DNA of 64,000 nt, taken from positions 1 to 64,000 of the forward strand of contig CANQBA010000002.1 of NCBI GenBank assembly GCA_947589545.1, in the 5' to 3' direction. This DNA comes from an uncultured Oscillospiraceae bacterium (lineage in GTDB: Bacteria; Bacillota; Clostridia; Oscillospirales; Oscillospiraceae). The notes beneath the pieces are model-generated. The model made no database searches. It saw nothing but the letters and a program-made list of their open reading frames with translations, and was not told the DNA's origin. The position numbers and the translations under genes were made by a program. Below, one piece after another: positions 1 to 64,000 of this stretch (position 1 is the first letter of the stretch; each line of letters begins with the position of its first letter).

Positions 1-87
1 GCACTCGCTTTGACTGCCAGAAAACTGATCCGGCTTGTCTTTCGACTGCTGAAGGACAACCGCCTGTATATCCCGCCGGAGGGCTGA
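1..87 (+). CDS. IS110-type transposase, C-terminal end (partial)
   Basis: An open frame runs in from the window edge and stops with TGA at 85-87. Its 28 residues contain ALTARKLIRLVFRLLKDN, which resembles the conserved C-terminal tail of IS110/IS116-family transposases, where the motif lies at the very end of the Transposase_20 domain. Everything upstream is outside the window, so intactness cannot be judged. The AT-rich stretch at about 170-246 after the stop would be the right end of the element. The call rests on a short motif only. Confidence 0.6.
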   Translation, partial: ALALTARKLIRLVFRLLKDNRLYIPPEG

Positions 88-266
88 GCATTCGCTCTCC
101 CCTTTGACGCTGCCAGCCCTGTTTCAAAAATGCGCAGGGGCAGGGCTTGGATTGGTGTTGCCTTTTTTCCTGGTTACTACTCTTTTGGGGTACTTCTTTC
201 GCAAATTTTCTCTTATTTCATTCTTGACTTCACACCATTAGACTTTTGTCCGGGGTCGTGAAATGA
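88..266. other. Intergenic, right end of the IS110-type element
   Basis: No gene is seen here. A GC-rich imperfect inverted repeat lies around 107-148, where the arms GCCAGCCCTG and CAGGGGCAGGGC flank an A-rich loop. It could end transcription from the AAA+ gene on the minus strand, but it lacks a clear T run. The remainder is AT-rich and probably belongs to the element end. Confidence 0.35.
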
Positions 267-2297
267 TCATTGGAGCATGTCCTCGTCCAGCCTTGCCAGC
301 TGTGTGCCCATCCGCTCCAGATACGGCTTCAGGGCGTTGAAAAGCGCTTTGTCGTATTTATGCGCGTCCTCATAGCGCCAGGGCGTCTCGTCGGGCGGCG
401 TCTCCGTGGACGGTGTCTCCGGGGCGATATCCCTGATCACCCGGCAGACAAGCTTGCCGTTTTCCTCCCTGGTCTGAAAGTTGCGTTTGGAATAAAGGAC
501 GTTCATGGGGGAGGAGGCCGGGACAAAATTGCCCCGGAAAAGGCGCATATAGACCTTGGCGATGTCCCGCAGACCCGCGTCGGTGCCGCCCTGGGTGACC
601 AGAGTGCTGCCCTGAAGAACATGCGCGACGGCGTCCCTCCACTCCAGCGGCTTGATGGAGCGGTTTTCGTTGCACCAGCCCTGCTCGCCGGCGTAGAGCA
701 GCGCCATATGCGTGATCTTGGCGATGTCCGCGCCGGACGCGAATTTGGCGTTTTGGGGCTTTTCCACGTCCGCGTCGGGAACGAAGAAATCCAGAAGGGC
801 CGTGAGCTTCTCCGGGTCGAAACATTCCTTTTCAAAGAGATCGACGGGGTGGACGCCTCTGTTTTTGGCCTCCTCCCGGCGCACATTGTTGGCCCGCTTC
901 ATCTGCTCGGCGAAAAGCTGACAACATTCGCTGGCGCAGGGCATAAAGACGGAGAACAGAGCGTCGAACCGGCCGCTCCGGAAAAACTCCTTGGGGAGCC
1001 CGTCGATGTCGTTGGCGGTGGCGATGATGAATACGGGCTTTTTATTGTCCTGCATCCAGGCGAGGATCCGCCCGAACATGCGCTTGAAGGTGCCGCCGTC
1101 GCCCTCGCCGGCTTTGGAGGAGGAGCCGGAAAACGCCTTTTCCAGCTCGTCTATGAAGAGGATGCAGGGGGCCATGGCCTCGGCCAGCCGGAGCGCCTGA
1201 CGCATGTTCCGCTCGGATTCGCCGACCTTGCTGCCCATCAGCGCGTCTACGTTCAGACGCACCATGCTCAGCCGCCAGTCGCGCTGGAGGATCCTGGCCG
1301 CCTCGGATTTGCCGCAGCCGGGAACGCCGCACAGGAGCACGCCCTTCGGGGGCATAAGGCCGTATCGCACCGCGTAGCCGGAGGCGTCGCGCATGTGGCG
1401 GCCCATCTGTTCCGCCCATTCCTTGTACGCGCCCATCCCCACCAGCCTGTCGGCGTCGTCCCCGGGGGCGGGATCGGCCCCGTCGTCCTTGTCCTTGTCT
1501 TTATCCTTTTCCTTGTCCTCCATCAGATCCAGGAGGCCCTGGTGACGCGTGAGAGCCTGCTTTTTCTCCTCCCGGGCGACGCGGATCCGTTTCCTGGGGT
1601 GGTGGATGGGGAGATGCCCCTCCACAAGGGGGCCCTGCAGAAGCTTATTGGCCATCCGCTCCACCTCCATGACGCCAAAGCCGGTCAGCTCCGCCGCCAG
1701 AGGCTGCGCGTCCTCCGCCGCCTCAAAGGGGTGGCCCGCCGCCTCGGCCGTGTCCATCAGCTGACGGCATATCTCCGCCTGGGTGGGGTATTTGACGGAT
1801 ACCACGGTGGTGTACGGCTGAAGATCCACGGGGATGAGGGACGGATCGCCATACAGGAGGACAAGGGAGTTGGAGAGCCGGGACGCGGTATTGACCGTGT
1901 CCACCCGGTCGCGGACGTAATCCCGCAGGGCCTGGACCGTATCCTGATCCTGGGGCAGCAGCTGGATGACGGCGGCAAAGGCCGGGACGCTCGCGTCCAT
2001 CGAATCGTCCCCCCTGCCCGGAGCCAGCTTCTCCGGCTCAAAAAACAGGTTGGTATACCGGTCAAAATCCTCCGGCGGCGCGCCCACGAATTCATAATAG
2101 AGCCGCTGTCTCGGATCGGGGGCGGCGGGCCTTTTCGTCAGGCTCACCAGCTCGTCGTCCCGGGCACGGATCACGGCGCTGACCGCCAGCTCCCGCTCCT
2201 GGGTATCCAGAAAGATCAGCGGAGAGCCGGCCCGGAAGGCGGCGTCGCATTTTTCAATCACATCCCGAAGGACGGGGTTCGATTCATTCAACAGCAT
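267..2297 (-). CDS. Ycf46-like AAA+ ATPase
   Basis: 676 aa. The C-terminal half is a classical AAA+ module: Walker A GVPGCGKS at about 324-331, Walker B ILFIDELE at about 379-386, sensor-1 IATAND at about 425-430, and an arginine-finger segment RSGRFD at about 440-445. The N-terminal ~230 residues (PLIFLDTQERELAVSAV) match the style of the Ycf46-like subfamily, whose N domain resembles a degenerate P-loop fold. A lysine/aspartate-rich linker (KEKDKDKDKDD, about 262-272) separates the two. No membrane segment is visible, so the protein is probably cytosolic. It is the last gene of the minus-strand block, 9 bp after the preceding gene, with GAGGTGG before its ATG. Its role is inferred as remodelling or unfolding of a partner encoded in the block; the substrate is unknown. 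Confidence 0.8.
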   Translation of the reverse strand: MLLNESNPVLRDVIEKCDAAFRAGSPLIFLDTQERELAVSAVIRARDDELVSLTKRPAAPDPRQRLYYEFVGAPPEDFDRYTNLFFEPEKLAPGRGDDSMDASVPAFAAVIQLLPQDQDTVQALRDYVRDRVDTVNTASRLSNSLVLLYGDPSLIPVDLQPYTTVVSVKYPTQAEICRQLMDTAEAAGHPFEAAEDAQPLAAELTGFGVMEVERMANKLLQGPLVEGHLPIHHPRKRIRVAREEKKQALTRHQGLLDLMEDKEKDKDKDKDDGADPAPGDDADRLVGMGAYKEWAEQMGRHMRDASGYAVRYGLMPPKGVLLCGVPGCGKSEAARILQRDWRLSMVRLNVDALMGSKVGESERNMRQALRLAEAMAPCILFIDELEKAFSGSSSKAGEGDGGTFKRMFGRILAWMQDNKKPVFIIATANDIDGLPKEFFRSGRFDALFSVFMPCASECCQLFAEQMKRANNVRREEAKNRGVHPVDLFEKECFDPEKLTALLDFFVPDADVEKPQNAKFASGADIAKITHMALLYAGEQGWCNENRSIKPLEWRDAVAHVLQGSTLVTQGGTDAGLRDIAKVYMRLFRGNFVPASSPMNVLYSKRNFQTREENGKLVCRVIRDIAPETPSTETPPDETPWRYEDAHKYDKALFNALKPYLERMGTQLARLDEDMLQ

Positions 2298-2306
2298 AGT
2301 TCCACC

Positions 2307-3452
2307 TCACTTCTGTGTTTTCCGTATGGCGCTCCGAAGGTCGGCGACGCCCGCGATGGGATCCCTGAAGCGGGAACAGGCGGCGCCGTCGTCCGTCAGG
2401 ATCCACCACTCGCCCCGGCTTACCGCCACCTCCAGAACATCCGACGGATCCCAGTCGCCGAAGACGCTGTAGCCATAGGGGTGGCCGCTGTAATCCACCC
2501 TGCGGCCGGACGTCACCGTGACCCATCCCGCCGTATCCCGATCCAGGACATCCAGGCAGATGGAGATCACATCCCGCGCGGGGGCCCGCTTCACGAGGTT
2601 CCCCTTCCTGTAAAGCCCGATGGCGTTCCCGTCGCGGCGCAGGATCCAATCCTCTTTTTTGTTTTCGATAGCCACCGGCATGACCCTTACGGGCACGCCG
2701 TCAGCCAGGAGGAAGTACCGGTAATCCCCCTGGAGGATCGTCACGCGGCCGGTCGAAGGGCTCTGCCTGCCGTTTTTAAGGAGATCGATGCTCAGCGGCA
2801 CGCTTTCTCCGCCCAGCGGGTGCGGCGCGGCGATCACCTTCCGGACGGAAAGGCCCCGCTTCACCGGCGCGTCGGGGTAGACCGCCAGCGTATACGGACG
2901 CCGGCTTGCCGGGATGCTCAGCGGCTCGCTTCCGCCGTCAAGGGTAATGACGCGTTCAGTTTCCGCCGGGCTTTCGTTTCGAAACGCCTCCAGCGCGGCC
3001 TCCGGCGTGATGGGACGGCGCTCCGGGCCGGTACGGGCCAGGAGATAGGAGGCGGCCAGGATGCAGTAGATCCGCTTGCGGACAGGGACGGTATCGTTTA
3101 TTTTGCACGCCGTGTTCCACAGGGACGTCAAAAGCGACACCGTCTCCGGCGTCTCGCTCTGGAGCTGCAGCATCCGCTGGCCGGAGCCGCTGCGGGCGCA
3201 ATTGGCGGCCGGCCGGGAGGCGAAGTAGTCCAGCGGCGTCTGAGGCGGATAGGCGAACATGTTTTCCCAGCAGAACGCGCAGGCGAAGAGCACGTCCGCG
3301 TTGAACCGATCCCACGCGGAGAGCGGGGCCAGGCCGTGCAGGGCGAAGGCCGCAGCCAGCTTGGGATCCCGCAGAATGTCCTCCGGGGAGAAATGCGTCC
3401 GAAACGCCAGGGGGGAGCGGATCGGAAGGCTGTCCATCATAAAGGTTCGCAT
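2307..3452 (-). CDS. Hypothetical protein in the Hsp70/AAA+ block
   Basis: 381 aa and not assignable to a family by eye. The N-terminal half is helical and rich in Ala, Phe and Trp. The C-terminal half (about 190-370) looks beta-rich, with many Gly-, Arg- and Val-containing strands and a repeated Trp/Gly pattern (DWILRRDG, GWVTVTSG, EWWILTDDG). This would fit a beta-sandwich or SH3/FHA-like substrate-binding domain, but that is inference. There is no signal peptide or membrane helix. AGGAG stands 9 nt before the ATG. It lies between the Hsp70-like and AAA+ genes on the same strand and is presumably co-transcribed with them. Confidence 0.7.
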   Translation of the reverse strand: MRTFMMDSLPIRSPLAFRTHFSPEDILRDPKLAAAFALHGLAPLSAWDRFNADVLFACAFCWENMFAYPPQTPLDYFASRPAANCARSGSGQRMLQLQSETPETVSLLTSLWNTACKINDTVPVRKRIYCILAASYLLARTGPERRPITPEAALEAFRNESPAETERVITLDGGSEPLSIPASRRPYTLAVYPDAPVKRGLSVRKVIAAPHPLGGESVPLSIDLLKNGRQSPSTGRVTILQGDYRYFLLADGVPVRVMPVAIENKKEDWILRRDGNAIGLYRKGNLVKRAPARDVISICLDVLDRDTAGWVTVTSGRRVDYSGHPYGYSVFGDWDPSDVLEVAVSRGEWWILTDDGAACSRFRDPIAGVADLRSAIRKTQK

Positions 3453-3515
3453 GGTTGTTTCTCCTCTCAGGGGCGCGGCCCGGTCAGGATCGGGAGACGC
3501 CGCGCCGGCGTGGGA

Positions 3516-5762
3516 TCATTTGCAGTTGGATCTGTCATAGACCAGGAACAGGATCTTCCCGATCGCCACCTCCAGCTGCGCGTCCAGCATCTGGTAATAG
3601 GGATCCTTCATATCCTTCGAATCCATGTAAGTGAGACGCTTTTCGGCGTCCCTAAACGCGGAATTCAAAATTTGTTGGTGCTTCCTATCCAGCTTCAGCG
3701 CTATTTTTTGAATTTGCTTCGGGGTGAGGGGCTCGACCGCTCTCCTGTCCACAAAAGTGGGGTTGTCACTCCAATTGATCAAATAATTAGAGGAAGTGAG
3801 GAAACGCAGAAATTTTTTAGCCAAATCCAGCGAGAAAAGGAACTTAAAAGTGGATCGCAGCACAGTAGTTTTGATCTTATCCAGCAGAGCGTTGGTGACC
3901 GCGTTTGACATGAAAAAACGAACATCTTCACCGATGGTCATGTTCGACAGCTTGATCCCCTCGTTCAGCTGACCGCCGTAAATTTCCCCGGAGAACGCGT
4001 TGACTTTTTCGAGGATCTGCTGCTTGCACTGATTAAACGCGCTGTCCTTCTTATTGATCCCCAGGAAGAAGTCCATGCTCTGCTTCATATGCTCATCGGA
4101 AAAATTCCCGCTATTGCGGATAAGCTCGGAAGCCTTATTTACGATCTCATCAATTTTGTGAGACTGACCGTCATTATAGAATTCGACGGCCTGCTGGAAG
4201 AACTTAAGAACCACCGTAGCGCAGTAAGAAGCAAGATTGTCAACGAACGAGTCATACGCTTTCTGATAGGACGCGTTCAGGCTCTCGCGGAGAGCCGGGA
4301 ACTTGTCCGCCGCCGCATATTCGGTGGATTTTGCGAACGCAAGCCCCGTGGCCACGGAGCTGGAGGGGTCTTTCAGAACGGTAAAGCGGGCGTGTCCCCC
4401 CGCCCGGTTGGGCCCGTCGTCCGTCTTCGGGCCGGACGTGCCGCCTTTAAAGGGGTTTTCTTCCACGGCCATCCAGACGTTGGCGCAGATGTCCCGAACC
4501 TCCGTGACGTGGCTGGTGCCGCCGGTGAGGATGATGAGGCCGTTGAAGTCCTCCGCCTTGCCGCCCAGATATGTCATGACTTCGACCTGTGTGGATTCAA
4601 AAAATTTATGTACGCGCTGATACCATGAATCCTTATCGCTGTCGGTTCCGACGACGCTCCGCATAAAGTCGGGATCGAGCAAAAAAGACTTGATGTTGGC
4701 GCCGTTGACGGGATTCAGAACCGCGGGGGTCATCGCGCCGCCGCTGCTGTAGTACTTCTCCTTGGCCTCCCGAAGGCTCAGCTTATTTTCGTCCCGGATG
4801 CTCCAGGTGGCGTTTTTTCCGTCGCCGCCCAGGTTGAGCCCCGTTTTTTGCTCCGCTTTTTTGAGCATCTCGCTGTCCAGGTCGCTCCCGCCCAGGCGTA
4901 TGCTCCTGGTGATGAGGATTTCCCCCAGGCGGACATAGGTGAAGTCGATGGTGGAGGAGCCCAGATCGTAGATACAGATGCCCTTGCCGGTGGACATCAG
5001 GGCGGTGAGGCGGGCCTTCCAATCGCTGCTGATATTTTTGGAATAGACGATGGGCGCCATAAGCGCGGCCTTCGGTTCGGGCATGATGGCCACATTGTCG
5101 CAGCCGGTGATGTCTCGAAGAAGCTCGTAGAGCTTATTTATGGATTCCTGTTTCGTCCATTCGGAGCTGGCGGGACAGCCCATAGCCACCAGGAGGCGGC
5201 CGTCCTTTGCGGCCTCCCGGATGGACGGGGTCGTATCGACCTGATCGTTTTCCAGGATCCTGTCCCAAAGCGCCCGCAGGAAGTCCCGTATCACCTTGCC
5301 AAAGGTGATCGCGTTGTTGGCGCTGTCCCGCAGCTGGGAGGGCTGCTCCCATCGGGTGGGCGGTTCCTTGAAATAGGGGTATATGTGGCCGCCGCGCGCC
5401 GCGGCGTCCGGGGTGGCGACCTCCTTTCCGATGGTCACGGTACCGTCGTCCCCATAGCGTATGACCGTCATGAGCTTCTGGCCCTGGTCGTCGTCGAAGT
5501 GCAGCGACACGGTGAGCCACGTCGTGCCCACCTTGTAGCGCTTGTATGCCATGCACTCCCCGTGGCCAAAGTCGAGCCCGACCACAATGACGGGCTTGGA
5601 GGGGTCGGTATCGTCCACCTTAATGGCGAATTTGGAGGGATCGGCGGCGTCCGCCTTCCTGCCCTCGATAAAGTCCCACAGATCGCCCGCATAGTACTCC
5701 CGATCGATGAGCTTATACGGCATTTTCACCCGTTTTTCTTCCGGCTTTTCGGCTGTCTCCAT
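3516..5762 (-). CDS. Hsp70/actin-like ATPase
   Basis: 748 aa with an ASKHA (Hsp70/actin) ATPase core. The phosphate-1 motif is VGLDFGHGE at about 61-69. A connect-type segment MPEPKAALMAP is near 228. The phosphate-2 motif IYDLGSSTIDF is near 260, followed by the glycine-rich RLGGSDLD. The adenosine motif LTGGTSH is near 410, and GLAFAKS forms the second connect segment. The C-terminal ~270 residues are helical and lack the DnaK substrate-binding beta domain, so this is not an orthodox chaperone. GGAGGG precedes the ATG, and the gene begins 3 bp after the upstream gene's stop, which implies translational coupling. It may be a nucleotide-dependent switch partnered with the AAA+ ATPase of the same operon. 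Confidence 0.78.
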   Translation of the reverse strand: METAEKPEEKRVKMPYKLIDREYYAGDLWDFIEGRKADAADPSKFAIKVDDTDPSKPVIVVGLDFGHGECMAYKRYKVGTTWLTVSLHFDDDQGQKLMTVIRYGDDGTVTIGKEVATPDAAARGGHIYPYFKEPPTRWEQPSQLRDSANNAITFGKVIRDFLRALWDRILENDQVDTTPSIREAAKDGRLLVAMGCPASSEWTKQESINKLYELLRDITGCDNVAIMPEPKAALMAPIVYSKNISSDWKARLTALMSTGKGICIYDLGSSTIDFTYVRLGEILITRSIRLGGSDLDSEMLKKAEQKTGLNLGGDGKNATWSIRDENKLSLREAKEKYYSSGGAMTPAVLNPVNGANIKSFLLDPDFMRSVVGTDSDKDSWYQRVHKFFESTQVEVMTYLGGKAEDFNGLIILTGGTSHVTEVRDICANVWMAVEENPFKGGTSGPKTDDGPNRAGGHARFTVLKDPSSSVATGLAFAKSTEYAAADKFPALRESLNASYQKAYDSFVDNLASYCATVVLKFFQQAVEFYNDGQSHKIDEIVNKASELIRNSGNFSDEHMKQSMDFFLGINKKDSAFNQCKQQILEKVNAFSGEIYGGQLNEGIKLSNMTIGEDVRFFMSNAVTNALLDKIKTTVLRSTFKFLFSLDLAKKFLRFLTSSNYLINWSDNPTFVDRRAVEPLTPKQIQKIALKLDRKHQQILNSAFRDAEKRLTYMDSKDMKDPYYQMLDAQLEVAIGKILFLVYDRSNCK

Positions 5763-5765
5763 CTC

Positions 5766-6668
5766 TTATCCCTCCGTACCCTGATTGTTGTAATAGATTT
5801 TTATGAGCTTTTCCTCTATCTCCCCGGCCCACGCGGCCAGGCTGTCCCTCAGCTCCGGCAGGCCGCCCTCCTTCAGCGCCGCGAACCGCTCCTCCTCCAA
5901 AAGCGCCCGCAGGGCCGGGAAGATCCGTTCGGCTTCCGTGTCCTCCAGGGTCAGCGCTTTGTGGTTTTTCTCGTTTTCCAAAGCGCCGCTGACGTACCTG
6001 GCCGCTTTTCTGTTGGCGTCCAAAACAGACGTCAGCGCGGCGTCGGCCCTCTGAAGGCGCGCGGCGTCGCGTTTTTTTCTCGCGGTCTTAGCTTCCCGGA
6101 GAGCCTCCGACGGGTCGGCGGCGCCAAGCCGGCGCAGAACCGTCTGCGCGTCCTCGGAGGCCGCTTTTGCGTCAAGCTCGTCGAGAGCCTCCGTGAGCTT
6201 CTCCCGCTTTTTCACCAGCTTCCCCACGTCATAGACCATATACCCCAGGGTGGCGTCGGCGCCCCGCAGCAACTCCTCCGCCGTCTCCGCCCCCGGGGCC
6301 CCGCGCTCCATGAAGTCCAGGAAGGCGACCCCCATCTCTAGGATGCCCCGGTCACGGCGCAGCTCGTGGATCACGTCCCGATCCCAGCCCCGGATCAGCT
6401 GTTCCCTGGCGGCGCGCCGGTCGATGCCGGCCAGCGCCTCCCAGCTTTCGTTGAGAAAACCCCAATCGGCGCCGGCCTGCGCCGCGCGGGGATCCGCGCC
6501 AGCGTTCGCGTCCTTGGTGTTTTGTTTCTTCTTTTTGGAACCGAAAGAAAGCACCACCTCTACGGACATTCCGTTGTAATTCCCCTTTCCCTTGTCGCTG
6601 CCGGCTTGCTCCACGAAGGATCCCGGCTTTTCGCCGGGATCCTTCGTGGGATCATGAGAGTTATCCAT
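5766..6668 (-). CDS. Charged helical hypothetical protein
   Basis: 300 aa, strongly charged, with long predicted helices from about 65 to 295 (Lys/Glu/Ala/Leu-rich, for example KKREKLTEALDELDAKAA and EAKTARKKRDAARLQRADAA), consistent with coiled coil. The first ~60 residues are low complexity and include SFGSKKKKQN. No membrane segment or enzyme motif is seen. A GGGAGGAG ribosome site precedes the ATG. It sits 3 bp before the Hsp70-like gene and 12 bp after the membrane-protein gene. It could be a scaffold, adaptor or nucleotide-exchange-like partner for the Hsp70-like protein; that is position-based inference only. Confidence 0.65.
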   Translation of the reverse strand: MDNSHDPTKDPGEKPGSFVEQAGSDKGKGNYNGMSVEVVLSFGSKKKKQNTKDANAGADPRAAQAGADWGFLNESWEALAGIDRRAAREQLIRGWDRDVIHELRRDRGILEMGVAFLDFMERGAPGAETAEELLRGADATLGYMVYDVGKLVKKREKLTEALDELDAKAASEDAQTVLRRLGAADPSEALREAKTARKKRDAARLQRADAALTSVLDANRKAARYVSGALENEKNHKALTLEDTEAERIFPALRALLEEERFAALKEGGLPELRDSLAAWAGEIEEKLIKIYYNNQGTEG

Positions 6669-6680
6669 TTGCTCCTCCCT

Positions 6681-7814
6681 TCAGCCCAGATCCGTCTCGA
6701 CCTCGTTCATCTCGTCGTTTTCAACCGTAGTCTTCCGGGTAAAGCCCTTGTTGTTGACGGTGTTTTCCGTCTTCTGCCGGTTCTTGAGGCCCGCGAAGGC
6801 ATCCTCGATGGCATTTTCGACCTTGTGGCCCGCCTCCACGACCTTGCGGCCTGCCTCGGCCACCTTGTCGCCGACCCAGACGGTTCCGTCAACCACCTGG
6901 CAGACGATGTCCGGGGCCTTGACGGATAACCAGCCCACCCAGAGGGGGATATTTTTGGAGAGCATGTCGGTGCCGGACATGACGCCCAGGAGCGCCAGAA
7001 GGGAGAGAAGGAGCAGTATGAGTTCAAACTCGGGAGCAGCCATGGCTATGACGCCATTAATCATGACGACGTCCAGCATGTAGAAGGAGAAGGCCAGGCC
7101 GATGCCGAGGATGATGCCCCGGGCAGCCTCGGCGGTGATGATGCCCCGGCTCAGGTCATCCGCTACCCGCTGGAGCTCGACGCTGGAGCAGGCCATGGAC
7201 GTGGCGTCCTCGACGGACACGTTTCCGCTGGTGGACAGATAGATCTCTAAAGCGGTGCAGACCTTCAGGTCATAGTCCCTGACGGCGATGGAGCGCATGA
7301 CGGAGAGAACCTTGCGGTTCTTTTTGATGGCGTTGAGCATCCGGTTGGCGGCGCGCCGGGAGAGCCCCAGCTCGTCCGTTTTTTCCAGCGTCTCGTCCAC
7401 GAAGGCGCGGATCTCGTCGTCCGTCATGCCTTCGGTGTCGCCGAACAGCTCGTTGCTCAGGCGGTCAAGGGACACGCCGTCCTGAAGCTCCTCCTGGACG
7501 TTTTCGTCGTCCATGGCGGCGCGGATCACGCGGATGTTTTTGGCGAGGGTGAGCTGGTCTTGAAGATCCAGCTTGGCGAATTTTGCGGAGACCACCTTGC
7601 GGCCCTCGGTGATCTCGGAGAAGTGCCGGTCGAAGTTGTTGACGCCGACCAGGATCCGGTTGGCCACATCCACAGCCATTTCCATGCTGAAGCCCTTAGC
7701 GTGGATGATCTCGGGGAGCGTGGAGGCGGTGTCCTTGTCGCGCAGCGCGGCGGCGTCCAGAAAGACGGCCTTGAGGGTGGAGTTGGTGAAGATGAAATCC
7801 TTGTTGTCTGACAT
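6681..7814 (-). CDS. Membrane-anchored hypothetical protein
   Basis: 377 aa from the ATG at 7814, which has GGAGG 8 nt upstream; a longer frame to 7928 lacks such a site. Residues ~1-210 are soluble and helical. Two or more hydrophobic segments follow at about 228-290 (GIILGIGLAFSFYMLDVVMI, FELILLLLSLLALLGVM). An amphipathic Val/Ala/Lys helix (KVAEAGRKVVEAGHKVENA) then leads to a charged tail. The layout suggests a soluble N-domain tethered at the membrane. The family is not recognised. It could be the membrane docking point for the cytosolic ATPases of the block. A 170-bp gap separates it from the preceding gene. Confidence 0.68.
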   Translation of the reverse strand: MSDNKDFIFTNSTLKAVFLDAAALRDKDTASTLPEIIHAKGFSMEMAVDVANRILVGVNNFDRHFSEITEGRKVVSAKFAKLDLQDQLTLAKNIRVIRAAMDDENVQEELQDGVSLDRLSNELFGDTEGMTDDEIRAFVDETLEKTDELGLSRRAANRMLNAIKKNRKVLSVMRSIAVRDYDLKVCTALEIYLSTSGNVSVEDATSMACSSVELQRVADDLSRGIITAEAARGIILGIGLAFSFYMLDVVMINGVIAMAAPEFELILLLLSLLALLGVMSGTDMLSKNIPLWVGWLSVKAPDIVCQVVDGTVWVGDKVAEAGRKVVEAGHKVENAIEDAFAGLKNRQKTENTVNNKGFTRKTTVENDEMNEVETDLG

Positions 7815-7984
7815 TTTCTTTTCCTCCGTAAAAGCAGACGGTCGATTTGCTTCCTTCGTTCGCACGGGGATCGAAATGCGTATCCTACTTTTTTCGGATT
7901 GGCGGCGCCCCTGTGTTGATGGTACCATTTTAACACACGTCTGTAGGAAAAAAAGTGCTTTTCAGATCCGATTTTGGTAAAAGT

Positions 7985-8953
7985 TCAACCGACGACGCAC
8001 CTGCTTTGATAGATGTTCCCGTAGTACCGCTCCCCGTAGGGCCCCTGGGCGTATGTCTCCAGGATGTCATAGACGTCCCACGATTGATAGATCCCGGCCA
8101 TCAGCGCCGCCAGAACCACCAGATCCCGGCGCATGATGAAGCCCGAGCCCACCGTCCCCAGAAGCGCCTCGGCGTCCGGCCTGTCAAGCTCCAGGCCCAC
8201 CGCCAGCCGCAGTAGAGTGCTCTGGCTCACCCGCTCTTTGGGGGCGTCGTCCTTCGTCTTCTCCCCCGTTTCGTTCTCCGTTTTTTCCCCCGGCTCGTTT
8301 TCCGGTTTTGCGTCTCCGGCGTCCCCGCGCTCCCTTGCCAGGGGCGCCCAGGCCCGGGAGGAGAGGAGCGTCCGGCGCTTCAGGAGCGCCTCGCTGATAT
8401 TTTTCCGCGCCATAAGCTCCCGGAGCGCCGGACGCAGACGGGAAAGTTCCTCGAAGGAGTCCCGCACCAGCAGCTCCAGGAACTCCCGCGTTTCCGCAGG
8501 CGTCATATTCGCCGCGCGGGCGATGCGTTTCGCCGTCTGCGGGGTAGTATACCCGGTGGACTCCAGAAAAGCCCTCCAGGAGGTATGGCCCAGGCGGGAT
8601 TCCTTGAAGACGGCGGCCAGCTCCCGGTCGTAAAGGTACATGCGCAGCTGCTTCTCCGCTGCCTTCGGGTTCACGCAGGCCACCGTCCGGAGCTCGGATC
8701 TCTTTTCCCGGGAGATGCCCAGCTCGGTCAGGCGGCGGGTGACAGACGCGTACAGCGGCTTTTCCCCGACGGCAAAAGCGGAAAGCTCCGCGGTTCCCAG
8801 GCTCACCTGCTTAATTTTTTTGGATATGCGCTCGTCCAGGATGCTCCCCAGGTAGGCGGCGGACGCGGTCCGCCGCCGCCGGATCGCGTCCTCGCTCATA
8901 AGAAGGTTTAAGATCTGCTCGATTTGAAGGATCGTCTCACTGTACTGGCCCAT
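7985..8953 (-). CDS. Helical repeat-like hypothetical protein
   Basis: 322 aa, all-helical, without signal peptide or membrane segment. Two stretches look alike: about 125-175 (SWRAFLESTGYTTPQTAKRI...) and the C-terminal ~75 residues (SQSTLLRLAVGLELDRPDAE... then LVVLAALMAGIYQSWDVYDI). Each pairs an HTH-like helical unit with a hydrophobic region, and the pattern recalls a helical domain found at the C-terminus of many uncharacterised clostridial proteins. An acidic linker rich in Glu, Asn, Lys and Asp (about 225-250) separates the halves. GGGAGGGT precedes the ATG. Function unknown. Confidence 0.62.
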   Translation of the reverse strand: MGQYSETILQIEQILNLLMSEDAIRRRRTASAAYLGSILDERISKKIKQVSLGTAELSAFAVGEKPLYASVTRRLTELGISREKRSELRTVACVNPKAAEKQLRMYLYDRELAAVFKESRLGHTSWRAFLESTGYTTPQTAKRIARAANMTPAETREFLELLVRDSFEELSRLRPALRELMARKNISEALLKRRTLLSSRAWAPLARERGDAGDAKPENEPGEKTENETGEKTKDDAPKERVSQSTLLRLAVGLELDRPDAEALLGTVGSGFIMRRDLVVLAALMAGIYQSWDVYDILETYAQGPYGERYYGNIYQSRCVVG

Positions 8954-8995
8954 TTAAATACCCTCCCGGGAAACGGCCGGCCGGAGGCCCCGCGC

Positions 8996-10132
8996 TCAAA
9001 GGCCGAGCAGCGCCCCGTTCATCTTTCTGACCTTTTCAAACAGGGACTCCACATACACATCGGAGAACTGGCTCGTATCCTGGCCCAGCAGCAGATAGAG
9101 CCGCGCGATGCTCTCCCGGTATTTCAGACCCTCGCTGACGGGAACCGCGTACGGCGTGATAAAGAGGTTGATCTGATCGGTCCAGGAATTTTTCAGATAA
9201 ATGATGCAGGCGTACCACAGGCACTTCTCGTATCTGGGGGGATCGTAGGAGACCTGGCGGCCGTTTTCATCCTTGGTCTTTACCTCGCGGAAGCACTCCA
9301 GCTCCTTGATGTCCATGGACAGGATATCCGAGAGCATCATCACGTCCGAGCCCTTGCGCGGATCGGCCGTTTCGCCGATGATAAAGCACTTCTGCTTCGC
9401 GTCCACCATCACGTAACCGTCTGCGAAGCTCACGCTCTGGGTGGCGTGGAAGTTGTCCAGCAGCTTATTCCGGGCCTCTCGGCCCCGCTGATAATCGGGG
9501 ACGGTCTTCCCGCCGCTGAGCAGGGAGGAGACGGTGGACAGTGCCTCCACGTACATACTGCATTGGGCGTAATACTTCTCCTTCAGGCCGCTCGTCAGGG
9601 GGAAGTCGATGGAGCTCAACCAGGGGAGATCCAGCTTTATGGCGACGGAGAGATCGTAAGTAAACGTTTCCTGGGTGAGCGGATAAGCCGATTTGACGTC
9701 GGATATCATCATGTGATTGTCTGCGTCATAGACCGTGACGGTCTGCTTGTTCCGCCGGATGGACGGCTCCACGGACACGACGTTTGAGAAGCTGAAAACG
9801 TCCGCGTTCAGGGCCTTGTAATTGTCGTTGGGCGCCAGCAGGAATTTCCGGGCGGCCCCATCCGCGAAGAACACGTTTTTGTACCCGGAGATGCGGGTGG
9901 AGGGGGTAAAGCCGGCCACAGCCTCCTGATTCTTCTCCCGGTACGCCAGGTGGGCCCTGACATCCTCGGTGCTGACGCTCTCCGACAGGGTATAAAACGG
10001 CGACAGCTTATTCCGGCACTCCTTGCACAGCTTTCCGTCCGACAGCTTTTTCATGCCGCCCAAAAGGCTGTTTTTTTCCGTGCCGCATATGGCGCAGGCG
10101 TCTTTCTTTGTAAAAAAATTCAGGAATGACAT
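8996..10132 (-). CDS. DUF4428-like zinc-finger protein
   Basis: 378 aa. The N-terminus carries a treble-clef or ribbon-like zinc site, CAICG at about 12-16 and CKECRNKL at about 36-43, in the arrangement of the DUF4428 domain. The rest (about 80-375) is a mixed alpha/beta region of no recognised family, with several Val/Ile-rich strands (TVTVYDADNHMMISDVKSA). No membrane segment. GAGGAGG lies 8 nt before the ATG, and a TTTACA/TATAAT promoter sits about 140 bp upstream. It is therefore the first gene of the promoter-proximal part of the block, just downstream of the ISAs1 remnant. Confidence 0.7.
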   Translation of the reverse strand: MSFLNFFTKKDACAICGTEKNSLLGGMKKLSDGKLCKECRNKLSPFYTLSESVSTEDVRAHLAYREKNQEAVAGFTPSTRISGYKNVFFADGAARKFLLAPNDNYKALNADVFSFSNVVSVEPSIRRNKQTVTVYDADNHMMISDVKSAYPLTQETFTYDLSVAIKLDLPWLSSIDFPLTSGLKEKYYAQCSMYVEALSTVSSLLSGGKTVPDYQRGREARNKLLDNFHATQSVSFADGYVMVDAKQKCFIIGETADPRKGSDVMMLSDILSMDIKELECFREVKTKDENGRQVSYDPPRYEKCLWYACIIYLKNSWTDQINLFITPYAVPVSEGLKYRESIARLYLLLGQDTSQFSDVYVESLFEKVRKMNGALLGL

Positions 10133-10274
10133 CGTGTGAACCTCCTCGCAATTTTTTGCCGTTTTTGTGGACAGGACGGCGGAGACTTGAACATTTCCCC
10201 GGCTTTTATCCGGAACCGCCGGCGCGGCCCGGGAGCGGAAAGGCCGAAAAAACGTACAGGTTCCATTTTTGGTA

Positions 10275-10303
10275 ATTATATCACATTATGATAAAATTGT
10301 AAA
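10275..10303 (-). promoter_or_regulatory. Sigma-A-type promoter for the Hsp70/AAA+ block
   Basis: On the minus strand TTTACA (10298-10303), a 17-bp spacer, and a perfect TATAAT (10275-10280). It points into the DUF4428-like gene and the six genes behind it. It lies only 9 bp inside the IS target duplication, so the insertion did not damage it. Confidence 0.65.
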
Positions 10304-10312
10304 TAAAAACAG

Positions 10313-10322
10313 GGGGAGCATT
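10313..10322. repeat. Target-site duplication, left copy
   Basis: GGGGAGCATT here is repeated exactly at 11391-11400, on the two sides of the ISAs1-type remnant. A 10-bp duplication is within the usual 8-10 bp range of the family. Confidence 0.75.
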
Positions 10323-11390
10323 CAGGGTTCATCAACGAGTTACCAAACTATGAACACACCCGAGCCGAAAGCACAGCATCGAGATAGGAAGGGTCGAGGG
10401 TGCATCTGTACTGCTTATCGGTGATCCCACCCTTGGCGGTTTTGCCGGTTTTCAGAATATTGAACGCCATTTGCCTTAGAATGTTCATGTTTTCCGCTGA
10501 ATGATCCCGCCGCGCTCGGCTTTCATCCTCTCGGAATTGCATATCCAGTACCCAATGTAACCTATTCTCTATCCCCCAATGGCCCCGTTTCGCCGCCAGG
10601 AGCTCCGCAGCGGTCTTGTTTTTACAGCTATAACGGTTTTGGCGTAATGCATCCCCTGTTTATCCGGCTTATAGTCCTTGAAAAATAACGTAACATCCTC
10701 ATATAACGCCGTTTGGTTCGTTTTCAGCGCCAAAACGTAATCCGCGCCCTTCTCCCGTATCTTCTTTGCTATCTTCGTCTGCGTCCCCATGGCGTCTATC
10801 GTCACGATGCGCCCTGACAGCTCCAGAACCTCCAGCAGCTTCGGTATGGCTGTGATCTCGTTGCTCTTCTCCTCACAGGCGATCTGTCCCAGTACCAGAC
10901 GCGCCTCCGTGGCGAAGGCGCTCACCACATGCAAGGGCTTTTGTCCTCCGTCGCCAGTCCTGCGCGCCTGCTTGCCGTCAATAGCGACGACGCCTTTGAC
11001 CTGTTCCACCACTCCACGCATCCATTCCGCGAATAGTTCGTGGAGCTTTTCCGGCTCAAATTTCACCAACACGTACCGAAAAGTCCCGGCATCAGGGATC
11101 CCGTGCTCTAATTTCAGGTATTTCTTCAGCCATTCCTCCCGCAAATGCCCGAATGTCTCCACTTTCGCGTAGGACGCCGCCCCGCAGATGATCGCCGTCA
11201 GCAGAATGAACAGCACCTCATGCAGCGGATACCATACACTGAGCTTTCGCCGATTGTCCTCCAGCCCTTCCAGTACGTCCAGTAAGCTGAGCTTTTTCAT
11301 GGTACACATCTTCTTTTGCCCAGTGTACCATATCCTTTTGCTATGGTAAAGACTCTCGTTCACATTTTGTTTACTCGTTGATTGACCCTG
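10323..11390 (-). mobile_element. ISAs1-family insertion sequence, decayed
   Basis: 1068 bp bounded by inverted repeats. The left end reads CAGGGTTCATCAACGAGTTA; the right end, read inward, is CAGGGTCAATCAACGAGTAA. Each end is flanked by GGGGAGCATT. The transposase inside is on the minus strand and broken. The element is shorter than a typical full-length ISAs1 copy because of an internal loss. It separates the ~994-codon membrane-protein gene from the seven genes downstream. Confidence 0.82.
10348..11300 (-). pseudogene. ISAs1-family transposase, frameshifted and internally deleted
   Basis: The first frame (11300 to 10569) gives ~243 residues with ISAs1 signatures: PDAGTFRYVLVKF, VVAIDGKQARRT carrying the first catalytic Asp, IVTIDAMGTQTKIA carrying the second, and DYVLALKTNQTAL. 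It then jumps frame near 10590-10630. The other frame reads RGHWGIENRLHWVLDMQF, which supplies the conserved third-acid region, and ends in a short C-terminal frame at 10348. Compared with intact relatives, roughly 60 residues appear to be missing at the junction. The product should be inactive. The start is the ATG at 11300 (MKKLSLLD). Confidence 0.78.
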
Positions 11391-11400
11391 GGGGAGCATT
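11391..11400. repeat. Target-site duplication, right copy
   Basis: GGGGAGCATT, identical to 10313-10322, immediately outside the right inverted repeat of the ISAs1 remnant. Confidence 0.75.
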
Positions 11401-11483
11401 TGTCAAAAAACGCGAATTCTCTGTTTTATTTCAAAAAAACTGACGCCGGGAGCCGATTTGCGTCGGCTGCCGGCGTTTTGGGT

Positions 11484-14469
11484 TCATTCCCCCAGAGAGA
11501 ACTGGAAGTTCTTTACACCGGCGGCGCGGGTCGTGAAGGTGACGGTGCCGCTGAGCTTACCGTCCTGATAGAGCAGCCAGCCGCTGGGCGTAAAGGAGAT
11601 CGACTTATCGTAGTAGGAGAAGATGAGGTAGTAGCTTACCAGGATATTCTGGGCATTGCCGGCGTATGAGATATTCATCTCCTCGGTCATTTGGCCGGTC
11701 ATATGGACGCTCAGCTTTCCGAAGTCCAAAACGATGTCCGCCTGGCCGTCGGGGGTGATATGGAGCGACACCTCCGCCTGGCCGCTGCCCGGCTGATTCA
11801 CGGGGAACGTCTCGCCCTGGATAAGATGGAAGGGCGTGGAAAACTCCACCGCGATCTCCTGCTCCGGGCGGCAGCGCTCCTTGTCAATGGACGGCTTACC
11901 GACCAGACGGTAGCCCGTCTCCGGGGAAAATTCAAATCTGCCGTCCACCGCGCCCGTGCAGACGTACTCGCTGTCCCGCGCCGTATAGTGCCCCGCGAGG
12001 GTGGCGACTCCGTTCTCTTCGCTGATGTCGTCCGCCGTCGCCTCCACGGTGCTGCCCGGGAAGAGGCCCGCCGCCTCCACAGCGTCGCGCAGCAACTGGG
12101 CCGCCCCGTCGGGCGTCAGCGCCGTGCTGGGCGCGGGGCGGCCTGCCCGGGCGATTCGAACGGCGAGGGCGCTCCATTGACCGCCGGCGTATTCCAGCTG
12201 CGCCTCCAGCGTCCCCTCAAAGCGGTACTGCCCGTTGTCCCAGACAAAATCGGCCGCGGCCGAGGCGAAGTCCAAGCCGGCCCCGTATTCGATGGACTCA
12301 TGGCTCAAGGTCATATATCCGCAGGGAAAAGTCTCATCCGTAAGAACCGCGTTCTCGTTCCGCAGAACGGCGGTGAGGCCGTCAAGATCCAGAAGGACGC
12401 CCTCCTTGGCGTTCAGCTCCAGGAACAGCTCGGGTGAAACGGCCTCCCAGCACCGCCCGCCCACATATCTGTAGGTGACGGTCGTGTCCAGCTCGCCCTC
12501 CAGATTCAGGTAGGAGACGCGGATCAGAACGGGGATGTCGGCGACGCTTTCCGTCATTTGCGCGCCGGCGTAATCGGGCTCGCAGGCGTATGACAGGTCG
12601 CCGGGATCGACGCCGCCGGAGAGAAGCGACCAGCCGTTCCCGTTTTCACAAATGACCACCGGCTCATCCCCGATCGTCACCCGCACACACAAGTCGGTAT
12701 ATGTATCCGAGGGGCTGGGCAGCTGCGTGGAGGTGATGACGGGATCGTAGGCGTCGATGGGCTGGAGCTGATACGCGCCGTGTATCTTTCTGTAGGCGAG
12801 CTCGGTGCTCAGATAGACCGCCTCGTGGAGCTCCTTGTCTTCGCCCCACAGCTCCACGCCGTACACCTTCAGGCCCTTTTCGGAGCCTGCGTCCTGTTCC
12901 ATGGACTCAAAATAGCTGAAGAAATCGTTGCAAAGATCCTCCCTGATCTCCTTCTCGGACGGCGGAAGCCCCCGCACGAGGTTGACCGCCAAAACCGCCA
13001 GGACGATACAGCAGGCGGCCGCGCCGGCTATAAGGGCGTAACGGCGAAGCTTCTTCTGCGTCTCCGCGTCCTTGCGGGCGGCCTGGGAAAGGCGCTCCTC
13101 AACGGATCGGAGCGTCGCGGCGCAGGCCTTCTCAAGCTCTGCCAGGATTCCACAGCTCTTGAGAAGCTCCAGGTACCGGCGGATGGAATCCCGGGCCGCC
13201 TTCAGATCCCGCTTGCCGCTGGCGGTTTCCGCTTTTTTCAGCTCGCCGCTTATGCGGTCGTTGATGCGCAAGAAGATGTCGGCCCTGTTATCGCGCAGCA
13301 CGTCGCCGCGGGCCTTGCCGCAGTGATGACAGCCGTTTCCGCCCGTAACGGCTCCGCAGGAGCATATCCAGAACCCGTTTTCCAGCTCCGTGAGGAAATA
13401 GCGCTCGTCCGGCCCGAGCCCCGCCAGCTCCACAAGCTCCGCGCTCAGACCGGCGCGCAGCTCCCGGGGCTGGGGCAGGGGAACGGTGTCCGCCTCCGTC
13501 AGATGGATGGCCTCGCCGCCAGCGGTCACTACCTGGGTCATTTGTACGCTGACAAGGCGCGTCGTCCTGTCGGGGAGCCGGAAGAGCTCGCCGCCGGAAA
13601 AGGCTGCGCCGGGGGCGATCTCCACATCCAGCACGGTACGTTCCATGCCGCCCAGCCCGTCTCCGCCGACGCTCCGGCACAGCAGGGTATAATACACCGC
13701 GATGACCGGCTTCTTCCCCACGTTGCGGAAGCCCACCGAGGCGAAGATCTCCCCGCCGCTGTCCTTGAACAGGGAGCACGACTCCACGATGATGCCGCTG
13801 TGCGGGCAGTAGGTCGAGGGCGCGGACGCCGCCAACGGCCGAAAGGGATTGACCGTCGCCGGATCCCGCGCGGGCTTGCGCTCCAAACGGTACTGGACAA
13901 AGATCCCCAGCGCGGAAAGACACACGCCGATCAGGACGCCCACAAGCATATTTCCCATTGAGCCGCCCAGGAGCAGCCCGGAGACCATGCCGCTGGTGAT
14001 GGCGGTGGTGCATATAATGAAGTCCTTGTGCAGTACCAGCGCCAGGACGCCCACGAAGATTCCCAGCATCAGCGCCAGGGCGATGAGCTGGCCGCCGCCG
14101 GCGGCGAAGAAGAGAACCCCGAAAGCGACGGTGCCCAGGAACCAGAAATTAAAGAAAATACCCACCAGAGCTTGAAGGCCAGGAAGCCGCCCAGCACCGC
14201 TATCGCCACCGCCATCAGCACCGCTATGATCACGGTGGCTTCACCGGCCCCGCTGGCAGCGCCGATGAGAACGCCGAAGAGCGCGCCGAGGAGCAGGCCG
14301 ATTATGACCCCCGTGACCGTGATGAAAAACTTCTGGAGCTTGTAGCCGAAAAAACAGTTGAGCATCGACGGGATCGCCTGTAGAAAAAAGAGCGTTTGAT
14401 AGAATGTCTCATACCCTTTTCCAACTGTGAAATAAATCTTGTAAAGTCCATGATATATTGGTTGTCCAT
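11484..14469 (-). pseudogene. Large membrane protein with zinc ribbon, two apparent frameshifts
   Basis: Three frames together give one convincing protein of about 990 residues. Frame 1 starts at ATG 14469 after GGGGAG and reads MDNQYIMDFTRFISQLEKG. It shifts near 14412 (GAAAAGGG) to YETFYQTLFFLQAIPSMLNC and FFGYKLQKFFITVTG, then a run of membrane helices to AFKLWW. It shifts again near 14160 (GTATTTTC) to FFNFWFLGTVAFGVLF and the rest. The multi-helix N-terminus resembles DUF4203/TMEM198-type membrane domains. A zinc ribbon (CSCG..CHHCGK) lies mid-protein, followed by a helical segment, another membrane helix (AAACCIVLAVLAVNL) and a long beta-rich C-terminal region. Both shifts are at homopolymers, so they may be sequencing errors rather than decay. 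It is the first gene of the minus-strand block. Confidence 0.66.
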
Positions 14470-14667
14470 AGCCGATCTCCCCACTTTTTCTTTTTTTGGA
14501 TCCCCGCGGCTTTCTCCCGAGACGGCGCTCAAGGGCTTGCGGCGCGACCACCGGTTGAAGGTTCCCACAATTTGGCCTGCCGCCCTCCCGCCGAGGCCAT
14601 CATAGCACGGAAAGGCTTGCGTGGCAAGAGATTTGACCGCGGACATTCCCTTTTTATTCCGGGCATG

Positions 14668-14697
14668 AAAAAAGCGCCTGCCGTGACGGCAGACGCT
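14668..14697 (-). terminator. Rho-independent terminator, minus strand
   Basis: On the minus strand AGCGTCTGCCG, a short loop, CGGCAGGCGCT (one mismatch), then six T residues. It abuts the left end of the IS1182-type element. It was probably the terminator of the sigma/anti-sigma operon before the insertion separated them. Confidence 0.6.
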
Positions 14698-15688
14698 CAG
14701 CCTGTCGACAAACCCACCCCTACCCACGGGGGTGGGTTTGTGGTATAATGGGGAAAAGAGAAACGGAAAAGGCGGTGCGAGAGATGTTGACACGAAACGC
14801 TCAGAAGGACAGGGATCAGATGCAAATGGTGACGCTGGACGACCTGGCGCCCAGGACGCATTTTGTGCGGAAGCTGGAAATAGCTCTGGACTGGAGCTTC
14901 ATCTACGACCTGGTGGAGCCGCTGTACTGCGAGGACAACGGCCGGCCCAGCACCGATCCGGTGATACTCATAAAGCTTCCGGTAATCAATCATATATTCG
15001 GGCTGGACAGCATGCGGCGAACCTTGCGGGAGGTGGCGGTAAACAATGCCTATCGGTGGTTCCACGGACTGGGGCTGCAGGATCCGGCGCCGCATTTTTC
15101 CACGTTCAGCAAGAATTACACCCGCAGGTTCCAGGAAACGGATTTGTTCGAGTTGGGATACAGCGTCCACCCGGGGAACGAGAACGACGGCAGAACCTTC
15201 CGATAGCGAAGCTGCTGAAAGACATGGGTATAAAGCTGCTGAGCACCTACAAACGGCCGCAGACGAAGAAGGGGTATTTCAAAAAGACGGACTATGTTTA
15301 CGACGAGTATTACGACTGCTTCATTTGCCCAAACAATGAGGAGCTGAAGTACAGCGCGACGGACAGGGATGATCTCAGAATGAGTACACACCAGGACTGC
15401 GGGAGATCTACAAGCGGAGGCAGGAGACGATCGAGCGCGTGTTTGCGGTGGCGAAGGAGCTCCATGGGTTCCGTTGCACGCAGGAATACGGCAGAGCGAG
15501 ACAGCGAGTCAAGGCCGCGCACACATACGCGTGCATGAATTTAAAGAAGCTGGCAAGAAAACGCTGGAGCGAGAAGCGGAGGGCATACTACCGCTCCCTT
15601 GCGTCGCTGTTCGCGGAGACTTTTTTCTGGAATATACAGAACAGTACACCGCCCCTCGGCTTGGGGCGGTGTTTGTCGACAGGCTGAG
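14696..15688 (+). mobile_element. IS1182-type insertion sequence, decayed
   Basis: About 993 bp bounded by a perfect 18-bp inverted repeat: CTCAGCCTGTCGACAAAC at 14696-14713 and its complement at 15671-15688. Just inside the left end is a hairpin (AAACCCACCCC / GGGGGTGGGTTT) followed by TATAAT at 14744-14749. Just inside the right end is a terminator hairpin (ACCGCCCC / GGGGCGGT). The transposase is internally deleted. A full copy would be about 1.6-1.8 kb. No clear target duplication is seen. Confidence 0.72.
14784..15687 (+). pseudogene. IS1182-family transposase, internally deleted
   Basis: The N-terminal part (MLTRNAQKDRDQMQMV, LDDLAPRTHFVRKLE, RPSTDPVILIKL, DSMRRTLREVAVNNAYRWF) matches the DUF772/N-terminal domain of IS1182 transposases and stops after ENDGRTFR near 15205. 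In another frame the text continues as LLKDMGIKLLSTYKRPQTKK and VYDEYYDCFICPNNEEL. After a further break it becomes REIYKRRQETIERVFAVAKELH to the end. The central block carrying the first catalytic acids is missing and several frames are needed, so the gene is dead. The start at 14784 matches the usual ML start of the family; an in-frame ATG also occurs at 14748. Confidence 0.74.
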
Positions 15689-15750
15689 GGCCGCCCGGTG
15701 GGCGGCCCCTACAAGGTAATATGGAAAATTTCCGGGAATTCGACGGCGCG

Positions 15751-17835
15751 TCAATCGTCGCGGTCGCGGTCGTGCTCCAGGAGGGAACCGGAGGCGGCGT
15801 CGATTTTGTACTCGTACTCCCAGCCGCCGGATTTGAACTCGATCTCGTAGACGAGACGGCCGTCGTCGTAGTCCCGCTCGCATTTGAGACGCGTGACCTG
15901 GCTCTGGGTAAGGCCGGCGTGTTGGAGGGCAGCGGCTTTAGCCGCGTCGGCCCCGATATCGCCGGTCTGGGTGCCGCCGGAGCTGCCGGTGTTGTATTTG
16001 GACCTCTCCGTCTCGTATTTGGTGACGGCGCCGTCGGCGGCCAAGACGGTGATATCGTATTCGGTGCCGCCGGCAATGAACTCGATCTCGTACTCCAGCC
16101 TTCCGTCGTCGTACTCCCGCTGGCACTTGATCCAGGTGGCGTCGGCTTCGGAGACGCCGGCTCTGGCCAGGGCGGCGGCCTTGGCGGCGGCTTCACCGAT
16201 GTCGGCGGGCTGGGTAGTCGGAGTGCCCTGCTGGCCGGCGGGAGTCCTGACCTTCTCTGTCTCGTACTGGAGGACCGCGCCGGTGGCGGCATCGATCTCG
16301 TAGTCGTACTCGGTGCCGTTGGCGGTGAAGTCAATCTCATACTCCCATCTGCCGTTGTCGTAGTCCTTCTGGGCTTTCTCCCAGTAGGTCACCTGGCCTT
16401 CGGTGATGCCGGCGTGCTTCAAGGCGGCGGCCTTGGCGGCCTCAACGCCGATGTCGGCGGGCTGGGCGGGGGTGGTGTCCTTGGGCGTGGTGTCAACGGG
16501 AGTAGTATCCTTGGGGGTGGTGTCCTTGGGGGTGGTATCCTTGGGGGTAGTATCCTTGGGGGTAGTGTCGGGGGGCGCGGTGTCGGCGGGGGGAGTGGTG
16601 TCGGGCGTTTTGGGGGGCGTGTAGCGGTAGTCCGTCTCCTCCCGGAGGATGTCGCCGGTTTGGCCGTCCACGTCATAGTCAAATTTGCAGCCGTCGCACC
16701 AGAACTCCACGTCGTAGTGGCCGTCATCCCGGTCATATTTGACGGTTATATCAAAGATGTTGTAGGTGGAAAGCTCGGGGTGTGTGGCGTTGCAATAATC
16801 CGCGGCCTTGTTGAAGGCATCGTCGGCGGTGACGGCGGGTTCGGATAGATCGGGGGCGGGGGATGTCTGGGAGGAGGCGCGGCCTGTGATATTTGCCTCG
16901 CCGGAGAGAACTTCGCCGGTGAAGGCATGGATCGTGTAGTCATATTCTCTGGCGAGACGGATCTCTACCTCGTAGTGAGGCACCGGGTCGTCAAGCTCCG
17001 GGTCCACATCATAGAGCGTGATGATGTCAAGAACATCCGTACCGGCGTATTCCTCGGCGATACGGGCCGCCTCGGTCCTCCCGATGGGCATACCCGGCGC
17101 GCCGATCTTGATGAGATCCCTGAGCTCCTCCACGGAGAGGGCGGCCAGCTTTTCAAAATCCAGACTGGCGTTCAGGGCAAGCACCTGGTTGACCAGGGCG
17201 GCCTTGCCGGAGGAGATATTGTTTTGCTGGGCCTGCTGGTTAAGGCCTGCATCCACGGTCAAATACTGGCTGAGGACGCCGGCGGAATTGGCGGCGGTCT
17301 GGAGGACGCCGTCCACCTCGGCCACAAGCTCAGCCTGGAGGCGCTCGCCCCGGGCGGCGTTGTCGTCCTCCACGGAGATGAGGATGGCGGAGCTGAGGCT
17401 GTCCAGGTACCCGGCCCGGACGATAGCGCCCACGATGGCGTTGACGGCCACGTTGAGCCTGGAGCCCTTCAGGTCGGCCCCGCCGTTCATGGAGGCGAGG
17501 ATTTCCCGGCCCTCGTCGTTGAGGCCGGTGCAGGTGAGGACCTTTTCGGAGCGGTTGACCTCCAGCTGGATGCTGGGGTTCACGTCCAGGGATACGGTGG
17601 TGGCCACGGTGTAGTTTTGTCCGTAGTAAATTCCGCCGGCCCCGCCCAGGAGGGCCACGGCCAGAAGGGCGGCCACAAGGCCAATCCAACGGTTTTTCTT
17701 CTTCGAAACAGCGGTTTTTTCCATGATGATATCTCCTTTCCTGTTGTCAATGTCGGAGAGGAGCCGGCCCAGTCCGTCGGGGGCCGTGCGCTCTATGGCG
17801 GCTTTCAGCTTCTGTTCGATGTCCTTATCTGTCAT
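15751..17835 (-). CDS. RsgI-like anti-sigma factor with five PepSY domains
   Basis: 694 aa from ATG 17835, with AAAGGAG 10 nt upstream; the in-frame GTG at 17844 lies too close to that site. A short cytosolic N-terminus is followed by one membrane helix (IGLVAALLAVALLGGAGGIY, about 48-68). The extracytoplasmic RsgI-type domain begins SLDVNPSIQLEVNRSEKV. Five PepSY-like units follow: two before (about 250-315 and 340-405) and three after (about 480-690) a Thr/Pro linker of DTTPK repeats. PepSY domains often bind or inhibit proteases or ligands at the surface. The gene overlaps the stop of the sigma-factor gene, so the pair is coupled. The likely job is to hold the sigma factor at the membrane until an external signal acts on the repeats. 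Confidence 0.8.
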   Translation of the reverse strand: MTDKDIEQKLKAAIERTAPDGLGRLLSDIDNRKGDIIMEKTAVSKKKNRWIGLVAALLAVALLGGAGGIYYGQNYTVATTVSLDVNPSIQLEVNRSEKVLTCTGLNDEGREILASMNGGADLKGSRLNVAVNAIVGAIVRAGYLDSLSSAILISVEDDNAARGERLQAELVAEVDGVLQTAANSAGVLSQYLTVDAGLNQQAQQNNISSGKAALVNQVLALNASLDFEKLAALSVEELRDLIKIGAPGMPIGRTEAARIAEEYAGTDVLDIITLYDVDPELDDPVPHYEVEIRLAREYDYTIHAFTGEVLSGEANITGRASSQTSPAPDLSEPAVTADDAFNKAADYCNATHPELSTYNIFDITVKYDRDDGHYDVEFWCDGCKFDYDVDGQTGDILREETDYRYTPPKTPDTTPPADTAPPDTTPKDTTPKDTTPKDTTPKDTTPVDTTPKDTTPAQPADIGVEAAKAAALKHAGITEGQVTYWEKAQKDYDNGRWEYEIDFTANGTEYDYEIDAATGAVLQYETEKVRTPAGQQGTPTTQPADIGEAAAKAAALARAGVSEADATWIKCQREYDDGRLEYEIEFIAGGTEYDITVLAADGAVTKYETERSKYNTGSSGGTQTGDIGADAAKAAALQHAGLTQSQVTRLKCERDYDDGRLVYEIEFKSGGWEYEYKIDAASGSLLEHDRDRDD
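16470..16605 (-). repeat. 15-bp tandem repeats encoding DTTPK units
   Basis: Degenerate in-frame tandem repeat of about 15 bp inside the anti-sigma gene, giving DTTPK/DTTPV/DTTPP units. It forms an extended wall-spanning linker between PepSY domains 2 and 3. Such arrays commonly vary in copy number between strains. Confidence 0.75.
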
Positions 17836-17840
17836 GGGGC

Positions 17841-18398
17841 TCACTCTCCTTTCTCAAGTCCCGCGCGCATTTTGGCGATGGCGCGGCTGTATTTTGACAG
17901 TACCGTGTTTTGGGGGAGGCCCAGGAGACGGGCAATCTCCCTGTGCTTAAGGCCGGCCACGGCATGGAGGAGGACAATCTGGCGGGAGGCGGGATCCAAG
18001 GAGCCCAGCGCCCACTGGAGAAGCGCCCGCTCCTCGGCGCCAAGGTCCCGGTCTTCGGCGGGGATGGCGTTCCACTCGTCCTCGGTGAGCTCCTTTTGGC
18101 GCTTTTTGCGCCGCAGCTCCATGAGACAGAGATTCCGCGTCACCGCCATGAGCCACGCCATGGGCGAGCCCTTGGGCCTGTAGGAGGCGGCGTAGTCCCA
18201 GACGCGCAGGTAGGCGTCGTGGGCGGCCTCCTCGGCGTCCTGGGCGTTGGCCAGTATGGAAAGCGCCAGGGCGTAGACCGCCGCGTGGGTGCGGGTGTAA
18301 AGCTCTCCGAAGGAGTCCTTGTCCCCTGTCCCGACGTTCAGAAGCAGCCGCTCGAGTTCGACCGCTCCGGCGTCGGGTTCCTTGACCAGATCCTCCAT
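17841..18398 (-). CDS. ECF-type RNA polymerase sigma factor
   Basis: 185 aa from ATG 18398, with AGGAG 8 nt upstream. Region 2 runs from about residue 25 to 95 (FGELYTRTHAAVYALALSIL, DAEEAAHDAYLRVWDYA, SPMAWLMAVTRNLCLMELRR). Region 4 is at about 125-180 (LDPASRQIVLLHAVAGL, HREIARLLGLPQNTVLSKYS). No region 3 is present, as expected for the ECF group. It is co-transcribed with, and overlaps, the downstream RsgI-like anti-sigma gene. That partner type is better known with SigI, which makes the pairing notable. It probably controls an envelope or cell-surface regulon, including its own operon; no autoregulated promoter could be identified by eye. Confidence 0.86.
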   Translation of the reverse strand: MEDLVKEPDAGAVELERLLLNVGTGDKDSFGELYTRTHAAVYALALSILANAQDAEEAAHDAYLRVWDYAASYRPKGSPMAWLMAVTRNLCLMELRRKKRQKELTEDEWNAIPAEDRDLGAEERALLQWALGSLDPASRQIVLLHAVAGLKHREIARLLGLPQNTVLSKYSRAIAKMRAGLEKGE

Positions 18399-18514
18399 GT
18401 TTCTCACTCCTGTCAATGAAGTAATGCGCGGGAAAGGGATTTTATTGCAAAGGCTGGAAAAAATTTTTGGAGGCGCGATGTGCGGGAATTCGATGGGCCG
18501 CCCCTGTGTGGTCG

Positions 18515-18665
18515 TTTTTAAAAGGTGGGGGCCAGGGGAGGGAGGATCGGAATCCCTCCCCTGGTTTCTTTTCCTCTTTTGTTTTTTCTCCTTTTGGAAA
18601 TCCAAAAGGAAAAAAGGATGTCCCCGTCCGCCGTTAAGGCGGACACCTTATTCCCAGCCGGGGTG
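18515..18665 (-). repeat. Interspersed structured repeat, copy B
   Basis: Read on the minus strand it begins just after the stop of the 2-hydroxyacid dehydrogenase gene. It consists of a palindrome (GTCCGCCTTAACGGCGGAC), an inverted repeat (CCTTTTGG..CCAAAAGG), an A/G-rich tract, a third stem (CAGGGGAGGGA / TCCCTCCCCTG) and a CCTTTTAAAAAC tail. The same modules in the same order occur at 22677-22825. Confidence 0.7.
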
Positions 18666-18668
18666 AGG

Positions 18669-19631
18669 CTAATTAACCACATTTTGCGGCTTTCCCGCCA
18701 GAAAAGCTTTGAGGTTCGCGACAGCGATATCCATGACACGCTTGCGGCAGGTTTTCGGCGTCCAGGCCACGTGAGGGGTGATGAAGCAGTTTTCGCACCC
18801 CAAAAGCGGATTCTCCGGCAAAATGGGCTCCACGGACACCACGTCCACCCCGGCGGCGTAGAGCTTGCCGGAGCGCAGGGCCTCCGCCAAGGCCTCCTCG
18901 TCCACCAGGCCGCCCCGGCCCGTATTGAGGAGGATGGCGCCGTCCTTCATTTTGGCGATAGTGTCTCTGTTGATGAGCTTGCGCGTCTCCTCCTTCAGAG
19001 GGCAGTGGAGGGACACCACGTCGGACTCCCGGAGCAGGGTGTCCAGATCCACGTATGTCCCGATCTCCCGGCCCTCCGGCGTCTCGCGGCTGCCGGCAGC
19101 CAGGACGCGCATCCCCAGGGCGCGGGCGATCCGGCCCGCGGCCCTGCCGATCTGGCCGAAGCCGACGACGCCGAAGGTCTGACCGGCCAGCTCTATGAGC
19201 GGCGCCTCCCAGAAGCAGAAGTCCTCGCACCGCTGCCAGTCCCCGGCGTGGACGGCCCGGGAGTGGACGCCCACCTTGGAGCAGATCTCCAGCAAAAGGG
19301 CGATGGCGTGCTGGGCCACGGCCATTGTGGAGTAGGCGGGGATGTTGCTCACCGGGATGCCCTTTTGCGCCGCGCAGGCGCAGTCGCACACGTCGATGCC
19401 GGTGGAGAGCAGGCCCACGTATTTCAGTTGTGGGCAGGCGTCCAGGGCGGCGGCCCGCACGGGGGTCTTGTTGGTGATCACCACCTCCGCGTCGCCGATG
19501 CGGCGAATGATCTCCGCGTCGTCAAATTTGGGCGTGCGGTCATATACGGTGAGCTCTCCCAATTCCTCGAAGCCGCCCCAGCTTAAGTCGCCGGGATTTT
19601 CGGTGTGGGCGTCAAGAACCACGATCTTCAT
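18669..19631 (-). CDS. D-isomer-specific 2-hydroxyacid dehydrogenase (glycerate dehydrogenase-like)
   Basis: 320 aa, the normal family length. It catalyses NAD(P)-linked reduction or oxidation of a 2-keto/2-hydroxy acid in the cytosol, probably hydroxypyruvate/D-glycerate. The NAD-binding Rossmann motif GFGQIG is at about 152-157. Further landmarks are the SLHCPLKEETRKLIN segment, NTGRGGLVDE with the catalytic Arg, VDVVSVEPI with the conserved Glu, and the catalytic His in ITPHVAWT. AAGGAGG precedes the ATG. It is transcribed divergently from the radical SAM gene, from overlapping promoters. Substrate specificity cannot be read with certainty. Confidence 0.85.
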   Translation of the reverse strand: MKIVVLDAHTENPGDLSWGGFEELGELTVYDRTPKFDDAEIIRRIGDAEVVITNKTPVRAAALDACPQLKYVGLLSTGIDVCDCACAAQKGIPVSNIPAYSTMAVAQHAIALLLEICSKVGVHSRAVHAGDWQRCEDFCFWEAPLIELAGQTFGVVGFGQIGRAAGRIARALGMRVLAAGSRETPEGREIGTYVDLDTLLRESDVVSLHCPLKEETRKLINRDTIAKMKDGAILLNTGRGGLVDEEALAEALRSGKLYAAGVDVVSVEPILPENPLLGCENCFITPHVAWTPKTCRKRVMDIAVANLKAFLAGKPQNVVN

Positions 19632-19642
19632 GGAAATCCTCC

Positions 19643-19671
19643 TTGACTTCTTTAAATCAACACCTTATTAT
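19643..19671 (+). promoter_or_regulatory. Promoter of the radical SAM gene (overlaps the divergent promoter)
   Basis: TTGACT (19643-19648), 17-bp spacer, TATTAT (19666-19671), about 42 bp before the radical SAM start codon. Its -10 hexamer lies almost exactly on the -10 hexamer of the opposite promoter. Confidence 0.55.
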
Positions 19672-19694
19672 AAACCTTATAAAGAAAAAGTCAA
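19667..19694 (-). promoter_or_regulatory. Promoter of the 2-hydroxyacid dehydrogenase gene
   Basis: On the minus strand TTGACT (19689-19694), 16-bp spacer, TATAAT (19667-19672), about 36 bp from the dehydrogenase start. The two opposing promoters share the palindromic TTATTATAA core, so polymerase can occupy only one at a time. Confidence 0.6.
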
Positions 19695-19712
19695 TTGCGG
19701 GAGGGGCGTTTT

Positions 19713-20597
19713 ATGGCGTTTACCTGTGCTCTCTGCCCCCGAAAATGCGGGGCGGTCAGGGAGGAGCTCACCGGGGACGGGTTTTGCGGCGAGGGGCTGA
19801 CGGCCCGGGTGGCCAGGGCCGCGCCCCATCTGTGGGAGGAGCCGCCCATCTCCGGGGAGCGGGGCAGCGGGGCGGTCTTCTTCTCCGGGTGCAATCTGCG
19901 GTGCGTCTACTGCCAGAACGCGGTCATCTCCACCGGGAAGGTGGGCAAGGCCGTGAGCCCCGAGCGGCTGCGGGAGATCTATTTCCGGCTCATCGGCCAG
20001 GGGGTGCACAATATCAATTTAGTGACGGGGACGCATTTTCTGCCGGCGGTGCTGGCCTCCCTCCGGGAGCCGCTGCCCGTGCCGGTGGTGTGGAATTCCT
20101 CGGCCTACGAGACGGTGGAGGCGGTGAGGAGCCTTCGGGGGAAGGTGCAGATCTATCTGCCGGATATGAAATACATGGACGCGGCCCTGGCGGAGAAATA
20201 TTCCGCCGCCCCGGACTACCCGGAGACGGCGAAAAGGGCGATTTTAGAGATGTTCCGCCAGGTGGGGCCCTACAGGATGGGGGAGGACGGGCTTTTGAAG
20301 TCCGGCGTTGTCATCCGCCATCTGGTGCTGCCCAACGCCTTGGAGAATACGAAAGCCGTCCTCCGCTGGGTGGCGGAGACCTTCGGGCCGGGGGAGGTGC
20401 TGTTCTCCCTCATGAGCCAGTATACCCCCATGGGAAGGGCTTGTGAGTACCCGGAGATCGACCGGCGGCTGACCCGGGAGGAGTACGACGCGGCGGCGGA
20501 ATATATGGAGCGGTGCGGCATCCAGGATGGGTTTTATCAGGAACTGTCCTCCGCGCAGGAGGAGTACACGCCGGATTTTGACCTGACGGGGGTGTGA
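19713..20597 (+). CDS. Radical SAM protein of the pyruvate-formate-lyase-activating-enzyme type
   Basis: 294 aa from ATG 19713 (GGGAGGGG, 7-nt spacing). The N-terminus has a CALCPRKCG cysteine motif (CxxCxxxC). The radical SAM cluster motif is CNLRCVYC at about 66-73, which binds the 4Fe-4S cluster that cleaves S-adenosylmethionine. Downstream NLVTGTHFLPAV, VVWNSSAYE and IYLPDMKYMD match the PflA-like/COG1313 subgroup, which usually stands apart from a glycyl-radical enzyme. No glycyl-radical enzyme gene is nearby, so the target is unknown. Confidence 0.82.
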   Translation: MAFTCALCPRKCGAVREELTGDGFCGEGLTARVARAAPHLWEEPPISGERGSGAVFFSGCNLRCVYCQNAVISTGKVGKAVSPERLREIYFRLIGQGVHNINLVTGTHFLPAVLASLREPLPVPVVWNSSAYETVEAVRSLRGKVQIYLPDMKYMDAALAEKYSAAPDYPETAKRAILEMFRQVGPYRMGEDGLLKSGVVIRHLVLPNALENTKAVLRWVAETFGPGEVLFSLMSQYTPMGRACEYPEIDRRLTREEYDAAAEYMERCGIQDGFYQELSSAQEEYTPDFDLTGV

Positions 20598-20653
20598 GTC
20601 CCGGCCTTGCGGATTCCGTTGAGATAAGCTCCGGTATGAATGGAAACTTTTTG

Positions 20654-20682
20654 TTGTATCCGCCGCCCGGTTGTAGTATAAT
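20654..20682 (+). promoter_or_regulatory. Sigma-A-type promoter for ddl
   Basis: TTGTAT (20654-20659), 17-bp spacer, perfect TATAAT (20677-20682), 41 bp before the inferred TTG start of ddl. Confidence 0.6.
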
Positions 20683-20723
20683 ACATGATGTGAAAATGTC
20701 TTTTGCGTATGGAGGCGGTACTT

Positions 20724-21761
20724 TTGGACATTATCGTGCTTTGCGGGGGGCTCTCCCTGGAGCGGGACGTGTCGCTGAAAAGCGGGGCGATGATCGCCAG
20801 GGCCCTGCGGGAGAACGGGCACCGGGCGGTGCTTGTGGACGCGTTTTTCGGGTATACCGGGACGTACGCGGATCCCCGCGAGATCTTTGAAAGGCCCGTG
20901 GACGACGGCGCGGCGGAGATCTCCGCCGACGTGCCGGATTTGGAGACGGTGAAGGCCTCCAGGAGGCAGAAAAACGACGCCCGGGTGGGCGACAACCTCA
21001 TGGAAGTGTGCCGGGCGGCGGATCTTGTCTTTCTGGGCCTTCACGGGGCCGACGGGGAGGACGGGCGGCTCCAGGCCATGTTTGACATCGCCGGGATCAA
21101 ATATACCGGCTCGGGGCACTTGGGCTCCGCCTGCGCCATGGACAAGGAGACGGCCAAGCGGCTGATGGCCGCCGCCGGCGTCCGGGTGGCGGAGGGCGTC
21201 AACATCACCCGCGCCACGGCCCACGCGCCCGCGCCCTTCCTGCCCTGCGTGGTGAAGCCCCGCTCCGGCGGCTCCTCCGTGGGCACCTCCATCGCCCGCA
21301 CCGAGCAGGAGTACGCCGACGCCCTGGGGCTGGGCTTTGCCTACGCCCGGGAGCTTCTGGTGGAGCGGTACATAAAAGGCCGGGAGATCGACGTGGGCGT
21401 TCTGGAGGGGGAGGCCCTGCCGCCCATCGAGATCGTGCCCAAGACGGGCTTTTTCGACTACAAAAACAAGTATCAGGACGGGGCCACCGACGAGATCTGC
21501 CCCATCCCCGATCTGCCGGAGGCGCTGGGGCGGGAGCTGCGGGAGACGGCGGTCAAGGTCTACGACGCTTTAGGGCTGGAGGTCTACGCCCGCATGGACT
21601 TCATTGTGGACGGGGAGGGCCGGATCTGGTGCCTGGAGGCCAACACCCTGCCCGGCATGACCCCGGCCAGCCTGCTGCCCAAGGAGGCGAAGGCGGCGGG
21701 CATCGGCTACAACGAGCTGTGCCAGCGGATTATCGCCGCGTCCATGCGGCGGTTTTCCTGA
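20724..21761 (+). CDS. ddl: D-alanine--D-alanine ligase
   Basis: 345 aa from TTG 20724: GGAGG at 20711-20715 is 8 nt upstream and the product then begins DIIVLCGGLSLERDVSL, as in the family; the upstream in-frame codons overlap the ribosome site. The enzyme joins two D-alanines using ATP for peptidoglycan precursors. ATP-grasp landmarks are LGLHGADGEDGRLQ, YTGSG, VVKPRSGGSSVGTS, ERYIKGREIDVGVLEG and LEANTLPGMTPASLLPKEA, with the metal-binding Glu and Asn. Ddl supplies the dipeptide that MurF, encoded 1.6 kb downstream, attaches. Confidence 0.93.
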   Translation: MDIIVLCGGLSLERDVSLKSGAMIARALRENGHRAVLVDAFFGYTGTYADPREIFERPVDDGAAEISADVPDLETVKASRRQKNDARVGDNLMEVCRAADLVFLGLHGADGEDGRLQAMFDIAGIKYTGSGHLGSACAMDKETAKRLMAAAGVRVAEGVNITRATAHAPAPFLPCVVKPRSGGSSVGTSIARTEQEYADALGLGFAYARELLVERYIKGREIDVGVLEGEALPPIEIVPKTGFFDYKNKYQDGATDEICPIPDLPEALGRELRETAVKVYDALGLEVYARMDFIVDGEGRIWCLEANTLPGMTPASLLPKEAKAAGIGYNELCQRIIAASMRRFS

Positions 21762-21777
21762 CCATAAGGCGGGAAAT

Positions 21778-22665
21778 ATGATGAGAAGCGAGCTTGCGGA
21801 GCGAGTACTCCGCGCGTTTGGCATCAAGACCATGCCGGAGGAGTCCTGGCCCTTTTTCGCCGAGGAGGACGGGGAGCCCTATGCCGTGTGGCGGCTCACC
21901 TGGCCGGACCGGAGGGCGGTGCTGAAGCAGACGTCGCCGGAGGAGCGGGCGGTCTATGAGACTTTTTTCGGCCGGGGCGGCGGCCCCGTGCCGGAGATCT
22001 ACGGCTTCACGGCGTTTGGGGAACATCTCTACATGCTCATGGAGTACGTGGAGGGGGAGACGCTCTCCCACTGCGCCAGAGGGAAGCTGATCCCGGCGCT
22101 GGACGCCCTCATCGACATACAGGAGCGGTGGTGGAACGACGCGGATCCCGGGCGCGCCCGCGTGGGGTACGACTTTGATGCCTGCCTTGCCCACCTTGAA
22201 AAGCGCCTGCCCTATATGGGGGAGCTTACGGACACCTACCGGGACTATCTGGAGGCGTTTCGCGCTCTCCCCCGGACGCTGTGCAACGAAGACCTGCTCC
22301 CCTTCAACGTGGTGGTGAGCGGGGAGCGGGCCGTCATCCTCGACTGGGAGTTCGGCGGTATCCTGCCTTGGCCCTGCGCGCCGGCGCGGCTCCTGGCCTT
22401 CGGGGAGGAGCCGGAGGAGGACGGGGACGACCGCCTTTTCGTGATGAGCGAGGACGACCGGCAATTTGCCCTGGAGTACTATTTCGAGCGGTTCATCTCC
22501 AAAAAGGGCGTCTCCCGGGCGGAATATAACAGGATCATGGGGCTTTTCCTCTTCAAGGAGTACTCCGAGTGGATCTACTGCGCCAACTCCGGCGGGGAAA
22601 AGATCGAAAATTACGAGAAATATTACCAAAAGGCCCTGGACATCGCAAGACGGCTGGGGGCATGA
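21778..22665 (+). CDS. Aminoglycoside phosphotransferase/choline kinase-like protein
   Basis: 295 aa. Protein-kinase-like fold of the APH group: a possible ATP-binding Lys in RAVLKQT (about 40-46), the hinge MLMEYVEGETL (about 87-97), a catalytic-loop equivalent CNEDLLPFNVVV (about 172-183; the usual HxDxxxxN reads NEDLLPFN, so the canonical His is Asn), and the metal-binding DWEFGG (DFG equivalent). This supports small-molecule phosphotransfer with an altered catalytic loop. The substrate is unknown; a sugar, choline or cell-wall metabolite is possible given the mur/ddl neighbours. It starts 16 bp after ddl and is probably co-transcribed with it. A structured repeat begins 12 bp after the stop. 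Confidence 0.72.
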   Translation: MMRSELAERVLRAFGIKTMPEESWPFFAEEDGEPYAVWRLTWPDRRAVLKQTSPEERAVYETFFGRGGGPVPEIYGFTAFGEHLYMLMEYVEGETLSHCARGKLIPALDALIDIQERWWNDADPGRARVGYDFDACLAHLEKRLPYMGELTDTYRDYLEAFRALPRTLCNEDLLPFNVVVSGERAVILDWEFGGILPWPCAPARLLAFGEEPEEDGDDRLFVMSEDDRQFALEYYFERFISKKGVSRAEYNRIMGLFLFKEYSEWIYCANSGGEKIENYEKYYQKALDIARRLGA

Positions 22666-22676
22666 CCCCGGCGGGG

Positions 22677-22825
22677 TTTATAAGGTGTCCGTCTTAACGG
22701 CGGACGGGGACTTGCTTTTCTCTCTTTGGGTCGCCAAAGAGAGAAAGGACAACAAAAGAGAGAAAGCGACCAGAGGGGAGATTTCGATCTTCCCCCCTCT
22801 GGACTCCCCCTTTTAAAAACGACCA
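22677..22825 (+). repeat. Interspersed structured repeat, copy A
   Basis: It starts 12 bp after the stop of the APH-like gene. Modules in order: palindrome GTCCGTCTTAACGGCGGAC; inverted repeat CTCTTTGGGTCGCCAAAGAG; a purine-rich AAAAGAGAGAAAG tract; long stem CAGAGGGGAGA..CCCCCCTCTG; CCTTTTAAAAACGAC tail. The layout is the same as in copy B at 18515-18665 on the other strand. Confidence 0.72.
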
Positions 22826-23209
22826 GGGCCTGCGGGCCCTGGACCCGGGGAACGCCCGCACGAGAGCAATACGGGGAATGGGATTTACCACGCACGAAAA
22901 TTTCCGTCCATGGGATTCCCGGTATATTAAGGTCAACGTACTGTAAGGGCCGATGACCACATCGGCCCACACGCCGCACCGTCGAATTCCCGTAACGCCC
23001 GCCGTCAAAAAGGTTGCGGCTTCGCCGCTTATTTGAATTGTGGGCCAACTTGGATGGCGGCCCCTACGGATGGCACAATCACAGCCGCAGCAGCGCGGGG
23101 AACGTAGGAGCAAAAACTTTATTAATAGAGCTGTGAGCGGCTAAGCGAGTTAGGCACAGAGACCATTCGACGGTGCTCAGCGCGGATATGAATGGGACTG
23201 GGTAACGAC

Positions 23210-23335
23210 CGTCCTATTGTTTTTCTCCTCTTTGCTGCTTTCTCCTCTTTTGTCAATACAAAAGAGGAGAAATGCAAATTACCTCCGCCCTATGAGGGCG
23301 GAAACCCCGCCGCCTGTGGCGGGCGGCACCCCCGG
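23210..23335 (-). repeat. Interspersed structured repeat, diverged copy C
   Basis: Read on the minus strand it has a palindrome (CCGCCCTCATAGGGCGG) and an inverted repeat (CTCCTCTTTTGTATTGACAA / AAAGAGGAG), then purine-rich tracts. The module order matches copies A and B although the bases have diverged. Confidence 0.5.
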
Positions 23336-23371
23336 CAGTATTGCCGGAATCAGAATAAGGAGGGCAAAGAA

Positions 23372-24757
23372 ATGAGTTTGAAATCCCTTACCGTTGAGAA
23401 GATCGCGGAGGTGGTGGGCGGGAGGTATATCGGCCCGCGCTCCCTGCGCAACGACAGGATCAGCTCCGTCTCCATCGACAGCCGGGAGGTGGAGCCGAAC
23501 GGCCTCTTTGTGTGCATCAAGGGACAGCGCTTCGACGGCCACAGCTTTGCCCTGCAGGCGGTGGAGGAGCGCGGCGCCAAGCTGTGCCTGGCCGAGGAGG
23601 AGCTGACCACCGTGCCCTATATCCGCGTGGCCAATACCCGGAAGGCCCTGCAGGATCTGGCGGCCTATTACCGCCGTCTTTTCAAGATCCCCGTGGTGGG
23701 CATCGTGGGCAGTGTGGGCAAGACCACGGCCAAGGAACTGACGGCCAGGGTGCTGTCCCGGCATTTTCTGACCCTGAAGACACCGGAGAATTACAACAAC
23801 GAGCTGGGCGTGCCGCTGACCATCCTGAAGCTCCGGGAGGAGCACGAGGCGGCGGTGGTGGAGATGGGGATCTCCGACTTCGGCGAGATGCGCCGTCTGG
23901 CGGCCATTGTGCGGCCGGATATCTGCGTGGTCACGTCCATCGGCTACTGCCATTTGGAGAAGCTGGGCGACCTGCAGGGTGTTCTCAAGGCCAAGAGCGA
24001 GGTCTTTGAATTCATGGAGCCCAACGCCGTGGCGGTCCTGAACGGCGACGACGAGATGCTCCGGGATCTGGACACCGGCACCAGGAAGATCCTGTACGGC
24101 GCGGGGCCCTGGAACGACGTGCGGGCGGAGAATGTGGAGAACCTGGGCCTGGAGGGCGTCAGCTGCGACATCTGCTTTGCCGACGACCGCATTTTCACCA
24201 TGATCCCGGCCTTCGGGAGCCACATCGTCTACGGCGCCCTGGCGGCGGCAGCGGTGGGGTATATTCTGGGCGACACCGGCGAGGAGATTTTGCGCGGCAT
24301 CGCCGACTACCGGCCCGTGGGCGGCAGGGCCAGCGTCACGGACACCGGGTTTATCACCCTCATTGACGACTGCTACAACGCCAATCCCAACTCCATGGCG
24401 GCGGCTATCCGTTCCTTAAGCTCCATCCGCGCCCTCAGCGGCGACCACGGCAAGCGGGTGGCGATCTTGGGTGACATGAAGGAGCTGGGCGCGGATTCGG
24501 CCCATCTGCACTATCTCATGGGCAAGCTGGCCGCGGAATGTGGCATCGACTCCCTGGTGTGCTGCGGCGAGGACGCCAAGAACATCTATGACGCGTATCT
24601 GACCGCCGGCGGGAAAAAGGCACGGTATTATCTGCGCCGGGAGGACTTCACGCCGGACATCGCCGAAACGGTGGGGCGCGGCGACGTAGTCCTTGTCAAG
24701 GCCAGCCACAGCATGGAGTTTTATGAGATCGTGAAGCTCCTGAAGGTCCTGAAATGA
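23372..24757 (+). CDS. murF: UDP-N-acetylmuramoyl-tripeptide--D-alanyl-D-alanine ligase
   Basis: 461 aa from ATG 23372, preceded by AAGGAGGG; the frame extends upstream through a repeat but without a ribosome site. It adds D-Ala-D-Ala to UDP-MurNAc-tripeptide, the last cytosolic step of the peptidoglycan precursor. Mur ligase landmarks: N-domain IDSREVEPNGLFVCIKG, P-loop GIVGSVGKTTAKEL, the central ENYNNELGVPLT and VEMGISDFGEM, and the C-domain DDCYNANPNSM and ILGDMKELG. It overlaps the rlu gene by four bases (ATGA). Confidence 0.95.
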   Translation: MSLKSLTVEKIAEVVGGRYIGPRSLRNDRISSVSIDSREVEPNGLFVCIKGQRFDGHSFALQAVEERGAKLCLAEEELTTVPYIRVANTRKALQDLAAYYRRLFKIPVVGIVGSVGKTTAKELTARVLSRHFLTLKTPENYNNELGVPLTILKLREEHEAAVVEMGISDFGEMRRLAAIVRPDICVVTSIGYCHLEKLGDLQGVLKAKSEVFEFMEPNAVAVLNGDDEMLRDLDTGTRKILYGAGPWNDVRAENVENLGLEGVSCDICFADDRIFTMIPAFGSHIVYGALAAAAVGYILGDTGEEILRGIADYRPVGGRASVTDTGFITLIDDCYNANPNSMAAAIRSLSSIRALSGDHGKRVAILGDMKELGADSAHLHYLMGKLAAECGIDSLVCCGEDAKNIYDAYLTAGGKKARYYLRREDFTPDIAETVGRGDVVLVKASHSMEFYEIVKLLKVLK

Positions 24758-25707
24758 CGCTGACCTATCTTTGCGGGGAACGGGACGCGGGCCGGAGGGT
24801 CTACCACATCCTGAAAAATGAGCTGCGCCTGTCCGCCCAACAGATCAAGCGGGCCAAGCGGGCGGAGGCCGTGACGGTGGACGGGGAGCCTGTGTGGATG
24901 GACAGAGCGCTCGCCCCCGGCGAGACGGTGGTCGTGGCGCTGGGGAAGCTGGAGACGCCGCCGGATATCCCGCCTGAGCGCGGGCCGGTGGAGGTGATTT
25001 TTGAAAACGAGGCCCTGCTGGCGCTAAATAAGCCGGCGGGGCTTTTGACCCATCCGTCCAGGGGGAAATACACGGGGACGCTGGCCAATTTTGCCGCCGG
25101 CTACCTGCTGGATACCGCCGGGAGCGCCGCCTGTCACGCGGTGAACCGGCTGGATCGGGACACGTCGGGCGTGGTGCTCTTCGCCAAAAACGCCCATTGC
25201 AAAAATCTGGCCGTCGAGGCGTTGAGGGCTCCGGAGGCGGAGAAGGAGTACACCGCGTTCCTGTGCGGGCGGCTGCCGGAGGCACGGGGCGTCATTGATC
25301 TGCCCATTGCCCGGGAGCGGGAGGGGTGCCAGCGGCGGGTGGTGCGCTGCGACGGGAAGCCGGCGGTGACGGAGTATGAGCTGGTGGAGACGGCGAAGGT
25401 GGGCGGCGCAGAGGTGTCGCTGGCGCGGCTGCGGCTGAGGACTGGAAGGACGCACCAGATCCGGGTGCATTGCGCCGGCCTGGGGGCGCCGGTGCTGGGC
25501 GACAGGCTCTACGGGGACGCGGAAGGCGCGGCGCTTGCCGCGGCTCTCGGCCTGACGGCGCACCTGCTTCACGCGGGGCGTCTGACCTTCTCTGAGCCCG
25601 TGAGCGGGGAGACGGTCACCCTGCGGGCGGAAATCCGGCGGGAGGATATGATAAAAATCGGGGATTTTTTAAAAATTTCTATTGACAACGGCGGACAAAT
25701 GGGGTAG
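24754..25707 (+). CDS. RluA-family pseudouridine synthase
   Basis: 317 aa. An S4-like RNA-binding domain occupies about residues 10-70 (LRLSAQQIKRAKRAEAVTVD). The catalytic motif HAVNRLDRDTSGVVLFAK (about 125-145) holds the Asp that attacks the uridine; LNKPAGLLTHPS and LRTGRTHQIRVHCA are the other family blocks. It isomerises uridines in rRNA or tRNA. The site cannot be assigned from sequence alone, and RluD-type is typical for this domain order. Start and stop overlap with murF (ATGA) indicates coupled translation. Confidence 0.88.
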   Translation: MTLTYLCGERDAGRRVYHILKNELRLSAQQIKRAKRAEAVTVDGEPVWMDRALAPGETVVVALGKLETPPDIPPERGPVEVIFENEALLALNKPAGLLTHPSRGKYTGTLANFAAGYLLDTAGSAACHAVNRLDRDTSGVVLFAKNAHCKNLAVEALRAPEAEKEYTAFLCGRLPEARGVIDLPIAREREGCQRRVVRCDGKPAVTEYELVETAKVGGAEVSLARLRLRTGRTHQIRVHCAGLGAPVLGDRLYGDAEGAALAAALGLTAHLLHAGRLTFSEPVSGETVTLRAEIRREDMIKIGDFLKISIDNGGQMG

Positions 25708-25738
25708 AATAATCGAGCGCCGTAAAGGAAGCAGATAC

Positions 25739-25815
<77 letters not shown>

Positions 25816-25818
25816 CGC

Positions 25819-25894
<76 letters not shown>

Positions 25895-25934
25895 AAAAGT
25901 CCCCGAAATCGCAAGATTTCGGGGACTTTTGTTA
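25895..25934 (+). terminator. Terminator of the tRNA pair
   Basis: Perfect 16-bp stem: AAAAGTCCCCGAAATC (25895-25910), loop GCAA, its complement (25915-25930), ending in TTTT. The A and T runs at both ends make it bidirectional, so it can also serve the minus-strand integrase gene. Confidence 0.85.
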
Positions 25935-25946
25935 TGTTTTCGGACA

Positions 25947-26005
25947 AAAAGATGTGGGTCAAAGTGTGGGTCAACCGCCTGACCCACATACTGACCCACT
26001 ACACG
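25947..26005. repeat. GTGGGTCA repeats next to the integrase (candidate integrase arm sites)
   Basis: Two direct GTGGGTCA copies (in GATGTGGGTCAAAGTGTGGG) are followed by two inverted TGACCCAC copies within about 60 bp. This resembles the arm-type binding sites used by tyrosine integrases. A near-identical double motif occurs in the opposite orientation at 46740-46760. Confidence 0.45.
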
Positions 26006-26059
26006 AAACGACCAAAAAGCACCGGGCAGGACTGGCCCGGCGCTTTTTGGCGTATATTT

Positions 26060-27211
26060 TCACATGATTTGCTCCATGAAGCTCCCCATCGTCTCCGCGG
26101 CCTTGTCCTGCATCTGGCGAGTGGCGTGGGTGTAGGTGCGGAGGGTGAAGCCGGCGTCGTAGTGGCCCAGCATGGTGGAGACGGTCTTGACATCAACGCC
26201 ATTTTGGAGCGCCGTGGTGGCGAAGGTGTGGCGGAGGTCGTGGAAGCGAATGTGCTCGATCCCGGCGGCTTTCAGAAGCTTTTTATGAATGTTCACCACG
26301 GAGTCCGGGTGGTACATCTCGCCGGTCAGGGGTGAGGGGAACATATAGGGGGTGTCGGGGTGCTTGGCGTGTTCCTCTTTGAGAAGGTTCACGGCGGTCT
26401 GTGGGATGGACACTTGGCGGATGGAGGTCTCGGTCTTGGGCTCGGTGAGTGCCAGCGTGCCGTCCGGGTTGCGGATATATTGCTTGGTGACGGAAATCGT
26501 GCGGTTTTCCTCGTCAAGGTCGGACCAGAGAAGCGCGACGATCTCGCCCTTGCGCAGGCCGGTGGTGAGCTCAAGATAGAACATCGGGAGGACGTCTCGG
26601 TCACGAGCCGCATCTAAGTAGGCTTTCATCTTCTCCGGCGGGAGTATCTTCATCTCCACCTTCCGGGCTTTTGGAGCGATGCAGTCCTCGGTGGGATTGC
26701 GGACGATGAGCCGTTCCTTGACCGCACGTTTCAGGGCGTTGTGGAGCATCAGGTGGAGGCTGCGAACAGTGGTGCTGCTGAGGCCGGGAGTCCCTTTCTT
26801 TCCTCGATGGACCCGGCCATTCTCCTGAAGGTCCTTGTAGAGCTTTTGCAAATCACGGCCCGTGAGCTTGCTCAGCTTGATGTTGCCGATGCGGGGGATG
26901 GTGTAGGTGTTGATTATCAAATCGTACCGGTTGGCCGTGGCCGTGCGGACGTTGGGCTTGGCGTAGAGGTCGTACCATGTTTTGAGCCACGTCGCGACGG
27001 TGTACTCGTCGGATTTGCCTACATCCATCTCCTGGCTCTCCGCAATGGCTGTCCGCAGCTTTTGTTTTACCTCGGCTTGAGTCTTGCCGAGGACGTTTTT
27101 TACGATTCGCTTGCCGGTAACGGGGTCATGGCCAGCTGTGTAGCGGCCCTCCCAGCGTCCATCGGCGCGCTTGCGTATATTCCCCTCGCCCTGCGCTCTG
27201 CGTTTTGCCAT
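26060..27211 (-). CDS. Tyrosine-type site-specific integrase
   Basis: 383 aa from ATG 27211 (AAGGAGG, 7-nt spacing); an upstream in-frame start at 27253 has no ribosome site. An AP2-like arm-binding N-terminus (EGNIRKRADGRWEGRYTAG) and a SAM-like core-binding domain precede the catalytic domain. Catalytic residues are visible as Arg in TTGLRKGEI, Lys in the beta-hairpin before ETSIRQVS, HDLRHT (His and Arg), LGHYDAG (His) and the Tyr in TLRTYTHA. It resembles Tn916/phage-type integrases of Firmicutes. It faces the tRNA-Thr 3' end and is preceded by a small excisionase gene. Confidence 0.93.
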   Translation of the reverse strand: MAKRRAQGEGNIRKRADGRWEGRYTAGHDPVTGKRIVKNVLGKTQAEVKQKLRTAIAESQEMDVGKSDEYTVATWLKTWYDLYAKPNVRTATANRYDLIINTYTIPRIGNIKLSKLTGRDLQKLYKDLQENGRVHRGKKGTPGLSSTTVRSLHLMLHNALKRAVKERLIVRNPTEDCIAPKARKVEMKILPPEKMKAYLDAARDRDVLPMFYLELTTGLRKGEIVALLWSDLDEENRTISVTKQYIRNPDGTLALTEPKTETSIRQVSIPQTAVNLLKEEHAKHPDTPYMFPSPLTGEMYHPDSVVNIHKKLLKAAGIEHIRFHDLRHTFATTALQNGVDVKTVSTMLGHYDAGFTLRTYTHATRQMQDKAAETMGSFMEQIM

Positions 27212-27272
27212 ACCAGCACCTCCTTCGATTTTGGTAACCACAACACATACCACACTTTTTAGGAAATAGCTA

Positions 27273-27479
27273 CTACTTTTTCTCAGAAACTTTTTGCTTT
27301 ATCCAGAGGATAAAATCTTCTTTTGGCACAATGATTCTGCTGCCAATGTTCATCGCTGGAAAGCCCTCGCTCTTGACCAGCTCGTAGGCTCCGGCTCTGG
27401 ATATTCCAAGCACCGCCGACACGTCCTGCACCGACAACATAAGCGGTAGGTCATCATAGGTTTTGTACTGCTTTTCCAT
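27273..27479 (-). CDS. Excisionase-like helix-turn-helix protein
   Basis: 68 aa. A single winged-helix/MerR-like DNA-binding unit: MLSVQDVSAVLGISRAGAYE forms the helix-turn-helix and NIGSRIIVPKEDFILWIKQK the wing. This is the standard excisionase pattern of Tn916-like elements. It sits directly upstream of the integrase on the same strand. The start at 27479 follows a weak GAGAG; an alternative ATG is at 27491. Its role would be directing the integrase to excision. Confidence 0.8.
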   Translation of the reverse strand: MEKQYKTYDDLPLMLSVQDVSAVLGISRAGAYELVKSEGFPAMNIGSRIIVPKEDFILWIKQKVSEKK

Positions 27480-27566
27480 TTTCACTCTCATTTCCGAAGG
27501 GCTTTATATTTGTTTCTTATTCGTATAGTTGTATATTTCCTCCGCAGATTTTGCAGGGGGTATACC

Positions 27567-28159
27567 TCACATACTGAATCCCTGGTAACCCTGTGACTGT
27601 TCCTCATGGTCGTCCGGTTTATGTCCCATTGCGATTCTTTTCTCCATCAGTTCTCTCCATCTCTTTCGGTCGATGCCGAAGCCGGGGCCGTGAGACATTT
27701 GCTCCGTGTTGTCGCGGATAACGCGGCTCAGGTGGTAGAGTAGACGGGTGACGCAGGCGGCGATGGTGGGTGAGGTGTGGGCGCTGATTGCTCGTTGGGC
27801 ATATGGGTTACCGTAGGAAGCGGATTCGCGCAGCCAGTAGTTGGCCTGTTTGGGGTCGCTGTCGTAGAGGAGCTTGCCCAGCATGTACATGGCGTTGGCG
27901 TTCTCGCCTTCGGCGGCCTGGGTGAAGTATGTCTCAGCCTGCTGACGGTCACCGGCTTTCAGATAGGCTTTTCCCAACTCATAGGCCGCGTAGGGACTGC
28001 CGTTCCTCGCGGCTGTTTGGAGCCAGCGGATGCCGTTGTCTTGGTCATGTACCTCCGGGTCATCGGAGAGGAGCAGCTTGTCGAGAGCGTACTGCGCCGG
28101 GATGTAACCCTGCTCGGCGGATTTTTTAACCAGGCTCTGGCCTGTACTTCGTCTGGCAT
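27567..28159 (-). pseudogene. MobL-type relaxase, C-terminal remnant with Sel1 repeats
   Basis: The readable frame from 27567 to about 28118 contains several Sel1-like repeats (AAYELGKAYLKAGDRQQAET, NAMYMLGKLLYDS, YGNPYAQRAI). It ends in VTRLLYHLSRVIRDN and RWRELMEKRIAMGHKPDD, the C-terminal tail typical of clostridial MobL/MobA-like relaxases. A frameshift at an A6 run (28119-28128 on the plus strand) separates it from DEVQARAWLKN upstream. The N-terminal nicking domain is absent. It is a leftover of a conjugative or mobilisable element. Confidence 0.7.
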
Positions 28160-28269
28160 GAGCAGACCGCCGTCGTGGCAGGTTGCGCCAAGCCGCGGTA
28201 GGACACCGCCGCTCCCCTACCGTCTCATAGGCACCTTACTTCCTGGGGCCGTCCAAAATGGATGGCCCC

Positions 28270-28303
28270 AAAATACGTCTTAATTTGAGACTTATTTCGA
28301 CGT
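28270..28303 (+). repeat. Left 34-bp direct repeat flanking the toxin-antitoxin pair
   Basis: This matches 29172-29205 at about 27 of 34 positions; the last 21 bases (ATTTGAGACTTATTTCGACG plus T) differ from the other copy at only one position. Confidence 0.65.
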
Positions 28304-28338
28304 GACTTAATCCCTGGCCCTCTTTTCTCTTGAAGCTC

Positions 28339-28367
28339 TTTACTTTTAGCCCGCTTTGGGATATAAT
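28339..28367 (+). promoter_or_regulatory. Promoter of the toxin-antitoxin operon
   Basis: TTTACT (28339-28344), 17-bp spacer, perfect TATAAT (28362-28367), 52 bp before the antitoxin start. Confidence 0.65.
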
Positions 28368-28418
28368 AAGTGTGATCTCAAGTTTTCTTTAAATCTCAAG
28401 AATGAAAGGGTGGACTCG

Positions 28419-28673
28419 ATGAATTTAGCTAAAATTTCCTCCAACGGTCAAATCACAATCCCGGTGGAAATCCGGCGTCTGCTGGGACTCAAGTCCGGCG
28501 ATAAAATTCTGTTCTTTCGAAAACGGAACGGGGAAATCGTTATAAGCAACGCCTCCGCTCAGGCCATCCGCAGGGCTCAGGCCGCTTTCGCTGGCGCGGC
28601 TGAGACAATTGGCCTCTCCGGCGAGGACGATGTGCAGGCGCTGGTAGACGAAGTGCGGTACGGAAGGGCCTGA
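28419..28673 (+). CDS. AbrB/MazE-type antitoxin
   Basis: 84 aa from ATG 28419, with AAGGGTGG upstream. The N-terminal swapped-hairpin AbrB domain is clear (ISSNGQITIPVEIRRLLGLK, then GDKILFFRKRNGEIVI). The C-terminal ~35 residues (AAFAGAAETIGLSGED) are helical and would wrap the toxin. It is four bases upstream of the PIN toxin gene. It would neutralise the toxin and repress the shared promoter. Confidence 0.88.
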   Translation: MNLAKISSNGQITIPVEIRRLLGLKSGDKILFFRKRNGEIVISNASAQAIRRAQAAFAGAAETIGLSGEDDVQALVDEVRYGRA

Positions 28674-28677
28674 CGCT

Positions 28678-29076
28678 ATGCGGATATTGGTCGATACGAA
28701 TGTCCTTTTCTCCGCACTTTTATTTCCAGACTCCAAGCCGGCCCATGCCCTTTTGCATATTGCGGACAATCACGAGATGGTTCTATGCGACCGCAACATC
28801 GCTGAGATCCGGGAAATATTGGAGCGGAAAGCGCCTAACTTTCTGCCTGACGCGGAGGTACTGCTTGCAGAGATGTCATACGAGCTGATCCCGGCGGTAG
28901 ATCACGCGGAAAAGCTGATACGCGACGCCAAGGACCAGCCGATCCTCAACGCGGCTATTGTGTCCGATGTGGACATCATCCTCACTGGGGACAAGGATTT
29001 TCTTAGTTTGGATATGGAGCATCCCAAATGCATGACCGTGGCGCAGTTTTTGGAGTATGAAGGGTTCGAGAAATAA
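28678..29076 (+). CDS. PIN-domain toxin (COG1569-type)
   Basis: 132 aa. A PIN-fold ribonuclease: the first catalytic Asp is in MRILVDTNVLFSALL (Asp6), a conserved Glu is in EIREILERK (about 42-50), and further acids are in RDAKDQPILNAAI and LTGDKDFLSL (about 83-105). These coordinate metal for RNA cleavage. It is paired with the AbrB-type antitoxin upstream and the two are surely co-transcribed. The target RNA is unknown. Confidence 0.87.
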   Translation: MRILVDTNVLFSALLFPDSKPAHALLHIADNHEMVLCDRNIAEIREILERKAPNFLPDAEVLLAEMSYELIPAVDHAEKLIRDAKDQPILNAAIVSDVDIILTGDKDFLSLDMEHPKCMTVAQFLEYEGFEK

Positions 29077-29171
29077 AGGATAGGTCGGGGACTCATTTTT
29101 GGGCCCCGGCCTTTGCTGTGCCGGTGTGTGAATGTGATGATTGCAAGGGATCTCCCACAAAGGACGGCCAC

Positions 29172-29205
29172 GAAATGAGTCTCGATTTGAGACTCATTTC
29201 GACGT
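29172..29205 (+). repeat. Right 34-bp direct repeat flanking the toxin-antitoxin pair
   Basis: Counterpart of 28270-28303. This copy is also a perfect palindrome: GAAATGAGTCTC, loop GATTT, GAGACTCATTTC. Confidence 0.65.
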
Positions 29206-29280
29206 TGTATAATGCACTGTCTTGGGGAGCGTTGTGGGCTTGCCGTACCCCGCCAGCCTTGATGTACGGCGACTTCAAGA

Positions 29281-29694
29281 TCAGCCCTGCCATTCGGCTT
29301 CGTCACTCTCCCTCACCGCGTTCGCCAGCGACACGCGGCCGCTTGTCTGCTTCACGTTCTTTACGCTGTCCGAGCGCAGCTTGCGCAGAGCGGTGTCGTT
29401 GAATTTGTATGCGTGCGCGATGATCTGTACCAGCATATCCAGCTCAACCGAGTTGTTGAACTGCAACGCCGAGAGTCTGTCCTCCAACATACCGAGCCGT
29501 CCGTCAATGGCGCTGGTCATCGACATTGGCAACGTAGTCATGCTCCCCGCCAGCAGATGGTCGATGTAGAATCTCACCGCATGTTCCAGAAATTCATTCC
29601 GCGTCCGGCTGCCGTCGCTGTCCATGATTAGGTCGATTTCGCGCTTCATCTGCGGCGTTACCCGGAACGCGATTTGTTCCTTGTCCTTGCTCAT
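29281..29694 (-). CDS. Ribbon-helix-helix-like accessory protein of the integrative element
   Basis: 137 aa. The N-terminus (KEQIAFRVTPQMKREIDLIM, then GSRTRNEFLEHAVRFYIDHL) has the length and pattern of a ribbon-helix-helix DNA-binding fold: a short strand with alternating residues, two helices and an N-cap. The remainder is helical. Proteins of this kind accompany relaxases (MobC-like) or partition systems in Firmicutes elements. Inferred to assist mobilisation or element regulation. Family membership is by pattern only. Confidence 0.62.
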   Translation of the reverse strand: MSKDKEQIAFRVTPQMKREIDLIMDSDGSRTRNEFLEHAVRFYIDHLLAGSMTTLPMSMTSAIDGRLGMLEDRLSALQFNNSVELDMLVQIIAHAYKFNDTALRKLRSDSVKNVKQTSGRVSLANAVRESDEAEWQG

Positions 29695-30060
29695 AAATCC
29701 TCCCTTGATATTGAAAAAGTGCTTGTCTCCGTAAGTGTTTCGGCTTCAAGATGTCACGAGGCCGATTTTCTTCCAAGATGATGTCATTTTCGTTCTCCCG
29801 AAACTGCCCGCACTGCGGGCAGATGTGAGACAACCGACGCTGGTTGTGATGTCGGGTGTTTATCCTGCTTCTCGTCGTCGCTCGAACCGCTTAACTTCGG
29901 GCTCCATGTATTCGCCCTCAGGCGCGTGTTCGGCTCCTCCTCTCCCCACCAAGTCTCCGACTTGGCGGGGGCCCCATAACGCCTCTTGCTGGCTCATATT
30001 TGTCTGACGTGTAAGTACCCCATTCTGAGTGTAGAACGGCACACACCTCGACACACGGCC
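29695..30060. other. Gene-poor stretch in the decayed element
   Basis: About 366 bp without a convincing gene. A GTG-initiated minus-strand frame (30054 to 29860; MSQQEALWGPRQVGDL near its start) begins 7 bp after the stop of the winged-helix gene and could be a small downstream protein or a frameshifted continuation. No ribosome site or family supports it. Other frames overlap one another and look spurious. Confidence 0.35.
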
Positions 30061-30438
30061 TCACGGCGGAGGCTGTGAGGCTGCCTCGTTTTCGACCTGC
30101 CGGCACCGCTTTGCGGGTGCAGGCACGGCGGAGCTTTGCACCGGTGGGAGGTCGAGGATGTAGTAGGTGTTGTTCGTCTGTCGGCTGTGGCCGCCTATCC
30201 AATCCTCGTATGTCGCCACCCTGCGGATGAACTGCTTCTTGACGAGAGCCGTGACCGCCGTTCTCGCGGTGTTCTCCGAGCAGTTGCAGTTGACTGCGAT
30301 CTTACCTATGCTCGGCCAGCAGACCCCCTTCTGACCGGAAGCGCAGACGAGGTAATTGTAGACCATGAACTCCACCGGCGTCAGGTCATAGTAAAATATC
30401 GCGTTGCTCATTTGGTAGAAGCGTTCTCCAAGTATCAT
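30061..30438 (-). CDS. Winged-helix DNA-binding protein (replication/HTH_36-like)
   Basis: 125 aa. LTPVEFMVYNYLVCASGQKG, CWPSIGKIAVNCNCSENTAR and TAVTALVKKQFIRRV form a GntR-like/HTH_36 winged helix as found in the N-terminal part of replication-initiator or helix-turn-helix proteins of Firmicutes integrative elements. The tail is low complexity and may be truncated. AAGGAGGG precedes the ATG. Transcribed divergently from the DUF6076 gene, from promoters that share their -35 region. Confidence 0.7.
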   Translation of the reverse strand: MILGERFYQMSNAIFYYDLTPVEFMVYNYLVCASGQKGVCWPSIGKIAVNCNCSENTARTAVTALVKKQFIRRVATYEDWIGGHSRQTNNTYYILDLPPVQSSAVPAPAKRCRQVENEAASQPPP

Positions 30439-30497
30439 GTGTACCCTCCTTTCAAAAATATGTTCGCTCGGCTATTGACTATCCGCTGATGTTAGTG

Positions 30498-30577
30498 TAT
30501 AGTCTATTTGAGATGAGGCTATCATAACACAGCGGTTCTGATTTGTCAATGTTTACAGATTTATTTATAGTCTATTT
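30498..30577. promoter_or_regulatory. Divergent promoter pair with repeated TATAGTCTATTT
   Basis: Plus strand: TTGTCA (30543-30548), 17-bp spacer, TATAGT (30566-30571) for the DUF6076 gene. Minus strand: TTGACA (30544-30549), 17-bp spacer, TATGAT (30521-30526) for the winged-helix gene. The -35 boxes overlap. The 12-mer TATAGTCTATTT occurs at 30498-30509 and 30566-30577, the second copy covering the plus-strand -10. These are likely operator copies. Confidence 0.6.
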
Positions 30578-30594
30578 TCGAGGAGGCTGCTCAC

Positions 30595-31329
30595 ATGGAT
30601 TTTGCTTCGATGACTTTTCCGCTTACCGTCGAAATCTCAGGTGATCAGTATTGGATCGGTGAGGACGGTCCGTACAAGTTAGGCATGGCGGCCACGGAGT
30701 TCCTGGCCAGTGACGGGGACGGAGAGTTGAGAGAGGCGCTGTCGAGTTTCCTGCGGAGCTTCGGCGGAATGCTGGACCCGTTTGTCGCTGACGGCAGGGC
30801 GTCGGAGGAGGAAGTTCGCAGCCTTCAGGAGCGGACGGTTGGATGCGCGGTTGGCTACGGATACTACGCCGTCCCCGGCAAGATTTATCTTGTGGAGCGG
30901 TTCACCTTCACCTCTCTGCGGGACTTCCTGTTTGTTGAACTGGGGAAGGCAATCCTCAACGGCAACTCGCCGCGTCAGTGTCGGCTGTGCGGGAGGTGGT
31001 TCTTCCACGAGAAGAGTGACCGGACGATCTACTGTGACCGCGTCGCACCCGGCGAGACGGAGCGCACCTGCCGGGAGGTGGGAGCGCGGGCGGTGTTCGA
31101 GAAGAAGATCCAGGACGAGGAAGCCTGGAAAATTTACAAGCGCGCCTACAAGAAATACTACGCGCGGCTGATGAAGGGTACCATGACGCAGGAGGAGTTC
31201 AAGGCCTGGGCAGACGAGGCCGCGGCGGAGAGGGACAAGGCGCTCGGGCAGTTGCAGAGGGGGAACATCGGCGAGGTGTTGACGGCGGAGATATTCAGGG
31301 AGTTGAGGGAGAGGTTGAACAGGAAATAA
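30595..31329 (+). CDS. DUF6076-like zinc-binding protein
   Basis: 244 aa. The mid-protein CRLCGRWFFHEKSDRTIYCD and the downstream TCREVGARAVFEKKI give a CGNR/zinc-knuckle-like Cys set (CxxC..C..C, about 128-165). A helical segment YKRAYKKYYARLMKGTMTQE follows, characteristic of DUF6076 proteins in Firmicutes elements. The N-terminal ~110 residues are unassigned. GAGGAGG stands before the ATG. It lies at the right edge of the decayed element and is followed by a strong terminator. Nucleic-acid binding is likely; the role is unknown. Confidence 0.7.
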   Translation: MDFASMTFPLTVEISGDQYWIGEDGPYKLGMAATEFLASDGDGELREALSSFLRSFGGMLDPFVADGRASEEEVRSLQERTVGCAVGYGYYAVPGKIYLVERFTFTSLRDFLFVELGKAILNGNSPRQCRLCGRWFFHEKSDRTIYCDRVAPGETERTCREVGARAVFEKKIQDEEAWKIYKRAYKKYYARLMKGTMTQEEFKAWADEAAAERDKALGQLQRGNIGEVLTAEIFRELRERLNRK

Positions 31330-31335
31330 TATAGC

Positions 31336-31371
31336 AACCCCGCCCGGAGCTGTGAGTCTCCGGGCGGGGTT
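31336..31371. terminator. Strong stem-loop between convergent genes
   Basis: Perfect 14-bp stem: AACCCCGCCCGGAG (31336-31349) and its complement (31358-31371) around an 8-base loop. It lies between the 3' ends of the DUF6076 gene (plus) and the DUF4867 gene (minus). No long T run, so efficiency is uncertain. Confidence 0.65.
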
Positions 31372-31422
31372 CATGCGATCATGAGGAACTTGACAGTTTC
31401 CGAGTCTGACGGGAAGCTTAGG

Positions 31423-32052
31423 TCAAAGCGCCAGGTCGATGTTTATGCCCGTCAGGCCGATATGCGCGCCGGATTTGGCCTCGTCGGAGTCCGGGTGGGC
31501 CAGGAGCCACTTGTTGCGGGCGGTCATCCAGGTGTCCTCGGCGTTTTTGGGAGTGATGGCGGGCGCGGGAAAATTGGTGCCGCGAGGCAGGACGATAGCC
31601 ACCCGGAAGGGTTCGCCGGGGGTGATACTGCACGGGGCGTAGTGGAGCGTGGTGGCGTAGACCTCCACAGGCACGGCGGCAGGGGCGCGGAACGCCTTGA
31701 CCTTGGCCGTGTCCAGCACGCCGTTTTCCACCTCATCAAGCCGCGCCACCAGCAGAATATACTCCCCTTCCCCGATGTTCAGCTCGCTGTCCCGGTGGTA
31801 CTCCAGGCAATTGAGCTTGGAGTTTCGACCCCAACACATGCCGATCTCCACGGGCATCCCGCCGTAAAAGTTGTTTTGGAACTCGGCGTAGTTGCAGGTG
31901 GCCTCCAAGGCGGGTATGCTGGGCTCGTAGGCCGTGCCGCTCTCGGGGAGGGGGACGGCCTTGACGGCGTTCATGAGGCAGGTGGTGTCGTAGCCCTCCA
32001 GCACCCGCCCGTAGGGCTTGAATTCAGGGTCGTAGACGGAATAAATTTTCAT
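31423..32052 (-). CDS. DUF4867 family cupin-like protein
   Basis: 209 aa from ATG 32052, with GAGG 7 nt upstream; the in-frame GTG at 32058 overlaps the ribosome site. The sequence (MKIYSVYDPEFKPYGRV, GRNSKLNCLEYHRDSELNIG, ITPGEPFRVAIVLPRGTNFP) fits the DUF4867/cupin-like family usually found beside pentose or hexose kinase genes. It begins 9 bp after the xylulokinase stop and closes the xylo-oligosaccharide operon. A metal-dependent sugar isomerase or sugar-acid role is plausible but unproven. Confidence 0.72.
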   Translation of the reverse strand: MKIYSVYDPEFKPYGRVLEGYDTTCLMNAVKAVPLPESGTAYEPSIPALEATCNYAEFQNNFYGGMPVEIGMCWGRNSKLNCLEYHRDSELNIGEGEYILLVARLDEVENGVLDTAKVKAFRAPAAVPVEVYATTLHYAPCSITPGEPFRVAIVLPRGTNFPAPAITPKNAEDTWMTARNKWLLAHPDSDEAKSGAHIGLTGINIDLAL

Positions 32053-32061
32053 AGTCACACC

Positions 32062-33537
32062 TCACATCAGTTTCGGAAACAGGGCCTTCATGGCGGGGTA
32101 GATCTCTCTGAATTGTTGATACCGCTCGTCGTAGAGGGCAGTCAGCGCCGGGTCGGGTTCCGTGGTGGAGGCCACGGTCACCAGAGCTTTGCACGCCTCC
32201 TGGACGGAGGAATATTTCCCGTCCGCCACCATGGCCAGGATGGCGCCGCCGTAGCCGGGGCCCTGCTCGGTGGTGACCATATCAAGCGGGATGCCCAGGA
32301 CGTTGGCTAAAATCTTGCGCCACAGGGGCGACTTGGCCCCGCCGCCGCAGATGTTGGACCGGGGGATCTCGATGCCCAGGCTCTTTGCCACCTCGAAGCT
32401 GTCCCGGATGGCGAAGGCCACGCCCTCCAGCACCGCCTGAGTCATGTCCGCGTGGGTGGTGTCCATGGTCAAACCCGTAAATGTCCCGCGGGCGTTCGTG
32501 TCGTTTATCGGACTGCGCTCGCCCATGAGGTAGGGCAGGAAGTAGACATGGTTGCGGCCCAGCTTGTCAGGGCTAATCTTCGTCTGTTCGGCGGCGTAGT
32601 CCGTGTCGCCGGAAATATCATCCATCCACCACTTGTTACAGGAGGCGGCGGAGAGCATACAGCCCATGAGATGATATTCCCCGTCGGCGTGGGCGAAGGA
32701 GTGCAGGGCGTTGTGGGGGTCTACGCCGAACTTGTCCGAGGAGATGAACACCGTCCCGGAGGTTCCCAGGCTGATGTTGCACCCTCCCGCGCCCACAGTC
32801 CCGGTTCCTACCGCCGCGGCGGCGTTGTCCCCGGCCCCGGCGCAGACAAGGACGCTTTCGGGCAGGCCGAAGGCGGCGGCCACGTCGGGTTTCAAATTGC
32901 CCACAGCCTGCCAGCTTTCATAGAGCTTGGGCAGCTGTTTCTCCGCAATGCCGCAGATGTCCAGCATCTCTTTTGACCAGCGTTTGTGCTGAACGTCCAG
33001 CAGGAGCATACCCGAAGCGTCGGAGTAGTCCGTGGCGTGGACGCCGGTCATCTTGTAGACCAGGTAGTCCTTGGGGAGCATGATCTTCGCAATCTTTTTG
33101 AAGTTCTCAGGCTCGTTCTCCCGCACCCAAAGAAGCTTGGGCGCGGTGAACCCGGCGAAGGCAATGTTGGCGGTGTATTGGCTCAGCTTCTCCCGGCCTA
33201 CCGTCTCGTTGAGGTAGTCCGTCTCCCTGGCGGTGCGCCCGTCGTTCCACAAAATAGCGGGGCGGATCACCGAATCGTCCTTATCCAATGCTACTAACCC
33301 GTGCATCTGGCCGCCCAGGCCGATGCCGCGCACCTCTTTGACATCCACGCCGGAGATAAGCTCCGGGACGCCCGCCAGCACGGCGCTCCACCAGTCCGCC
33401 GGCTCCTGCTCGCTCCAACCGGGGTGGGGGAAGCTGATGGGATACTCCTTTGTTACCTCTCCAACAACAATTCCTGCTTCATCTACCAGCAGCAGCTTCG
33501 CCGCCGAGGTGCCCAGGTCAATACCGATGTAGTACAT
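32062..33537 (-). CDS. xylB: Xylulokinase
   Basis: 491 aa. A FGGY-family kinase phosphorylating D-xylulose to xylulose-5-phosphate in the cytosol. Landmarks: IGIDLGTSAAKLLLVDEAG, PGWSEQEPADWWSAV, GLGGQMHGLVALD (the MHG motif characteristic of xylulokinases), PAILWNDGRT (catalytic Asp region), ASGMLLLDVQ, and AGAGDNAAAAVGTG / LGTSGTVFIS in the second lobe. AAGGGGA precedes the ATG. It sits 20 bp after the GH3 gene and joins imported xylose units to the pentose phosphate pathway. No xylose isomerase gene is in the window. Confidence 0.93.
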   Translation of the reverse strand: MYYIGIDLGTSAAKLLLVDEAGIVVGEVTKEYPISFPHPGWSEQEPADWWSAVLAGVPELISGVDVKEVRGIGLGGQMHGLVALDKDDSVIRPAILWNDGRTARETDYLNETVGREKLSQYTANIAFAGFTAPKLLWVRENEPENFKKIAKIMLPKDYLVYKMTGVHATDYSDASGMLLLDVQHKRWSKEMLDICGIAEKQLPKLYESWQAVGNLKPDVAAAFGLPESVLVCAGAGDNAAAAVGTGTVGAGGCNISLGTSGTVFISSDKFGVDPHNALHSFAHADGEYHLMGCMLSAASCNKWWMDDISGDTDYAAEQTKISPDKLGRNHVYFLPYLMGERSPINDTNARGTFTGLTMDTTHADMTQAVLEGVAFAIRDSFEVAKSLGIEIPRSNICGGGAKSPLWRKILANVLGIPLDMVTTEQGPGYGGAILAMVADGKYSSVQEACKALVTVASTTEPDPALTALYDERYQQFREIYPAMKALFPKLM

Positions 33538-33557
33538 TTATACCGTCCCCTTAAAAA

Positions 33558-35654
33558 TCAGATAGAATAGGGTACCCTGACCGGCTCGTACCCTGTGAGC
33601 TCCCGGCTCTTTTCGTCTGGCTGGGAGGTGCCGATGTAAAACGTAAACCGTCCGCCGGCGGCTGTCCGCTCCCCCTGGTCGTTCACCACGGTCAGGGCCG
33701 TGGGGGACAGGGGGAACTCTATCCGTTTGCGTTCTCCCGCCTTCAGAAATACCCGGCAGAAGCCGCACAGGGAAGGGTTGGGGGGCGAGAAGGGCGAATT
33801 CTCGCATTTGACATACGCCTCCACCACGTCGCCGGTGTCAAGCGCTCCACGGTTCTCCACCCAGGCCCGGACGGTAAGCGTGCCGTTCGTGTCAATAAGC
33901 TCCGCTTCCGTGACGCGGACGTCGCCGTAGGTGAGGCCGAAGCCGAAGGGGTATTGGGCCCGCCGCTTCATATACCGGTAGGTGCGGTTTTCCATGCTGT
34001 AATCCTCAAAATCCGGCAGCTCCTCCAGCGTCTCATAGAAGGTGATGGGGAGCTTGCCGGAGGGGGACACGTCGCCGAAAAGAAGCTCCGCCGCCGCCCG
34101 TCCCCCCTGGGAGCCGGGGTACCACAGGTCAAGGATGGCGTCAAAATTCTCCCTGGCATAGCTTAAATCGATGTCGCTTCCGGCCAGGAGACAAAGGACG
34201 ACAGGCTTGCCGCTCTTTGCCGCCACCTCCATAAGCTTACGCTGGACTTCCGGCAGGAGCAGATCGTTCTTGTCGCCGGAGGCGTAGCTGTTGCTGGCGT
34301 CCCCCTCCTCGCCCTCCAGGGTCCAGTCCAGGCCCACACAGAGGATCACCGCGTCGCTGGCCTCGCACACCGCCGCGGCCTCGGCGTACCTGTCGCCGGG
34401 CTGGGAAAGAGGCTCATAGCGGTCACGGAACAGGTGACAGCCCATGGCCGTCAGCACCCGCACGCCGCTGTCCTCCAGATAGTCCAATATCCCCTCCTGA
34501 ACCGTCCAGTAGCGGGAGGCGTAGCCGTTATAATTGCCCACCAGGGCGTCGCGGCTGTCGGCGTTGGGGCCGATGACCGCCACCGTGCGCAGTTTGGACT
34601 TATCCAAGGGCAGAAGACCGTCGTTCTTCAGCAGTACGGCGCTCTCCAAAGCCGCCTTTTTGGCAAGCTTCAGGTGCTCCGGCGCCTCTACAACAGTGAG
34701 GGGGAGGGCGTCGTACTCACTGCCGTCCAAAAGTCCCAGCATGTACCGGGTGGTGAAAAGACGGACGCATGCCTCGGTAATCGTCTCCTGGGAGACAAGG
34801 CCCTGCTCATGGGCCTCTAAGATGAAGTGATAGGTGTCGCCGCAGTTTAAGTCACAGCCTCGGTTGATGGCAAGGGCCGCCGCGTCAACGGCGTTTTCGC
34901 ATACCCCGTGGCCGGTGAAAAAGTCCTTGATGGCCCAGCAGTCGGAGACGAAGTGGCCCTGAAAGCCCCACTCGCCCCGGAGCTTTTCCTGCAAAACAGT
35001 GCTGGCGCAGGCGGGTTCCCCGTTGACCCGGTTGTAGGCCCCCATGACCGCCTCCACCTTCGCCTCCCGCACCAGGGCCTCAAAAGCGGGCAGATACGTC
35101 TCGGTCAGATCCTTTGGGAATACTCTGGCGTCAAAGCGGTGGCGCTCCCCCTCCGGGCCGGAGTGGACGGCGAAGTGCTTGGCGCAGGCGGCGGCCCGCA
35201 AATGCTCCCCGTCCCCCTGGAGGCCCCGGACAAAGGCCACGCCCATGGCGGCGGTGAGGTACGGGTCCTCCCCGTACGTCTCATGGCCCCGCCCCCAGCG
35301 GGGATCCCGGAAGATGTTCACGTTGGGGGACCAGAAGGTCAGTCCCTTAAAAATATCCCTGTCGCCGTATTTCGACTGGGCGTTATACTTGGCCCGTCCT
35401 TCAAGGGAGATGACCTCCGCCGCATCGTGGATGAGCTGCGCGTCAAAGGAGGCGGCCATGGCGATGGCCTGGGGGAACACCGTGGCTTTGCCGGCGCGGG
35501 CTACCCCATGGAGGGCCTCGTTCCACCAGTTGTAGGCGGGGATCCCCAGACGCTTGATGGCCGGGGCCTGATACCGGAGCTGTCCCGCCCGCTCCTCCAG
35601 CGTCATTTGGGCCACCAAGGCTTCGGCTTTTTTTCTTGCTTCCTGACGAATCAT
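33558..35654 (-). CDS. Glycoside hydrolase family 3, probable beta-xylosidase/beta-glucosidase
   Basis: 698 aa. GH3 N-terminal (beta/alpha)8 domain: LGIPAYNWWNEALHGVARAG, FWSPNVNIFRDPRWGRGHET, AAACAKHFAVHSGPEGERH, and the nucleophile region GHFVSDCWAIKDF, where Asp precedes Cys. The alpha/beta sandwich has SAVLLKNDGLLPLD and IGPNADSR, and a C-terminal fibronectin-III-like domain follows. There is no signal peptide, so it acts inside the cell on imported oligosaccharide, with the WNEALHGVA block typical of xylosidase-type members. GGGAGGTC precedes the ATG. Between the GH8 and xylulokinase genes, hence assignment to xylo-oligosaccharides; the exact aglycone preference is inference. Confidence 0.88.
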   Translation of the reverse strand: MIRQEARKKAEALVAQMTLEERAGQLRYQAPAIKRLGIPAYNWWNEALHGVARAGKATVFPQAIAMAASFDAQLIHDAAEVISLEGRAKYNAQSKYGDRDIFKGLTFWSPNVNIFRDPRWGRGHETYGEDPYLTAAMGVAFVRGLQGDGEHLRAAACAKHFAVHSGPEGERHRFDARVFPKDLTETYLPAFEALVREAKVEAVMGAYNRVNGEPACASTVLQEKLRGEWGFQGHFVSDCWAIKDFFTGHGVCENAVDAAALAINRGCDLNCGDTYHFILEAHEQGLVSQETITEACVRLFTTRYMLGLLDGSEYDALPLTVVEAPEHLKLAKKAALESAVLLKNDGLLPLDKSKLRTVAVIGPNADSRDALVGNYNGYASRYWTVQEGILDYLEDSGVRVLTAMGCHLFRDRYEPLSQPGDRYAEAAAVCEASDAVILCVGLDWTLEGEEGDASNSYASGDKNDLLLPEVQRKLMEVAAKSGKPVVLCLLAGSDIDLSYARENFDAILDLWYPGSQGGRAAAELLFGDVSPSGKLPITFYETLEELPDFEDYSMENRTYRYMKRRAQYPFGFGLTYGDVRVTEAELIDTNGTLTVRAWVENRGALDTGDVVEAYVKCENSPFSPPNPSLCGFCRVFLKAGERKRIEFPLSPTALTVVNDQGERTAAGGRFTFYIGTSQPDEKSRELTGYEPVRVPYSI

Positions 35655-35670
35655 AGTCTGACCTCCCGGT

Positions 35671-36810
35671 TCAATAGATCCTGTACTGTCCGCCCAGCGC
35701 CAGGAGGGCGAACAGATAAAGGCAGTTGTCGTAGTAGCGCCTGTTTCCCGTCCTCAGGGGCGTGTCCCAAAATTCCCGGACGCACCGGAGCGCCCTGCCG
35801 GACAGGGGTTCCGGGGAAGCGATGGCACTTTCCGCCAGGGTGGCGGTGATGGCCGTGGGGTGGAGGGCCGCGCCGGGAAGGAATGTCCCGTCCACGGCGT
35901 AGATGCCCCGAGGGTTTTCCGCCGCCGTCTCCAGGAAAAACCGCCGTACCTTCTCCGCGATCTCCGCCTGCCACGTCTCGCCCCGGGCCTCACCGAACCA
36001 GCAGTAGTCCATGGCGATGTTGGCTACGGTGCGGTAGGCGTCGGAGTAGTGCCAATCGTGGCGGCCAAAGCGCTCCCGGAGCCGCGTGCAGGGTGAGCCG
36101 TCAAACTCCGCATACTCCGCCGAGAGACCCGTCACCGGATGGCAGGCCAACTGTAAATAGTCCCGGCTGGCCGCGGCGGCCTGCGCCCAGAAGGGCCGAT
36201 CCTCTGGGTCGGCCAGGAGGGCGAACTGATCGTAGAAGTGGGGCAGATGATAGGAGGGGTCGGTAAAATCCGCCTCCGGGATGAACCGGATGAGATGATT
36301 GTCCCTGTCCCACATATTCCGGCCACGACCGCCGTCCTCCTTGTGGAGGCAGGCGCGGAGAATTGCCCTGGCCCAACCGGAGTAGTTGTAGATCCCCGCC
36401 CCGTCGCCCCAGCGGTGGGCGGCGAAGAAGAGAGCCATAGCGAAATATTCCTCCCCGTCCGGTGCGGGGCCATGGGCGTTGGGGTTCCCGTCAGGACTCA
36501 CAGACCAGGCGAAATAGCCGCTGTTCTCCCCCTCGTCCATATACATATATGTCACGGCCCATTTCCAGAGCCGGTCAAATTCCGCTTTTTTATCCATCTG
36601 GACGCACATCATCATGCCGTAGCTCATGCCCTCGGTGCGCACATCCAAGTTGCCGGTGTCCTCTATGTACGCCATATCGGATCCGGCCTCAAAATAAAAT
36701 TTATCGGGCCCGTAAAAGATGGCGTCAAAGCATGACCCGACGCGTTTTTCAATTTCCCGGGGCGATATCCCCGCCTCGGAGAGGACGTTGCGGTAAACGG
36801 TCTTATTCAT
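35671..36810 (-). CDS. GH8 reducing-end xylose-releasing exo-oligoxylanase
   Basis: 379 aa from ATG 36810, with AGGTG 6 nt upstream; an in-frame ATG at 36819 is less well placed. A GH8 (alpha/alpha)6 barrel: the acid is probably the Glu in DVRTEGMSYGMMMCVQ (about 57-72), and SDAYRTVANIAMD contains the conserved Asp. Also FAWSVSPDGNPNAHGPAPDG and YFAMALFFAAHRWG. Absence of a signal peptide and clustering with GH3, transporter and xylulokinase match the intracellular Rex enzymes, which remove single xylose units from the reducing end of oligosaccharides. Start is 14 bp upstream of the GH3 gene's ATG region. Confidence 0.87.
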   Translation of the reverse strand: MNKTVYRNVLSEAGISPREIEKRVGSCFDAIFYGPDKFYFEAGSDMAYIEDTGNLDVRTEGMSYGMMMCVQMDKKAEFDRLWKWAVTYMYMDEGENSGYFAWSVSPDGNPNAHGPAPDGEEYFAMALFFAAHRWGDGAGIYNYSGWARAILRACLHKEDGGRGRNMWDRDNHLIRFIPEADFTDPSYHLPHFYDQFALLADPEDRPFWAQAAAASRDYLQLACHPVTGLSAEYAEFDGSPCTRLRERFGRHDWHYSDAYRTVANIAMDYCWFGEARGETWQAEIAEKVRRFFLETAAENPRGIYAVDGTFLPGAALHPTAITATLAESAIASPEPLSGRALRCVREFWDTPLRTGNRRYYDNCLYLFALLALGGQYRIY

Positions 36811-36839
36811 GGAAGTCACCTGTTTTTATGCAGAAAATG

Positions 36840-36867
36840 CGGCCGCCGCATATGGATACGGCGGCCG
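36840..36867 (-). other. Intercistronic stem-loop
   Basis: Perfect 9-bp stem CGGCCGCCG / CGGCGGCCG around a 10-base loop, between the second permease and GH8 genes. It lacks a T run. It may stabilise or moderate the upstream part of the polycistronic RNA. Confidence 0.5.
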
Positions 36868-36943
36868 GGTACAGGGGAAAATGGGAGGATGGAAATAGAA
36901 GAAATCTGTTGTAAAAATTGGCCCGAATCCTTCCGGCGGGTCT

Positions 36944-37840
36944 TCACTCCTTGACGCTTCCGATGGTCATGCCGGTGACAAAATAGCGCTGGAGGAAGGG
37001 GTAGAGGCAGATGATCGGGAGCATGGTCACTACGGTGGCGGCGGCCCTGACGGTCATCGGCGTGACTGCCGCCTGAGCGGTGGAGCCCGGGTTGGCGGTG
37101 CCGCCCTGCTGCATGACGGAATTCAAAAGCTTCATCAGCTCATACTGGAGCGTGGTGTATTCCGAGGCCATGCGGTTATAGAGCATGGCGTCAAACCAGG
37201 AGTTCCACTGTGCCACGGCCACAAAGAGGGCCACCGTAGCGTAAACGGGCTTGCACAGAGGGGAGATGATACTGACAAAGATCCTGAAGTCCCCGGCGCC
37301 GTCGATCTGGGCCGATTCCTCCAGGCCGTCGGGCAGGCCCTCCATGTAGGTGCGCATGACCAGCATGTTGAAGGCGCCGATCATGCCGGGGATGATATAG
37401 ACCCAGAAGGAGTTGGTCAGGCCAAGGTTCCTGTAGAGGATCAGGGTGGGGATCATGCCGCCGTTGACGTACATGGTGATCACCCAGAACAGGGACAGCT
37501 GCGAGCGGAAAACAAACTTTTTCCGGCTCACCACGTACGCAAGCAGAGCGTTTGTGATCAGCGCCAGCACCGTGCCCAGGACCGTGCGCGCCACGGTGAT
37601 ATAGGCGCCGGTGATAATGTTCTTCTGGTTCAACACGGTCTGGTAGTTTTTCAGGGTGAACATCCTGGGGATCAGGTGGATCCCGCCCCGTACGGCGTCC
37701 ACGCCGTCGTTCAGGGAGAGGGCGACGGTGTTCAGCACGGGGTAGAGGGTAATGACCACGAAGGCGGTGAGGAATATGGTGTTGCACACCACAAATATCT
37801 TGTCGCCGATACCGGTCTTCATCTTATGATGCTTTTTCAT
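36944..37840 (-). CDS. Carbohydrate ABC transporter permease (LplC/YtcP-like)
   Basis: 298 aa from ATG 37840 (AAGGGGGTG, 9-nt spacing); the upstream frame overlaps the other permease gene and lacks a ribosome site. Six membrane helices are expected, with strong ones at IFLTAFVVITLYPVLNTVAL, YVVSRKKFVF-adjacent and ATVVTMLPIICLYPF. The cytoplasmic EAA loop is EESAQIDGAGDFRIFVSIIS, which contacts the ATPase. Inner half of a polysaccharide/oligosaccharide importer with the adjacent permease. No ATPase is encoded here; a shared MsmX-type ATPase elsewhere would be usual. Confidence 0.9.
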   Translation of the reverse strand: MKKHHKMKTGIGDKIFVVCNTIFLTAFVVITLYPVLNTVALSLNDGVDAVRGGIHLIPRMFTLKNYQTVLNQKNIITGAYITVARTVLGTVLALITNALLAYVVSRKKFVFRSQLSLFWVITMYVNGGMIPTLILYRNLGLTNSFWVYIIPGMIGAFNMLVMRTYMEGLPDGLEESAQIDGAGDFRIFVSIISPLCKPVYATVALFVAVAQWNSWFDAMLYNRMASEYTTLQYELMKLLNSVMQQGGTANPGSTAQAAVTPMTVRAAATVVTMLPIICLYPFLQRYFVTGMTIGSVKE

Positions 37841-37856
37841 GATCGTCCGCACCCCC

Positions 37857-38774
37857 TTAGAACAGTCTCTGTTCGCCGGTCTTCTTGGCGAACTGGTTGG
37901 CGGCCACAATGAGGATGATAGCCACAACGCTCTTGAAGATGCCGGCGGCAGTACCTAAGGAGAAGTCGTTCTGGCTGACGCCCCAGGTCAGCGTGTAGAT
38001 GTCGATGGTCTCCGAAACGCTCTTGACCAGACCGTTGCCTAAGAGGTACTGCACCTCGAAGCCGGCGTTCAGGACGTTGCCGATGTTCATGATGAGCAAA
38101 ATCATGATGGTGGGGCGGATGCCCGGAAGGGTGATGTTCTTGATCTTGGCCCAGCGCCCGGCGCCGTCGATAGTGGCGGCCTCATAGAGACTGGGATCGA
38201 TGGAGGTAATGGCGGCCAGATAAACGATGGCGTTCCAGCCCGTCTCCTTCCACACATTGGCGAAGGCTACGATGGGCCAGAAGTAGCCCTTGTGGGCGAA
38301 GAAATTGATGGGGGTATCCAGGATGCCCAGCTTCACCAGCAGTTCGTTAATGATGCCGGAGGAGGACAGGGCGTCGTGGAGGATGCCCGTAACGATGATC
38401 CAGCTCAAAAAGTGGGGCAGGTAGGACACCGTCTGGACGAATTTCTTGCCGATGGCAAGCCGAACCTCGTTTAAGAGAATAGCAAAGACGATGGCCATGA
38501 CGAAGGTGCAGACCAAGTTCAGAACACCCATGGCCAGGGTGTTTCGGATCACGCGCAGGAAGGTGGCATCGGAGAAGAGGAATTTGAATTTTTCAAATCC
38601 CACCCATTGGGAGTCAAAGAAGCCGTCCTTTGTCTTGTAATTCTGGAAGGCCATGATCCACCCGCCCAGAGGCAGGTAATAGAAGATGATGCCGTAGACG
38701 ACGAAGCAGGCCGTGCAGATCAACAGGAACTTCTGGTTTTTCAGCTCTTTCCAGGAGATGCGTTTTGCTTTCAC
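37857..38774 (-). CDS. Carbohydrate ABC transporter permease (LplB-like)
   Basis: 305 aa with a GTG start at 38774 (AAGGAGG, 7-nt spacing). Membrane helices include FLLICTACFVVYGIIFYYLP, LVCTFVMAIVFAILL and FKSVVAIILIVAAN. The EAA-type loop is YEAATIDGAGRWAKIKNITL. It pairs with the permease encoded just downstream and the lipoprotein encoded upstream to import oligosaccharide, in the LplABC arrangement of Firmicutes. Confidence 0.9.
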   Translation of the reverse strand: MKAKRISWKELKNQKFLLICTACFVVYGIIFYYLPLGGWIMAFQNYKTKDGFFDSQWVGFEKFKFLFSDATFLRVIRNTLAMGVLNLVCTFVMAIVFAILLNEVRLAIGKKFVQTVSYLPHFLSWIIVTGILHDALSSSGIINELLVKLGILDTPINFFAHKGYFWPIVAFANVWKETGWNAIVYLAAITSIDPSLYEAATIDGAGRWAKIKNITLPGIRPTIMILLIMNIGNVLNAGFEVQYLLGNGLVKSVSETIDIYTLTWGVSQNDFSLGTAAGIFKSVVAIILIVAANQFAKKTGEQRLF

Positions 38775-38812
38775 TTTTTGACCTCCTTGCGGGCCCGGAG
38801 GCCCTTTTATGG

Positions 38813-38838
38813 CGGAGGGGGCTTTCCGGCCCCCTCCG
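38813..38838 (-). other. Intercistronic stem-loop after the binding-protein gene
   Basis: Perfect 10-bp stem CGGAGGGGGC / GCCCCCTCCG around TTTCCG. Placed between the highly needed binding-protein gene and the permease genes. Such hairpins commonly protect the upstream message from 3' decay, raising binding protein over permeases. Confidence 0.55.
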
Positions 38839-38867
38839 TATGACGCGAAGGGTAAAGAAGCGCCGTC

Positions 38868-40526
38868 TTATTCCGCGGCGGCCTCGACGCGGCGGTTCAG
38901 CTCCTGCTGCATCTCGTCCAGGAAATTCTGAGGATTGGCGGCCTTGTAGGCGTCCATGTAGGCGTTCCACTCGGATTCAAAGTTGGAGCTCATGACCACT
39001 CTGGGCAGCCACTCGTGCTTGACCTCGCCCATCTTGACCCAGGCCTTGCCGCCCGGTGTATCGGTGGTCATGGCGTTGGAGAAGGAGTACATGGGGAACC
39101 AGGGCTGGTTGTGCTCCACCACGGAGCCGATCATATCGGGATAGCTGTCCGCGTTGTAGGCCTCAAAGCACTTGACCAGAGGCTCGGCAAGGCCGTCGAA
39201 GAATTCGGAGGCCTGCTCGTTCGGCTGCATGGCGTTCTTGCCGTCATGGCTGGTGCCCAGCCACTGAGGCATGTAGGAATAGTTGCACAGGTGGCTCGCC
39301 TGATAGGCCGGGTCGGCGCACTTTGTACGCATTTCCTCGGTGCGGTAATACATACCGTCCTCATCCACCAGGTAATCTACGCCCTCCACGCCCCAGAAGC
39401 GCAGGTCGTGGATCTCCTGATCCAGAATGTCGTTCAGGAATTTAAAGGCGGCGTCAATGTCCTTGCAGCTGGTGGTGACGGCCACGCCGCTGGAGTTGTT
39501 GAGGGTGTCGTCATAGGTATGCCAGCGGTTCTCCATGCCCTCCTCGATGGTCAGGCCCAGGGGCACGTAGTTGCAGCCCAACTTATCCAGGCCCTGCTGC
39601 TTGAAGACATCGTTGACGGTGTAGGCGAAATCCCACCACTGGTCGCACATGCCCAGGACGCGGCCGGTGGAGAGCTTGGCTATGTACTCATCGTAGGTCT
39701 GGGTGGCAAACTCGATGTCGATGTTGCCGGCCAGATACTGCTCGTTGAGCTTCTGGAAATATTTCTTGGCGGTGGGGGTGGTGTTGTAGTCCACAATGGT
39801 GGGTGTCCCGGAGGAGGCGTCCACAATAACGGAGCCGTCGTTGGGATAGCCGTCCAGGAACTCAGGGGCGTTTTCGATGCAGAAGTACTTCCAGTCCTCG
39901 CACAGAGCCGTGTAGGGGATGACGTCCGCGTCCTTGAAGGTGGGATTGGCCTCGGCAAAGCGGGTCAGCACGTCAAAGTATTGATCCAGGGTCTTGATCT
40001 GGGGATAACCGGCCCACTCCAGGACACGAACCTGGATCCAGAAGGCCTCGTCGTTGTGGGTGGTGGCGCGGTTCTCGCCGTAGGTATTCTGGAACACGTT
40101 GGCCCAGTAGATGTGGCCGTCCTCCTGACGGAAGGAATCCCACTCCTTGTCGGAGTACATCTCCTTCAGATTGGGGTACTTGTCCAGATACTCGTCCCAG
40201 GGGACAAGAACGCCCTCGTCATAGAGGGCCATCATGCCGTCGCCGCCGTCGATGAAGTCGGGGTAGTCGCCGCCGGCGATGATGGAGCCGACAGCCTCCG
40301 CGGCGGTCTGGCCGGTGAGCCAGGTCTCCTTGACCTTGACGCCGGTCTTTTCGGCGATTATCTGCTGAATCTCATTGTCGTCGTTGATCTCGGAACCTGC
40401 CATGGCGATGAACATGGTGAAATTCTTGATGTCGCCGTCGTCCTTCTTGTTGCAGCCGGCCAGGGCCAGAACCATGACCGCCAGCAGTCCAAGAGCCAGG
40501 ACACGCTGAAGCTTCCTGTTTTTCAT
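38868..40526 (-). CDS. Extracellular oligosaccharide-binding lipoprotein
   Basis: 552 aa. A lipoprotein signal peptide runs to the lipobox LALAGC, giving a lipidated Cys25. The mature protein is an LplA-type (COG1653-like) solute-binding protein, with MFIAMAGSEINDDNEIQQII, YPDFIDGGDGMMALYDEGVL and VPWDEYLDKYPNLKEMYSD near the N-terminus, and many surface aromatic residues. It captures the oligosaccharide, presumably xylo-oligosaccharide, at the outer face. GGAGGAAG precedes the ATG and a strong promoter lies about 50 bp upstream. First gene of the uptake/hydrolysis operon. Confidence 0.9.
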   Translation of the reverse strand: MKNRKLQRVLALGLLAVMVLALAGCNKKDDGDIKNFTMFIAMAGSEINDDNEIQQIIAEKTGVKVKETWLTGQTAAEAVGSIIAGGDYPDFIDGGDGMMALYDEGVLVPWDEYLDKYPNLKEMYSDKEWDSFRQEDGHIYWANVFQNTYGENRATTHNDEAFWIQVRVLEWAGYPQIKTLDQYFDVLTRFAEANPTFKDADVIPYTALCEDWKYFCIENAPEFLDGYPNDGSVIVDASSGTPTIVDYNTTPTAKKYFQKLNEQYLAGNIDIEFATQTYDEYIAKLSTGRVLGMCDQWWDFAYTVNDVFKQQGLDKLGCNYVPLGLTIEEGMENRWHTYDDTLNNSSGVAVTTSCKDIDAAFKFLNDILDQEIHDLRFWGVEGVDYLVDEDGMYYRTEEMRTKCADPAYQASHLCNYSYMPQWLGTSHDGKNAMQPNEQASEFFDGLAEPLVKCFEAYNADSYPDMIGSVVEHNQPWFPMYSFSNAMTTDTPGGKAWVKMGEVKHEWLPRVVMSSNFESEWNAYMDAYKAANPQNFLDEMQQELNRRVEAAAE

Positions 40527-40574
40527 AGTCTTCCTCCTTCATAGTTTGCCCCTCCCCAGGGGCGTTATGGCTTC

Positions 40575-40603
40575 ATTATAATCGTTCACAATTTGTTAAA
40601 CAA
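40575..40603 (-). promoter_or_regulatory. Promoter of the xylo-oligosaccharide uptake operon
   Basis: Minus strand TTGTTT (40598-40603), 17-bp spacer, perfect TATAAT (40575-40580). It lies just upstream of the binding-protein gene and is the likely YesN-responsive promoter. No clean operator could be defined by eye. Confidence 0.6.
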
Positions 40604-40692
40604 CCGGCGAATTCTATGAAAAATACCGAAATTTTCTACAATACGCCAAAACCGCTCCGCCCTTTTGCCCTGCCCCTGTAAAAAATGACGGC

Positions 40693-40725
40693 AAAAATCC
40701 CGTCCTCCTAAACGGAGAACGGGAT
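40693..40725 (-). terminator. Terminator after the esterase gene
   Basis: Minus strand ATCCCGTTCTCC, short loop, GGAGGACGGGAT (one mismatch) followed by TTTT. It separates the yesMN-esterase operon from the uptake operon. Confidence 0.7.
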
Positions 40726-40759
40726 CGATTGGCCGTCAGAGGGAACACGCGAAAGAAAA

Positions 40760-42265
40760 TCACGCCTCCAAGGTGAAGGGAATGGCGGGGAGGCCGGCGC
40801 TGTTGTAGAGATTTACCTGAAACCAGCAGGTTTGGGCAAAGCGCAGGCTGACCGGCCCCGCGTCCCGCCGGAGGGTGACGGTGAGGGTGTCGCCGGAGAC
40901 GGCGGCCTCAAAATCCACGGCCCCCGCGCTATCAAACGCTTCCAGCGCCGAGAGCGGTTCACCGCGAGCCGTCAGCCCCGCCCCGGCGTTTTGGAAGGCG
41001 ATTTTTACGGTTTTTCCCTCCCGGACGGCGCTCCGGGGATAGGGCGGGTCGCAAAGGAGAGGCCGTCCGTAGACACGGCCCAGGGCCAGGAGCGCCAGAC
41101 GACGGCCCACGGTCTTTTTGTCCTTGGGGTGGATATCCAGGCGCTGACCGGCGTCGGAAATCGAGCAGAGTTGCATGTCCGGGTCTTCCAGGCAGGCCAG
41201 CCGTTGACATTCCCGGATCGTCGGAAAGCCCTGATCATGAAAGCCGAACCAGGATTCCCAGCCGGGGAGCTGGACGATGAGGAAGGGCAGACGCTCGCTC
41301 CAAGCCTCCCGCCAACAGGCCGCCAGTGCGGCAAGCATGTCCTTATAAAGAGCGCCCCGCCCGCCGTTGTCGTCGGATTCCCCCTGGTACCAGAGGACGC
41401 CCTGCACGGGGAAGGGGGCCACGGTGGCAACCATCCGCTCCCAGAGGATACCGGGGGTGTTCTGGGGCAGGGGCAGGGCCGCCGTGACCGGGTCCGCCGG
41501 CGGTTGGGCGGCCAAAAAGGCGTCGATCTCCTTTTGGCCCGGCGTACGGGGGAGCATAAACTCGTTGAAGGGGTTCTGGAAGGGGCGGCCCGTGTCGTTG
41601 TCGGGCTTCCGGGCCATCCGCCTGAGGTAATCCGCCCGGTCAATGTTCTGAAAATCCGCCCTGGCGGCGTCCAGCCAGACCTTCCCCGCGCGTTTCACAT
41701 ATTCGCGGCTCATCCAGGCGCAGGAGGGGGTGCCGCCCCAGTTGCAGCCGACGATCCCCACGGGGACGTCCAGGGCCGCGCCCAGCTCCTTCTGAAAATA
41801 GTAGCCCACGGCGGAGAACCAATCCCGCTCCGCCCCCACGGCTCGCCGCCAGCGGCCCACCTGGCTGTAGTCAAAATCCCGCTCCTGGCCGGGATAGCTG
41901 AGCTTTGGCACGTCGTAAAAGCGAAGATCAGGAAGCTCCTCCGTCTCCTCCCGCCGGTGGGCCTCATAGCGAAGCCAGAACTCCATATTGGACTGACCGG
42001 CGGCGATCCACACCTCGCCCACGGCCACGTCCTCCAGCCGCGTTCTCTCACCCCCGGAGGATACGGTCACTGTAAGGCCCGTACCGGCCGGCAGCGGCGG
42101 CAGAACGGCCATCCACCGCCCGCCGGCGTCCGTCTGGGCGGTAACGCCATGGGGGCCCACGGTGACCTCCACGGTGCCGCCGGGGGCGGCGCTGCCCCAG
42201 ATTTTGACCGGCTTTTCCCGCTGGAGCATCATACCGGACTGAAAGATCTTTGCCAACGCGAGCAT
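40760..42265 (-). CDS. SGNH-type sialate O-acetylesterase/acetyl-xylan esterase-like protein
   Basis: 501 aa. The SGNH/GDSL-like catalytic Ser is in WIAAGQSNMEFWL (about 88-100). GTPSCAWMS and LWYQGESDDN are oxyanion/active-site blocks, and the Asp-His pair is likely in LDIHPKDK (about 385-392). A N-terminal beta domain (SAAPGGTVEVTVG) and a C-terminal beta region are as in COG2755-related DUF303 esterases. No signal peptide, so it probably deacetylates imported oligosaccharides. Co-oriented and 12 bp after the response-regulator gene. Acetyl-xylan as substrate is inferred from context. Confidence 0.83.
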   Translation of the reverse strand: MLALAKIFQSGMMLQREKPVKIWGSAAPGGTVEVTVGPHGVTAQTDAGGRWMAVLPPLPAGTGLTVTVSSGGERTRLEDVAVGEVWIAAGQSNMEFWLRYEAHRREETEELPDLRFYDVPKLSYPGQERDFDYSQVGRWRRAVGAERDWFSAVGYYFQKELGAALDVPVGIVGCNWGGTPSCAWMSREYVKRAGKVWLDAARADFQNIDRADYLRRMARKPDNDTGRPFQNPFNEFMLPRTPGQKEIDAFLAAQPPADPVTAALPLPQNTPGILWERMVATVAPFPVQGVLWYQGESDDNGGRGALYKDMLAALAACWREAWSERLPFLIVQLPGWESWFGFHDQGFPTIRECQRLACLEDPDMQLCSISDAGQRLDIHPKDKKTVGRRLALLALGRVYGRPLLCDPPYPRSAVREGKTVKIAFQNAGAGLTARGEPLSALEAFDSAGAVDFEAAVSGDTLTVTLRRDAGPVSLRFAQTCWFQVNLYNSAGLPAIPFTLEA

Positions 42266-42276
42266 CTTCTCACCCT

Positions 42277-43854
42277 CTATTTCATGCTTTTTCTGTACCG
42301 GGAGGGGGTACAGCCTTTGATCTCGATGAACTTGGCGATAAAGTAGTCGATGTCCCGGTAACCCACGCTTTCGGCGATGTCGCCGATCTTTCGATCCGTG
42401 TGCAAAAGCAGCTGGGCGGCCACGTTGACCCGGTGGAGCATCAGATAATTTTTAAAGGACTGGCCATATGCCTTGCGGAAGATCTGCCCCAGGTAGGAGC
42501 TGTTGATGTAGTATTTCTTCCCCAGATCCTGGAGCGTCAGGTTCTCGGCGTAGTTTTCCCGGATCTCCCGCTCGATGGCCTTCAGGATGCCGGTGGGCTC
42601 GCTGTGCCGCAGCTGCCCCAGGTAATCGGCGTACTCACAGGCGAAACGGGTCAGGTGACTGCTGCTCCCCCGCAGGAACCCCTGCTCTACGGATCCGGCG
42701 CTGATCATCTGGAGGATCTCCTCCTGATCGGCCTGGCTGTCCAGGCCGGAGGCCAGGTGCACCAGCCGGAAGAGGAGGTAATGGAAGTTCACATTGATGC
42801 CCTGCCGTTTCAGATCCAACTCCTTCATGCGGGAGAAGAGCTTCTGGACGCGGGCCTCGATGAGGCCGTGCTCTCCCCGCTCGATGGCTTCTACCAGATC
42901 GTCCATCTCCCGGCGCAGGAGGGGGGAGCGCTCCTCCACGGGAAGATCCCGGAACTCATGCTCGTACCAGTAGATGGGCTTCTGACTGCGGAAGGCCACC
43001 AGGCTCTTGATCATCATGGCGGACTCGTAGGACTGGGCGGCCTGCTCCATGTCCTGCACCCGGCGGCCCACAATGAAGCGGGTCTCCCGCCGGATGGAGA
43101 CGCAAAGGTGCCGGTGGAGCTGCTGGATAAACTGGGCCTCGGTGAGGCCCTTCTCCTCCGCCATATAGTCGCAGTACAGAAGCCCTCCGGCGTAGTAGAG
43201 CCGATCCTGGGCAAATTCCAGCACGCAATGGCCGGCGTCCTCCTGGAGGAACTGGCGGCAGTTCTGGTACACCTGATCCCGCAGAACCGCCAGCTCCTCC
43301 GGCTCGCCGTCGTCGTCCGGCTCTCCGGCCAACTCGATCTCGATATACCGCACCCCCGGCGACAGGCGCATATGGGCGCGGATATACGAAAGATCCTGTT
43401 CCGTCGCCCTGCCGTAGAGCAGGGCGATGAGGCGGCGGGTCAGATACTCCTGCTCGTATTTCTGCTCCATGCGGGCGTTCTCCGAGACGTTGCCGGAGCG
43501 GCGCAGGATGGCCAGCAGGTCGTCCCGCTCGATGGGCTTCAAAAGATAGTCCATGCACCCGTAGCGCAGGGCCTGCTGGGCAAAGGCAAATTCCCCATAG
43601 CCGGAAAGGATAACGAAGCTGGCGTCGGAGATATTCTCCCGCTTCACCGTCTCCAGAAGCTCCAGACCCGTCATCACCGGCATCATCACATCGGCAATGA
43701 CCAAGTCCACGCGGTTTTCCCGCAGATAGTCCAGCGCCTCCTGTCCGTTCTGGCACACGGCGGCGATCTCATAGCCCTCTGCCTGCCAGTCGATCAATTT
43801 CTCCAGGCCCTGAGCGATGAACACCTCGTCGTCCACCAGAAGCACCTTTAACAT
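42277..43854 (-). CDS. YesN-type response regulator with AraC DNA-binding domain
   Basis: 525 aa. The receiver domain (KVLLVDDEVFIAQGLEKLID) has acidic pocket Asp9-Asp10, phospho-acceptor Asp in LVIADVMMPVMTG (about 54-58) and Lys in YLLKPIERDD. A middle linker of ~270 residues follows. The C-terminal AraC/XylS-type pair of helix-turn-helix motifs is LTLQDLGKKYYINSSYLGQI and KIGDIAESVGYRDIDYFIAK. It is the partner of the adjacent YesM-like kinase, activated by phosphorylation, and likely switches on the uptake operon. AAAGGAG precedes the ATG. Confidence 0.92.
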   Translation of the reverse strand: MLKVLLVDDEVFIAQGLEKLIDWQAEGYEIAAVCQNGQEALDYLRENRVDLVIADVMMPVMTGLELLETVKRENISDASFVILSGYGEFAFAQQALRYGCMDYLLKPIERDDLLAILRRSGNVSENARMEQKYEQEYLTRRLIALLYGRATEQDLSYIRAHMRLSPGVRYIEIELAGEPDDDGEPEELAVLRDQVYQNCRQFLQEDAGHCVLEFAQDRLYYAGGLLYCDYMAEEKGLTEAQFIQQLHRHLCVSIRRETRFIVGRRVQDMEQAAQSYESAMMIKSLVAFRSQKPIYWYEHEFRDLPVEERSPLLRREMDDLVEAIERGEHGLIEARVQKLFSRMKELDLKRQGINVNFHYLLFRLVHLASGLDSQADQEEILQMISAGSVEQGFLRGSSSHLTRFACEYADYLGQLRHSEPTGILKAIEREIRENYAENLTLQDLGKKYYINSSYLGQIFRKAYGQSFKNYLMLHRVNVAAQLLLHTDRKIGDIAESVGYRDIDYFIAKFIEIKGCTPSRYRKSMK

Positions 43855-43855
43855 A

Positions 43856-45637
43856 TCAAGCGCTCCTTTCCGTTTTATTCAGGGGGATGCGCACCGTAAA
43901 CACGGTGCCGATGCCCTTCTCGCTCTCTAAGCTGAAGCTGGCCGTACCGTCGGTCATCATCTGGATACGCAGGCAGGCGTTGACCACGCCCACCCGGCCC
44001 GGTCCCCGGAGCATGTCGATGCTGGCGTTGCGCATCCGCTCCTCCAGGGCGTGGGCCTCGTCCTCCTCCATGCCCCCGCCGGTATCCTCCACCTCCACGC
44101 AAAGAAATTCCCCATCGGAATTCACCCGCACGAAGATCCAGCCGGGGCTTGTCTTGCTCTCGATGCCGTGGACGCAGGCGTTCTCCACGAAGGTGGTGAT
44201 GGTCAGCTTGGGCACCAGAATGGCCTCGCACTCCGGCTGGACCTCCACCCGGTAGTTGAGGCGATCCCCGAACCGGTATTTTTGCAGCGCCAGATAGGCC
44301 TCCACGAATTCCAGCTCCCTTTTCACCGTGTCCGTGTCCGTGGACCAGTCCACGTTCTGGCGCTCCATGATGGCCAGCTTCTCCACCATGTCCGCCGTCT
44401 CCCGCTCGTCCTTCAAAATGCTGTGCATCCGGATACTCTCCAGGGCGTTGAACAGAAAATGGGGATTGATCTGGCTTTGCAGGGCCAGAAGCTCCGCGTT
44501 CTGACGGGCGATGTCCATCTCCTGCTCCCGCAAACGGTTGCGGTATACCTGGTCGATGAGGTCGTTCATCCGCAGGGCCATCCGGTTATAGTTGTCCATC
44601 AGGCCGCCGATCTCGTCCTTGCCGTTATCGCCGGGGATGGCGATCAGCTCCTCGCTGTCCACCTGGTTGAACACCTCGCCCAGACGGAAGATGCGGCTGT
44701 TGATGGAGCGCTCGATGAGGTTGATGATGAGCTGGGGGGAGAAGATATTGAAAAGGAGCAGCAAAAGGACAATGAGGGCGTTGTCCCGCAGAAAGGCCAG
44801 GACGGTGTTGGTGCGGCGCAGGACCCGGACGGTAAGCGGCAGACCGTACAGGTCGAAGCTCTCCTCCAGCCCCACCTCCCGGCGCTTGGTGAAGGCGGTG
44901 TAGGCCTCTCTCTGGTTGTTGGGGCCGTCGCCGGAGATGATGACCCTGTCCCCGGTGCAGATATATACGGGGAAGTCGTACTTCATGTTAATGGTATCGG
45001 CCACAAGGGTGCTGTAATTGAGGTCGATCTTCACGAACATGTCCGTCCCCTTTTCCTTGGAGAACCCGCCCAGATCCCGGATGAAGGAGATCATTCTCCC
45101 ACTCTCCGGGGAGTCATACACGATGAGCAGGGGATCCAGGGGACTTTCCGCGTAACGCCGGAACCACTCCTCCTCCCGCACGTCGGAGACCTTCATGAAG
45201 CCGCTCCCGTTGACAAGGCCCTCGTTGTCGGCGTAGATGGTCACCACGCTGTTGTCGATCTGGGAGATGCCTCTGAGCACCGATTGGTGGGTGATCCGCT
45301 GGTACGCATTGTAATACTCCGCGGGGTTTTCAAATTCCGTCTCCAGAAACTCCCTTACCGATGTATCCAGATAGATGGTCCTGGCAATCACCGACGGCGT
45401 CTCGGTGAAGCTGGTGACGCTGTATTGTACGGCGCTGGCCACGTCCGCCATCTCCCGCGCCTGCTCGGAGCGCTCCGCCCGTATGAGGCTCACCAATATC
45501 ACCGCGTCCGTTAGGATAATGGGGCCCAGAATGCAGAAATAGTAGAGAACTCTGAGCTTTTTCCGCAGGCTCAGATCGTTGAGCCGCCGCCCCACCCGCT
45601 CCACAAGGCCGCCGCCCAGCTTTTTCAGACGCTTCAC
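43856..45637 (-). CDS. YesM-type sensor histidine kinase
   Basis: 593 aa, GTG start with GGGAGG upstream. Two membrane helices (VLYYFCILGPIILTDAVILV about 30-50; NALIVLLLLLFNIFSPQLII about 297-317) flank an extracytoplasmic sensor domain. Then a HAMP-like linker, the His_kinase segment QINPHFLFNALESIRMHSI with the phospho-accepting His, and a HATPase domain ending VENACVHGIESK, GGGMEEDEAH and GPGRVGVVN. It senses extracellular sugar, probably oligosaccharide or binding-protein-linked, and phosphorylates YesN encoded downstream; the stop overlaps the YesN ribosome region. Confidence 0.92.
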   Translation of the reverse strand: MKRLKKLGGGLVERVGRRLNDLSLRKKLRVLYYFCILGPIILTDAVILVSLIRAERSEQAREMADVASAVQYSVTSFTETPSVIARTIYLDTSVREFLETEFENPAEYYNAYQRITHQSVLRGISQIDNSVVTIYADNEGLVNGSGFMKVSDVREEEWFRRYAESPLDPLLIVYDSPESGRMISFIRDLGGFSKEKGTDMFVKIDLNYSTLVADTINMKYDFPVYICTGDRVIISGDGPNNQREAYTAFTKRREVGLEESFDLYGLPLTVRVLRRTNTVLAFLRDNALIVLLLLLFNIFSPQLIINLIERSINSRIFRLGEVFNQVDSEELIAIPGDNGKDEIGGLMDNYNRMALRMNDLIDQVYRNRLREQEMDIARQNAELLALQSQINPHFLFNALESIRMHSILKDERETADMVEKLAIMERQNVDWSTDTDTVKRELEFVEAYLALQKYRFGDRLNYRVEVQPECEAILVPKLTITTFVENACVHGIESKTSPGWIFVRVNSDGEFLCVEVEDTGGGMEEDEAHALEERMRNASIDMLRGPGRVGVVNACLRIQMMTDGTASFSLESEKGIGTVFTVRIPLNKTERSA

Positions 45638-45733
45638 GTCCCCGCCTCCCTTATGCCAAAACTGAAAATCATAGGGGTAAGTCCTGTAATTTGTCCCTTG
45701 CCAAATCCGCGATGGGCCATTACTATTTAACTA

Positions 45734-45762
45734 AATATAATATAGTTTTTATCCCGTGTCAA
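45734..45762 (-). promoter_or_regulatory. Promoter of yesMN
   Basis: Minus strand perfect TTGACA (45757-45762), 17-bp spacer, TATATT (45734-45739), about 97 bp from the YesM-type kinase start. Confidence 0.68.
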
Positions 45763-45803
45763 CACATTTTTCAATAAAGTGACGAAAACAGGGGGTCTAA
45801 TAA

Positions 45804-46466
45804 GTGCGCAGTTTGTTCAGTATAGACAGTCCTCTGATGCGCTTTCTGGGCAGAGTGGGAGATTTGATGATCCTGAATATCCTCTTTCTTGTTACAAGCA
45901 TCCCAATCATCACCGTGGGTGCTTCGCTGACCGCCCTGCACTACGCCGTCTATAAAATGGTCTGCGGCAGCGACACCTCGGCGGCGCGGGACTATTTTCA
46001 TTCCTTCCGGCAAAATTTCCGGCAGGCCACGGCGCTATGGCTTTTGCTGATGCTCTTCGGGTTCCTCCTATGGTACGATCTGCGCTCGGTGTGGGGGCAG
46101 ACCGGTCTTATCCAGACGGCGGTGAAGCTCATGAGCCTGGTGGCCTGCGCGGCGATGGCGATGCTCCTGCTCTATGTGTTCGCCGTGCTGGCCCGGTTCG
46201 ACAACACCGTTCGGGGTACTCTGAAAAACGCCGTAGGCCTGGCGCTCCGGCATCCGGGCAGGACGGTCTCCATGTTTATGCTCCCCTTCGCCTGCGGCGT
46301 TCTGACCTTTTACACCTACAGCACTATCCGCTGGGGCCTGCTGGCCTGGCTGTTGATTGGCTTTGCCGCCATCGCCTATTTCAATTCCTTCCCCCTGCGG
46401 AAAACCTTTGACGAGGCGGTGGAGCTGAGCGGGGGGATCGATGTCGGGGAGGAGCCAGAGCTATAG
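45804..46466 (+). CDS. YesL/DUF624 family membrane protein
   Basis: 220 aa, GTG start with AGGGGG 9 nt upstream. Membrane helices include GDLMILNILFLVTSIPIITV, ALWLLLMLFGFLLWY, LVACAAMAMLLLYVFAVLA and GLLAWLLIGFAAIAYF. The N-terminal SPLMRFLGRVGDLMILN and PIITVGASLTALHYAVYKM blocks are hallmarks of DUF624/YesL proteins, which accompany YesMN and LplABC-type systems. Exact role unknown; it may modulate the sensor or transporter. Transcribed divergently from the kinase gene. Confidence 0.85.
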   Translation: MRSLFSIDSPLMRFLGRVGDLMILNILFLVTSIPIITVGASLTALHYAVYKMVCGSDTSAARDYFHSFRQNFRQATALWLLLMLFGFLLWYDLRSVWGQTGLIQTAVKLMSLVACAAMAMLLLYVFAVLARFDNTVRGTLKNAVGLALRHPGRTVSMFMLPFACGVLTFYTYSTIRWGLLAWLLIGFAAIAYFNSFPLRKTFDEAVELSGGIDVGEEPEL

Positions 46467-46858
46467 CTGACGGGAGTTGAACCCGCTTACAAAGCTCCCT
46501 TTTCTCCGGCGTTGGACGCCCATCTGCTCAACAGAGCATGTGTTTCCGTGGCAACACACAATACCGCAGAGAGGGTGGAAAGTCGAGAAGAAGTTGTTGG
46601 GCAGAAGGGAGAAAAACATTTGTGCGTGCACTATGAATTTGTGTCATCACTGGTGACACAAATTCGGATTCCGAATAACTGCCAACGGTGGTGGGCTGAC
46701 CCACTCAGACACGAGGAACCCGTTTTGCGTACACTTTTCCAGACCCACACTTTGACCCACACGGGAAAATCACGGGGTGGAAGCGGTGGATTTAACAGCA
46801 CTCTCGATCTCGTCCTTTTGGACCAAAAAGGGCCGAAAAACGTTGGGGCGCAAGGGAT
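46467..46858. other. Gene-free stretch with tRNA-like and integrase-site remnants
   Basis: No gene is seen. On the minus strand 46464-46546 contains a T-arm-like hairpin (GCGGGTTCAACTCCCGT) and further tRNA-like elements, but no acceptor stem closes. A perfect 12-bp palindrome (GAATTTGTGTCA / TGACACAAATTC) lies at 46635-46665. CCCACACTTTGACCCACAC at 46740-46760 mirrors the motif beside the integrase. A stem CCTTTT / AAAAGG is near 46815. This looks like the scar of an integrative element. Confidence 0.5.
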
Positions 46859-47197
46859 TTAAGGGGCCGAGCCACTTGGCGAGGAGGAGATCCGCTCTTT
46901 CAGGATCTCCGGTGAAATATAGAGATACAAAAAGACGTCGTATAGTTTCCCGTCGTCTTCGGTAAACGCGATCTCATTGCCAAAGGAATAGTGGCCGTCC
47001 ATGATAAAGTCATCTTCACGCGACAGCCTTCCGGCCAGCTCCTGACGAACGCGCGCCCGCCCCTCGGGCGCAAGTGAATCAAACTCGGGGGAGACAGCTC
47101 GGAGCAGCGCGCTCCCTTCAAAAACCCGCATAAAATCCACCTGTTTCAGCAGGTGGGTTTTCCCCGACGCCGGCATTCCGTAAAGGCCCATCTTCAT
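46859..47197 (-). CDS. P-loop kinase-like protein, probably C-terminally truncated
   Basis: 112 aa. Walker A GMPASGKTH at about 7-15 follows a strand (MGLYG). The later DDFIMDGHYSFGNEIAF and LYDVFLYLYISPEILKERI resemble a Walker B strand and lid region of small AAA_33/adenylate-kinase-like nucleotide or RNA kinases, which are usually ~180-200 aa. Reading stops soon after KERISSS, where the gene-free stretch begins, so the C-terminal third seems lost. Its ATG overlaps the stop of the radical SAM gene (ATGA). Substrate unknown. Confidence 0.62.
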   Translation of the reverse strand: MKMGLYGMPASGKTHLLKQVDFMRVFEGSALLRAVSPEFDSLAPEGRARVRQELAGRLSREDDFIMDGHYSFGNEIAFTEDDGKLYDVFLYLYISPEILKERISSSPSGSAP

Positions 47198-48003
47198 AGT
47201 GACTCCTTATAACAGCGGTTTCGATCAAAATCGAGGGATATTTTCTCCAGGTCAAAGAGGGATATGCCGCTGTCGGCTATCGGCGGGCAATCAATACAAT
47301 TCCCGCAGTAGTACACAGATCCGTTGGCAAAAAAGAAATTGTTGATCCCCGCGCCGCATTGGCCCCCATACATCGTGCAGTCATTGCCGCCACGGCGGAT
47401 ATCGAGCCGCTTCTCGGCAAGCTTTAAGAACCGGCGGTATTCATCAAGTCCGATTCCATGCCTTCCGATCATCCGGGAAAACGTGATCCTTGTACCGAAC
47501 TTTTCGAAGAAGTCTATCACCGGTTCGGGGGTGGCCAGGGTCTCTTTACCTACTGTCGCGTTGAAGGTAGGGTAATGCCCTGTGACGGATTTATTCCATT
47601 CCACACCACGCATGGCTCGGTCAAAGGAGTGTTCGCGGTACAGATCGTGTAACTGTTTCGGCCCATCGATGGAAAAACCGACATTGACGCGGTGATTCTC
47701 AAGAAAGAGCAGCTCGCTTTCCGGGAGCAGGATCGTTCCGTTTGTGATCGTGTATGTTGAGATATGCGGATCGTCCTCAAGGTAAGCGATAAAGCTTTTG
47801 AGCTTTGGCCAATCAAGAAAGGGTTCACCGTTACCGACAAACCCGATCTTAAACCGGCCCTCACCGCGCAAATACATTTTTACATGATCCAGTATGGCGA
47901 AAACATCCATGGGAGCGTCGACGATCCTGGTTTTCTCATGGAAGTGGCAGTATTTACACGATAAATTGCACCTGTTGTTTATGGAAATGCAAATTCGGTC
48001 AAT
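47194..48003 (-). CDS. Radical SAM protein with C-terminal cysteine cluster
   Basis: About 269 aa. The cluster motif CNLSCKYCHFHE is near residues 11-22, upstream of the first ATG (47910), so translation must begin earlier. The in-frame ATT at 48003, overlapping the preceding gene's stop as GATTGACC with GGAGG 12 nt upstream, is the best candidate. Downstream features are FVGNGEPFLDW (SAM-binding GNGEP-type motif) and a SPASM-like set: CTMYGGQCGAG, then YYCGNCIDCPP. SPASM proteins often modify peptides or carry extra clusters for RNA or protein substrates. Between an HTH-PIN-ankyrin gene and a P-loop kinase gene, all minus strand. Confidence 0.72.
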   Translation of the reverse strand: MDRICISINNRCNLSCKYCHFHEKTRIVDAPMDVFAILDHVKMYLRGEGRFKIGFVGNGEPFLDWPKLKSFIAYLEDDPHISTYTITNGTILLPESELLFLENHRVNVGFSIDGPKQLHDLYREHSFDRAMRGVEWNKSVTGHYPTFNATVGKETLATPEPVIDFFEKFGTRITFSRMIGRHGIGLDEYRRFLKLAEKRLDIRRGGNDCTMYGGQCGAGINNFFFANGSVYYCGNCIDCPPIADSGISLFDLEKISLDFDRNRCYKESL

Positions 48004-49420
48004 CGTCTTCCGTCGCCTCCGGCGGACGATCCCACCAGTCCTGGGCCGTCCTGTTATTTCTGTCGCGTATAAGGGCGTCCGCTTTCATTTCGTCTCTCAG
48101 GAACCGGTAAATGGCCTCATAGCGGTCACAAGGCTTTCCGTCGTTCCTGCGATTCCAGCGCTGAACCGCGCATTTCATCAGCGCGGTGTATCCATTGCAA
48201 TCCTGGGCGTTTATTGAGATCCCCGGAAGACCGCAAAGCTTTTTGACGTATTCTTCCCTGCCCAGGAAACATGCGATCATCAAAGGCGTGTTCCCCTCGT
48301 TGATCTCGCTCACACGCTTGTCCCTGCGTTGTGTCTCGTCTACGGAGCATTTGTTGTAATCCGCGCCATGATCGAGAAGCATACAAAACTCGGTGAAGTC
48401 CGGATCGTGACGTTCAATACAGTGTTCCAAGGGCGTGTGGCAATACTGATGTGAGTCCGTCTTATTGGGATCGGCTCCGTGCTCCAAGAGGAAAAGTATC
48501 TTACGCTGAATAAGCGCCTCGGGGATATACCGTCCTCCCCGTTCCTCGACCTTTTCCGGCAAGTTGCAATTTATGCAACTGATCAACAGCGTCATTCCGT
48601 CGGGCAAAAAGGCGTCCAGATCCATTTCCTTCGCGGCAAGGGTATACCGCTCCAGGTGGTCAAATTCCTTGTCGAAATCAAGAAGCAGCTGATAATCGCC
48701 GCTGCTCCTTGCGTTTCGTTTCGCCATGTAGTCGTCAAGGTAAACCGCGTTGACCGTATCGTCAACAAGATGGGCAAAGTCCTTGTCAACGTGGATAATT
48801 TCTACGATTCTGGAGGTCTGCCTCCGGATGTCTTTAGCCAGCTCTACGATCCTTTGGTCCTTCTCGGAGATCCCCATATTCCCGTCCACATTGTAATGCC
48901 TGGTGCTTTTCCGCTGGACCCGCCCTTTATACGTTACCTCATACTCCTCGATCATGCTCATGACCTGCGAGGCGATCTTCTTATTCCGCCGGTTCTGGGG
49001 CCTGGAGCCGCGATCCAGCCTTTTGCCCTTGAAGCCGCTCAATTCAAGGCTCACAACATCAGGGATGATAACACGGTCGTAGGATTCCAAAAGCGGGTTT
49101 ATCAGGCGCATATTTCGGAGCAGCGCGGAGGTGTCCGGGATCGCAATGGCCACCTTCTGAGCCAGGGCGCCCCTGGGGACGCCAAGTCCCTTCTCAATAT
49201 ACGCGATCGTTTCCGGGGTCGGGGTCATTTTGCCGCTTTCATAGCGCAGGATATTATATCTCGTCGTGAACGCGGCTTTCGCAAGGTCGTCCTGGGTCAT
49301 ACCCTTTTCTTTCCGCAGACGTTTGATATTCATCCCTATCGTTTCGTTTTCGATGCCGTTCCCCACCGCCAAATCCCCGCTTTCAATAGAATTGGCCCCT
49401 GTATCCCGGGCGTTTTTCAT
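47999..49420 (-). CDS. HTH-PIN-ankyrin fusion protein
   Basis: 473 aa of unusual architecture. An XRE-type helix-turn-helix (MTQDDLAKAAFTTRYNILRY) spans about 31-85. A PIN-like nuclease domain at about 90-236 has the first Asp in AIPDTSALLRN, an acidic VSLELSGF, GISEKDQRIVELAKD and HVDKDFAHLVDD. Ankyrin-type repeats at about 275-460 include FLLEHGADPNKTDSHQYCH, TPLEHCIERHD, MLLDHGADYNK, NTPLMIACFLGREEYV and YTALMKCAVQR. A nuclease under the control of its own DNA-binding domain plus a protein-binding repeat array suggests a self-contained toxin or defence effector. Start uncertain: ATG 49420 has no good ribosome site, and ATG 49333 is possible. Confidence 0.75.
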   Translation of the reverse strand: MKNARDTGANSIESGDLAVGNGIENETIGMNIKRLRKEKGMTQDDLAKAAFTTRYNILRYESGKMTPTPETIAYIEKGLGVPRGALAQKVAIAIPDTSALLRNMRLINPLLESYDRVIIPDVVSLELSGFKGKRLDRGSRPQNRRNKKIASQVMSMIEEYEVTYKGRVQRKSTRHYNVDGNMGISEKDQRIVELAKDIRRQTSRIVEIIHVDKDFAHLVDDTVNAVYLDDYMAKRNARSSGDYQLLLDFDKEFDHLERYTLAAKEMDLDAFLPDGMTLLISCINCNLPEKVEERGGRYIPEALIQRKILFLLEHGADPNKTDSHQYCHTPLEHCIERHDPDFTEFCMLLDHGADYNKCSVDETQRRDKRVSEINEGNTPLMIACFLGREEYVKKLCGLPGISINAQDCNGYTALMKCAVQRWNRRNDGKPCDRYEAIYRFLRDEMKADALIRDRNNRTAQDWWDRPPEATEDD

Positions 49421-49690
49421 TATACATCATTCAAACTGTGCATACAATGCCAGGCCGAAATATGCACATTTTTGCGGACAATATCACAATTCAGGCGAAT
49501 ATTTTGGGATCGAAATGCACATTTGCGCCTGCGATCAACCGGCAGGCGGGGACAGGTATTCTTGCCGAAAATAATATGCTCCCCCTGCAGCAGACAATGA
49601 AAAGGAAAAGACTGTCGAGACAGGGGGAGCATATAAAGAGGCCGGGAGATTTTTACTGTCAAAAGGGTCAGGCGTCCTCAAGCGGCGGTA
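49421..49690. other. Intergenic with a long palindrome
   Basis: No gene is seen. At 49577-49633 a 13-bp inverted repeat (TATGCTCCCCCTG / CAGGGGGAGCATA) flanks a ~31-base loop. It would act as a terminator for the four-module gene on the minus strand, where it precedes TTATTTT. The CAGGGGGAGCAT half recurs at the ISAs1 insertion point near 10311. Confidence 0.45.
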
Positions 49691-51535
49691 TCACATCGTA
49701 TCCTCCCCGGCGTCAGGGACGGGGATACCGGGCCGGCAGTTTTTGCAGGGCTCCTGTTCATAGCAGCTGTCGCACAGGGTTCGCGGGCGGGGGAGATCCT
49801 CCCGAAGCCGGCCGGGCTCGCCGCAGTATTCGCAGATCTCCCTGGACCGGCGCTGACAGCGGCTGAGGATCTCCTCCGTTTTTTTGTGGATGTCCTCCAG
49901 ACCGGCGGCCCCGCTGTTCTTCTCCAAGTCCCAATAGCCCTTAATTTTCAGAGCGCCGTCCTCTTCGCGCATATCGGTTATCCAACAATCCGTTTCCAGC
50001 CCCTCCGCCGCGTAGAGCTCCGCCACCTCCTGACAGCTCTCGCGGATGAGATCGCGCCACCCGCTCCGGCAGTTGATGAAAACACGGCGTGTGCCCCTGC
50101 CGGCGCGGGCCCTTTCCTCATCCGCGCTAAAAAAGGGATACTTCTTTTCCAGCTCGTCCTCAAACGCCTTGTCTTCAAAATTCCGCCGGGAAGGGAACGT
50201 TCCGGCTTTTTTCAGCTCATGGCACCCGTCGCACAGCGTCTGGACCAGGGGCAGATCCTCCCGAAGCCCGCCGGGAGCGCCGCACTCCTCGCAGATATGC
50301 TCCGACGCCCTCTCCGCCCGGCGGATGCGCTCCTCCACCGCCTGGTGAAGGGACTCCCGGCCCTCGCCGGAAAAGCCGTACTCCAGCCGGAGAGCCCCGT
50401 ATCTCCGGTTTGCCCGCCGGAACTCCAGATCGGGCTCCACGCCGGCGGCCCCGTAGAGCTCCGCGATGTCCCGGCACAAGTCATGGATGACGCCGCGCCA
50501 GCCGGGGCCGCAATCCACAGACATTCGAATTGGCGTATTATCGTATTTCGCCTTATAGACGGTAAAGGGGTACCGGCCCGTCAGCTCCCGCTCAAAGTCC
50601 CGGGCCGGATCGATGTCCTCCAGCCGTTTCAGCTCCTCCCGGTAACACCGGTCGCAAAGGGAGCGGATCCAGCCCAGATCGCTCCGGTACTCGCCGGGAG
50701 CGCCGCAGACCTCGCACACATGCTCGGACATGTCCTCATACCGGTCTAAGGTGTCGTACGCCCTTCTCCGAGCGGCCCTCAGCGCGGCCTTCAGCGTATC
50801 CGTCAGCTCCGCCCAGTCGTCATACCTGCCGTCGGGATCCATATAGACTCGGAGAAGGCCATACTTCTCCTTGATCTGAGCAGGCTCCATCTCTGGCTCC
50901 AGGCCGGCCTCGCGGTAGATCGCGTCGATCTCCCGCGCCATGTCGTAAAGAAGGTAGTACCAGCCGTCGCAGCACTCCCTGGGAAACGGGTACCACAGGC
51001 CGGTCTTGTCCTGATCCTCCTTCACGTAGACGCGGAAGTTGGGGAAATCCGTGCCGATCCGATCCTCCATCCACACATCCGCGGCCCAGTCGTCCTCCGT
51101 TATGCCCAACCGCCTCAGCTTCCTGTCAAAGCAGCTGTCGCACAGCACCTTTCCGGAGAGGTTTTCCCGGGACACGCCGGGTCTGCCGCAGCGCTCGCAC
51201 ACGCCAGCCACGGCTTGCGCGTAACGATCCAGGATGTCCAACACCTGCCGGCGGCAGGAGGGCGCGCCCCCCTCCAGGGCAGCGGGCGTAAAGTACACCG
51301 TGAAGCGCAGTCCCTTGTAGCCGGACTCGATCCGCGTCACCCGCAGGTCGGGCGCGACGCCCAGGGAGGCGTACAGATCCCGGATCTCCCGGCACATATC
51401 CCTGATATGCGGATACCACCTGTCCCCGCAATTGGTGTACACCGGGTACCAGCGGGGCTCGTCCTCCGCCCAGACGCGCTCCACGCGCATAAAAGGGAAC
51501 TTGTTTGCAAGGGCGTTCTCAAGCTCAATTCTCAT
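49691..51535 (-). CDS. Protein with four tandem copies of a phage-type zinc-ribbon module
   Basis: 614 aa from ATG 51535 (GGAGAAGGA upstream); a longer frame to 51595 lacks a ribosome site. It consists of four modules of ~135-160 residues (about 1-145, 146-305, 306-440, 441-614). Each has a core C..GW(Y/R)..(I/L)..(M/L)C.EI..LY...G (for example NCGDRWYPHIRDMCREI), a G-LR strand, and a terminal zinc ribbon: CERCGRPG..CDSC, CEVCGAPG..CDRC, CEECGAPG..CDGC, CEYCGEPG..CDSC. The single module is familiar from small phage and prophage hypothetical proteins, whereas four in tandem is unusual. It may bind nucleic acid or protein; function unknown. It has its own promoter and a leader with a terminator. 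Confidence 0.74.
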   Translation of the reverse strand: MRIELENALANKFPFMRVERVWAEDEPRWYPVYTNCGDRWYPHIRDMCREIRDLYASLGVAPDLRVTRIESGYKGLRFTVYFTPAALEGGAPSCRRQVLDILDRYAQAVAGVCERCGRPGVSRENLSGKVLCDSCFDRKLRRLGITEDDWAADVWMEDRIGTDFPNFRVYVKEDQDKTGLWYPFPRECCDGWYYLLYDMAREIDAIYREAGLEPEMEPAQIKEKYGLLRVYMDPDGRYDDWAELTDTLKAALRAARRRAYDTLDRYEDMSEHVCEVCGAPGEYRSDLGWIRSLCDRCYREELKRLEDIDPARDFERELTGRYPFTVYKAKYDNTPIRMSVDCGPGWRGVIHDLCRDIAELYGAAGVEPDLEFRRANRRYGALRLEYGFSGEGRESLHQAVEERIRRAERASEHICEECGAPGGLREDLPLVQTLCDGCHELKKAGTFPSRRNFEDKAFEDELEKKYPFFSADEERARAGRGTRRVFINCRSGWRDLIRESCQEVAELYAAEGLETDCWITDMREEDGALKIKGYWDLEKNSGAAGLEDIHKKTEEILSRCQRRSREICEYCGEPGRLREDLPRPRTLCDSCYEQEPCKNCRPGIPVPDAGEDTM

Positions 51536-51591
51536 TTTTCCTTCTCCTTCCCGTTCCGTGACGTTAACCTCGATGTAGATCCATCCTGAAA

Positions 51592-51625
51592 ACAAAAAAG
51601 CCGCGGCGCCTATGGCCGCAGCTCA
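51592..51625 (-). terminator. Terminator in the leader of the four-module gene
   Basis: Minus strand GCTGCGGC, loop, GCCGCGGC (one mismatch) followed by TTTTTTG. It lies between the promoter (51735-51763) and the start codon (51535), so it is a candidate attenuator. The upstream leader can form other stems (CCGTCACGG near 51655; GGCGTGCTTTTCGCGCC near 51640). Confidence 0.6.
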
Positions 51626-51734
51626 AACCCCGGGCGCGAAAAGCACGCCGGGAGCCGTGACGGCCTCCGAAACGAACCCTTCAACACCGCGAACAAACCG
51701 CATGGGGTTGAAACCATATAAATTTGTCGCCCTT

Positions 51735-51763
51735 ACCATACCAAATAATCGGACGGTTGTCAA
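51735..51763 (-). promoter_or_regulatory. Promoter of the four-module gene
   Basis: Minus strand perfect TTGACA (51758-51763), 17-bp spacer, TATGGT (51735-51740). Predicted leader of about 190 nt. Confidence 0.65.
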
Positions 51764-51782
51764 TAGATGAAGAAGAAAAAAC

Positions 51783-51978
51783 CAGAGTTCATCAACGAGT
51801 AAATTTTCAATGAATATTCAAACGGTTTGTTGATGTAATACGGGTGAAAAATGGCATTGAAGTGCATTTTTTATGCGCCAAATTTTCCGCTTTATGGGAG
51901 GCGGCTTGGATACACTCGCGCGCTTTCCATCAAATGCGCTTATTTGTTCATACTTTTTTAACTCATTAATCAACCCTG
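51783..51978. mobile_element. MITE related to the ISAs1 element
   Basis: 196 bp without coding capacity, flanked by inverted repeats CAGAGTTCATCAACGAGTAA (left) and, read inward from the right, CAGGGTTGATTAATGAGTTA. These match the ends of the ISAs1 remnant at 10323-11390. The similarity extends to TATGAACA about 26 bases in. No clear target duplication. The promoter of the next gene begins 20 bp after its right end. Confidence 0.65.
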
Positions 51979-51997
51979 AAAATCCTCCTCCCGCCTC

Positions 51998-52026
51998 TTG
52001 CAATCATCCCTTTACCGTAGTATAAT
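51998..52026 (+). promoter_or_regulatory. Promoter of the SCP2/aminotransferase pair
   Basis: TTGCAA (51998-52003), 17-bp spacer, perfect TATAAT (52021-52026), about 38 bp before the start codon. Confidence 0.65.
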
Positions 52027-52063
52027 CATTGTGTCTATGCGAATTTACAAGGAGGCGGCCTTT

Positions 52064-52816
52064 ATGGATGAACGTACTCTGGCGTTTATCAATCTCCACG
52101 CGGTTCTGGGCGGGCTCGCGAAGCTCTGCGAGCTTGACCCTGAATGTAAAGCCCTCATCGAGGGCAAAACCATCTCCATCGGCATCACCGTCAAGGACGG
52201 CCCCGAGGGGACGATCCGGTTTGAAAACGGCGTCTGCACCGTGACCCCCGGCGTTGACAGGTGCGACATCAAGCTGCCCTTCTCCTCCTGCAAGAAGTTC
52301 AACGGCCTCATCGACGGCACCGTCACCCCCATCCCCTCCAAGGGCTTTACCAAGATCGGATTCCTGCTGAAGGAATTTACAAAGCTCACGGACAAGCTCA
52401 CCGCCTACCTCCGGCCGGCGGAGGGCGCTCTGGACGACCCGGAGTTTTTCCGAATCAGCACCACCGTGATGCTCCACCTCATCCTGGACGCCGTCGCCCA
52501 GATCGGCAATCAGGACAAGGTGGGCCGGGCCAGCGCCTCCTACATCGTGGACGGCAACGTGCGCATCGGCATCGACGGCGGCCCGGAGGGGTACATACAC
52601 GCCCGGAACCACACCCTCACCGCCGTGCACACCCCCTGCGACGACCCCACAAGCTATATGATCTTCGCCACTATGCGCGACGCCCGGGATCTCTTTGACG
52701 GCAAGGTCAACGGCGTCGTCTGCGTGGGCTCCGGCAAGGTGCGCATGGGCGGCATGATCTCCATGGTGGACAATGTGAACCGTATTCTCGACAGAGTGTC
52801 GATGTATCTGGCGTGA
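52064..52816 (+). CDS. SCP2-like sterol-binding-fold protein
   Basis: 250 aa from ATG 52064 (AAGGAGG, 8-nt spacing). The central part (SIGITVKDGPEGTIRFENG, KLPFSSCKKFNGLIDGTVTP, GFLLKEFTKLTDKLTAYL) matches the pattern of SCP2-type lipid-binding domains (alternating strands around an amphipathic helix). A second alpha/beta part, GNVRIGIDGGPEGYIHARN to VCVGSGKVRMGGMISM, ends the protein and looks like a second related unit. It is cytosolic with no signal peptide. It stands 9 bp before a class III aminotransferase gene, suggesting one pathway. Ligand unknown. Confidence 0.6.
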   Translation: MDERTLAFINLHAVLGGLAKLCELDPECKALIEGKTISIGITVKDGPEGTIRFENGVCTVTPGVDRCDIKLPFSSCKKFNGLIDGTVTPIPSKGFTKIGFLLKEFTKLTDKLTAYLRPAEGALDDPEFFRISTTVMLHLILDAVAQIGNQDKVGRASASYIVDGNVRIGIDGGPEGYIHARNHTLTAVHTPCDDPTSYMIFATMRDARDLFDGKVNGVVCVGSGKVRMGGMISMVDNVNRILDRVSMYLA

Positions 52817-52825
52817 GGTGAGCAT

Positions 52826-54076
52826 ATGAGAAAGGTATACGAATATCCCAAGTCCCGCGCCGCCTTTGAGCGGGCCTGCAAGCTGATCCCCTCCGGCATC
52901 TACGGCCATCAGGGCCCCGCCGAGGGCTGTTACATCCCCGTGGAGGCGTTCCCGCTCTACTCCTCCCGTGCCCAGGGCAGCTATCTCTGGGATCTGGACG
53001 GCAACAAATTCATTGACTACATGTGCGCTTACGGGCCCAACGTCCTGGGCTACAACGATCCCGACGTGGACGAGGCCGCGGCCCGTCAGCGGGCCATATC
53101 CGACTGTACCACCCTGCCAAACCCCGTGATGATCGACTTCGCCGACCTCTTGGTGGAGACGGTGGCCTGCGCCGACTGGGCCTTCTTCGCCAAGAACGGC
53201 AACGACGTCACCACCTGCGCCGTGATGACCGCCCGGGCCTACACCCACCGGAAGAAGATCGTCTTCTTCAAGGGCTACTACCACGGCGTCTCCCCCTGGA
53301 CCCAGAAGATCGACTACGCCGGCATCTTGGAGGAGGACGTGGCCAACAACCTCTACGTCACCTGGAACAACTTCGATGAGCTGCAGGAGGTCTTCGAGCA
53401 AAATAAGGGCGAGATCGCCTGCGTCATCGCCCAGCCCTACATGCACGGCAACTTCGCCGACAACGAGCTGCCCCTCCCCGGCTTCTGGCAGCGCGTCCGC
53501 AAGCTCTGCGACGACACCGGCACGGTGCTGATCGTGGACGACGTGCGGGCCGGCTTCCGGCTGGACATCGCCGGCAGCGACCACTATTTCGGCTTCAAGG
53601 CGGATCTCATCTGCTTCTGCAAGGCCCTGGCCAACGGCTACAACGTCTCCGCCCTGTGCGGACGGGATTTCCTGAAAAATTCCGTCTCCTCCCTGAGCTT
53701 CACCGGCTCCTACTGGATGAGCGCCGTCCCCTTCGCCGCCGGCATCGCCTGCATCCAGAAGATGAAACGGCTTGACTGCCCCAAGCTCCTCATCGACCAG
53801 GGGACAAAGCTGAAAAACGGCCTGATTCACACGGCCCTGAAATACGGCTACGACCTGCACGTCTCCGGCGTGCCCAGCCTTTTCTACCTGCGCATCGCCG
53901 ACGACCCCACCCTGATGCTCCATCAGGAGTGGATCGCCGAGTGCGTCAAGCGCGGCGTGTTCTTCACCAACCACCACAACCACTTTATCAACGCCAGCCT
54001 CACCGACGAGGACATCGAGGACACCCTGGAGATCGCTGACGAGGCCTTCAGCGTGGTGAAGGAGAGACACAGCTGA
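52826..54076 (+). CDS. Class III pyridoxal-phosphate aminotransferase (glutamate-1-semialdehyde aminomutase-like)
   Basis: 416 aa. Fold type I PLP enzyme. Landmarks: GSYLWDLDGNKFIDYMCAYG, FFAKNGNDVTTCAVMTARA (phosphate binding), KGYYHGVSPW, the VDDVRAGFR acid that binds the PLP ring, and the Schiff-base Lys in ICFCKALANGYNVSALCG. It resembles HemL-like aminotransferases/aminomutases, but no heme genes are near and the active-site neighbourhood VDDVRAGF deviates from the HemL DEVMTGF-type motif. So a transaminase acting on another substrate is likely. GAGGTGA precedes the ATG. Co-transcribed with the SCP2-like gene. Confidence 0.8.
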   Translation: MRKVYEYPKSRAAFERACKLIPSGIYGHQGPAEGCYIPVEAFPLYSSRAQGSYLWDLDGNKFIDYMCAYGPNVLGYNDPDVDEAAARQRAISDCTTLPNPVMIDFADLLVETVACADWAFFAKNGNDVTTCAVMTARAYTHRKKIVFFKGYYHGVSPWTQKIDYAGILEEDVANNLYVTWNNFDELQEVFEQNKGEIACVIAQPYMHGNFADNELPLPGFWQRVRKLCDDTGTVLIVDDVRAGFRLDIAGSDHYFGFKADLICFCKALANGYNVSALCGRDFLKNSVSSLSFTGSYWMSAVPFAAGIACIQKMKRLDCPKLLIDQGTKLKNGLIHTALKYGYDLHVSGVPSLFYLRIADDPTLMLHQEWIAECVKRGVFFTNHHNHFINASLTDEDIEDTLEIADEAFSVVKERHS

Positions 54077-54077
54077 G

Positions 54078-54152
54078 CCTGTCGGAAAAGCCCTGACGGG
54101 CTTTTCCGACAAAAGGTACGTGCGGGCCGGCCGCCTGACCGGCCCGTTTCCA
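54078..54152 (+). terminator. Two stem-loops between aminotransferase and pyrC
   Basis: GTCGGAAAAGCCC / GGGCTTTTCCGAC form a perfect 13-bp stem (54080-54109), followed by CGGGCCGG / CCGGCCCG with a TTT run (about 54122-54150). They would stop upstream transcription before the pyr operon. A conventional PyrR leader structure is not evident. Confidence 0.55.
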
Positions 54153-54184
54153 CCGCTTTATCCAACAACCTCAACGGAGGCTCT

Positions 54185-55462
54185 ATGAAATTCCTTCTCA
54201 AAAATCTCAACGTCTTTTTGGACGCCGCCCTTCGACCGGCGGACATCTTGATCACGGATGGCATCGTTGCCGCCATTGGCCAAAACCTTTTGGCCGGCGG
54301 TGACGTTGCCGTTTTTGATTTTCACGGGGCCGCGGCCCTGCCGGGGCTGGTGGATCCCCACGTCCATCTGCGGGAGCCGGGATACGCGTATAAGGAAACG
54401 ATCCGCACCGGCACGCTGGCGGCGGCTCACGGCGGGTACACGGCGGTGTGCGCCATGCCCAACCTGAAGCCCGTGCCGGACACCCTGGAAAATCTCCGGG
54501 AGCAGCTGGACATCATCGCCCGGGACGCCGCCGTCACCGTGCGCCCCTACGGGGCCGTCACCCGGGGCGAGGCCGGCGGAGAGCTCTCCGATATGGAGGC
54601 CCTGGCCCCCTACGTGGCGGGCTTTTCCGACGACGGGCGCGGCGTGCAGTCGGAGGCGCTGATGCGCGCCGCTATGGAAAAGGCCAAGGCCCTGGGCCGC
54701 CCTATCGTGGCCCACGCCGAGGACGAGAGCCTCCTTCAGAAGGGCTGGGCCGTCCATGACGGGGCCTATGCCCGCGCCCGCGGCCTTCCCGGCAACGACC
54801 CGGAGAGCGAATGGCGCCAGGTGGAGCGGGATCTGGAGCTGGTGCGCGAGACGGGGTGCGCCTACCACGTGTGCCACGTCTCCACGAAGGAGACGGTGGG
54901 CCTTGTGCGCCTGGCCAAATTCGAGGGTCTGGACGTGACCTGTGAGACGGGCCCCCACTACCTGACCTTGACGGATGACGAGCTCCAGGACGACGGGCGC
55001 TTTAAAATGAACCCGCCCATCCGCGCCTGGGAGGATCGGGACGCCCTCATCGAGGGCCTGTGCGACGGCACGGTGGACATGATCGCCACCGACCACGCCC
55101 CCCATTCCGCCCAGGAGAAGTCCCGGGGCCTGGCCGGGAGCCTCAACGGCATCGTGGGCCTGGAGTGCGCCTTCCCGGTGCTGTACACAAAACTGGTGCT
55201 GGGCGGCGTCACCACCCTGGCAAGGCTTGTGGAGCTGATGAGCACCGCCCCGGCCCGCCGCTTCGGCCTCCCCGGCGGCCGGATCGCGCCGGGAGAGCCG
55301 GCCAACATCGCCGTTTTTGACCTGAACCGGGAATTTGAGATCGACCCCGCCGCGTTCCTCAGCATGGGCCGGGCCACGCCCTTCGCCGGGTGGCGCGTCC
55401 GGGGACAATGCCTGATGACCCTCGCCCAGGGCGGGATCGCATGGAGGGATACACATGCTTGA
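54185..55462 (+). CDS. pyrC: Dihydroorotase
   Basis: 425 aa. Amidohydrolase-fold enzyme closing carbamoyl-aspartate to dihydroorotate. Zinc ligands: DPHVHLREPG with His-X-His (about 57-66), VAHAEDES, HVCHVSTKETV, and the Asp in IATDHAPHSA. Also GGYTAVCAMPNLKPV and AVSP-like late blocks. GGAGG is 8 nt before the ATG. First gene of the pyrimidine operon; its end overlaps pyrK by 8 bp. Confidence 0.95.
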   Translation: MKFLLKNLNVFLDAALRPADILITDGIVAAIGQNLLAGGDVAVFDFHGAAALPGLVDPHVHLREPGYAYKETIRTGTLAAAHGGYTAVCAMPNLKPVPDTLENLREQLDIIARDAAVTVRPYGAVTRGEAGGELSDMEALAPYVAGFSDDGRGVQSEALMRAAMEKAKALGRPIVAHAEDESLLQKGWAVHDGAYARARGLPGNDPESEWRQVERDLELVRETGCAYHVCHVSTKETVGLVRLAKFEGLDVTCETGPHYLTLTDDELQDDGRFKMNPPIRAWEDRDALIEGLCDGTVDMIATDHAPHSAQEKSRGLAGSLNGIVGLECAFPVLYTKLVLGGVTTLARLVELMSTAPARRFGLPGGRIAPGEPANIAVFDLNREFEIDPAAFLSMGRATPFAGWRVRGQCLMTLAQGGIAWRDTHA

Positions 55463-56180
55463 TACGGAATTTGAGATACTTTCCAACAAACTTATCGCCA
55501 AAAACACCTGGGAGCTGGTGCTGCGGGGCGACGCGCGCGGTATCGCCCCGGGGCAGTTCGTCAACCTGAAGCTGCCGGGCTTCTACCTCCGGCGGCCCCT
55601 CTCCGTGTGCGATTTTGACGCCGGATCCCTGACGCTGATCTACAAGGCGGTGGGCCACGGCACCGAGGCCCTGGCCGCCCTCCCCGTAGGGACGGCGCTG
55701 GACGTGCTCACGGGCCTTGGCAACGGCTACGACACCGGCCCCTCCGGCCCGCGCCCCCTGCTCATCGGCGGCGGCGCCGGCGTCCCGCCCCTCTACGCCC
55801 TGGCCAAGGCCCTGCTCCGGGAGAGCAAGACCCCCTCGGTGATCCTGGGCTTCAACACCGCCGGCGAGGTCTTTTACCGGGAGGAATTTCGCGCCCTGGG
55901 ACTGGAGCCCGCCGTCACCACGGCGGACGGCAGCTGCGGCGTCAGGGGCTTTGTGACGGACGCCATGGACGTCCCCTACACCTACTTCTACACCTGCGGG
56001 CCGGAGCCCATGCTGAAGGCCGTCTACCAAAAGTCCGTCACCTCCGGGCAGTTCTCCCTGGAGGAGCGGATGGGGTGCGGCTTCGGGGCCTGCATGGGCT
56101 GTACCTGTAAGACGAAAACCGGCCACAAGCGCATCTGCAAGGACGGCCCGGTGCTGACAAAGGAGGAGCTGGCATGGTGA
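55455..56180 (+). CDS. pyrK: Dihydroorotate dehydrogenase electron-transfer subunit
   Basis: 241 aa. FAD-binding ferredoxin-reductase-like domain (FYLRRPLSVCDFD; LLIGGGAGVPPLYALAKAL) and a C-terminal 2Fe-2S site, GCGFGACMGCTCKTK then KRICKDGPVL. It passes electrons from the PyrDB subunit to NAD. Overlaps pyrC and the following pyrD gene, consistent with coupled synthesis of the complex. Confidence 0.94.
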   Translation: MLDTEFEILSNKLIAKNTWELVLRGDARGIAPGQFVNLKLPGFYLRRPLSVCDFDAGSLTLIYKAVGHGTEALAALPVGTALDVLTGLGNGYDTGPSGPRPLLIGGGAGVPPLYALAKALLRESKTPSVILGFNTAGEVFYREEFRALGLEPAVTTADGSCGVRGFVTDAMDVPYTYFYTCGPEPMLKAVYQKSVTSGQFSLEERMGCGFGACMGCTCKTKTGHKRICKDGPVLTKEELAW

Positions 56181-57091
56181 ACACACAAGTGACACTCTCG
56201 GGCCTTGTTTTGGATAACCCCGTGATCCCCGCCAGCGGCGCCTTCGGCTACGGGTACGAGTTTGCGGAGATTTACGACATCAACTGTTTGGGCTCCTTCT
56301 CCTTCAAGGGCACCACCCGGGAGCCGCGCTTCGGCAACACCCCGCCCCGCATCGCGGAGACGGCCTCCGGGATGCTCAACGCCGTGGGCCTGCAAAACCC
56401 CGGCATCGATAAGGTGATCTCGGAGGAGCTCCCCAAGCTTCGGCGGGTCTTCCACAAGCCCGTGGTGGCCAATATCTCCGGCTTTTCCCTGGACGAGTAC
56501 GCGCAAGTGTGTGAGCGAATCGACAAGGAGGAGGGCGTGGGCCTCATCGAGGTCAACATCTCCTGCCCCAACGTCCACTGCGGCGGCATGAGCTTCGGCA
56601 CGAGCCCGGAGAGCGCCGCCGAGGTGACACGGGCCGTGAAGGCCGTGACCACAAAGCCCGTCTATATGAAGCTGTCCCCCAACGTCACCGACATCGCCGC
56701 CATCGCCAGGGCCTGCGAGGACGCCGGGGCCGACGGCATCAGCCTCATCAACACCCTTATGGGGATGCGCATCGATTTGAAAAAGCGCCGTCCCCTCCTG
56801 GGCAACACTACCGGCGGCCTCTCCGGCCCCGCCGTGTTCCCGGTGGCCCTCCGGATGGTCTGGCAAGTCTACGAGGCGGTGCGGATCCCCATCATCGGCA
56901 TGGGCGGGATCGCCGGCGCCGAGGACGTGATCGAAATGATGCTGGCCGGGGCCGCGGCGGTGGAGGTGGGGGCCGCCAATCTGGTGGATCCCCTGGCCTC
57001 CAAAAAAATCGTTGACGAGCTGCCCCGGGTGATGGAGCGGCTGGGCATAGAAAAATTAACGGATATCATCGGAGGAGCGCATCATGGGTAA
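56174..57091 (+). CDS. pyrD: Dihydroorotate dehydrogenase, NAD-linked catalytic subunit
   Basis: 305 aa. FMN-containing TIM barrel of the class 1B type, functioning with PyrK. Landmarks: NPVIPASGAFGYGYEF, RFGNTPPRIAETASGMLNAVGLQN (read in two parts), EVNISCPNVHCGG with the active-site Cys, MKLSPNVTDI, NTTGGLSGPAVFP and GMGGIAGAEDVIEMM. AAGGAGG precedes the ATG, inside pyrK. Confidence 0.95.
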   Translation: MVNTQVTLSGLVLDNPVIPASGAFGYGYEFAEIYDINCLGSFSFKGTTREPRFGNTPPRIAETASGMLNAVGLQNPGIDKVISEELPKLRRVFHKPVVANISGFSLDEYAQVCERIDKEEGVGLIEVNISCPNVHCGGMSFGTSPESAAEVTRAVKAVTTKPVYMKLSPNVTDIAAIARACEDAGADGISLINTLMGMRIDLKKRRPLLGNTTGGLSGPAVFPVALRMVWQVYEAVRIPIIGMGGIAGAEDVIEMMLAGAAAVEVGAANLVDPLASKKIVDELPRVMERLGIEKLTDIIGGAHHG

Positions 57092-57782
57092 AGACGTAAT
57101 CGTGGCGTGTGATTTTGCCGGCGCCAGGCAGACCTTTGACTTTTTGGACAAATTCGGCACGGCGCGGCCCTTTGTGAAGATCGGCATGGAGCTATTTTAC
57201 GCCGAGGGGCCGGACATCGTGCGGAAAATCAAGGAGCGGGGCCACAGGATCTTTCTGGATCTGAAGCTCCACGACATCCCCAACACCGTGAAAAAGGCCA
57301 TGACGGTGCTGTCCCGCCTCGACGTGGATATGACCAACCTCCACGCCGGCGGCGGCATTGAGATGATGAGGTACGCCCTGGAGGGCCTGACCCGCCCCGA
57401 CGGGACGCGGCCCCTGCTTATCGCCGTGACCATGCTGACCAGCATTTCTCAAGACGTGATGGCAAATGAGCTGGGCATCGCGGGCCGGCTCCCCGACACC
57501 GTCATCCGCTACGCCAAAAACGCCGCCACCGCCGGCCTGGACGGCGTGGTCTGCTCGCCCCTGGAGGCGCGGATCGTCCACGAAAACTGCGGCGCGGGCT
57601 TCGTCACCGTCACCCCCGGCGTGCGCTTCGCCGACGGGGACACAGGCGACCAGAAGCGGGTCATGACCCCCGCTGAGGCCAAGAAGATCGGCTCCGACTA
57701 CATCGTGGTGGGCCGGCCCATCACCGCCGCCCCGGATCCGGAGGAGGCGTATCTCAGATGCGTCCGGGAGTTCGTGGACTGA
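57084..57782 (+). CDS. pyrF: Orotidine-5'-phosphate decarboxylase
   Basis: 232 aa. Decarboxylates OMP to UMP. VACDFAGARQTFDFLDK (substrate Asp), IFLDLKLHDIPNTV with the catalytic DxKxxD, DVDMTNLHAGGGIEMM, TPGVRFADGDTGDQKR and DYIVVGRPITAAPDP. Start overlaps pyrD, and its TGA overlaps the ATG of the next gene (TGATG). Confidence 0.95.
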   Translation: MGKDVIVACDFAGARQTFDFLDKFGTARPFVKIGMELFYAEGPDIVRKIKERGHRIFLDLKLHDIPNTVKKAMTVLSRLDVDMTNLHAGGGIEMMRYALEGLTRPDGTRPLLIAVTMLTSISQDVMANELGIAGRLPDTVIRYAKNAATAGLDGVVCSPLEARIVHENCGAGFVTVTPGVRFADGDTGDQKRVMTPAEAKKIGSDYIVVGRPITAAPDPEEAYLRCVREFVD

Positions 57783-58429
57783 TGGGCATAGACTACGCCC
57801 TTTTTGACCTGGACGGCACCCTCACCGACCCCAAGGTGGGCATCACCCGCTCCGCCGCCCACGCCCTCCGGCATTTCGGCATCGAGGCCGACCCGGAGAC
57901 GCTGACCTGCTTCATTGGCCCGCCCCTCAACGAGACGTTTTCGGAGCGCTTTGGCCTGACGGAGGATCAGCTGCCCACGGCGGTCGCCAAGTTCCGGGAG
58001 TATTTCGAGCCCCGGGGTTGGCTGGAGAACGTGCCCTATCCGGGCATTGAAAAGACCCTGGAGCGCCTGCAGAGGGCCGGGATAACGCTGGTTTTGGCCA
58101 CCTCCAAGCCGGAGGCCTTCGCCCTTCGGATCATGGAGCGGTTCGACCTGGCGAAATACTTCACGCTCCTGTGCGGCGCGCCCATGGACGAGAAAAAGGC
58201 CTTCAAGGCCGCCGTGGTGGAGCGTGCCCTCCGGGAGGCGGGCATCACGGACACGCACCGCGCCCTGATGGTGGGCGATAAGCGCCACGACGTGGAAGGC
58301 GCGCGGGCAAACGGCCTTGACACCGTGGGCGTCCTCTGGGGCTACGGCACAAAAGAGGAGCTGGAAATGGCGGGCGCGAAGTACCTGGCGGAAGATTTGA
58401 CGCAGATGGAAGAAATCCTCTTACAGTGA
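57782..58429 (+). CDS. HAD-superfamily hydrolase (Gph/PpaX-like)
   Basis: 215 aa from ATG 57782, overlapping the pyrF stop. HAD motif 1 DLDGTLTDP at about 8-16, motif 2 VLATSKPEA near 110-115, motif 3 Lys in KAFKAAVVERAL, and motif 4 MVGDKRHDVEGARANGL. A phosphoglycolate phosphatase-like small cap domain. It could hydrolyse a nucleotide or phospho-sugar side product. The coupled start within the pyr operon supports a house-cleaning role around nucleotides. Confidence 0.85.
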   Translation: MGIDYALFDLDGTLTDPKVGITRSAAHALRHFGIEADPETLTCFIGPPLNETFSERFGLTEDQLPTAVAKFREYFEPRGWLENVPYPGIEKTLERLQRAGITLVLATSKPEAFALRIMERFDLAKYFTLLCGAPMDEKKAFKAAVVERALREAGITDTHRALMVGDKRHDVEGARANGLDTVGVLWGYGTKEELEMAGAKYLAEDLTQMEEILLQ

Positions 58430-58543
58430 CAGAGTGTTCAAAAAAGCGGAAATCCTACAAGGCAATTCGATACATTTTCGGGCCGGCAAGGCCGTCCCCT
58501 GCGGAGAACCGTTTTAGCCGCAAAAATGACGGGAGGGAAAAAC

Positions 58544-59008
58544 GTGTGCTTCATTTGTGACAGAATCGAGCAGATCAAAAACGGCGCCAACCCCTATTTT
58601 GTGCGGGAGCTGGAAACCGGGTATGTGGTCATTGGGGACAACCAGCACTTCCGGGGGTACACGCTCTTTTTGTACAAGCGCCACGAGGGGAAAACGGAGC
58701 TCTTCCATTTAGAGCCGGAGGAGCGGGCCAAATTCATGGAGGAGATGGCCCTGACAGCCCAGGCGGTCAGCCGGGCCTTCGGGGCGGAGAAGATGAACTG
58801 CGAGCTTTTGGGAAACGGCGACGCGCACCTGCACTGGCACCTGTTTCCGCGCGTGGCGGGGGACATCGAAAACTACGGAAACAACGGGCGCGGCCCCGTC
58901 TGGTGGTACCCCATGGAAAAGATGTACGCCGACGAAAACCGCCCCACGCCGGAGGAGCTGGAGGACATGAAGCAGCGGCTCCGCGCGGAATTGGACAAGC
59001 TCATTTAG
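58544..59008 (+). CDS. HIT-family hydrolase (histidine triad)
   Basis: 154 aa from GTG 58544, since GGGAGG lies 8 nt upstream and inside the alternative frame from ATG 58526. An N-terminal CFICDRIEQIKNG resembles the zinc-binding start of HIT proteins. The histidine triad is HLHWHLFPR near 109-117. Such enzymes cleave dinucleoside polyphosphates or AMP conjugates. It lies in the gap between the pyrCKDF-HAD and pyrEBI groups, 114 bp after the HAD gene and 30 bp before pyrE. Confidence 0.84.
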   Translation: MCFICDRIEQIKNGANPYFVRELETGYVVIGDNQHFRGYTLFLYKRHEGKTELFHLEPEERAKFMEEMALTAQAVSRAFGAEKMNCELLGNGDAHLHWHLFPRVAGDIENYGNNGRGPVWWYPMEKMYADENRPTPEELEDMKQRLRAELDKLI

Positions 59009-59038
59009 ATAAAAACGATCCACAGGAGGAACGATCAT

Positions 59039-59695
59039 ATGGAAACCTACAAGCACGACTTTATTGAATTTCTGGAGGGGGCCGGGGTGCTGAAATTCGG
59101 CGACTTCACCGCCAAATCGGGGCGGAAAATCCCCTACTTCATCAACGCCGGGGAGATCAAGACCGGCGAGCAGATCATGCGCCTGGGCCACTTCTACGCC
59201 AGGGCGTATCTGGACAATCTGGGGGACCGGCAGACCGTCCTCTTCGGGCCGGCCTACAAGGGCATCCCCATCGCCGTCTCCGCCGCCGCCGCCCTGGCCC
59301 GGGAGGGACTGGACGTTCCCTTCTGCTTCAACCGCAAGGAGGCCAAGGATCACGGCGAGGGCGGCTCCATCGTGGGGCACGTGCCCCAGGCCGGGGAGGA
59401 GATCGTCATCACCGAGGACGTGATCACCGCCGGCACCGCCATCCGGGAGAGCATGGAGATCCTCTCTCAGCTGGAGGGCGCCAAGGTGGCCGCCTGCCTC
59501 ATCATGGTGAACCGGGGCGAGAAGGGAAAAACCGACAAGGGCGCCATGGAGGAGATCCGGGAGGAGTTCGGCTTCCCGGTCTATTCCGTGGTGGACGTCT
59601 GGGATATCATCGAGTACCTGGAGGAGAAGCCGGAGAACGCCGCCAACGTCAAGCGTATCCGGGACTATTTAGCGGTGAACGGAGCGAAAAAATGA
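59039..59695 (+). CDS. pyrE: Orotate phosphoribosyltransferase
   Basis: 218 aa. Adds phosphoribose from PRPP to orotate. [41 protein letters not shown], the [11 protein letters not shown] flexible loop (catalytic Lys), and the PRPP motif [18 protein letters not shown] before the ATG. Four-base overlap (ATGA) with pyrB. Confidence 0.95.
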
Positions 59696-60606
59696 GAAGT
59701 CTTTTGGATATCGCCGACCTCACCGTGGAGGAGATCGACGCCCTGATCGCCAAGGCCCAGGACATCATCGCGAACCCCGACAAATATGCCGAAAAATGCC
59801 GCCGCAAGAAGCTTGCCACCCTCTTTTACGAGCCCTCCACCCGCACCCGCCTGAGCTTTGAGGCGGCGATGCTGGAGCTGGGCGGCAGTGTCATCGGCTT
59901 TTCCGAGGCCCAGTCCAGCTCCGCCGCCAAGGGCGAGAGCGTGGCGGACACCGCCAGGGTCATCAGCTGCTTTGCGGACATCATCGCCATGCGCCACCCC
60001 AAGGAGGGCGCGCCCCGGGTGGCGGCCATGAACGCCAGTATCCCCGTCATCAACGCCGGGGACGGCGGCCACAACCACCCCACCCAGACCCTTACGGATC
60101 TGCTTACCATCCAGCGGGAGAAGGGGCGGCTCCACCACATGACCGTGGGGTGCTGCGGCGACCTGAAATTTGGGCGCACGGTACACTCCCTCTTAGGGGC
60201 CATGAGCCGCTACGAGGGCGTGAATTTCGTGCTGATCTCCCCGGAGGAGCTGAAGGTTCCCGAGCATGTGCGCACGGATATCCTCAACGCCTCCGGCGTC
60301 AAATACCGGGAGACGGAGTCCCTTTTGGAGGCCATGCCGGAGCTGGACGTCCTCTATATGACAAGAGTCCAGCGGGAGCGGTTCATCAGCGAGGCGGACT
60401 ATGTGCGCCTCAAAGACACCTATATCCTGACCCCGGACAAGCTGACGGGCGCCAAGGCGGATCTGTCCATCCTGCACCCCCTGCCCAGGGTCAACGAGAT
60501 CAGCGTGGCCATCGATTCAGACCCCCGGGCCTGTTACTTTAAGCAGGTGCTCAACGGAAAATTCATCCGTATGGCCCTGATTTTGATGCTGTTGGAGGTG
60601 GAGTGA
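59692..60606 (+). CDS. pyrB: Aspartate carbamoyltransferase catalytic subunit
   Basis: 304 aa. Condenses carbamoyl phosphate with aspartate. [18 protein letters not shown] holds the carbamoyl-phosphate-binding STRTR motif. Also [58 protein letters not shown] and HPLPRVNEI for substrate contacts. One base before pyrI, indicating a PyrBI holoenzyme. Confidence 0.96.
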
Positions 60607-60607
60607 G

Positions 60608-61024
60608 ATGCTTATCGGTACCATTGTGGACGGAATCGTCATCGACCACATCCCCGCGGGGCGGGGCATGGAGCTGTACGGCTGCCTGGGGCTTGACAAG
60701 CTCGGCTGTGAGGTGGCGCTCATCAAAAACGCTCCCTCCGGCAAGCGGGGAAAGAAGGATATCCTGAAGATCAACGAGGTCATCGACCTGAACTTTGACC
60801 TGCTGGGTTATATCGACCCCCACATCACCGTCAACATCATCCGGGGCGGCGAGCGGGTGGAGAAGCGTCACCCCGATCTGCCCGACGAGATCCGGGACGT
60901 CATCAAGTGCAAAAATCCCCGGTGCATCACCTCCACCGAGCAGGAGATCCAGCACATCTTCAAGCTCACCGACCGGGAAAACCGGGTCTACCGCTGCGCC
61001 TACTGCGACACGCGGGCGAAGTGA
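60608..61024 (+). CDS. pyrI: Aspartate carbamoyltransferase regulatory subunit
   Basis: 138 aa. IDGIVIDHIPAGRG-like start (VDGIVIDHIPAGRG), nucleotide-binding N-domain, and a C-terminal zinc domain CKNPRC then YRCAYCD that contacts PyrB. Makes PyrB allosterically regulated by nucleotides. Last gene of the operon, followed by a terminator at 61168-61198. Confidence 0.95.
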   Translation: MLIGTIVDGIVIDHIPAGRGMELYGCLGLDKLGCEVALIKNAPSGKRGKKDILKINEVIDLNFDLLGYIDPHITVNIIRGGERVEKRHPDLPDEIRDVIKCKNPRCITSTEQEIQHIFKLTDRENRVYRCAYCDTRAK

Positions 61025-61046
61025 CGCGAAGCTTTGCTATATGCAT

Positions 61047-61075
61047 ATTATAGAGCATAGAAAAACCGCTGTCAA
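61047..61075 (-). promoter_or_regulatory. Consensus promoter antisense to pyrI
   Basis: Minus strand perfect TTGACA (61070-61075), 17-bp spacer, perfect TATAAT (61047-61052). The predicted start near 61040 lies just after the pyrI stop, reading back into pyrI and pyrB. No supported minus-strand gene follows, so the product would be an antisense RNA. Confidence 0.5.
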
Positions 61076-61167
61076 GTATATTTTTGAAGTACTTTTGATA
61101 TATTCAATAATTGCATTAAAAATAACGTATTTCAAACGTTCCGCAACTGACAGTTGCGCAATTTCAA

Positions 61168-61198
61168 AGCGCCGGGTTGCAGACAAGCCGGCGCTTTT
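61168..61198 (+). terminator. Terminator of the pyr operon
   Basis: AGCGCCGG, 12-base loop, CCGGCGCT followed by TTTT. About 145 bp after pyrI. A palindrome GCAACTGACAGTTGC lies just before it (61143-61157). Confidence 0.65.
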
Positions 61199-61254
61199 AC
61201 GCTATGATAGCACAGGGTGAGGGGAGTCGAACCCTAAGAAAGGAGGGCTTTTTA

Positions 61255-62178
61255 ATGAGCCTTGGAACAAAATTATATGAGCTGCGCAACAAAGCCGGCC
61301 TCTCCCAGGACGCCCTGGCGGAGAAGCTGGAGGTGTCGCGGCAGTCGGTGAGCAAGTGGGAGACGGACGTCTCGGTGCCGGAGCTGGAGAAGCTCATCAA
61401 GCTTGCGGAGCTTTTCAACGTGACCCTGGACGAGCTGGTGCTGGACAGGCCCGGCCCCGCCACGCCGGAAAGCGGGCAGGCCGGCACGCCACAACCGGAG
61501 GCCGCGCCGCCGGCATCGGAGCCGCGGACGGACGCGGGCCGGCCCCTGACCGGGGCGCGGCTGGCGGGGGCCATCCTGCTGATCATCGCCGGGGTGGGTA
61601 CCCTGCTGGGGCTGTTTTTGGCGGGCTTTGAGATCCTGCTTCTCACCGTGCCCCTGTGTGTGCCCGGGATCCTGTGCCTTGTCTGTAAGAAGCGTCCGGC
61701 CCTGTGGGCGGTGTGGTCGGCGGTGCTGATTGTGGAGATATACCTGGCGTCCGCCACCGGCGCTTCCCCCGCGCGGATCGTATTCTATCTCTGGCACCCG
61801 GAGCTTTTGGCGGGTACGTCGCCGGCGGCGCTCTGGGTCTCCGGCGCTTTGCAGGCGGTGGATGTGCTGATGATCCTCTGGACGGTGCTGTCCTTCCGCA
61901 GGACGGTTCTGCCCCGGAACGCCAAGACCGTCACTCTGGCGGCGGGGCTGTGGCTTCTGCTGTTGGTGATCCTGCCCGTCGCCTCCCGGCTGGTCGCTCG
62001 GACGTTCCTGCCGTACTCCGTCCAGGGCGGCGTCATCATCATGACCCCGGAGCTGCAAAGAAAGACGAATTTGGGACAGGTGCTGCTTAACCTGCTGGAT
62101 TTCCCGCGCCTCCCCCTCCTGGCCGCCGCCGTGACGGTGACGGTACTGCTGCTGAAAAAGAGGAAAGCGAAAGAATAA
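61255..62178 (+). CDS. XRE-family HTH regulator with membrane domain
   Basis: 307 aa from ATG 61255 (AAAGGAGGG, 7-nt spacing). An N-terminal XRE helix-turn-helix (LGTKLYELRNKAGLSQDALA, SRQSVSKWETDVSVPELEKL) occupies about 1-65. A Pro/Ala/Glu-rich linker follows, then six or so hydrophobic segments from about 115 to 300 (GAILLIIAGVGTLLGLFLAG, LWLLLLVILPVASRLV, LLAAAVTVTVLLL). This DNA-binding plus membrane layout is common in Clostridia; the membrane part may sense a signal or act in envelope stress. Followed by a clear terminator. Confidence 0.82.
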   Translation: MSLGTKLYELRNKAGLSQDALAEKLEVSRQSVSKWETDVSVPELEKLIKLAELFNVTLDELVLDRPGPATPESGQAGTPQPEAAPPASEPRTDAGRPLTGARLAGAILLIIAGVGTLLGLFLAGFEILLLTVPLCVPGILCLVCKKRPALWAVWSAVLIVEIYLASATGASPARIVFYLWHPELLAGTSPAALWVSGALQAVDVLMILWTVLSFRRTVLPRNAKTVTLAAGLWLLLLVILPVASRLVARTFLPYSVQGGVIIMTPELQRKTNLGQVLLNLLDFPRLPLLAAAVTVTVLLLKKRKAKE

Positions 62179-62182
62179 CATC

Positions 62183-62210
62183 AGCGCCCCCGGATGACCG
62201 GGGGCGCTTT
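62183..62210 (+). terminator. Terminator after the XRE membrane regulator
   Basis: AGCGCCCCCGG, ATGA loop, CCGGGGGCGCT followed by TTT. Perfect 11-bp stem. It lies between convergent genes and could serve both strands. Confidence 0.8.
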
Positions 62211-62245
62211 GAAATGTGCTGGTTTGCAGTTGTGTACGGTGTGAT

Positions 62246-62632
62246 TCACACCGCCCGATAGACCGCGAAGGCGATCAGGGAGAGGACGAGGTAGACGGCG
62301 CCGGCCAGGAGCAGGCCCTTGGAGCTCTTGCGCTCGGCGGCCTTGCGCTGGCGGTATTCGTCCATCGTCTCGCTTTTTCCGTCGCGGCGGAGGAAGGGGA
62401 GCGCCGTCTCCAGAGCCGATTTGACGCCAAAGCCGGTGACGTCGAAGGCGCCCTTGTTGCGGACGCCCCGGATGCCGCCGATACCCAGAAGAAAGACGGA
62501 GGCCACAAAGAACCCGTCGCACACGCTTCTGGCGGCGCCGTATTGGCGGCTCATATTGAGGGCAAATACGGCGGCGGAGATGACAAGGCCGATCAAAAGG
62601 TTCAGGAGAAAGTCCCGCTGCTTCTCTTTCAT
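62246..62632 (-). CDS. Small membrane protein (DUF3899-like)
   Basis: 128 aa. Three hydrophobic segments: FLLNLLIGLVISAAVFALN (about 8-26), VCDGFFVASVFLLGIGGI (about 37-54) and LLLAGAVYLVLSLIAFAVY (about 107-125). The GIGGIRGVRNKGAFDVTGFG motif in between is characteristic of DUF3899 proteins. Overlaps the upstream ABC ATPase gene by four bases (ATGA), so it belongs to the oligopeptide transporter operon. Function unknown. Confidence 0.72.
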   Translation of the reverse strand: MKEKQRDFLLNLLIGLVISAAVFALNMSRQYGAARSVCDGFFVASVFLLGIGGIRGVRNKGAFDVTGFGVKSALETALPFLRRDGKSETMDEYRQRKAAERKSSKGLLLAGAVYLVLSLIAFAVYRAV

Positions 62633-63783
62633 TTGCTCTCCAAGCTTTCCAGGATGCGCTTATACTCAGCCTCGTTGCACTGAACGAAGTGACCGGGGCG
62701 CACCTCACGGAAGCTGGGCTTATCCACGCTGTAATCGTGCTCCGCCAGGGGGTTGTAGGTGATGCGCTTCCGGGCCTTCTCGTAGATGGGATCGGGCAGG
62801 GGGATGGCGGAGAGCAGGGAGCGGGTGTAGGGGTGGAGGGGATGGGCGAAGAGCTCGTCGGAGTCGGCCAGCTCCACCATCTTGCCGAAATACATGACCC
62901 CGATGCGGTTGGAGAAGTACTTGACCACGGAGAGGTCATGGGCGATAAAGAGGATGGTGAGGCCGAATTTGTCCCGCAGCTCGTTCAGCAGGTTGATGAC
63001 CTGGGCCTGGACAGACACGTCCAGGGCGGACACGGGCTCGTCGGCGATGATGAGCTCCGGGTTCATGATGATGGAGCGGGCCACGCCGATGCGCTGGCGC
63101 TGGCCGCCGGAGAACTCGTGTGGATAGCGGGAGGCGTGCTCGCGCACCAGGCCCACCAGCTCCAGCATCTCGTAAACCTTTTCGTCGATGACCTTCTTGT
63201 CCCGTTCGCCCTGGATGACCAGGCCCTCGGAGATGGTCTCGCGCACGGTCATACGGGGATCCAGGGAGGCGATGGGATCCTGGAAAATCATCTGGATCTG
63301 GGTGACAAGGCGGGTATTCCGCGCCTTGCGCATAGCGTCCTTGTATTCGGCCTCCAGCTTGGCCTTCTCCTGGCCGGCGGCCTTGGCGATCAGGGGCTCG
63401 TACTTCTCCCGCGTCTCCTTCTGGAGCTTTTCGGAGTACATCTTGTCGCAGTTCTTCTGGTCGTTTTTGGCGGCCGCGATCTGCGCCTTCAGCTCCTGGG
63501 CGCGGGCGGGATCCTTGCAGGCCTTCAGCTCCTCCTTGAGCTTCTGGGTGCCGGCGCAGATGCGTACGCCCTTGAAGTACACGTCGCCGGAGGTGATGTT
63601 GTAGAGCTTGATGATGGAGCGGCCGGTGGTGGTCTTGCCGCAGCCGGACTCGCCCACCAGGCCGAAGACCTCGCCCTTTTTTATGTCGAAGCTCACGTCG
63701 TCCACGGCCTTGGTCACGAAATTGCCGGCCTTGAAATACTGGCAAAGATGCTCGACGCGGAGCAATGTCTCCTGATTATTCAT
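62629..63783 (-). CDS. Oligopeptide ABC transporter ATP-binding protein (OppF-like)
   Basis: 384 aa, longer than the ~320 aa usual for OppF because of a charged insertion at about 80-150 ([39 protein letters not shown]) between Walker A and the Q-loop. Walker [17 protein letters not shown] near 37-52. Q-loop QIMFQDP, signature [10 protein letters not shown], Walker [13 protein letters not shown], switch His in [11 protein letters not shown], and the Opp-type tail [14 protein letters not shown]. With OppD upstream it powers peptide import. Confidence 0.88.
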
Positions 63784-64000
63784 CCTTGCTCTCCCTCCTT
63801 GCGTTCATACGAGCGATCCTGTCGGTGACGGCCTTGGGCGGATCCACCTTGGGCGCGTCGGGGTGCAGGAGCCAAGTGGCGGCGAAGTGTGTGTCGGAGA
63901 TCTTGAACATGGGCGGCTGGCGCTCGAAATCGATGGCCATGGCGTACTGGTTGCGGGGGGCGAAGGCGTCGCCCTTGGGCGGGTAGATCATGTTGGGGGG
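63776..64000 (-). CDS. Oligopeptide ABC transporter ATP-binding protein (OppD-like), C-terminal part
   Basis: The frame continues beyond the window edge; the visible ~74 residues end the protein. MIYPPKGDAFAPRNQYAMAI, PPMFKISDTHFAATWLLHPD and APKVDPPKAVTDRI are the C-terminal OppD/DppD segment, whose cluster-type Cys positions (CxxRCP-like) are absent here. Overlaps the start of the OppF-like gene by 8 bp, so they are coupled. Confidence 0.78.
   Translation of the reverse strand, partial: PPNMIYPPKGDAFAPRNQYAMAIDFERQPPMFKISDTHFAATWLLHPDAPKVDPPKAVTDRIARMNARRESKDE

Follow-up and report, generated by a model that had tools for sequence, protein, structure and literature searches.

The question raised by this locus is why a fusion of DNA-binding, nuclease and ankyrin domains should share an operon with a radical SAM enzyme and a nucleotide kinase. 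The stretch of 64,000 nucleotides analysed here, from a contig of an uncultured Oscillospiraceae bacterium, is referred to as the window. The original prediction described a possibly damaged, conflict-type module of three genes in a single operon, belonging to no named system and modifying RNA or peptides, in which the ankyrin array would hold the nuclease. The three genes were located where they had been predicted, all on the minus strand, and the single operon, the conflict-type context and the damage are all supported. No name for the set was obtained from PADLOC, NCBIfam, Pfam or the literature, in which our search found no published description of this gene combination, and the CD-NTase domain of CBASS was absent from the cassette genes scanned.

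The HTH-PIN-ankyrin (HTH-PIN-Ank) protein (47999..49420, minus strand; 473 aa as called) bears out the predicted fusion through Pfam matches, all on the minus strand, to HTH_19 at residues 30-91 (49148..49333; 8.1e-11), PIN_4 at residues 94-203 (48812..49141; 1.3e-8) and Ank at residues ~308-420 (48161..48499; 3.7e-11), the last also matched by PADLOC PDC-M72A (308-420). Translation of this protein probably begins with the GTG at 49366, because the annotated ATG overlaps a TATAAT box, which TTGTAT precedes at 17 bp in a reading made by eye and not listed by the scan. The PIN acids D96, E126 and D188 are all present in the window, as is D212 just past the PIN_4 match. In homologues the acids were found to be mostly conserved, with D96 in 26, E126 in 28, D188 in 25 and D212 in all of 30 aligned rows, the single gap at D96 belonging to a row shortened in the alignment. 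The HTH-bearing copy of loci L002, L015 and L018 has a PIN domain with acids missing; these proteins share 40-41% identity with the window protein (44% for L012), and the full ORFs of L010, L013 and L029 contain the HTH.

The second gene encodes the radical SAM enzyme (47194..48000, minus strand; Pfam radical SAM, 2e-15). As listed, the ORF (47194-47910) leaves out the CxxxCxxC motif, which precedes its ATG, and is therefore too short. The frame is open back to 48084 with no ATG, GTG or TTG before 47910, and the starts of relatives map to window positions 48001-48003 (ATG in 26 of 28, GTG in one and TTG in one), where the window has no standard start codon for this gene. The enzyme is ~268 aa long.

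Only the 5' third of the third gene, encoding a kinase-HAD phosphatase, is retained (46894..47197, minus strand), with a partial kinase domain that keeps its Walker A motif (AAA_17, 1.8e-7 on ORF 46859-47197). The suspected truncation proved correct: homology ends near codon 102-107 and the remainder of the ORF with its stop derives from a repeat, the final codons and stop (46859..46893, minus strand) lying within a genus-wide att-like arm (46549..46893, plus strand). The kinase tblastn match enters this repeat by 16 bases, to 46877, past the repeat edge at 46893. In four relatives the att-like match stops at the identical base, and the sequence next to it is the 3' end of tRNA-Thr; the intact tRNA-Thr(GGT) of the window (25819..25894, plus strand) has as its 3' end the sequence that follows the arm in those relatives. 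Judged from these alignments, the window copy has lost its HAD half and a following transferase gene at the att-like junction, and no convincing match to either was found elsewhere in the window's genome. An Rfam search of 45500-52200 gave nothing at gathering score.

Relatives display both the missing kinase end and the phosphatase, and by comparison with them the window locus is a decayed remnant of a larger four-gene cassette. The linkage of PIN-Ank, radical SAM and kinase was rightly recognised in the original prediction, but the set is larger and also includes a UPRTase-like transferase. The order PIN-Ank, radical SAM, kinase-HAD phosphatase, transferase is found in 26/26 relatives whose contig is long enough, so that the cassette genes occur together wherever they could be seen, and in two of these 26 the transferase is fused to the kinase-HAD protein. 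Neighbouring genes overlap at 23/28, 26/27 and 24/24 of the three successive junctions, an arrangement that identifies the four genes at sequence level as one mostly overlapping operon. Catalytic residues are kept in most copies.

The chemistry of the cassette has to be deduced from its enzymes. The kinase half has a predicted adenylate-kinase-like fold with a nucleoside-monophosphate kinase as its best match, the HAD half a predicted SerB-like fold, and the transferase a UPRTase fold with a PRPP loop, in which alignment with the window genome's own Upp shows the uracil-binding loop YIVPGLGDAGDR to be replaced. Relative to Upp the cassette transferase is also shorter and is tied to a kinase and a HAD phosphatase. 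Taken with that of the radical SAM enzyme, these predicted folds point to nucleotide chemistry, which fits the enzymes better than the modification of RNA or peptides originally proposed. T4 Pnkp consists of a kinase followed by a HAD phosphatase. This same order, in an operon that includes a PIN nuclease, would accommodate a module in which PIN cuts RNA and the kinase-HAD protein heals the ends; we regard it as very unlikely, given the better match of the kinase to nucleoside-monophosphate kinases, the lack of a ligase among the four genes and the lack of a role for the UPRTase-like gene. Pnkp was found neither at E <= 0.1 in the kinase sequence profile nor among the fold matches listed, a result that does not amount to exclusion.

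SPASM and twitch domains carry a half motif, CX9-15GX4C, after the radical SAM core. Past the core of the cassette enzyme we found C215-x11-G227-x4-C232 (C215 in 27/27, G227 invariant, C232 in 26/27), which by its sequence qualifies as such a half motif, the extra conserved cysteines being 208, 215, 232, 235 and 263. The predicted fold is anSME/viperin-like with twitch-type cysteines. This bears on a viperin-like reading of the cassette, in which the three enzymes would produce a chain-terminating nucleotide as a direct block on the polymerase of a competing phage, with HTH-PIN-Ank mainly a regulator or back-up. Viperins (pVip, SAND) with CMPK2-like kinases do resemble the cassette in having a radical SAM enzyme of compact size partnered by a nucleotide kinase, and in their mobile context; however, the match to the NCBIfam viperin model NF038283, at 37.3 bits, fell far short of the cut-off of 180, and other radical SAM families matched better, the HxsB model reaching 74.2 bits against a cut-off of 370. 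The cassette further differs in adding HAD, UPRTase-like and HTH-PIN-Ank genes, and to our knowledge viperin has no such extra C-terminal cysteines. The viperin-like proposal is accordingly doubtful.

The same C-terminal cysteines suit a twitch/SPASM half, anSME and ChlB head the fold list, and the best of the 25 NCBIfam models listed (of 73 matched) are mostly peptide or protein maturases, all of which would be in keeping with a radical SAM enzyme that modifies a protein, perhaps HTH-PIN-Ank itself, to hold or arm it. The cassette enzyme nevertheless falls below the cut-off of each of these 25 families, is shorter than anSME and other SPASM/twitch enzymes, and has no sulfatase or precursor gene in its operon; most gene starts overlap, and at those junctions there is no room for a precursor peptide gene. 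No common motif was visible in the alignment of the variable HTH-PIN-Ank tails, and kinase, HAD and UPRTase-like enzymes are, as far as we know, unusual partners of peptide or protein maturation. We consider maturation quite unlikely.

Regularly spaced operator arrays, defined by a rule fixed after the spacings had been seen, occur in 16/31 loci before HTH-PIN-Ank, after the transferase or at both places, and the array after the transferase often precedes a NERD gene. The window carries two direct TGTGCA copies 53 bp apart (49516..49521 and 49463..49468, minus strand) and an inverted copy 26 bp from the last of them (49437..49442, plus strand), a spacing found in 5/5 upstream regions with TGTGCA sites of the window kind. 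As the operator sequence, GTTGC or TGTGCA, tracks the kind of HTH-PIN-Ank even among closely related enzymes, this protein probably regulates both promoters. Strict arrays are missing in 15/31 loci, including the HTH-bearing L002, L015, L018, L010, L013, L029 and L085 (L015 was not itself scanned and is entered as a near-duplicate of L002); L012 has TGTGCA sites, whereas L002, L015 and L018, about equally close to the window protein, are without strict arrays. Comparison of PIN-Ank with the enzymes gave 0.02-0.19 in corrected subsets, not significant, and 0.29-0.47 in an 18-cassette subset without L010, L013 and L029, or 0.00-0.25 when L085 was also removed.

In its PIN acids and plausible HTH self-regulation, judged from sequence, the protein resembles VapC and other PIN-based or type II toxin-antitoxin systems, but its HTH, PIN and ankyrin parts belong to a single polypeptide, no separate antitoxin is recognisable, and its cassette adds three metabolic enzymes as well as a second promoter carrying the same operators. 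No antitoxin family was matched above cut-off by any of the four cassette genes, the HTH part matching antitoxin HTHs weakly. The same comparison covers the PIN defence systems DS-3 and DS-5 of DefensePredictor (PMC13092281).

Several carriers resemble phages or prophages. In one the cassette lies antisense between portal and terminase, and some copies follow holin and endolysin genes or adjoin integrases. The cassette is often phage-borne, in viruses of gut bacteria. Lachnospiraceae are among the carriers of an intact cassette, for example at the loci of L029 and L008. Instead of immunity, such neighbours and the operator arrays could point to a module for phage regulation or control of the host: HTH-PIN-Ank would govern expression related to lysogeny, and the enzymes would alter the nucleotide pools of the host. 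We hold this to be unlikely: some loci show no phage genes by eye, several carriers having apparently chromosomal neighbours, and exchange of PIN-Ank between cassettes is expected of conflict systems.

The reading we favour, with somewhat better than even confidence, is that the window holds a degraded remnant of an often phage-borne, self-regulated four-gene conflict cassette that would make a nucleotide derivative. HTH-PIN-Ank would be regulator, sensor and RNase in one chain, occupying the arrays, where one site lies between the -35 and -10 elements or overlaps them, and holding both promoters low. A phage trigger, sensed via the ankyrins or a ligand, may then release it, raising expression and allowing RNA cleavage. 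The transferase would act with the kinase, the HAD and the radical SAM enzyme to produce and adjust a nucleotide, modified and probably of pyrimidine type, which would serve either as a signal to the PIN-Ank and NERD proteins or as a poison against a competing phage. That the product is a small molecule is a guess, set against a radical SAM fold nearest the protein-modifying anSME. A Ter-linked biosynthetic module reportedly has a predicted nucleoside-like metabolite, and is alike in the idea of a conflict-linked nucleotide-type metabolite. More tentatively, and with an expectation well below even, it can be speculated that the cassette is prophage-borne immunity in which the UPRTase-derived enzyme, nucleotide kinase, HAD phosphatase and twitch radical SAM make a new nucleotide messenger for a DNA-bound RNase that is repressor, sensor and effector and controls a pair of promoters, one for its own operon and the other for a NERD nuclease. 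The lost PIN acids (L002, L015, L018), the 15/31 loci without strict arrays and the chromosomal-looking carriers count against the favoured reading.

We contend that the cassette is a good candidate for a novel type of bacterial or viral immunity. If the favoured reading is true, it would offer a new nucleotide-type signal or antiviral molecule, a regulator whose single chain serves as repressor, RNase and ankyrin sensor, and a compact enzyme set for finding new radical SAM chemistry on nucleotides. Since operators and HTH-bearing protein vary in step at both promoters, the proposed DNA binding lends itself to a direct test.

Searches beyond the relatives gave no match for the kinase-HAD protein in phage and plasmid record collections, nor for that of L085 in plasmids or the L085 transferase in phages. 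A location of L085 in the published P2 hotspot was ruled out, that hotspot lying between gpA and gpQ (PMC9122126). A distant radical SAM gene occurs in gut phage and other records, with the other cassette genes absent from the examined parts of L090-L093 (4/30). Radical SAM matches of 23-28% were obtained in eight plasmid records; by annotation, the two of these eight neighbourhoods examined held no cassette genes, and three of the other matches are annotated as HxsB.

The original prediction of three coupled genes at 46859-49420, for an HTH-PIN-ankyrin protein (HTH-PIN-Ank), a radical SAM protein and a short P-loop kinase, was borne out, all three being present on the minus strand. With the radical SAM protein as query, four viral loci (L001-L004) and 24 genome loci (L008-L031) were found, all Clostridia-type as judged by record title or genus and mostly from Lachnospiraceae (9 of the 24 by title, others by genus). 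PIN-Ank adjoins the radical SAM gene in 28/28 of these loci, including L022, where it is cut by the contig start, and L018, where only a 67-residue piece adjoins directly and a whole HTH-PIN-Ank lies before that. A kinase-HAD gene is next in 27/28, so that the three genes co-occur elsewhere and the sought kinase end and phosphatase are both present in relatives; the one miss, L030, is at a contig end. A UPRTase-like phosphoribosyltransferase is found in 26/28 loci, 24 times as a separate gene and twice fused to kinase-HAD (L027 and L028, in which kinase, HAD and transferase form a single protein), and contig ends account for the misses (L030 and L026). Neighbouring cassette genes overlap at 23/28, 26/27 and 24/24 junctions. 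Independent loci are fewer than these counts, since L015 nearly duplicates L002, L010 nearly duplicates L029, and L003 and L023 are close. Viral scans with the other cassette genes returned the same four contigs plus L084, which breaks off inside PIN-Ank, and L085.

Catalytic residues are kept in most copies. The PIN acids of the originally proposed nuclease are mostly kept in homologues (30 rows: D96 in 26, E126 in 28 (two D), D188 in 25 and D212 in 30). The first acid is replaced by H in L002, L015 and L018, and upstream of radical SAM in these three loci the HTH-PIN-Ank that has lost PIN acids adjoins a PIN-Ank lacking the HTH. In L018 this neighbour is a fragment; in L002 and L015 it is a second PIN-Ank, which in L002 retains the acids. 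These pairs perhaps represent a regulator/effector split following duplication. Radical SAM cysteines 11, 15, 18, 208 and 215 are present in 27/27 rows and 232, 235 and 263 in 26/27, the miss being L030, at a contig end; C215-x11-G227-x4-C232 is consistent with the opening half of a SPASM/twitch motif. In the kinase, G12 and K13 are kept in 25/25 rows, as are D193, D195, T197, K292, D311 and D315 of the HAD, and the transferase PRPP-loop D97 is kept in 23/23. One erroneous row (alignment A4) is excluded from these residue counts. In the window, the CxxxCxxC motif lies upstream of the start of the listed radical SAM ORF. Its reading frame continues upstream without a stop as far as 48084, with ATG, GTG and TTG all absent before 47910, and starts in relatives map to 48001-48003 (ATG in 26/28, GTG and TTG in one each).

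The three-gene observation stands, and the preferred reading shifts from the RNA- or peptide-modifying module originally proposed to a probable self-regulated, often phage-borne cassette with predicted nucleotide-type enzymes. No named system tested fits the cassette. It lacks a defining feature of viperin, of the named peptide maturases, of type II toxin-antitoxin and of CBASS; PIN, twitch and UPRTase fold fit single genes and name parts of the cassette rather than the whole. Pnkp was absent from the sequence hits of the kinase half and from its listed fold rows, and at most junctions the gene overlaps leave no space for a RiPP precursor gene. Searches of open-licence PMC papers turned up none recognisable as describing the gene set, passages of PMC13092281, PMC10853773, PMC8195603, PMC10732462 and PMC9122126 included; an earlier description may exist in the subscription literature.

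Self-regulation is suggested by putative operators in the stretches upstream of HTH-PIN-Ank (28 plus the window; 350 bases each, 227 in L014). At least two direct GTTGC sites, typically spaced 20 and 30 bp, occur in 17 loci whose HTH-PIN-Ank is related to the L001 protein, exceeding randomised sequence (p < 0.05) in 14 of the 17 (not L016, L021 and L031). In 13 loci an exact inverted copy lies downstream of a direct one; the distance from the preceding direct copy is 33 bp in all but one of them, where it is 32 bp. TGTGCA sites without GTTGC were found in the window, L004, L020 and L026 (69-70% identical proteins) and L012 (44%), with enrichment (p 0.003 or less) and an inverted copy at 26 bp in 5/5; the window keeps three sites, at 53 and 26 bp. 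Neither pattern was seen upstream in L002, L015, L018, L010, L013, L029 and L085, all of which still carry the HTH (L015 being assigned on both points by likeness to L002); the L002, L015 and L018 proteins are 40-41% identical to that of the window. A simple box pattern gave promoter-like boxes in 9/11 loci tried, and in 9/9 the inverted copy lies between or overlaps them.

Second arrays were also observed. An own-type array lies at most 270 bases upstream of the NERD gene in 8/11 NERD-bearing loci, and in L004 and L008 it precedes a small gene followed by NERD. By reading, these small genes (L004 7494-8066, L008 8532-8987) encode putative membrane proteins, and a lipoprotein-like protein stands behind the second array of L011 (8570-9523). 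Requiring three or more sites at fixed spacings, a criterion chosen after the spacings were seen, gave 24 arrays across 32 sequences totalling 364,390 bases, from 16/31 loci including the close relatives L003/L023; none was in the window and none in twenty randomised sets. As L047 and L014 do not differ across a stretch of 4050 bases, one L047 array is a duplicate and 23 are distinct. By coordinates, 12 lie before PIN-Ank, 12 after the transferase and none elsewhere, placement being partly by hand where the script gave no label or another ORF. In a looser count, at least four GTTGC occur in 84/3870 other 350-base stretches and at least three TGTGCA in 24/3870, stretches that may include second arrays. 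Binding of these putative operators by the HTH is best supported by loci with close enzymes and different HTH-PIN-Ank, in which the sites differ as well: L012 (TGTGCA) and L014 (GTTGC) share 77% identity in radical SAM but 32% in PIN-Ank, and L026 (TGTGCA) and L024 (GTTGC) 83% but 29%.

Mantel correlations across 26 cassettes were 0.83 for radical SAM/kinase-HAD, 0.75 for kinase-HAD/transferase and 0.54 for radical SAM/transferase (p 0.001), versus 0.05-0.07 (n.s.) for PIN-Ank against each enzyme (full-length proteins 0.04-0.08, n.s.). PIN-Ank values were 0.17-0.19 (p 0.09-0.12) in 21 single-copy cassettes, 0.04-0.07 in 20 without L085 and 0.02-0.08 in 18 without near-duplicates, the enzymes still giving 0.32-0.77 in these sets. 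An 18-cassette subset omitting L010, L013 and L029 gave PIN-Ank 0.47, 0.47 and 0.29 (p 0.001, 0.006 and 0.068), and 0.25, 0.25 and 0.00 with L085 also out; those three loci belong in the sets, and this subset is not the correct one. We conclude that PIN-Ank is swapped between cassettes more than the enzymes are.

A distant relative, the 10.6 kb viral contig L085, has the complete four-gene set. Compared with the query proteins, its PIN-Ank is 31-35% identical, its radical SAM protein 36%, its kinase-HAD 25% and its transferase 32%. Its cassette is antisense, flanked by portal (phrog_2739, 1.2e-67) and terminase large-subunit (phrog_2, 1.8e-31) genes. Ten neighbour proteins, picked from seven loci rather than as a census, all matched phage families (portal, terminase, holin, endolysin, integrase), and a phage tail protein lies upstream in L016. 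Gene lists read as chromosomal-looking in L009, L011, L013, L018, L021, L025, L028, L029 and L031. In L021 an ADP-ribosylglycohydrolase-like protein (8385-9326, by reading) immediately follows the transferase.

The cassette is rare among genomes of the window's order, class and phylum. Under strict E-value limits (1e-40, 1e-20, 1e-20, 1e-25, 1e-10), the radical SAM profile matched 1/394 genomes of the order, the window's own, and kinase-HAD 1/398 of the phylum and 3/391 of the class. HTH-PIN-Ank matched 4/391 of the class, namely these three and G828, in which PIN-Ank and radical SAM precede a contig end. Each of 12/12 carriers searched has a single kinase-HAD match.

The window copy is broken, its kinase homology ending between 46893 and 46877, in agreement with the truncation first suspected. 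A genome-wide search found no remaining HAD half or transferase of the cassette; the best other matches are two that fall within long open frames (6e-4 and 0.007) and one that contains stops (0.003). A stretch whose last base is exactly 46893 is shared with four other genomes of the genus, where it continues into CCAGTTCGAATCTGGGTA(T/G)CAGCTC, the tRNA-Thr 3' end. The window has its own intact tRNA-Thr gene at 25819-25894. In each of these four relatives an intact tRNA-Asp/tRNA-Thr pair is accompanied by extra tRNA-Thr 3'-end copies, which a pattern search located in three and a separate search in the fourth. From 25819-25894 to 46893 there are probably tandem islands at tRNA-Thr; we infer an island hot spot at tRNA-Thr and a deletion that joined the kinase gene to an att arm. 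The relative G1170 has three such 3'-end copies within 21 kb. Syntenic flanks match the relative G1172 at 41811-46614 (two pieces, 98 and 96%) and 51979-54200 (95%), so about 46615-51978 is variable; in G1172 the two flanks fall on separate contigs and do not display an empty site. At 49691-51595 (minus strand) lies a gene for a 634-aa protein built from roughly four repeats that each finish in a zinc-ribbon-like CxxC...CxxC; the protein had no Pfam match above cut-off, and a second copy in the same genome (G000:C5:42409-44405) has 89% DNA identity over most of its length. Two short dispersed REP-like repeats, with many copies in the genome and genus, lie at 46549-46614 and about 54074-54126.
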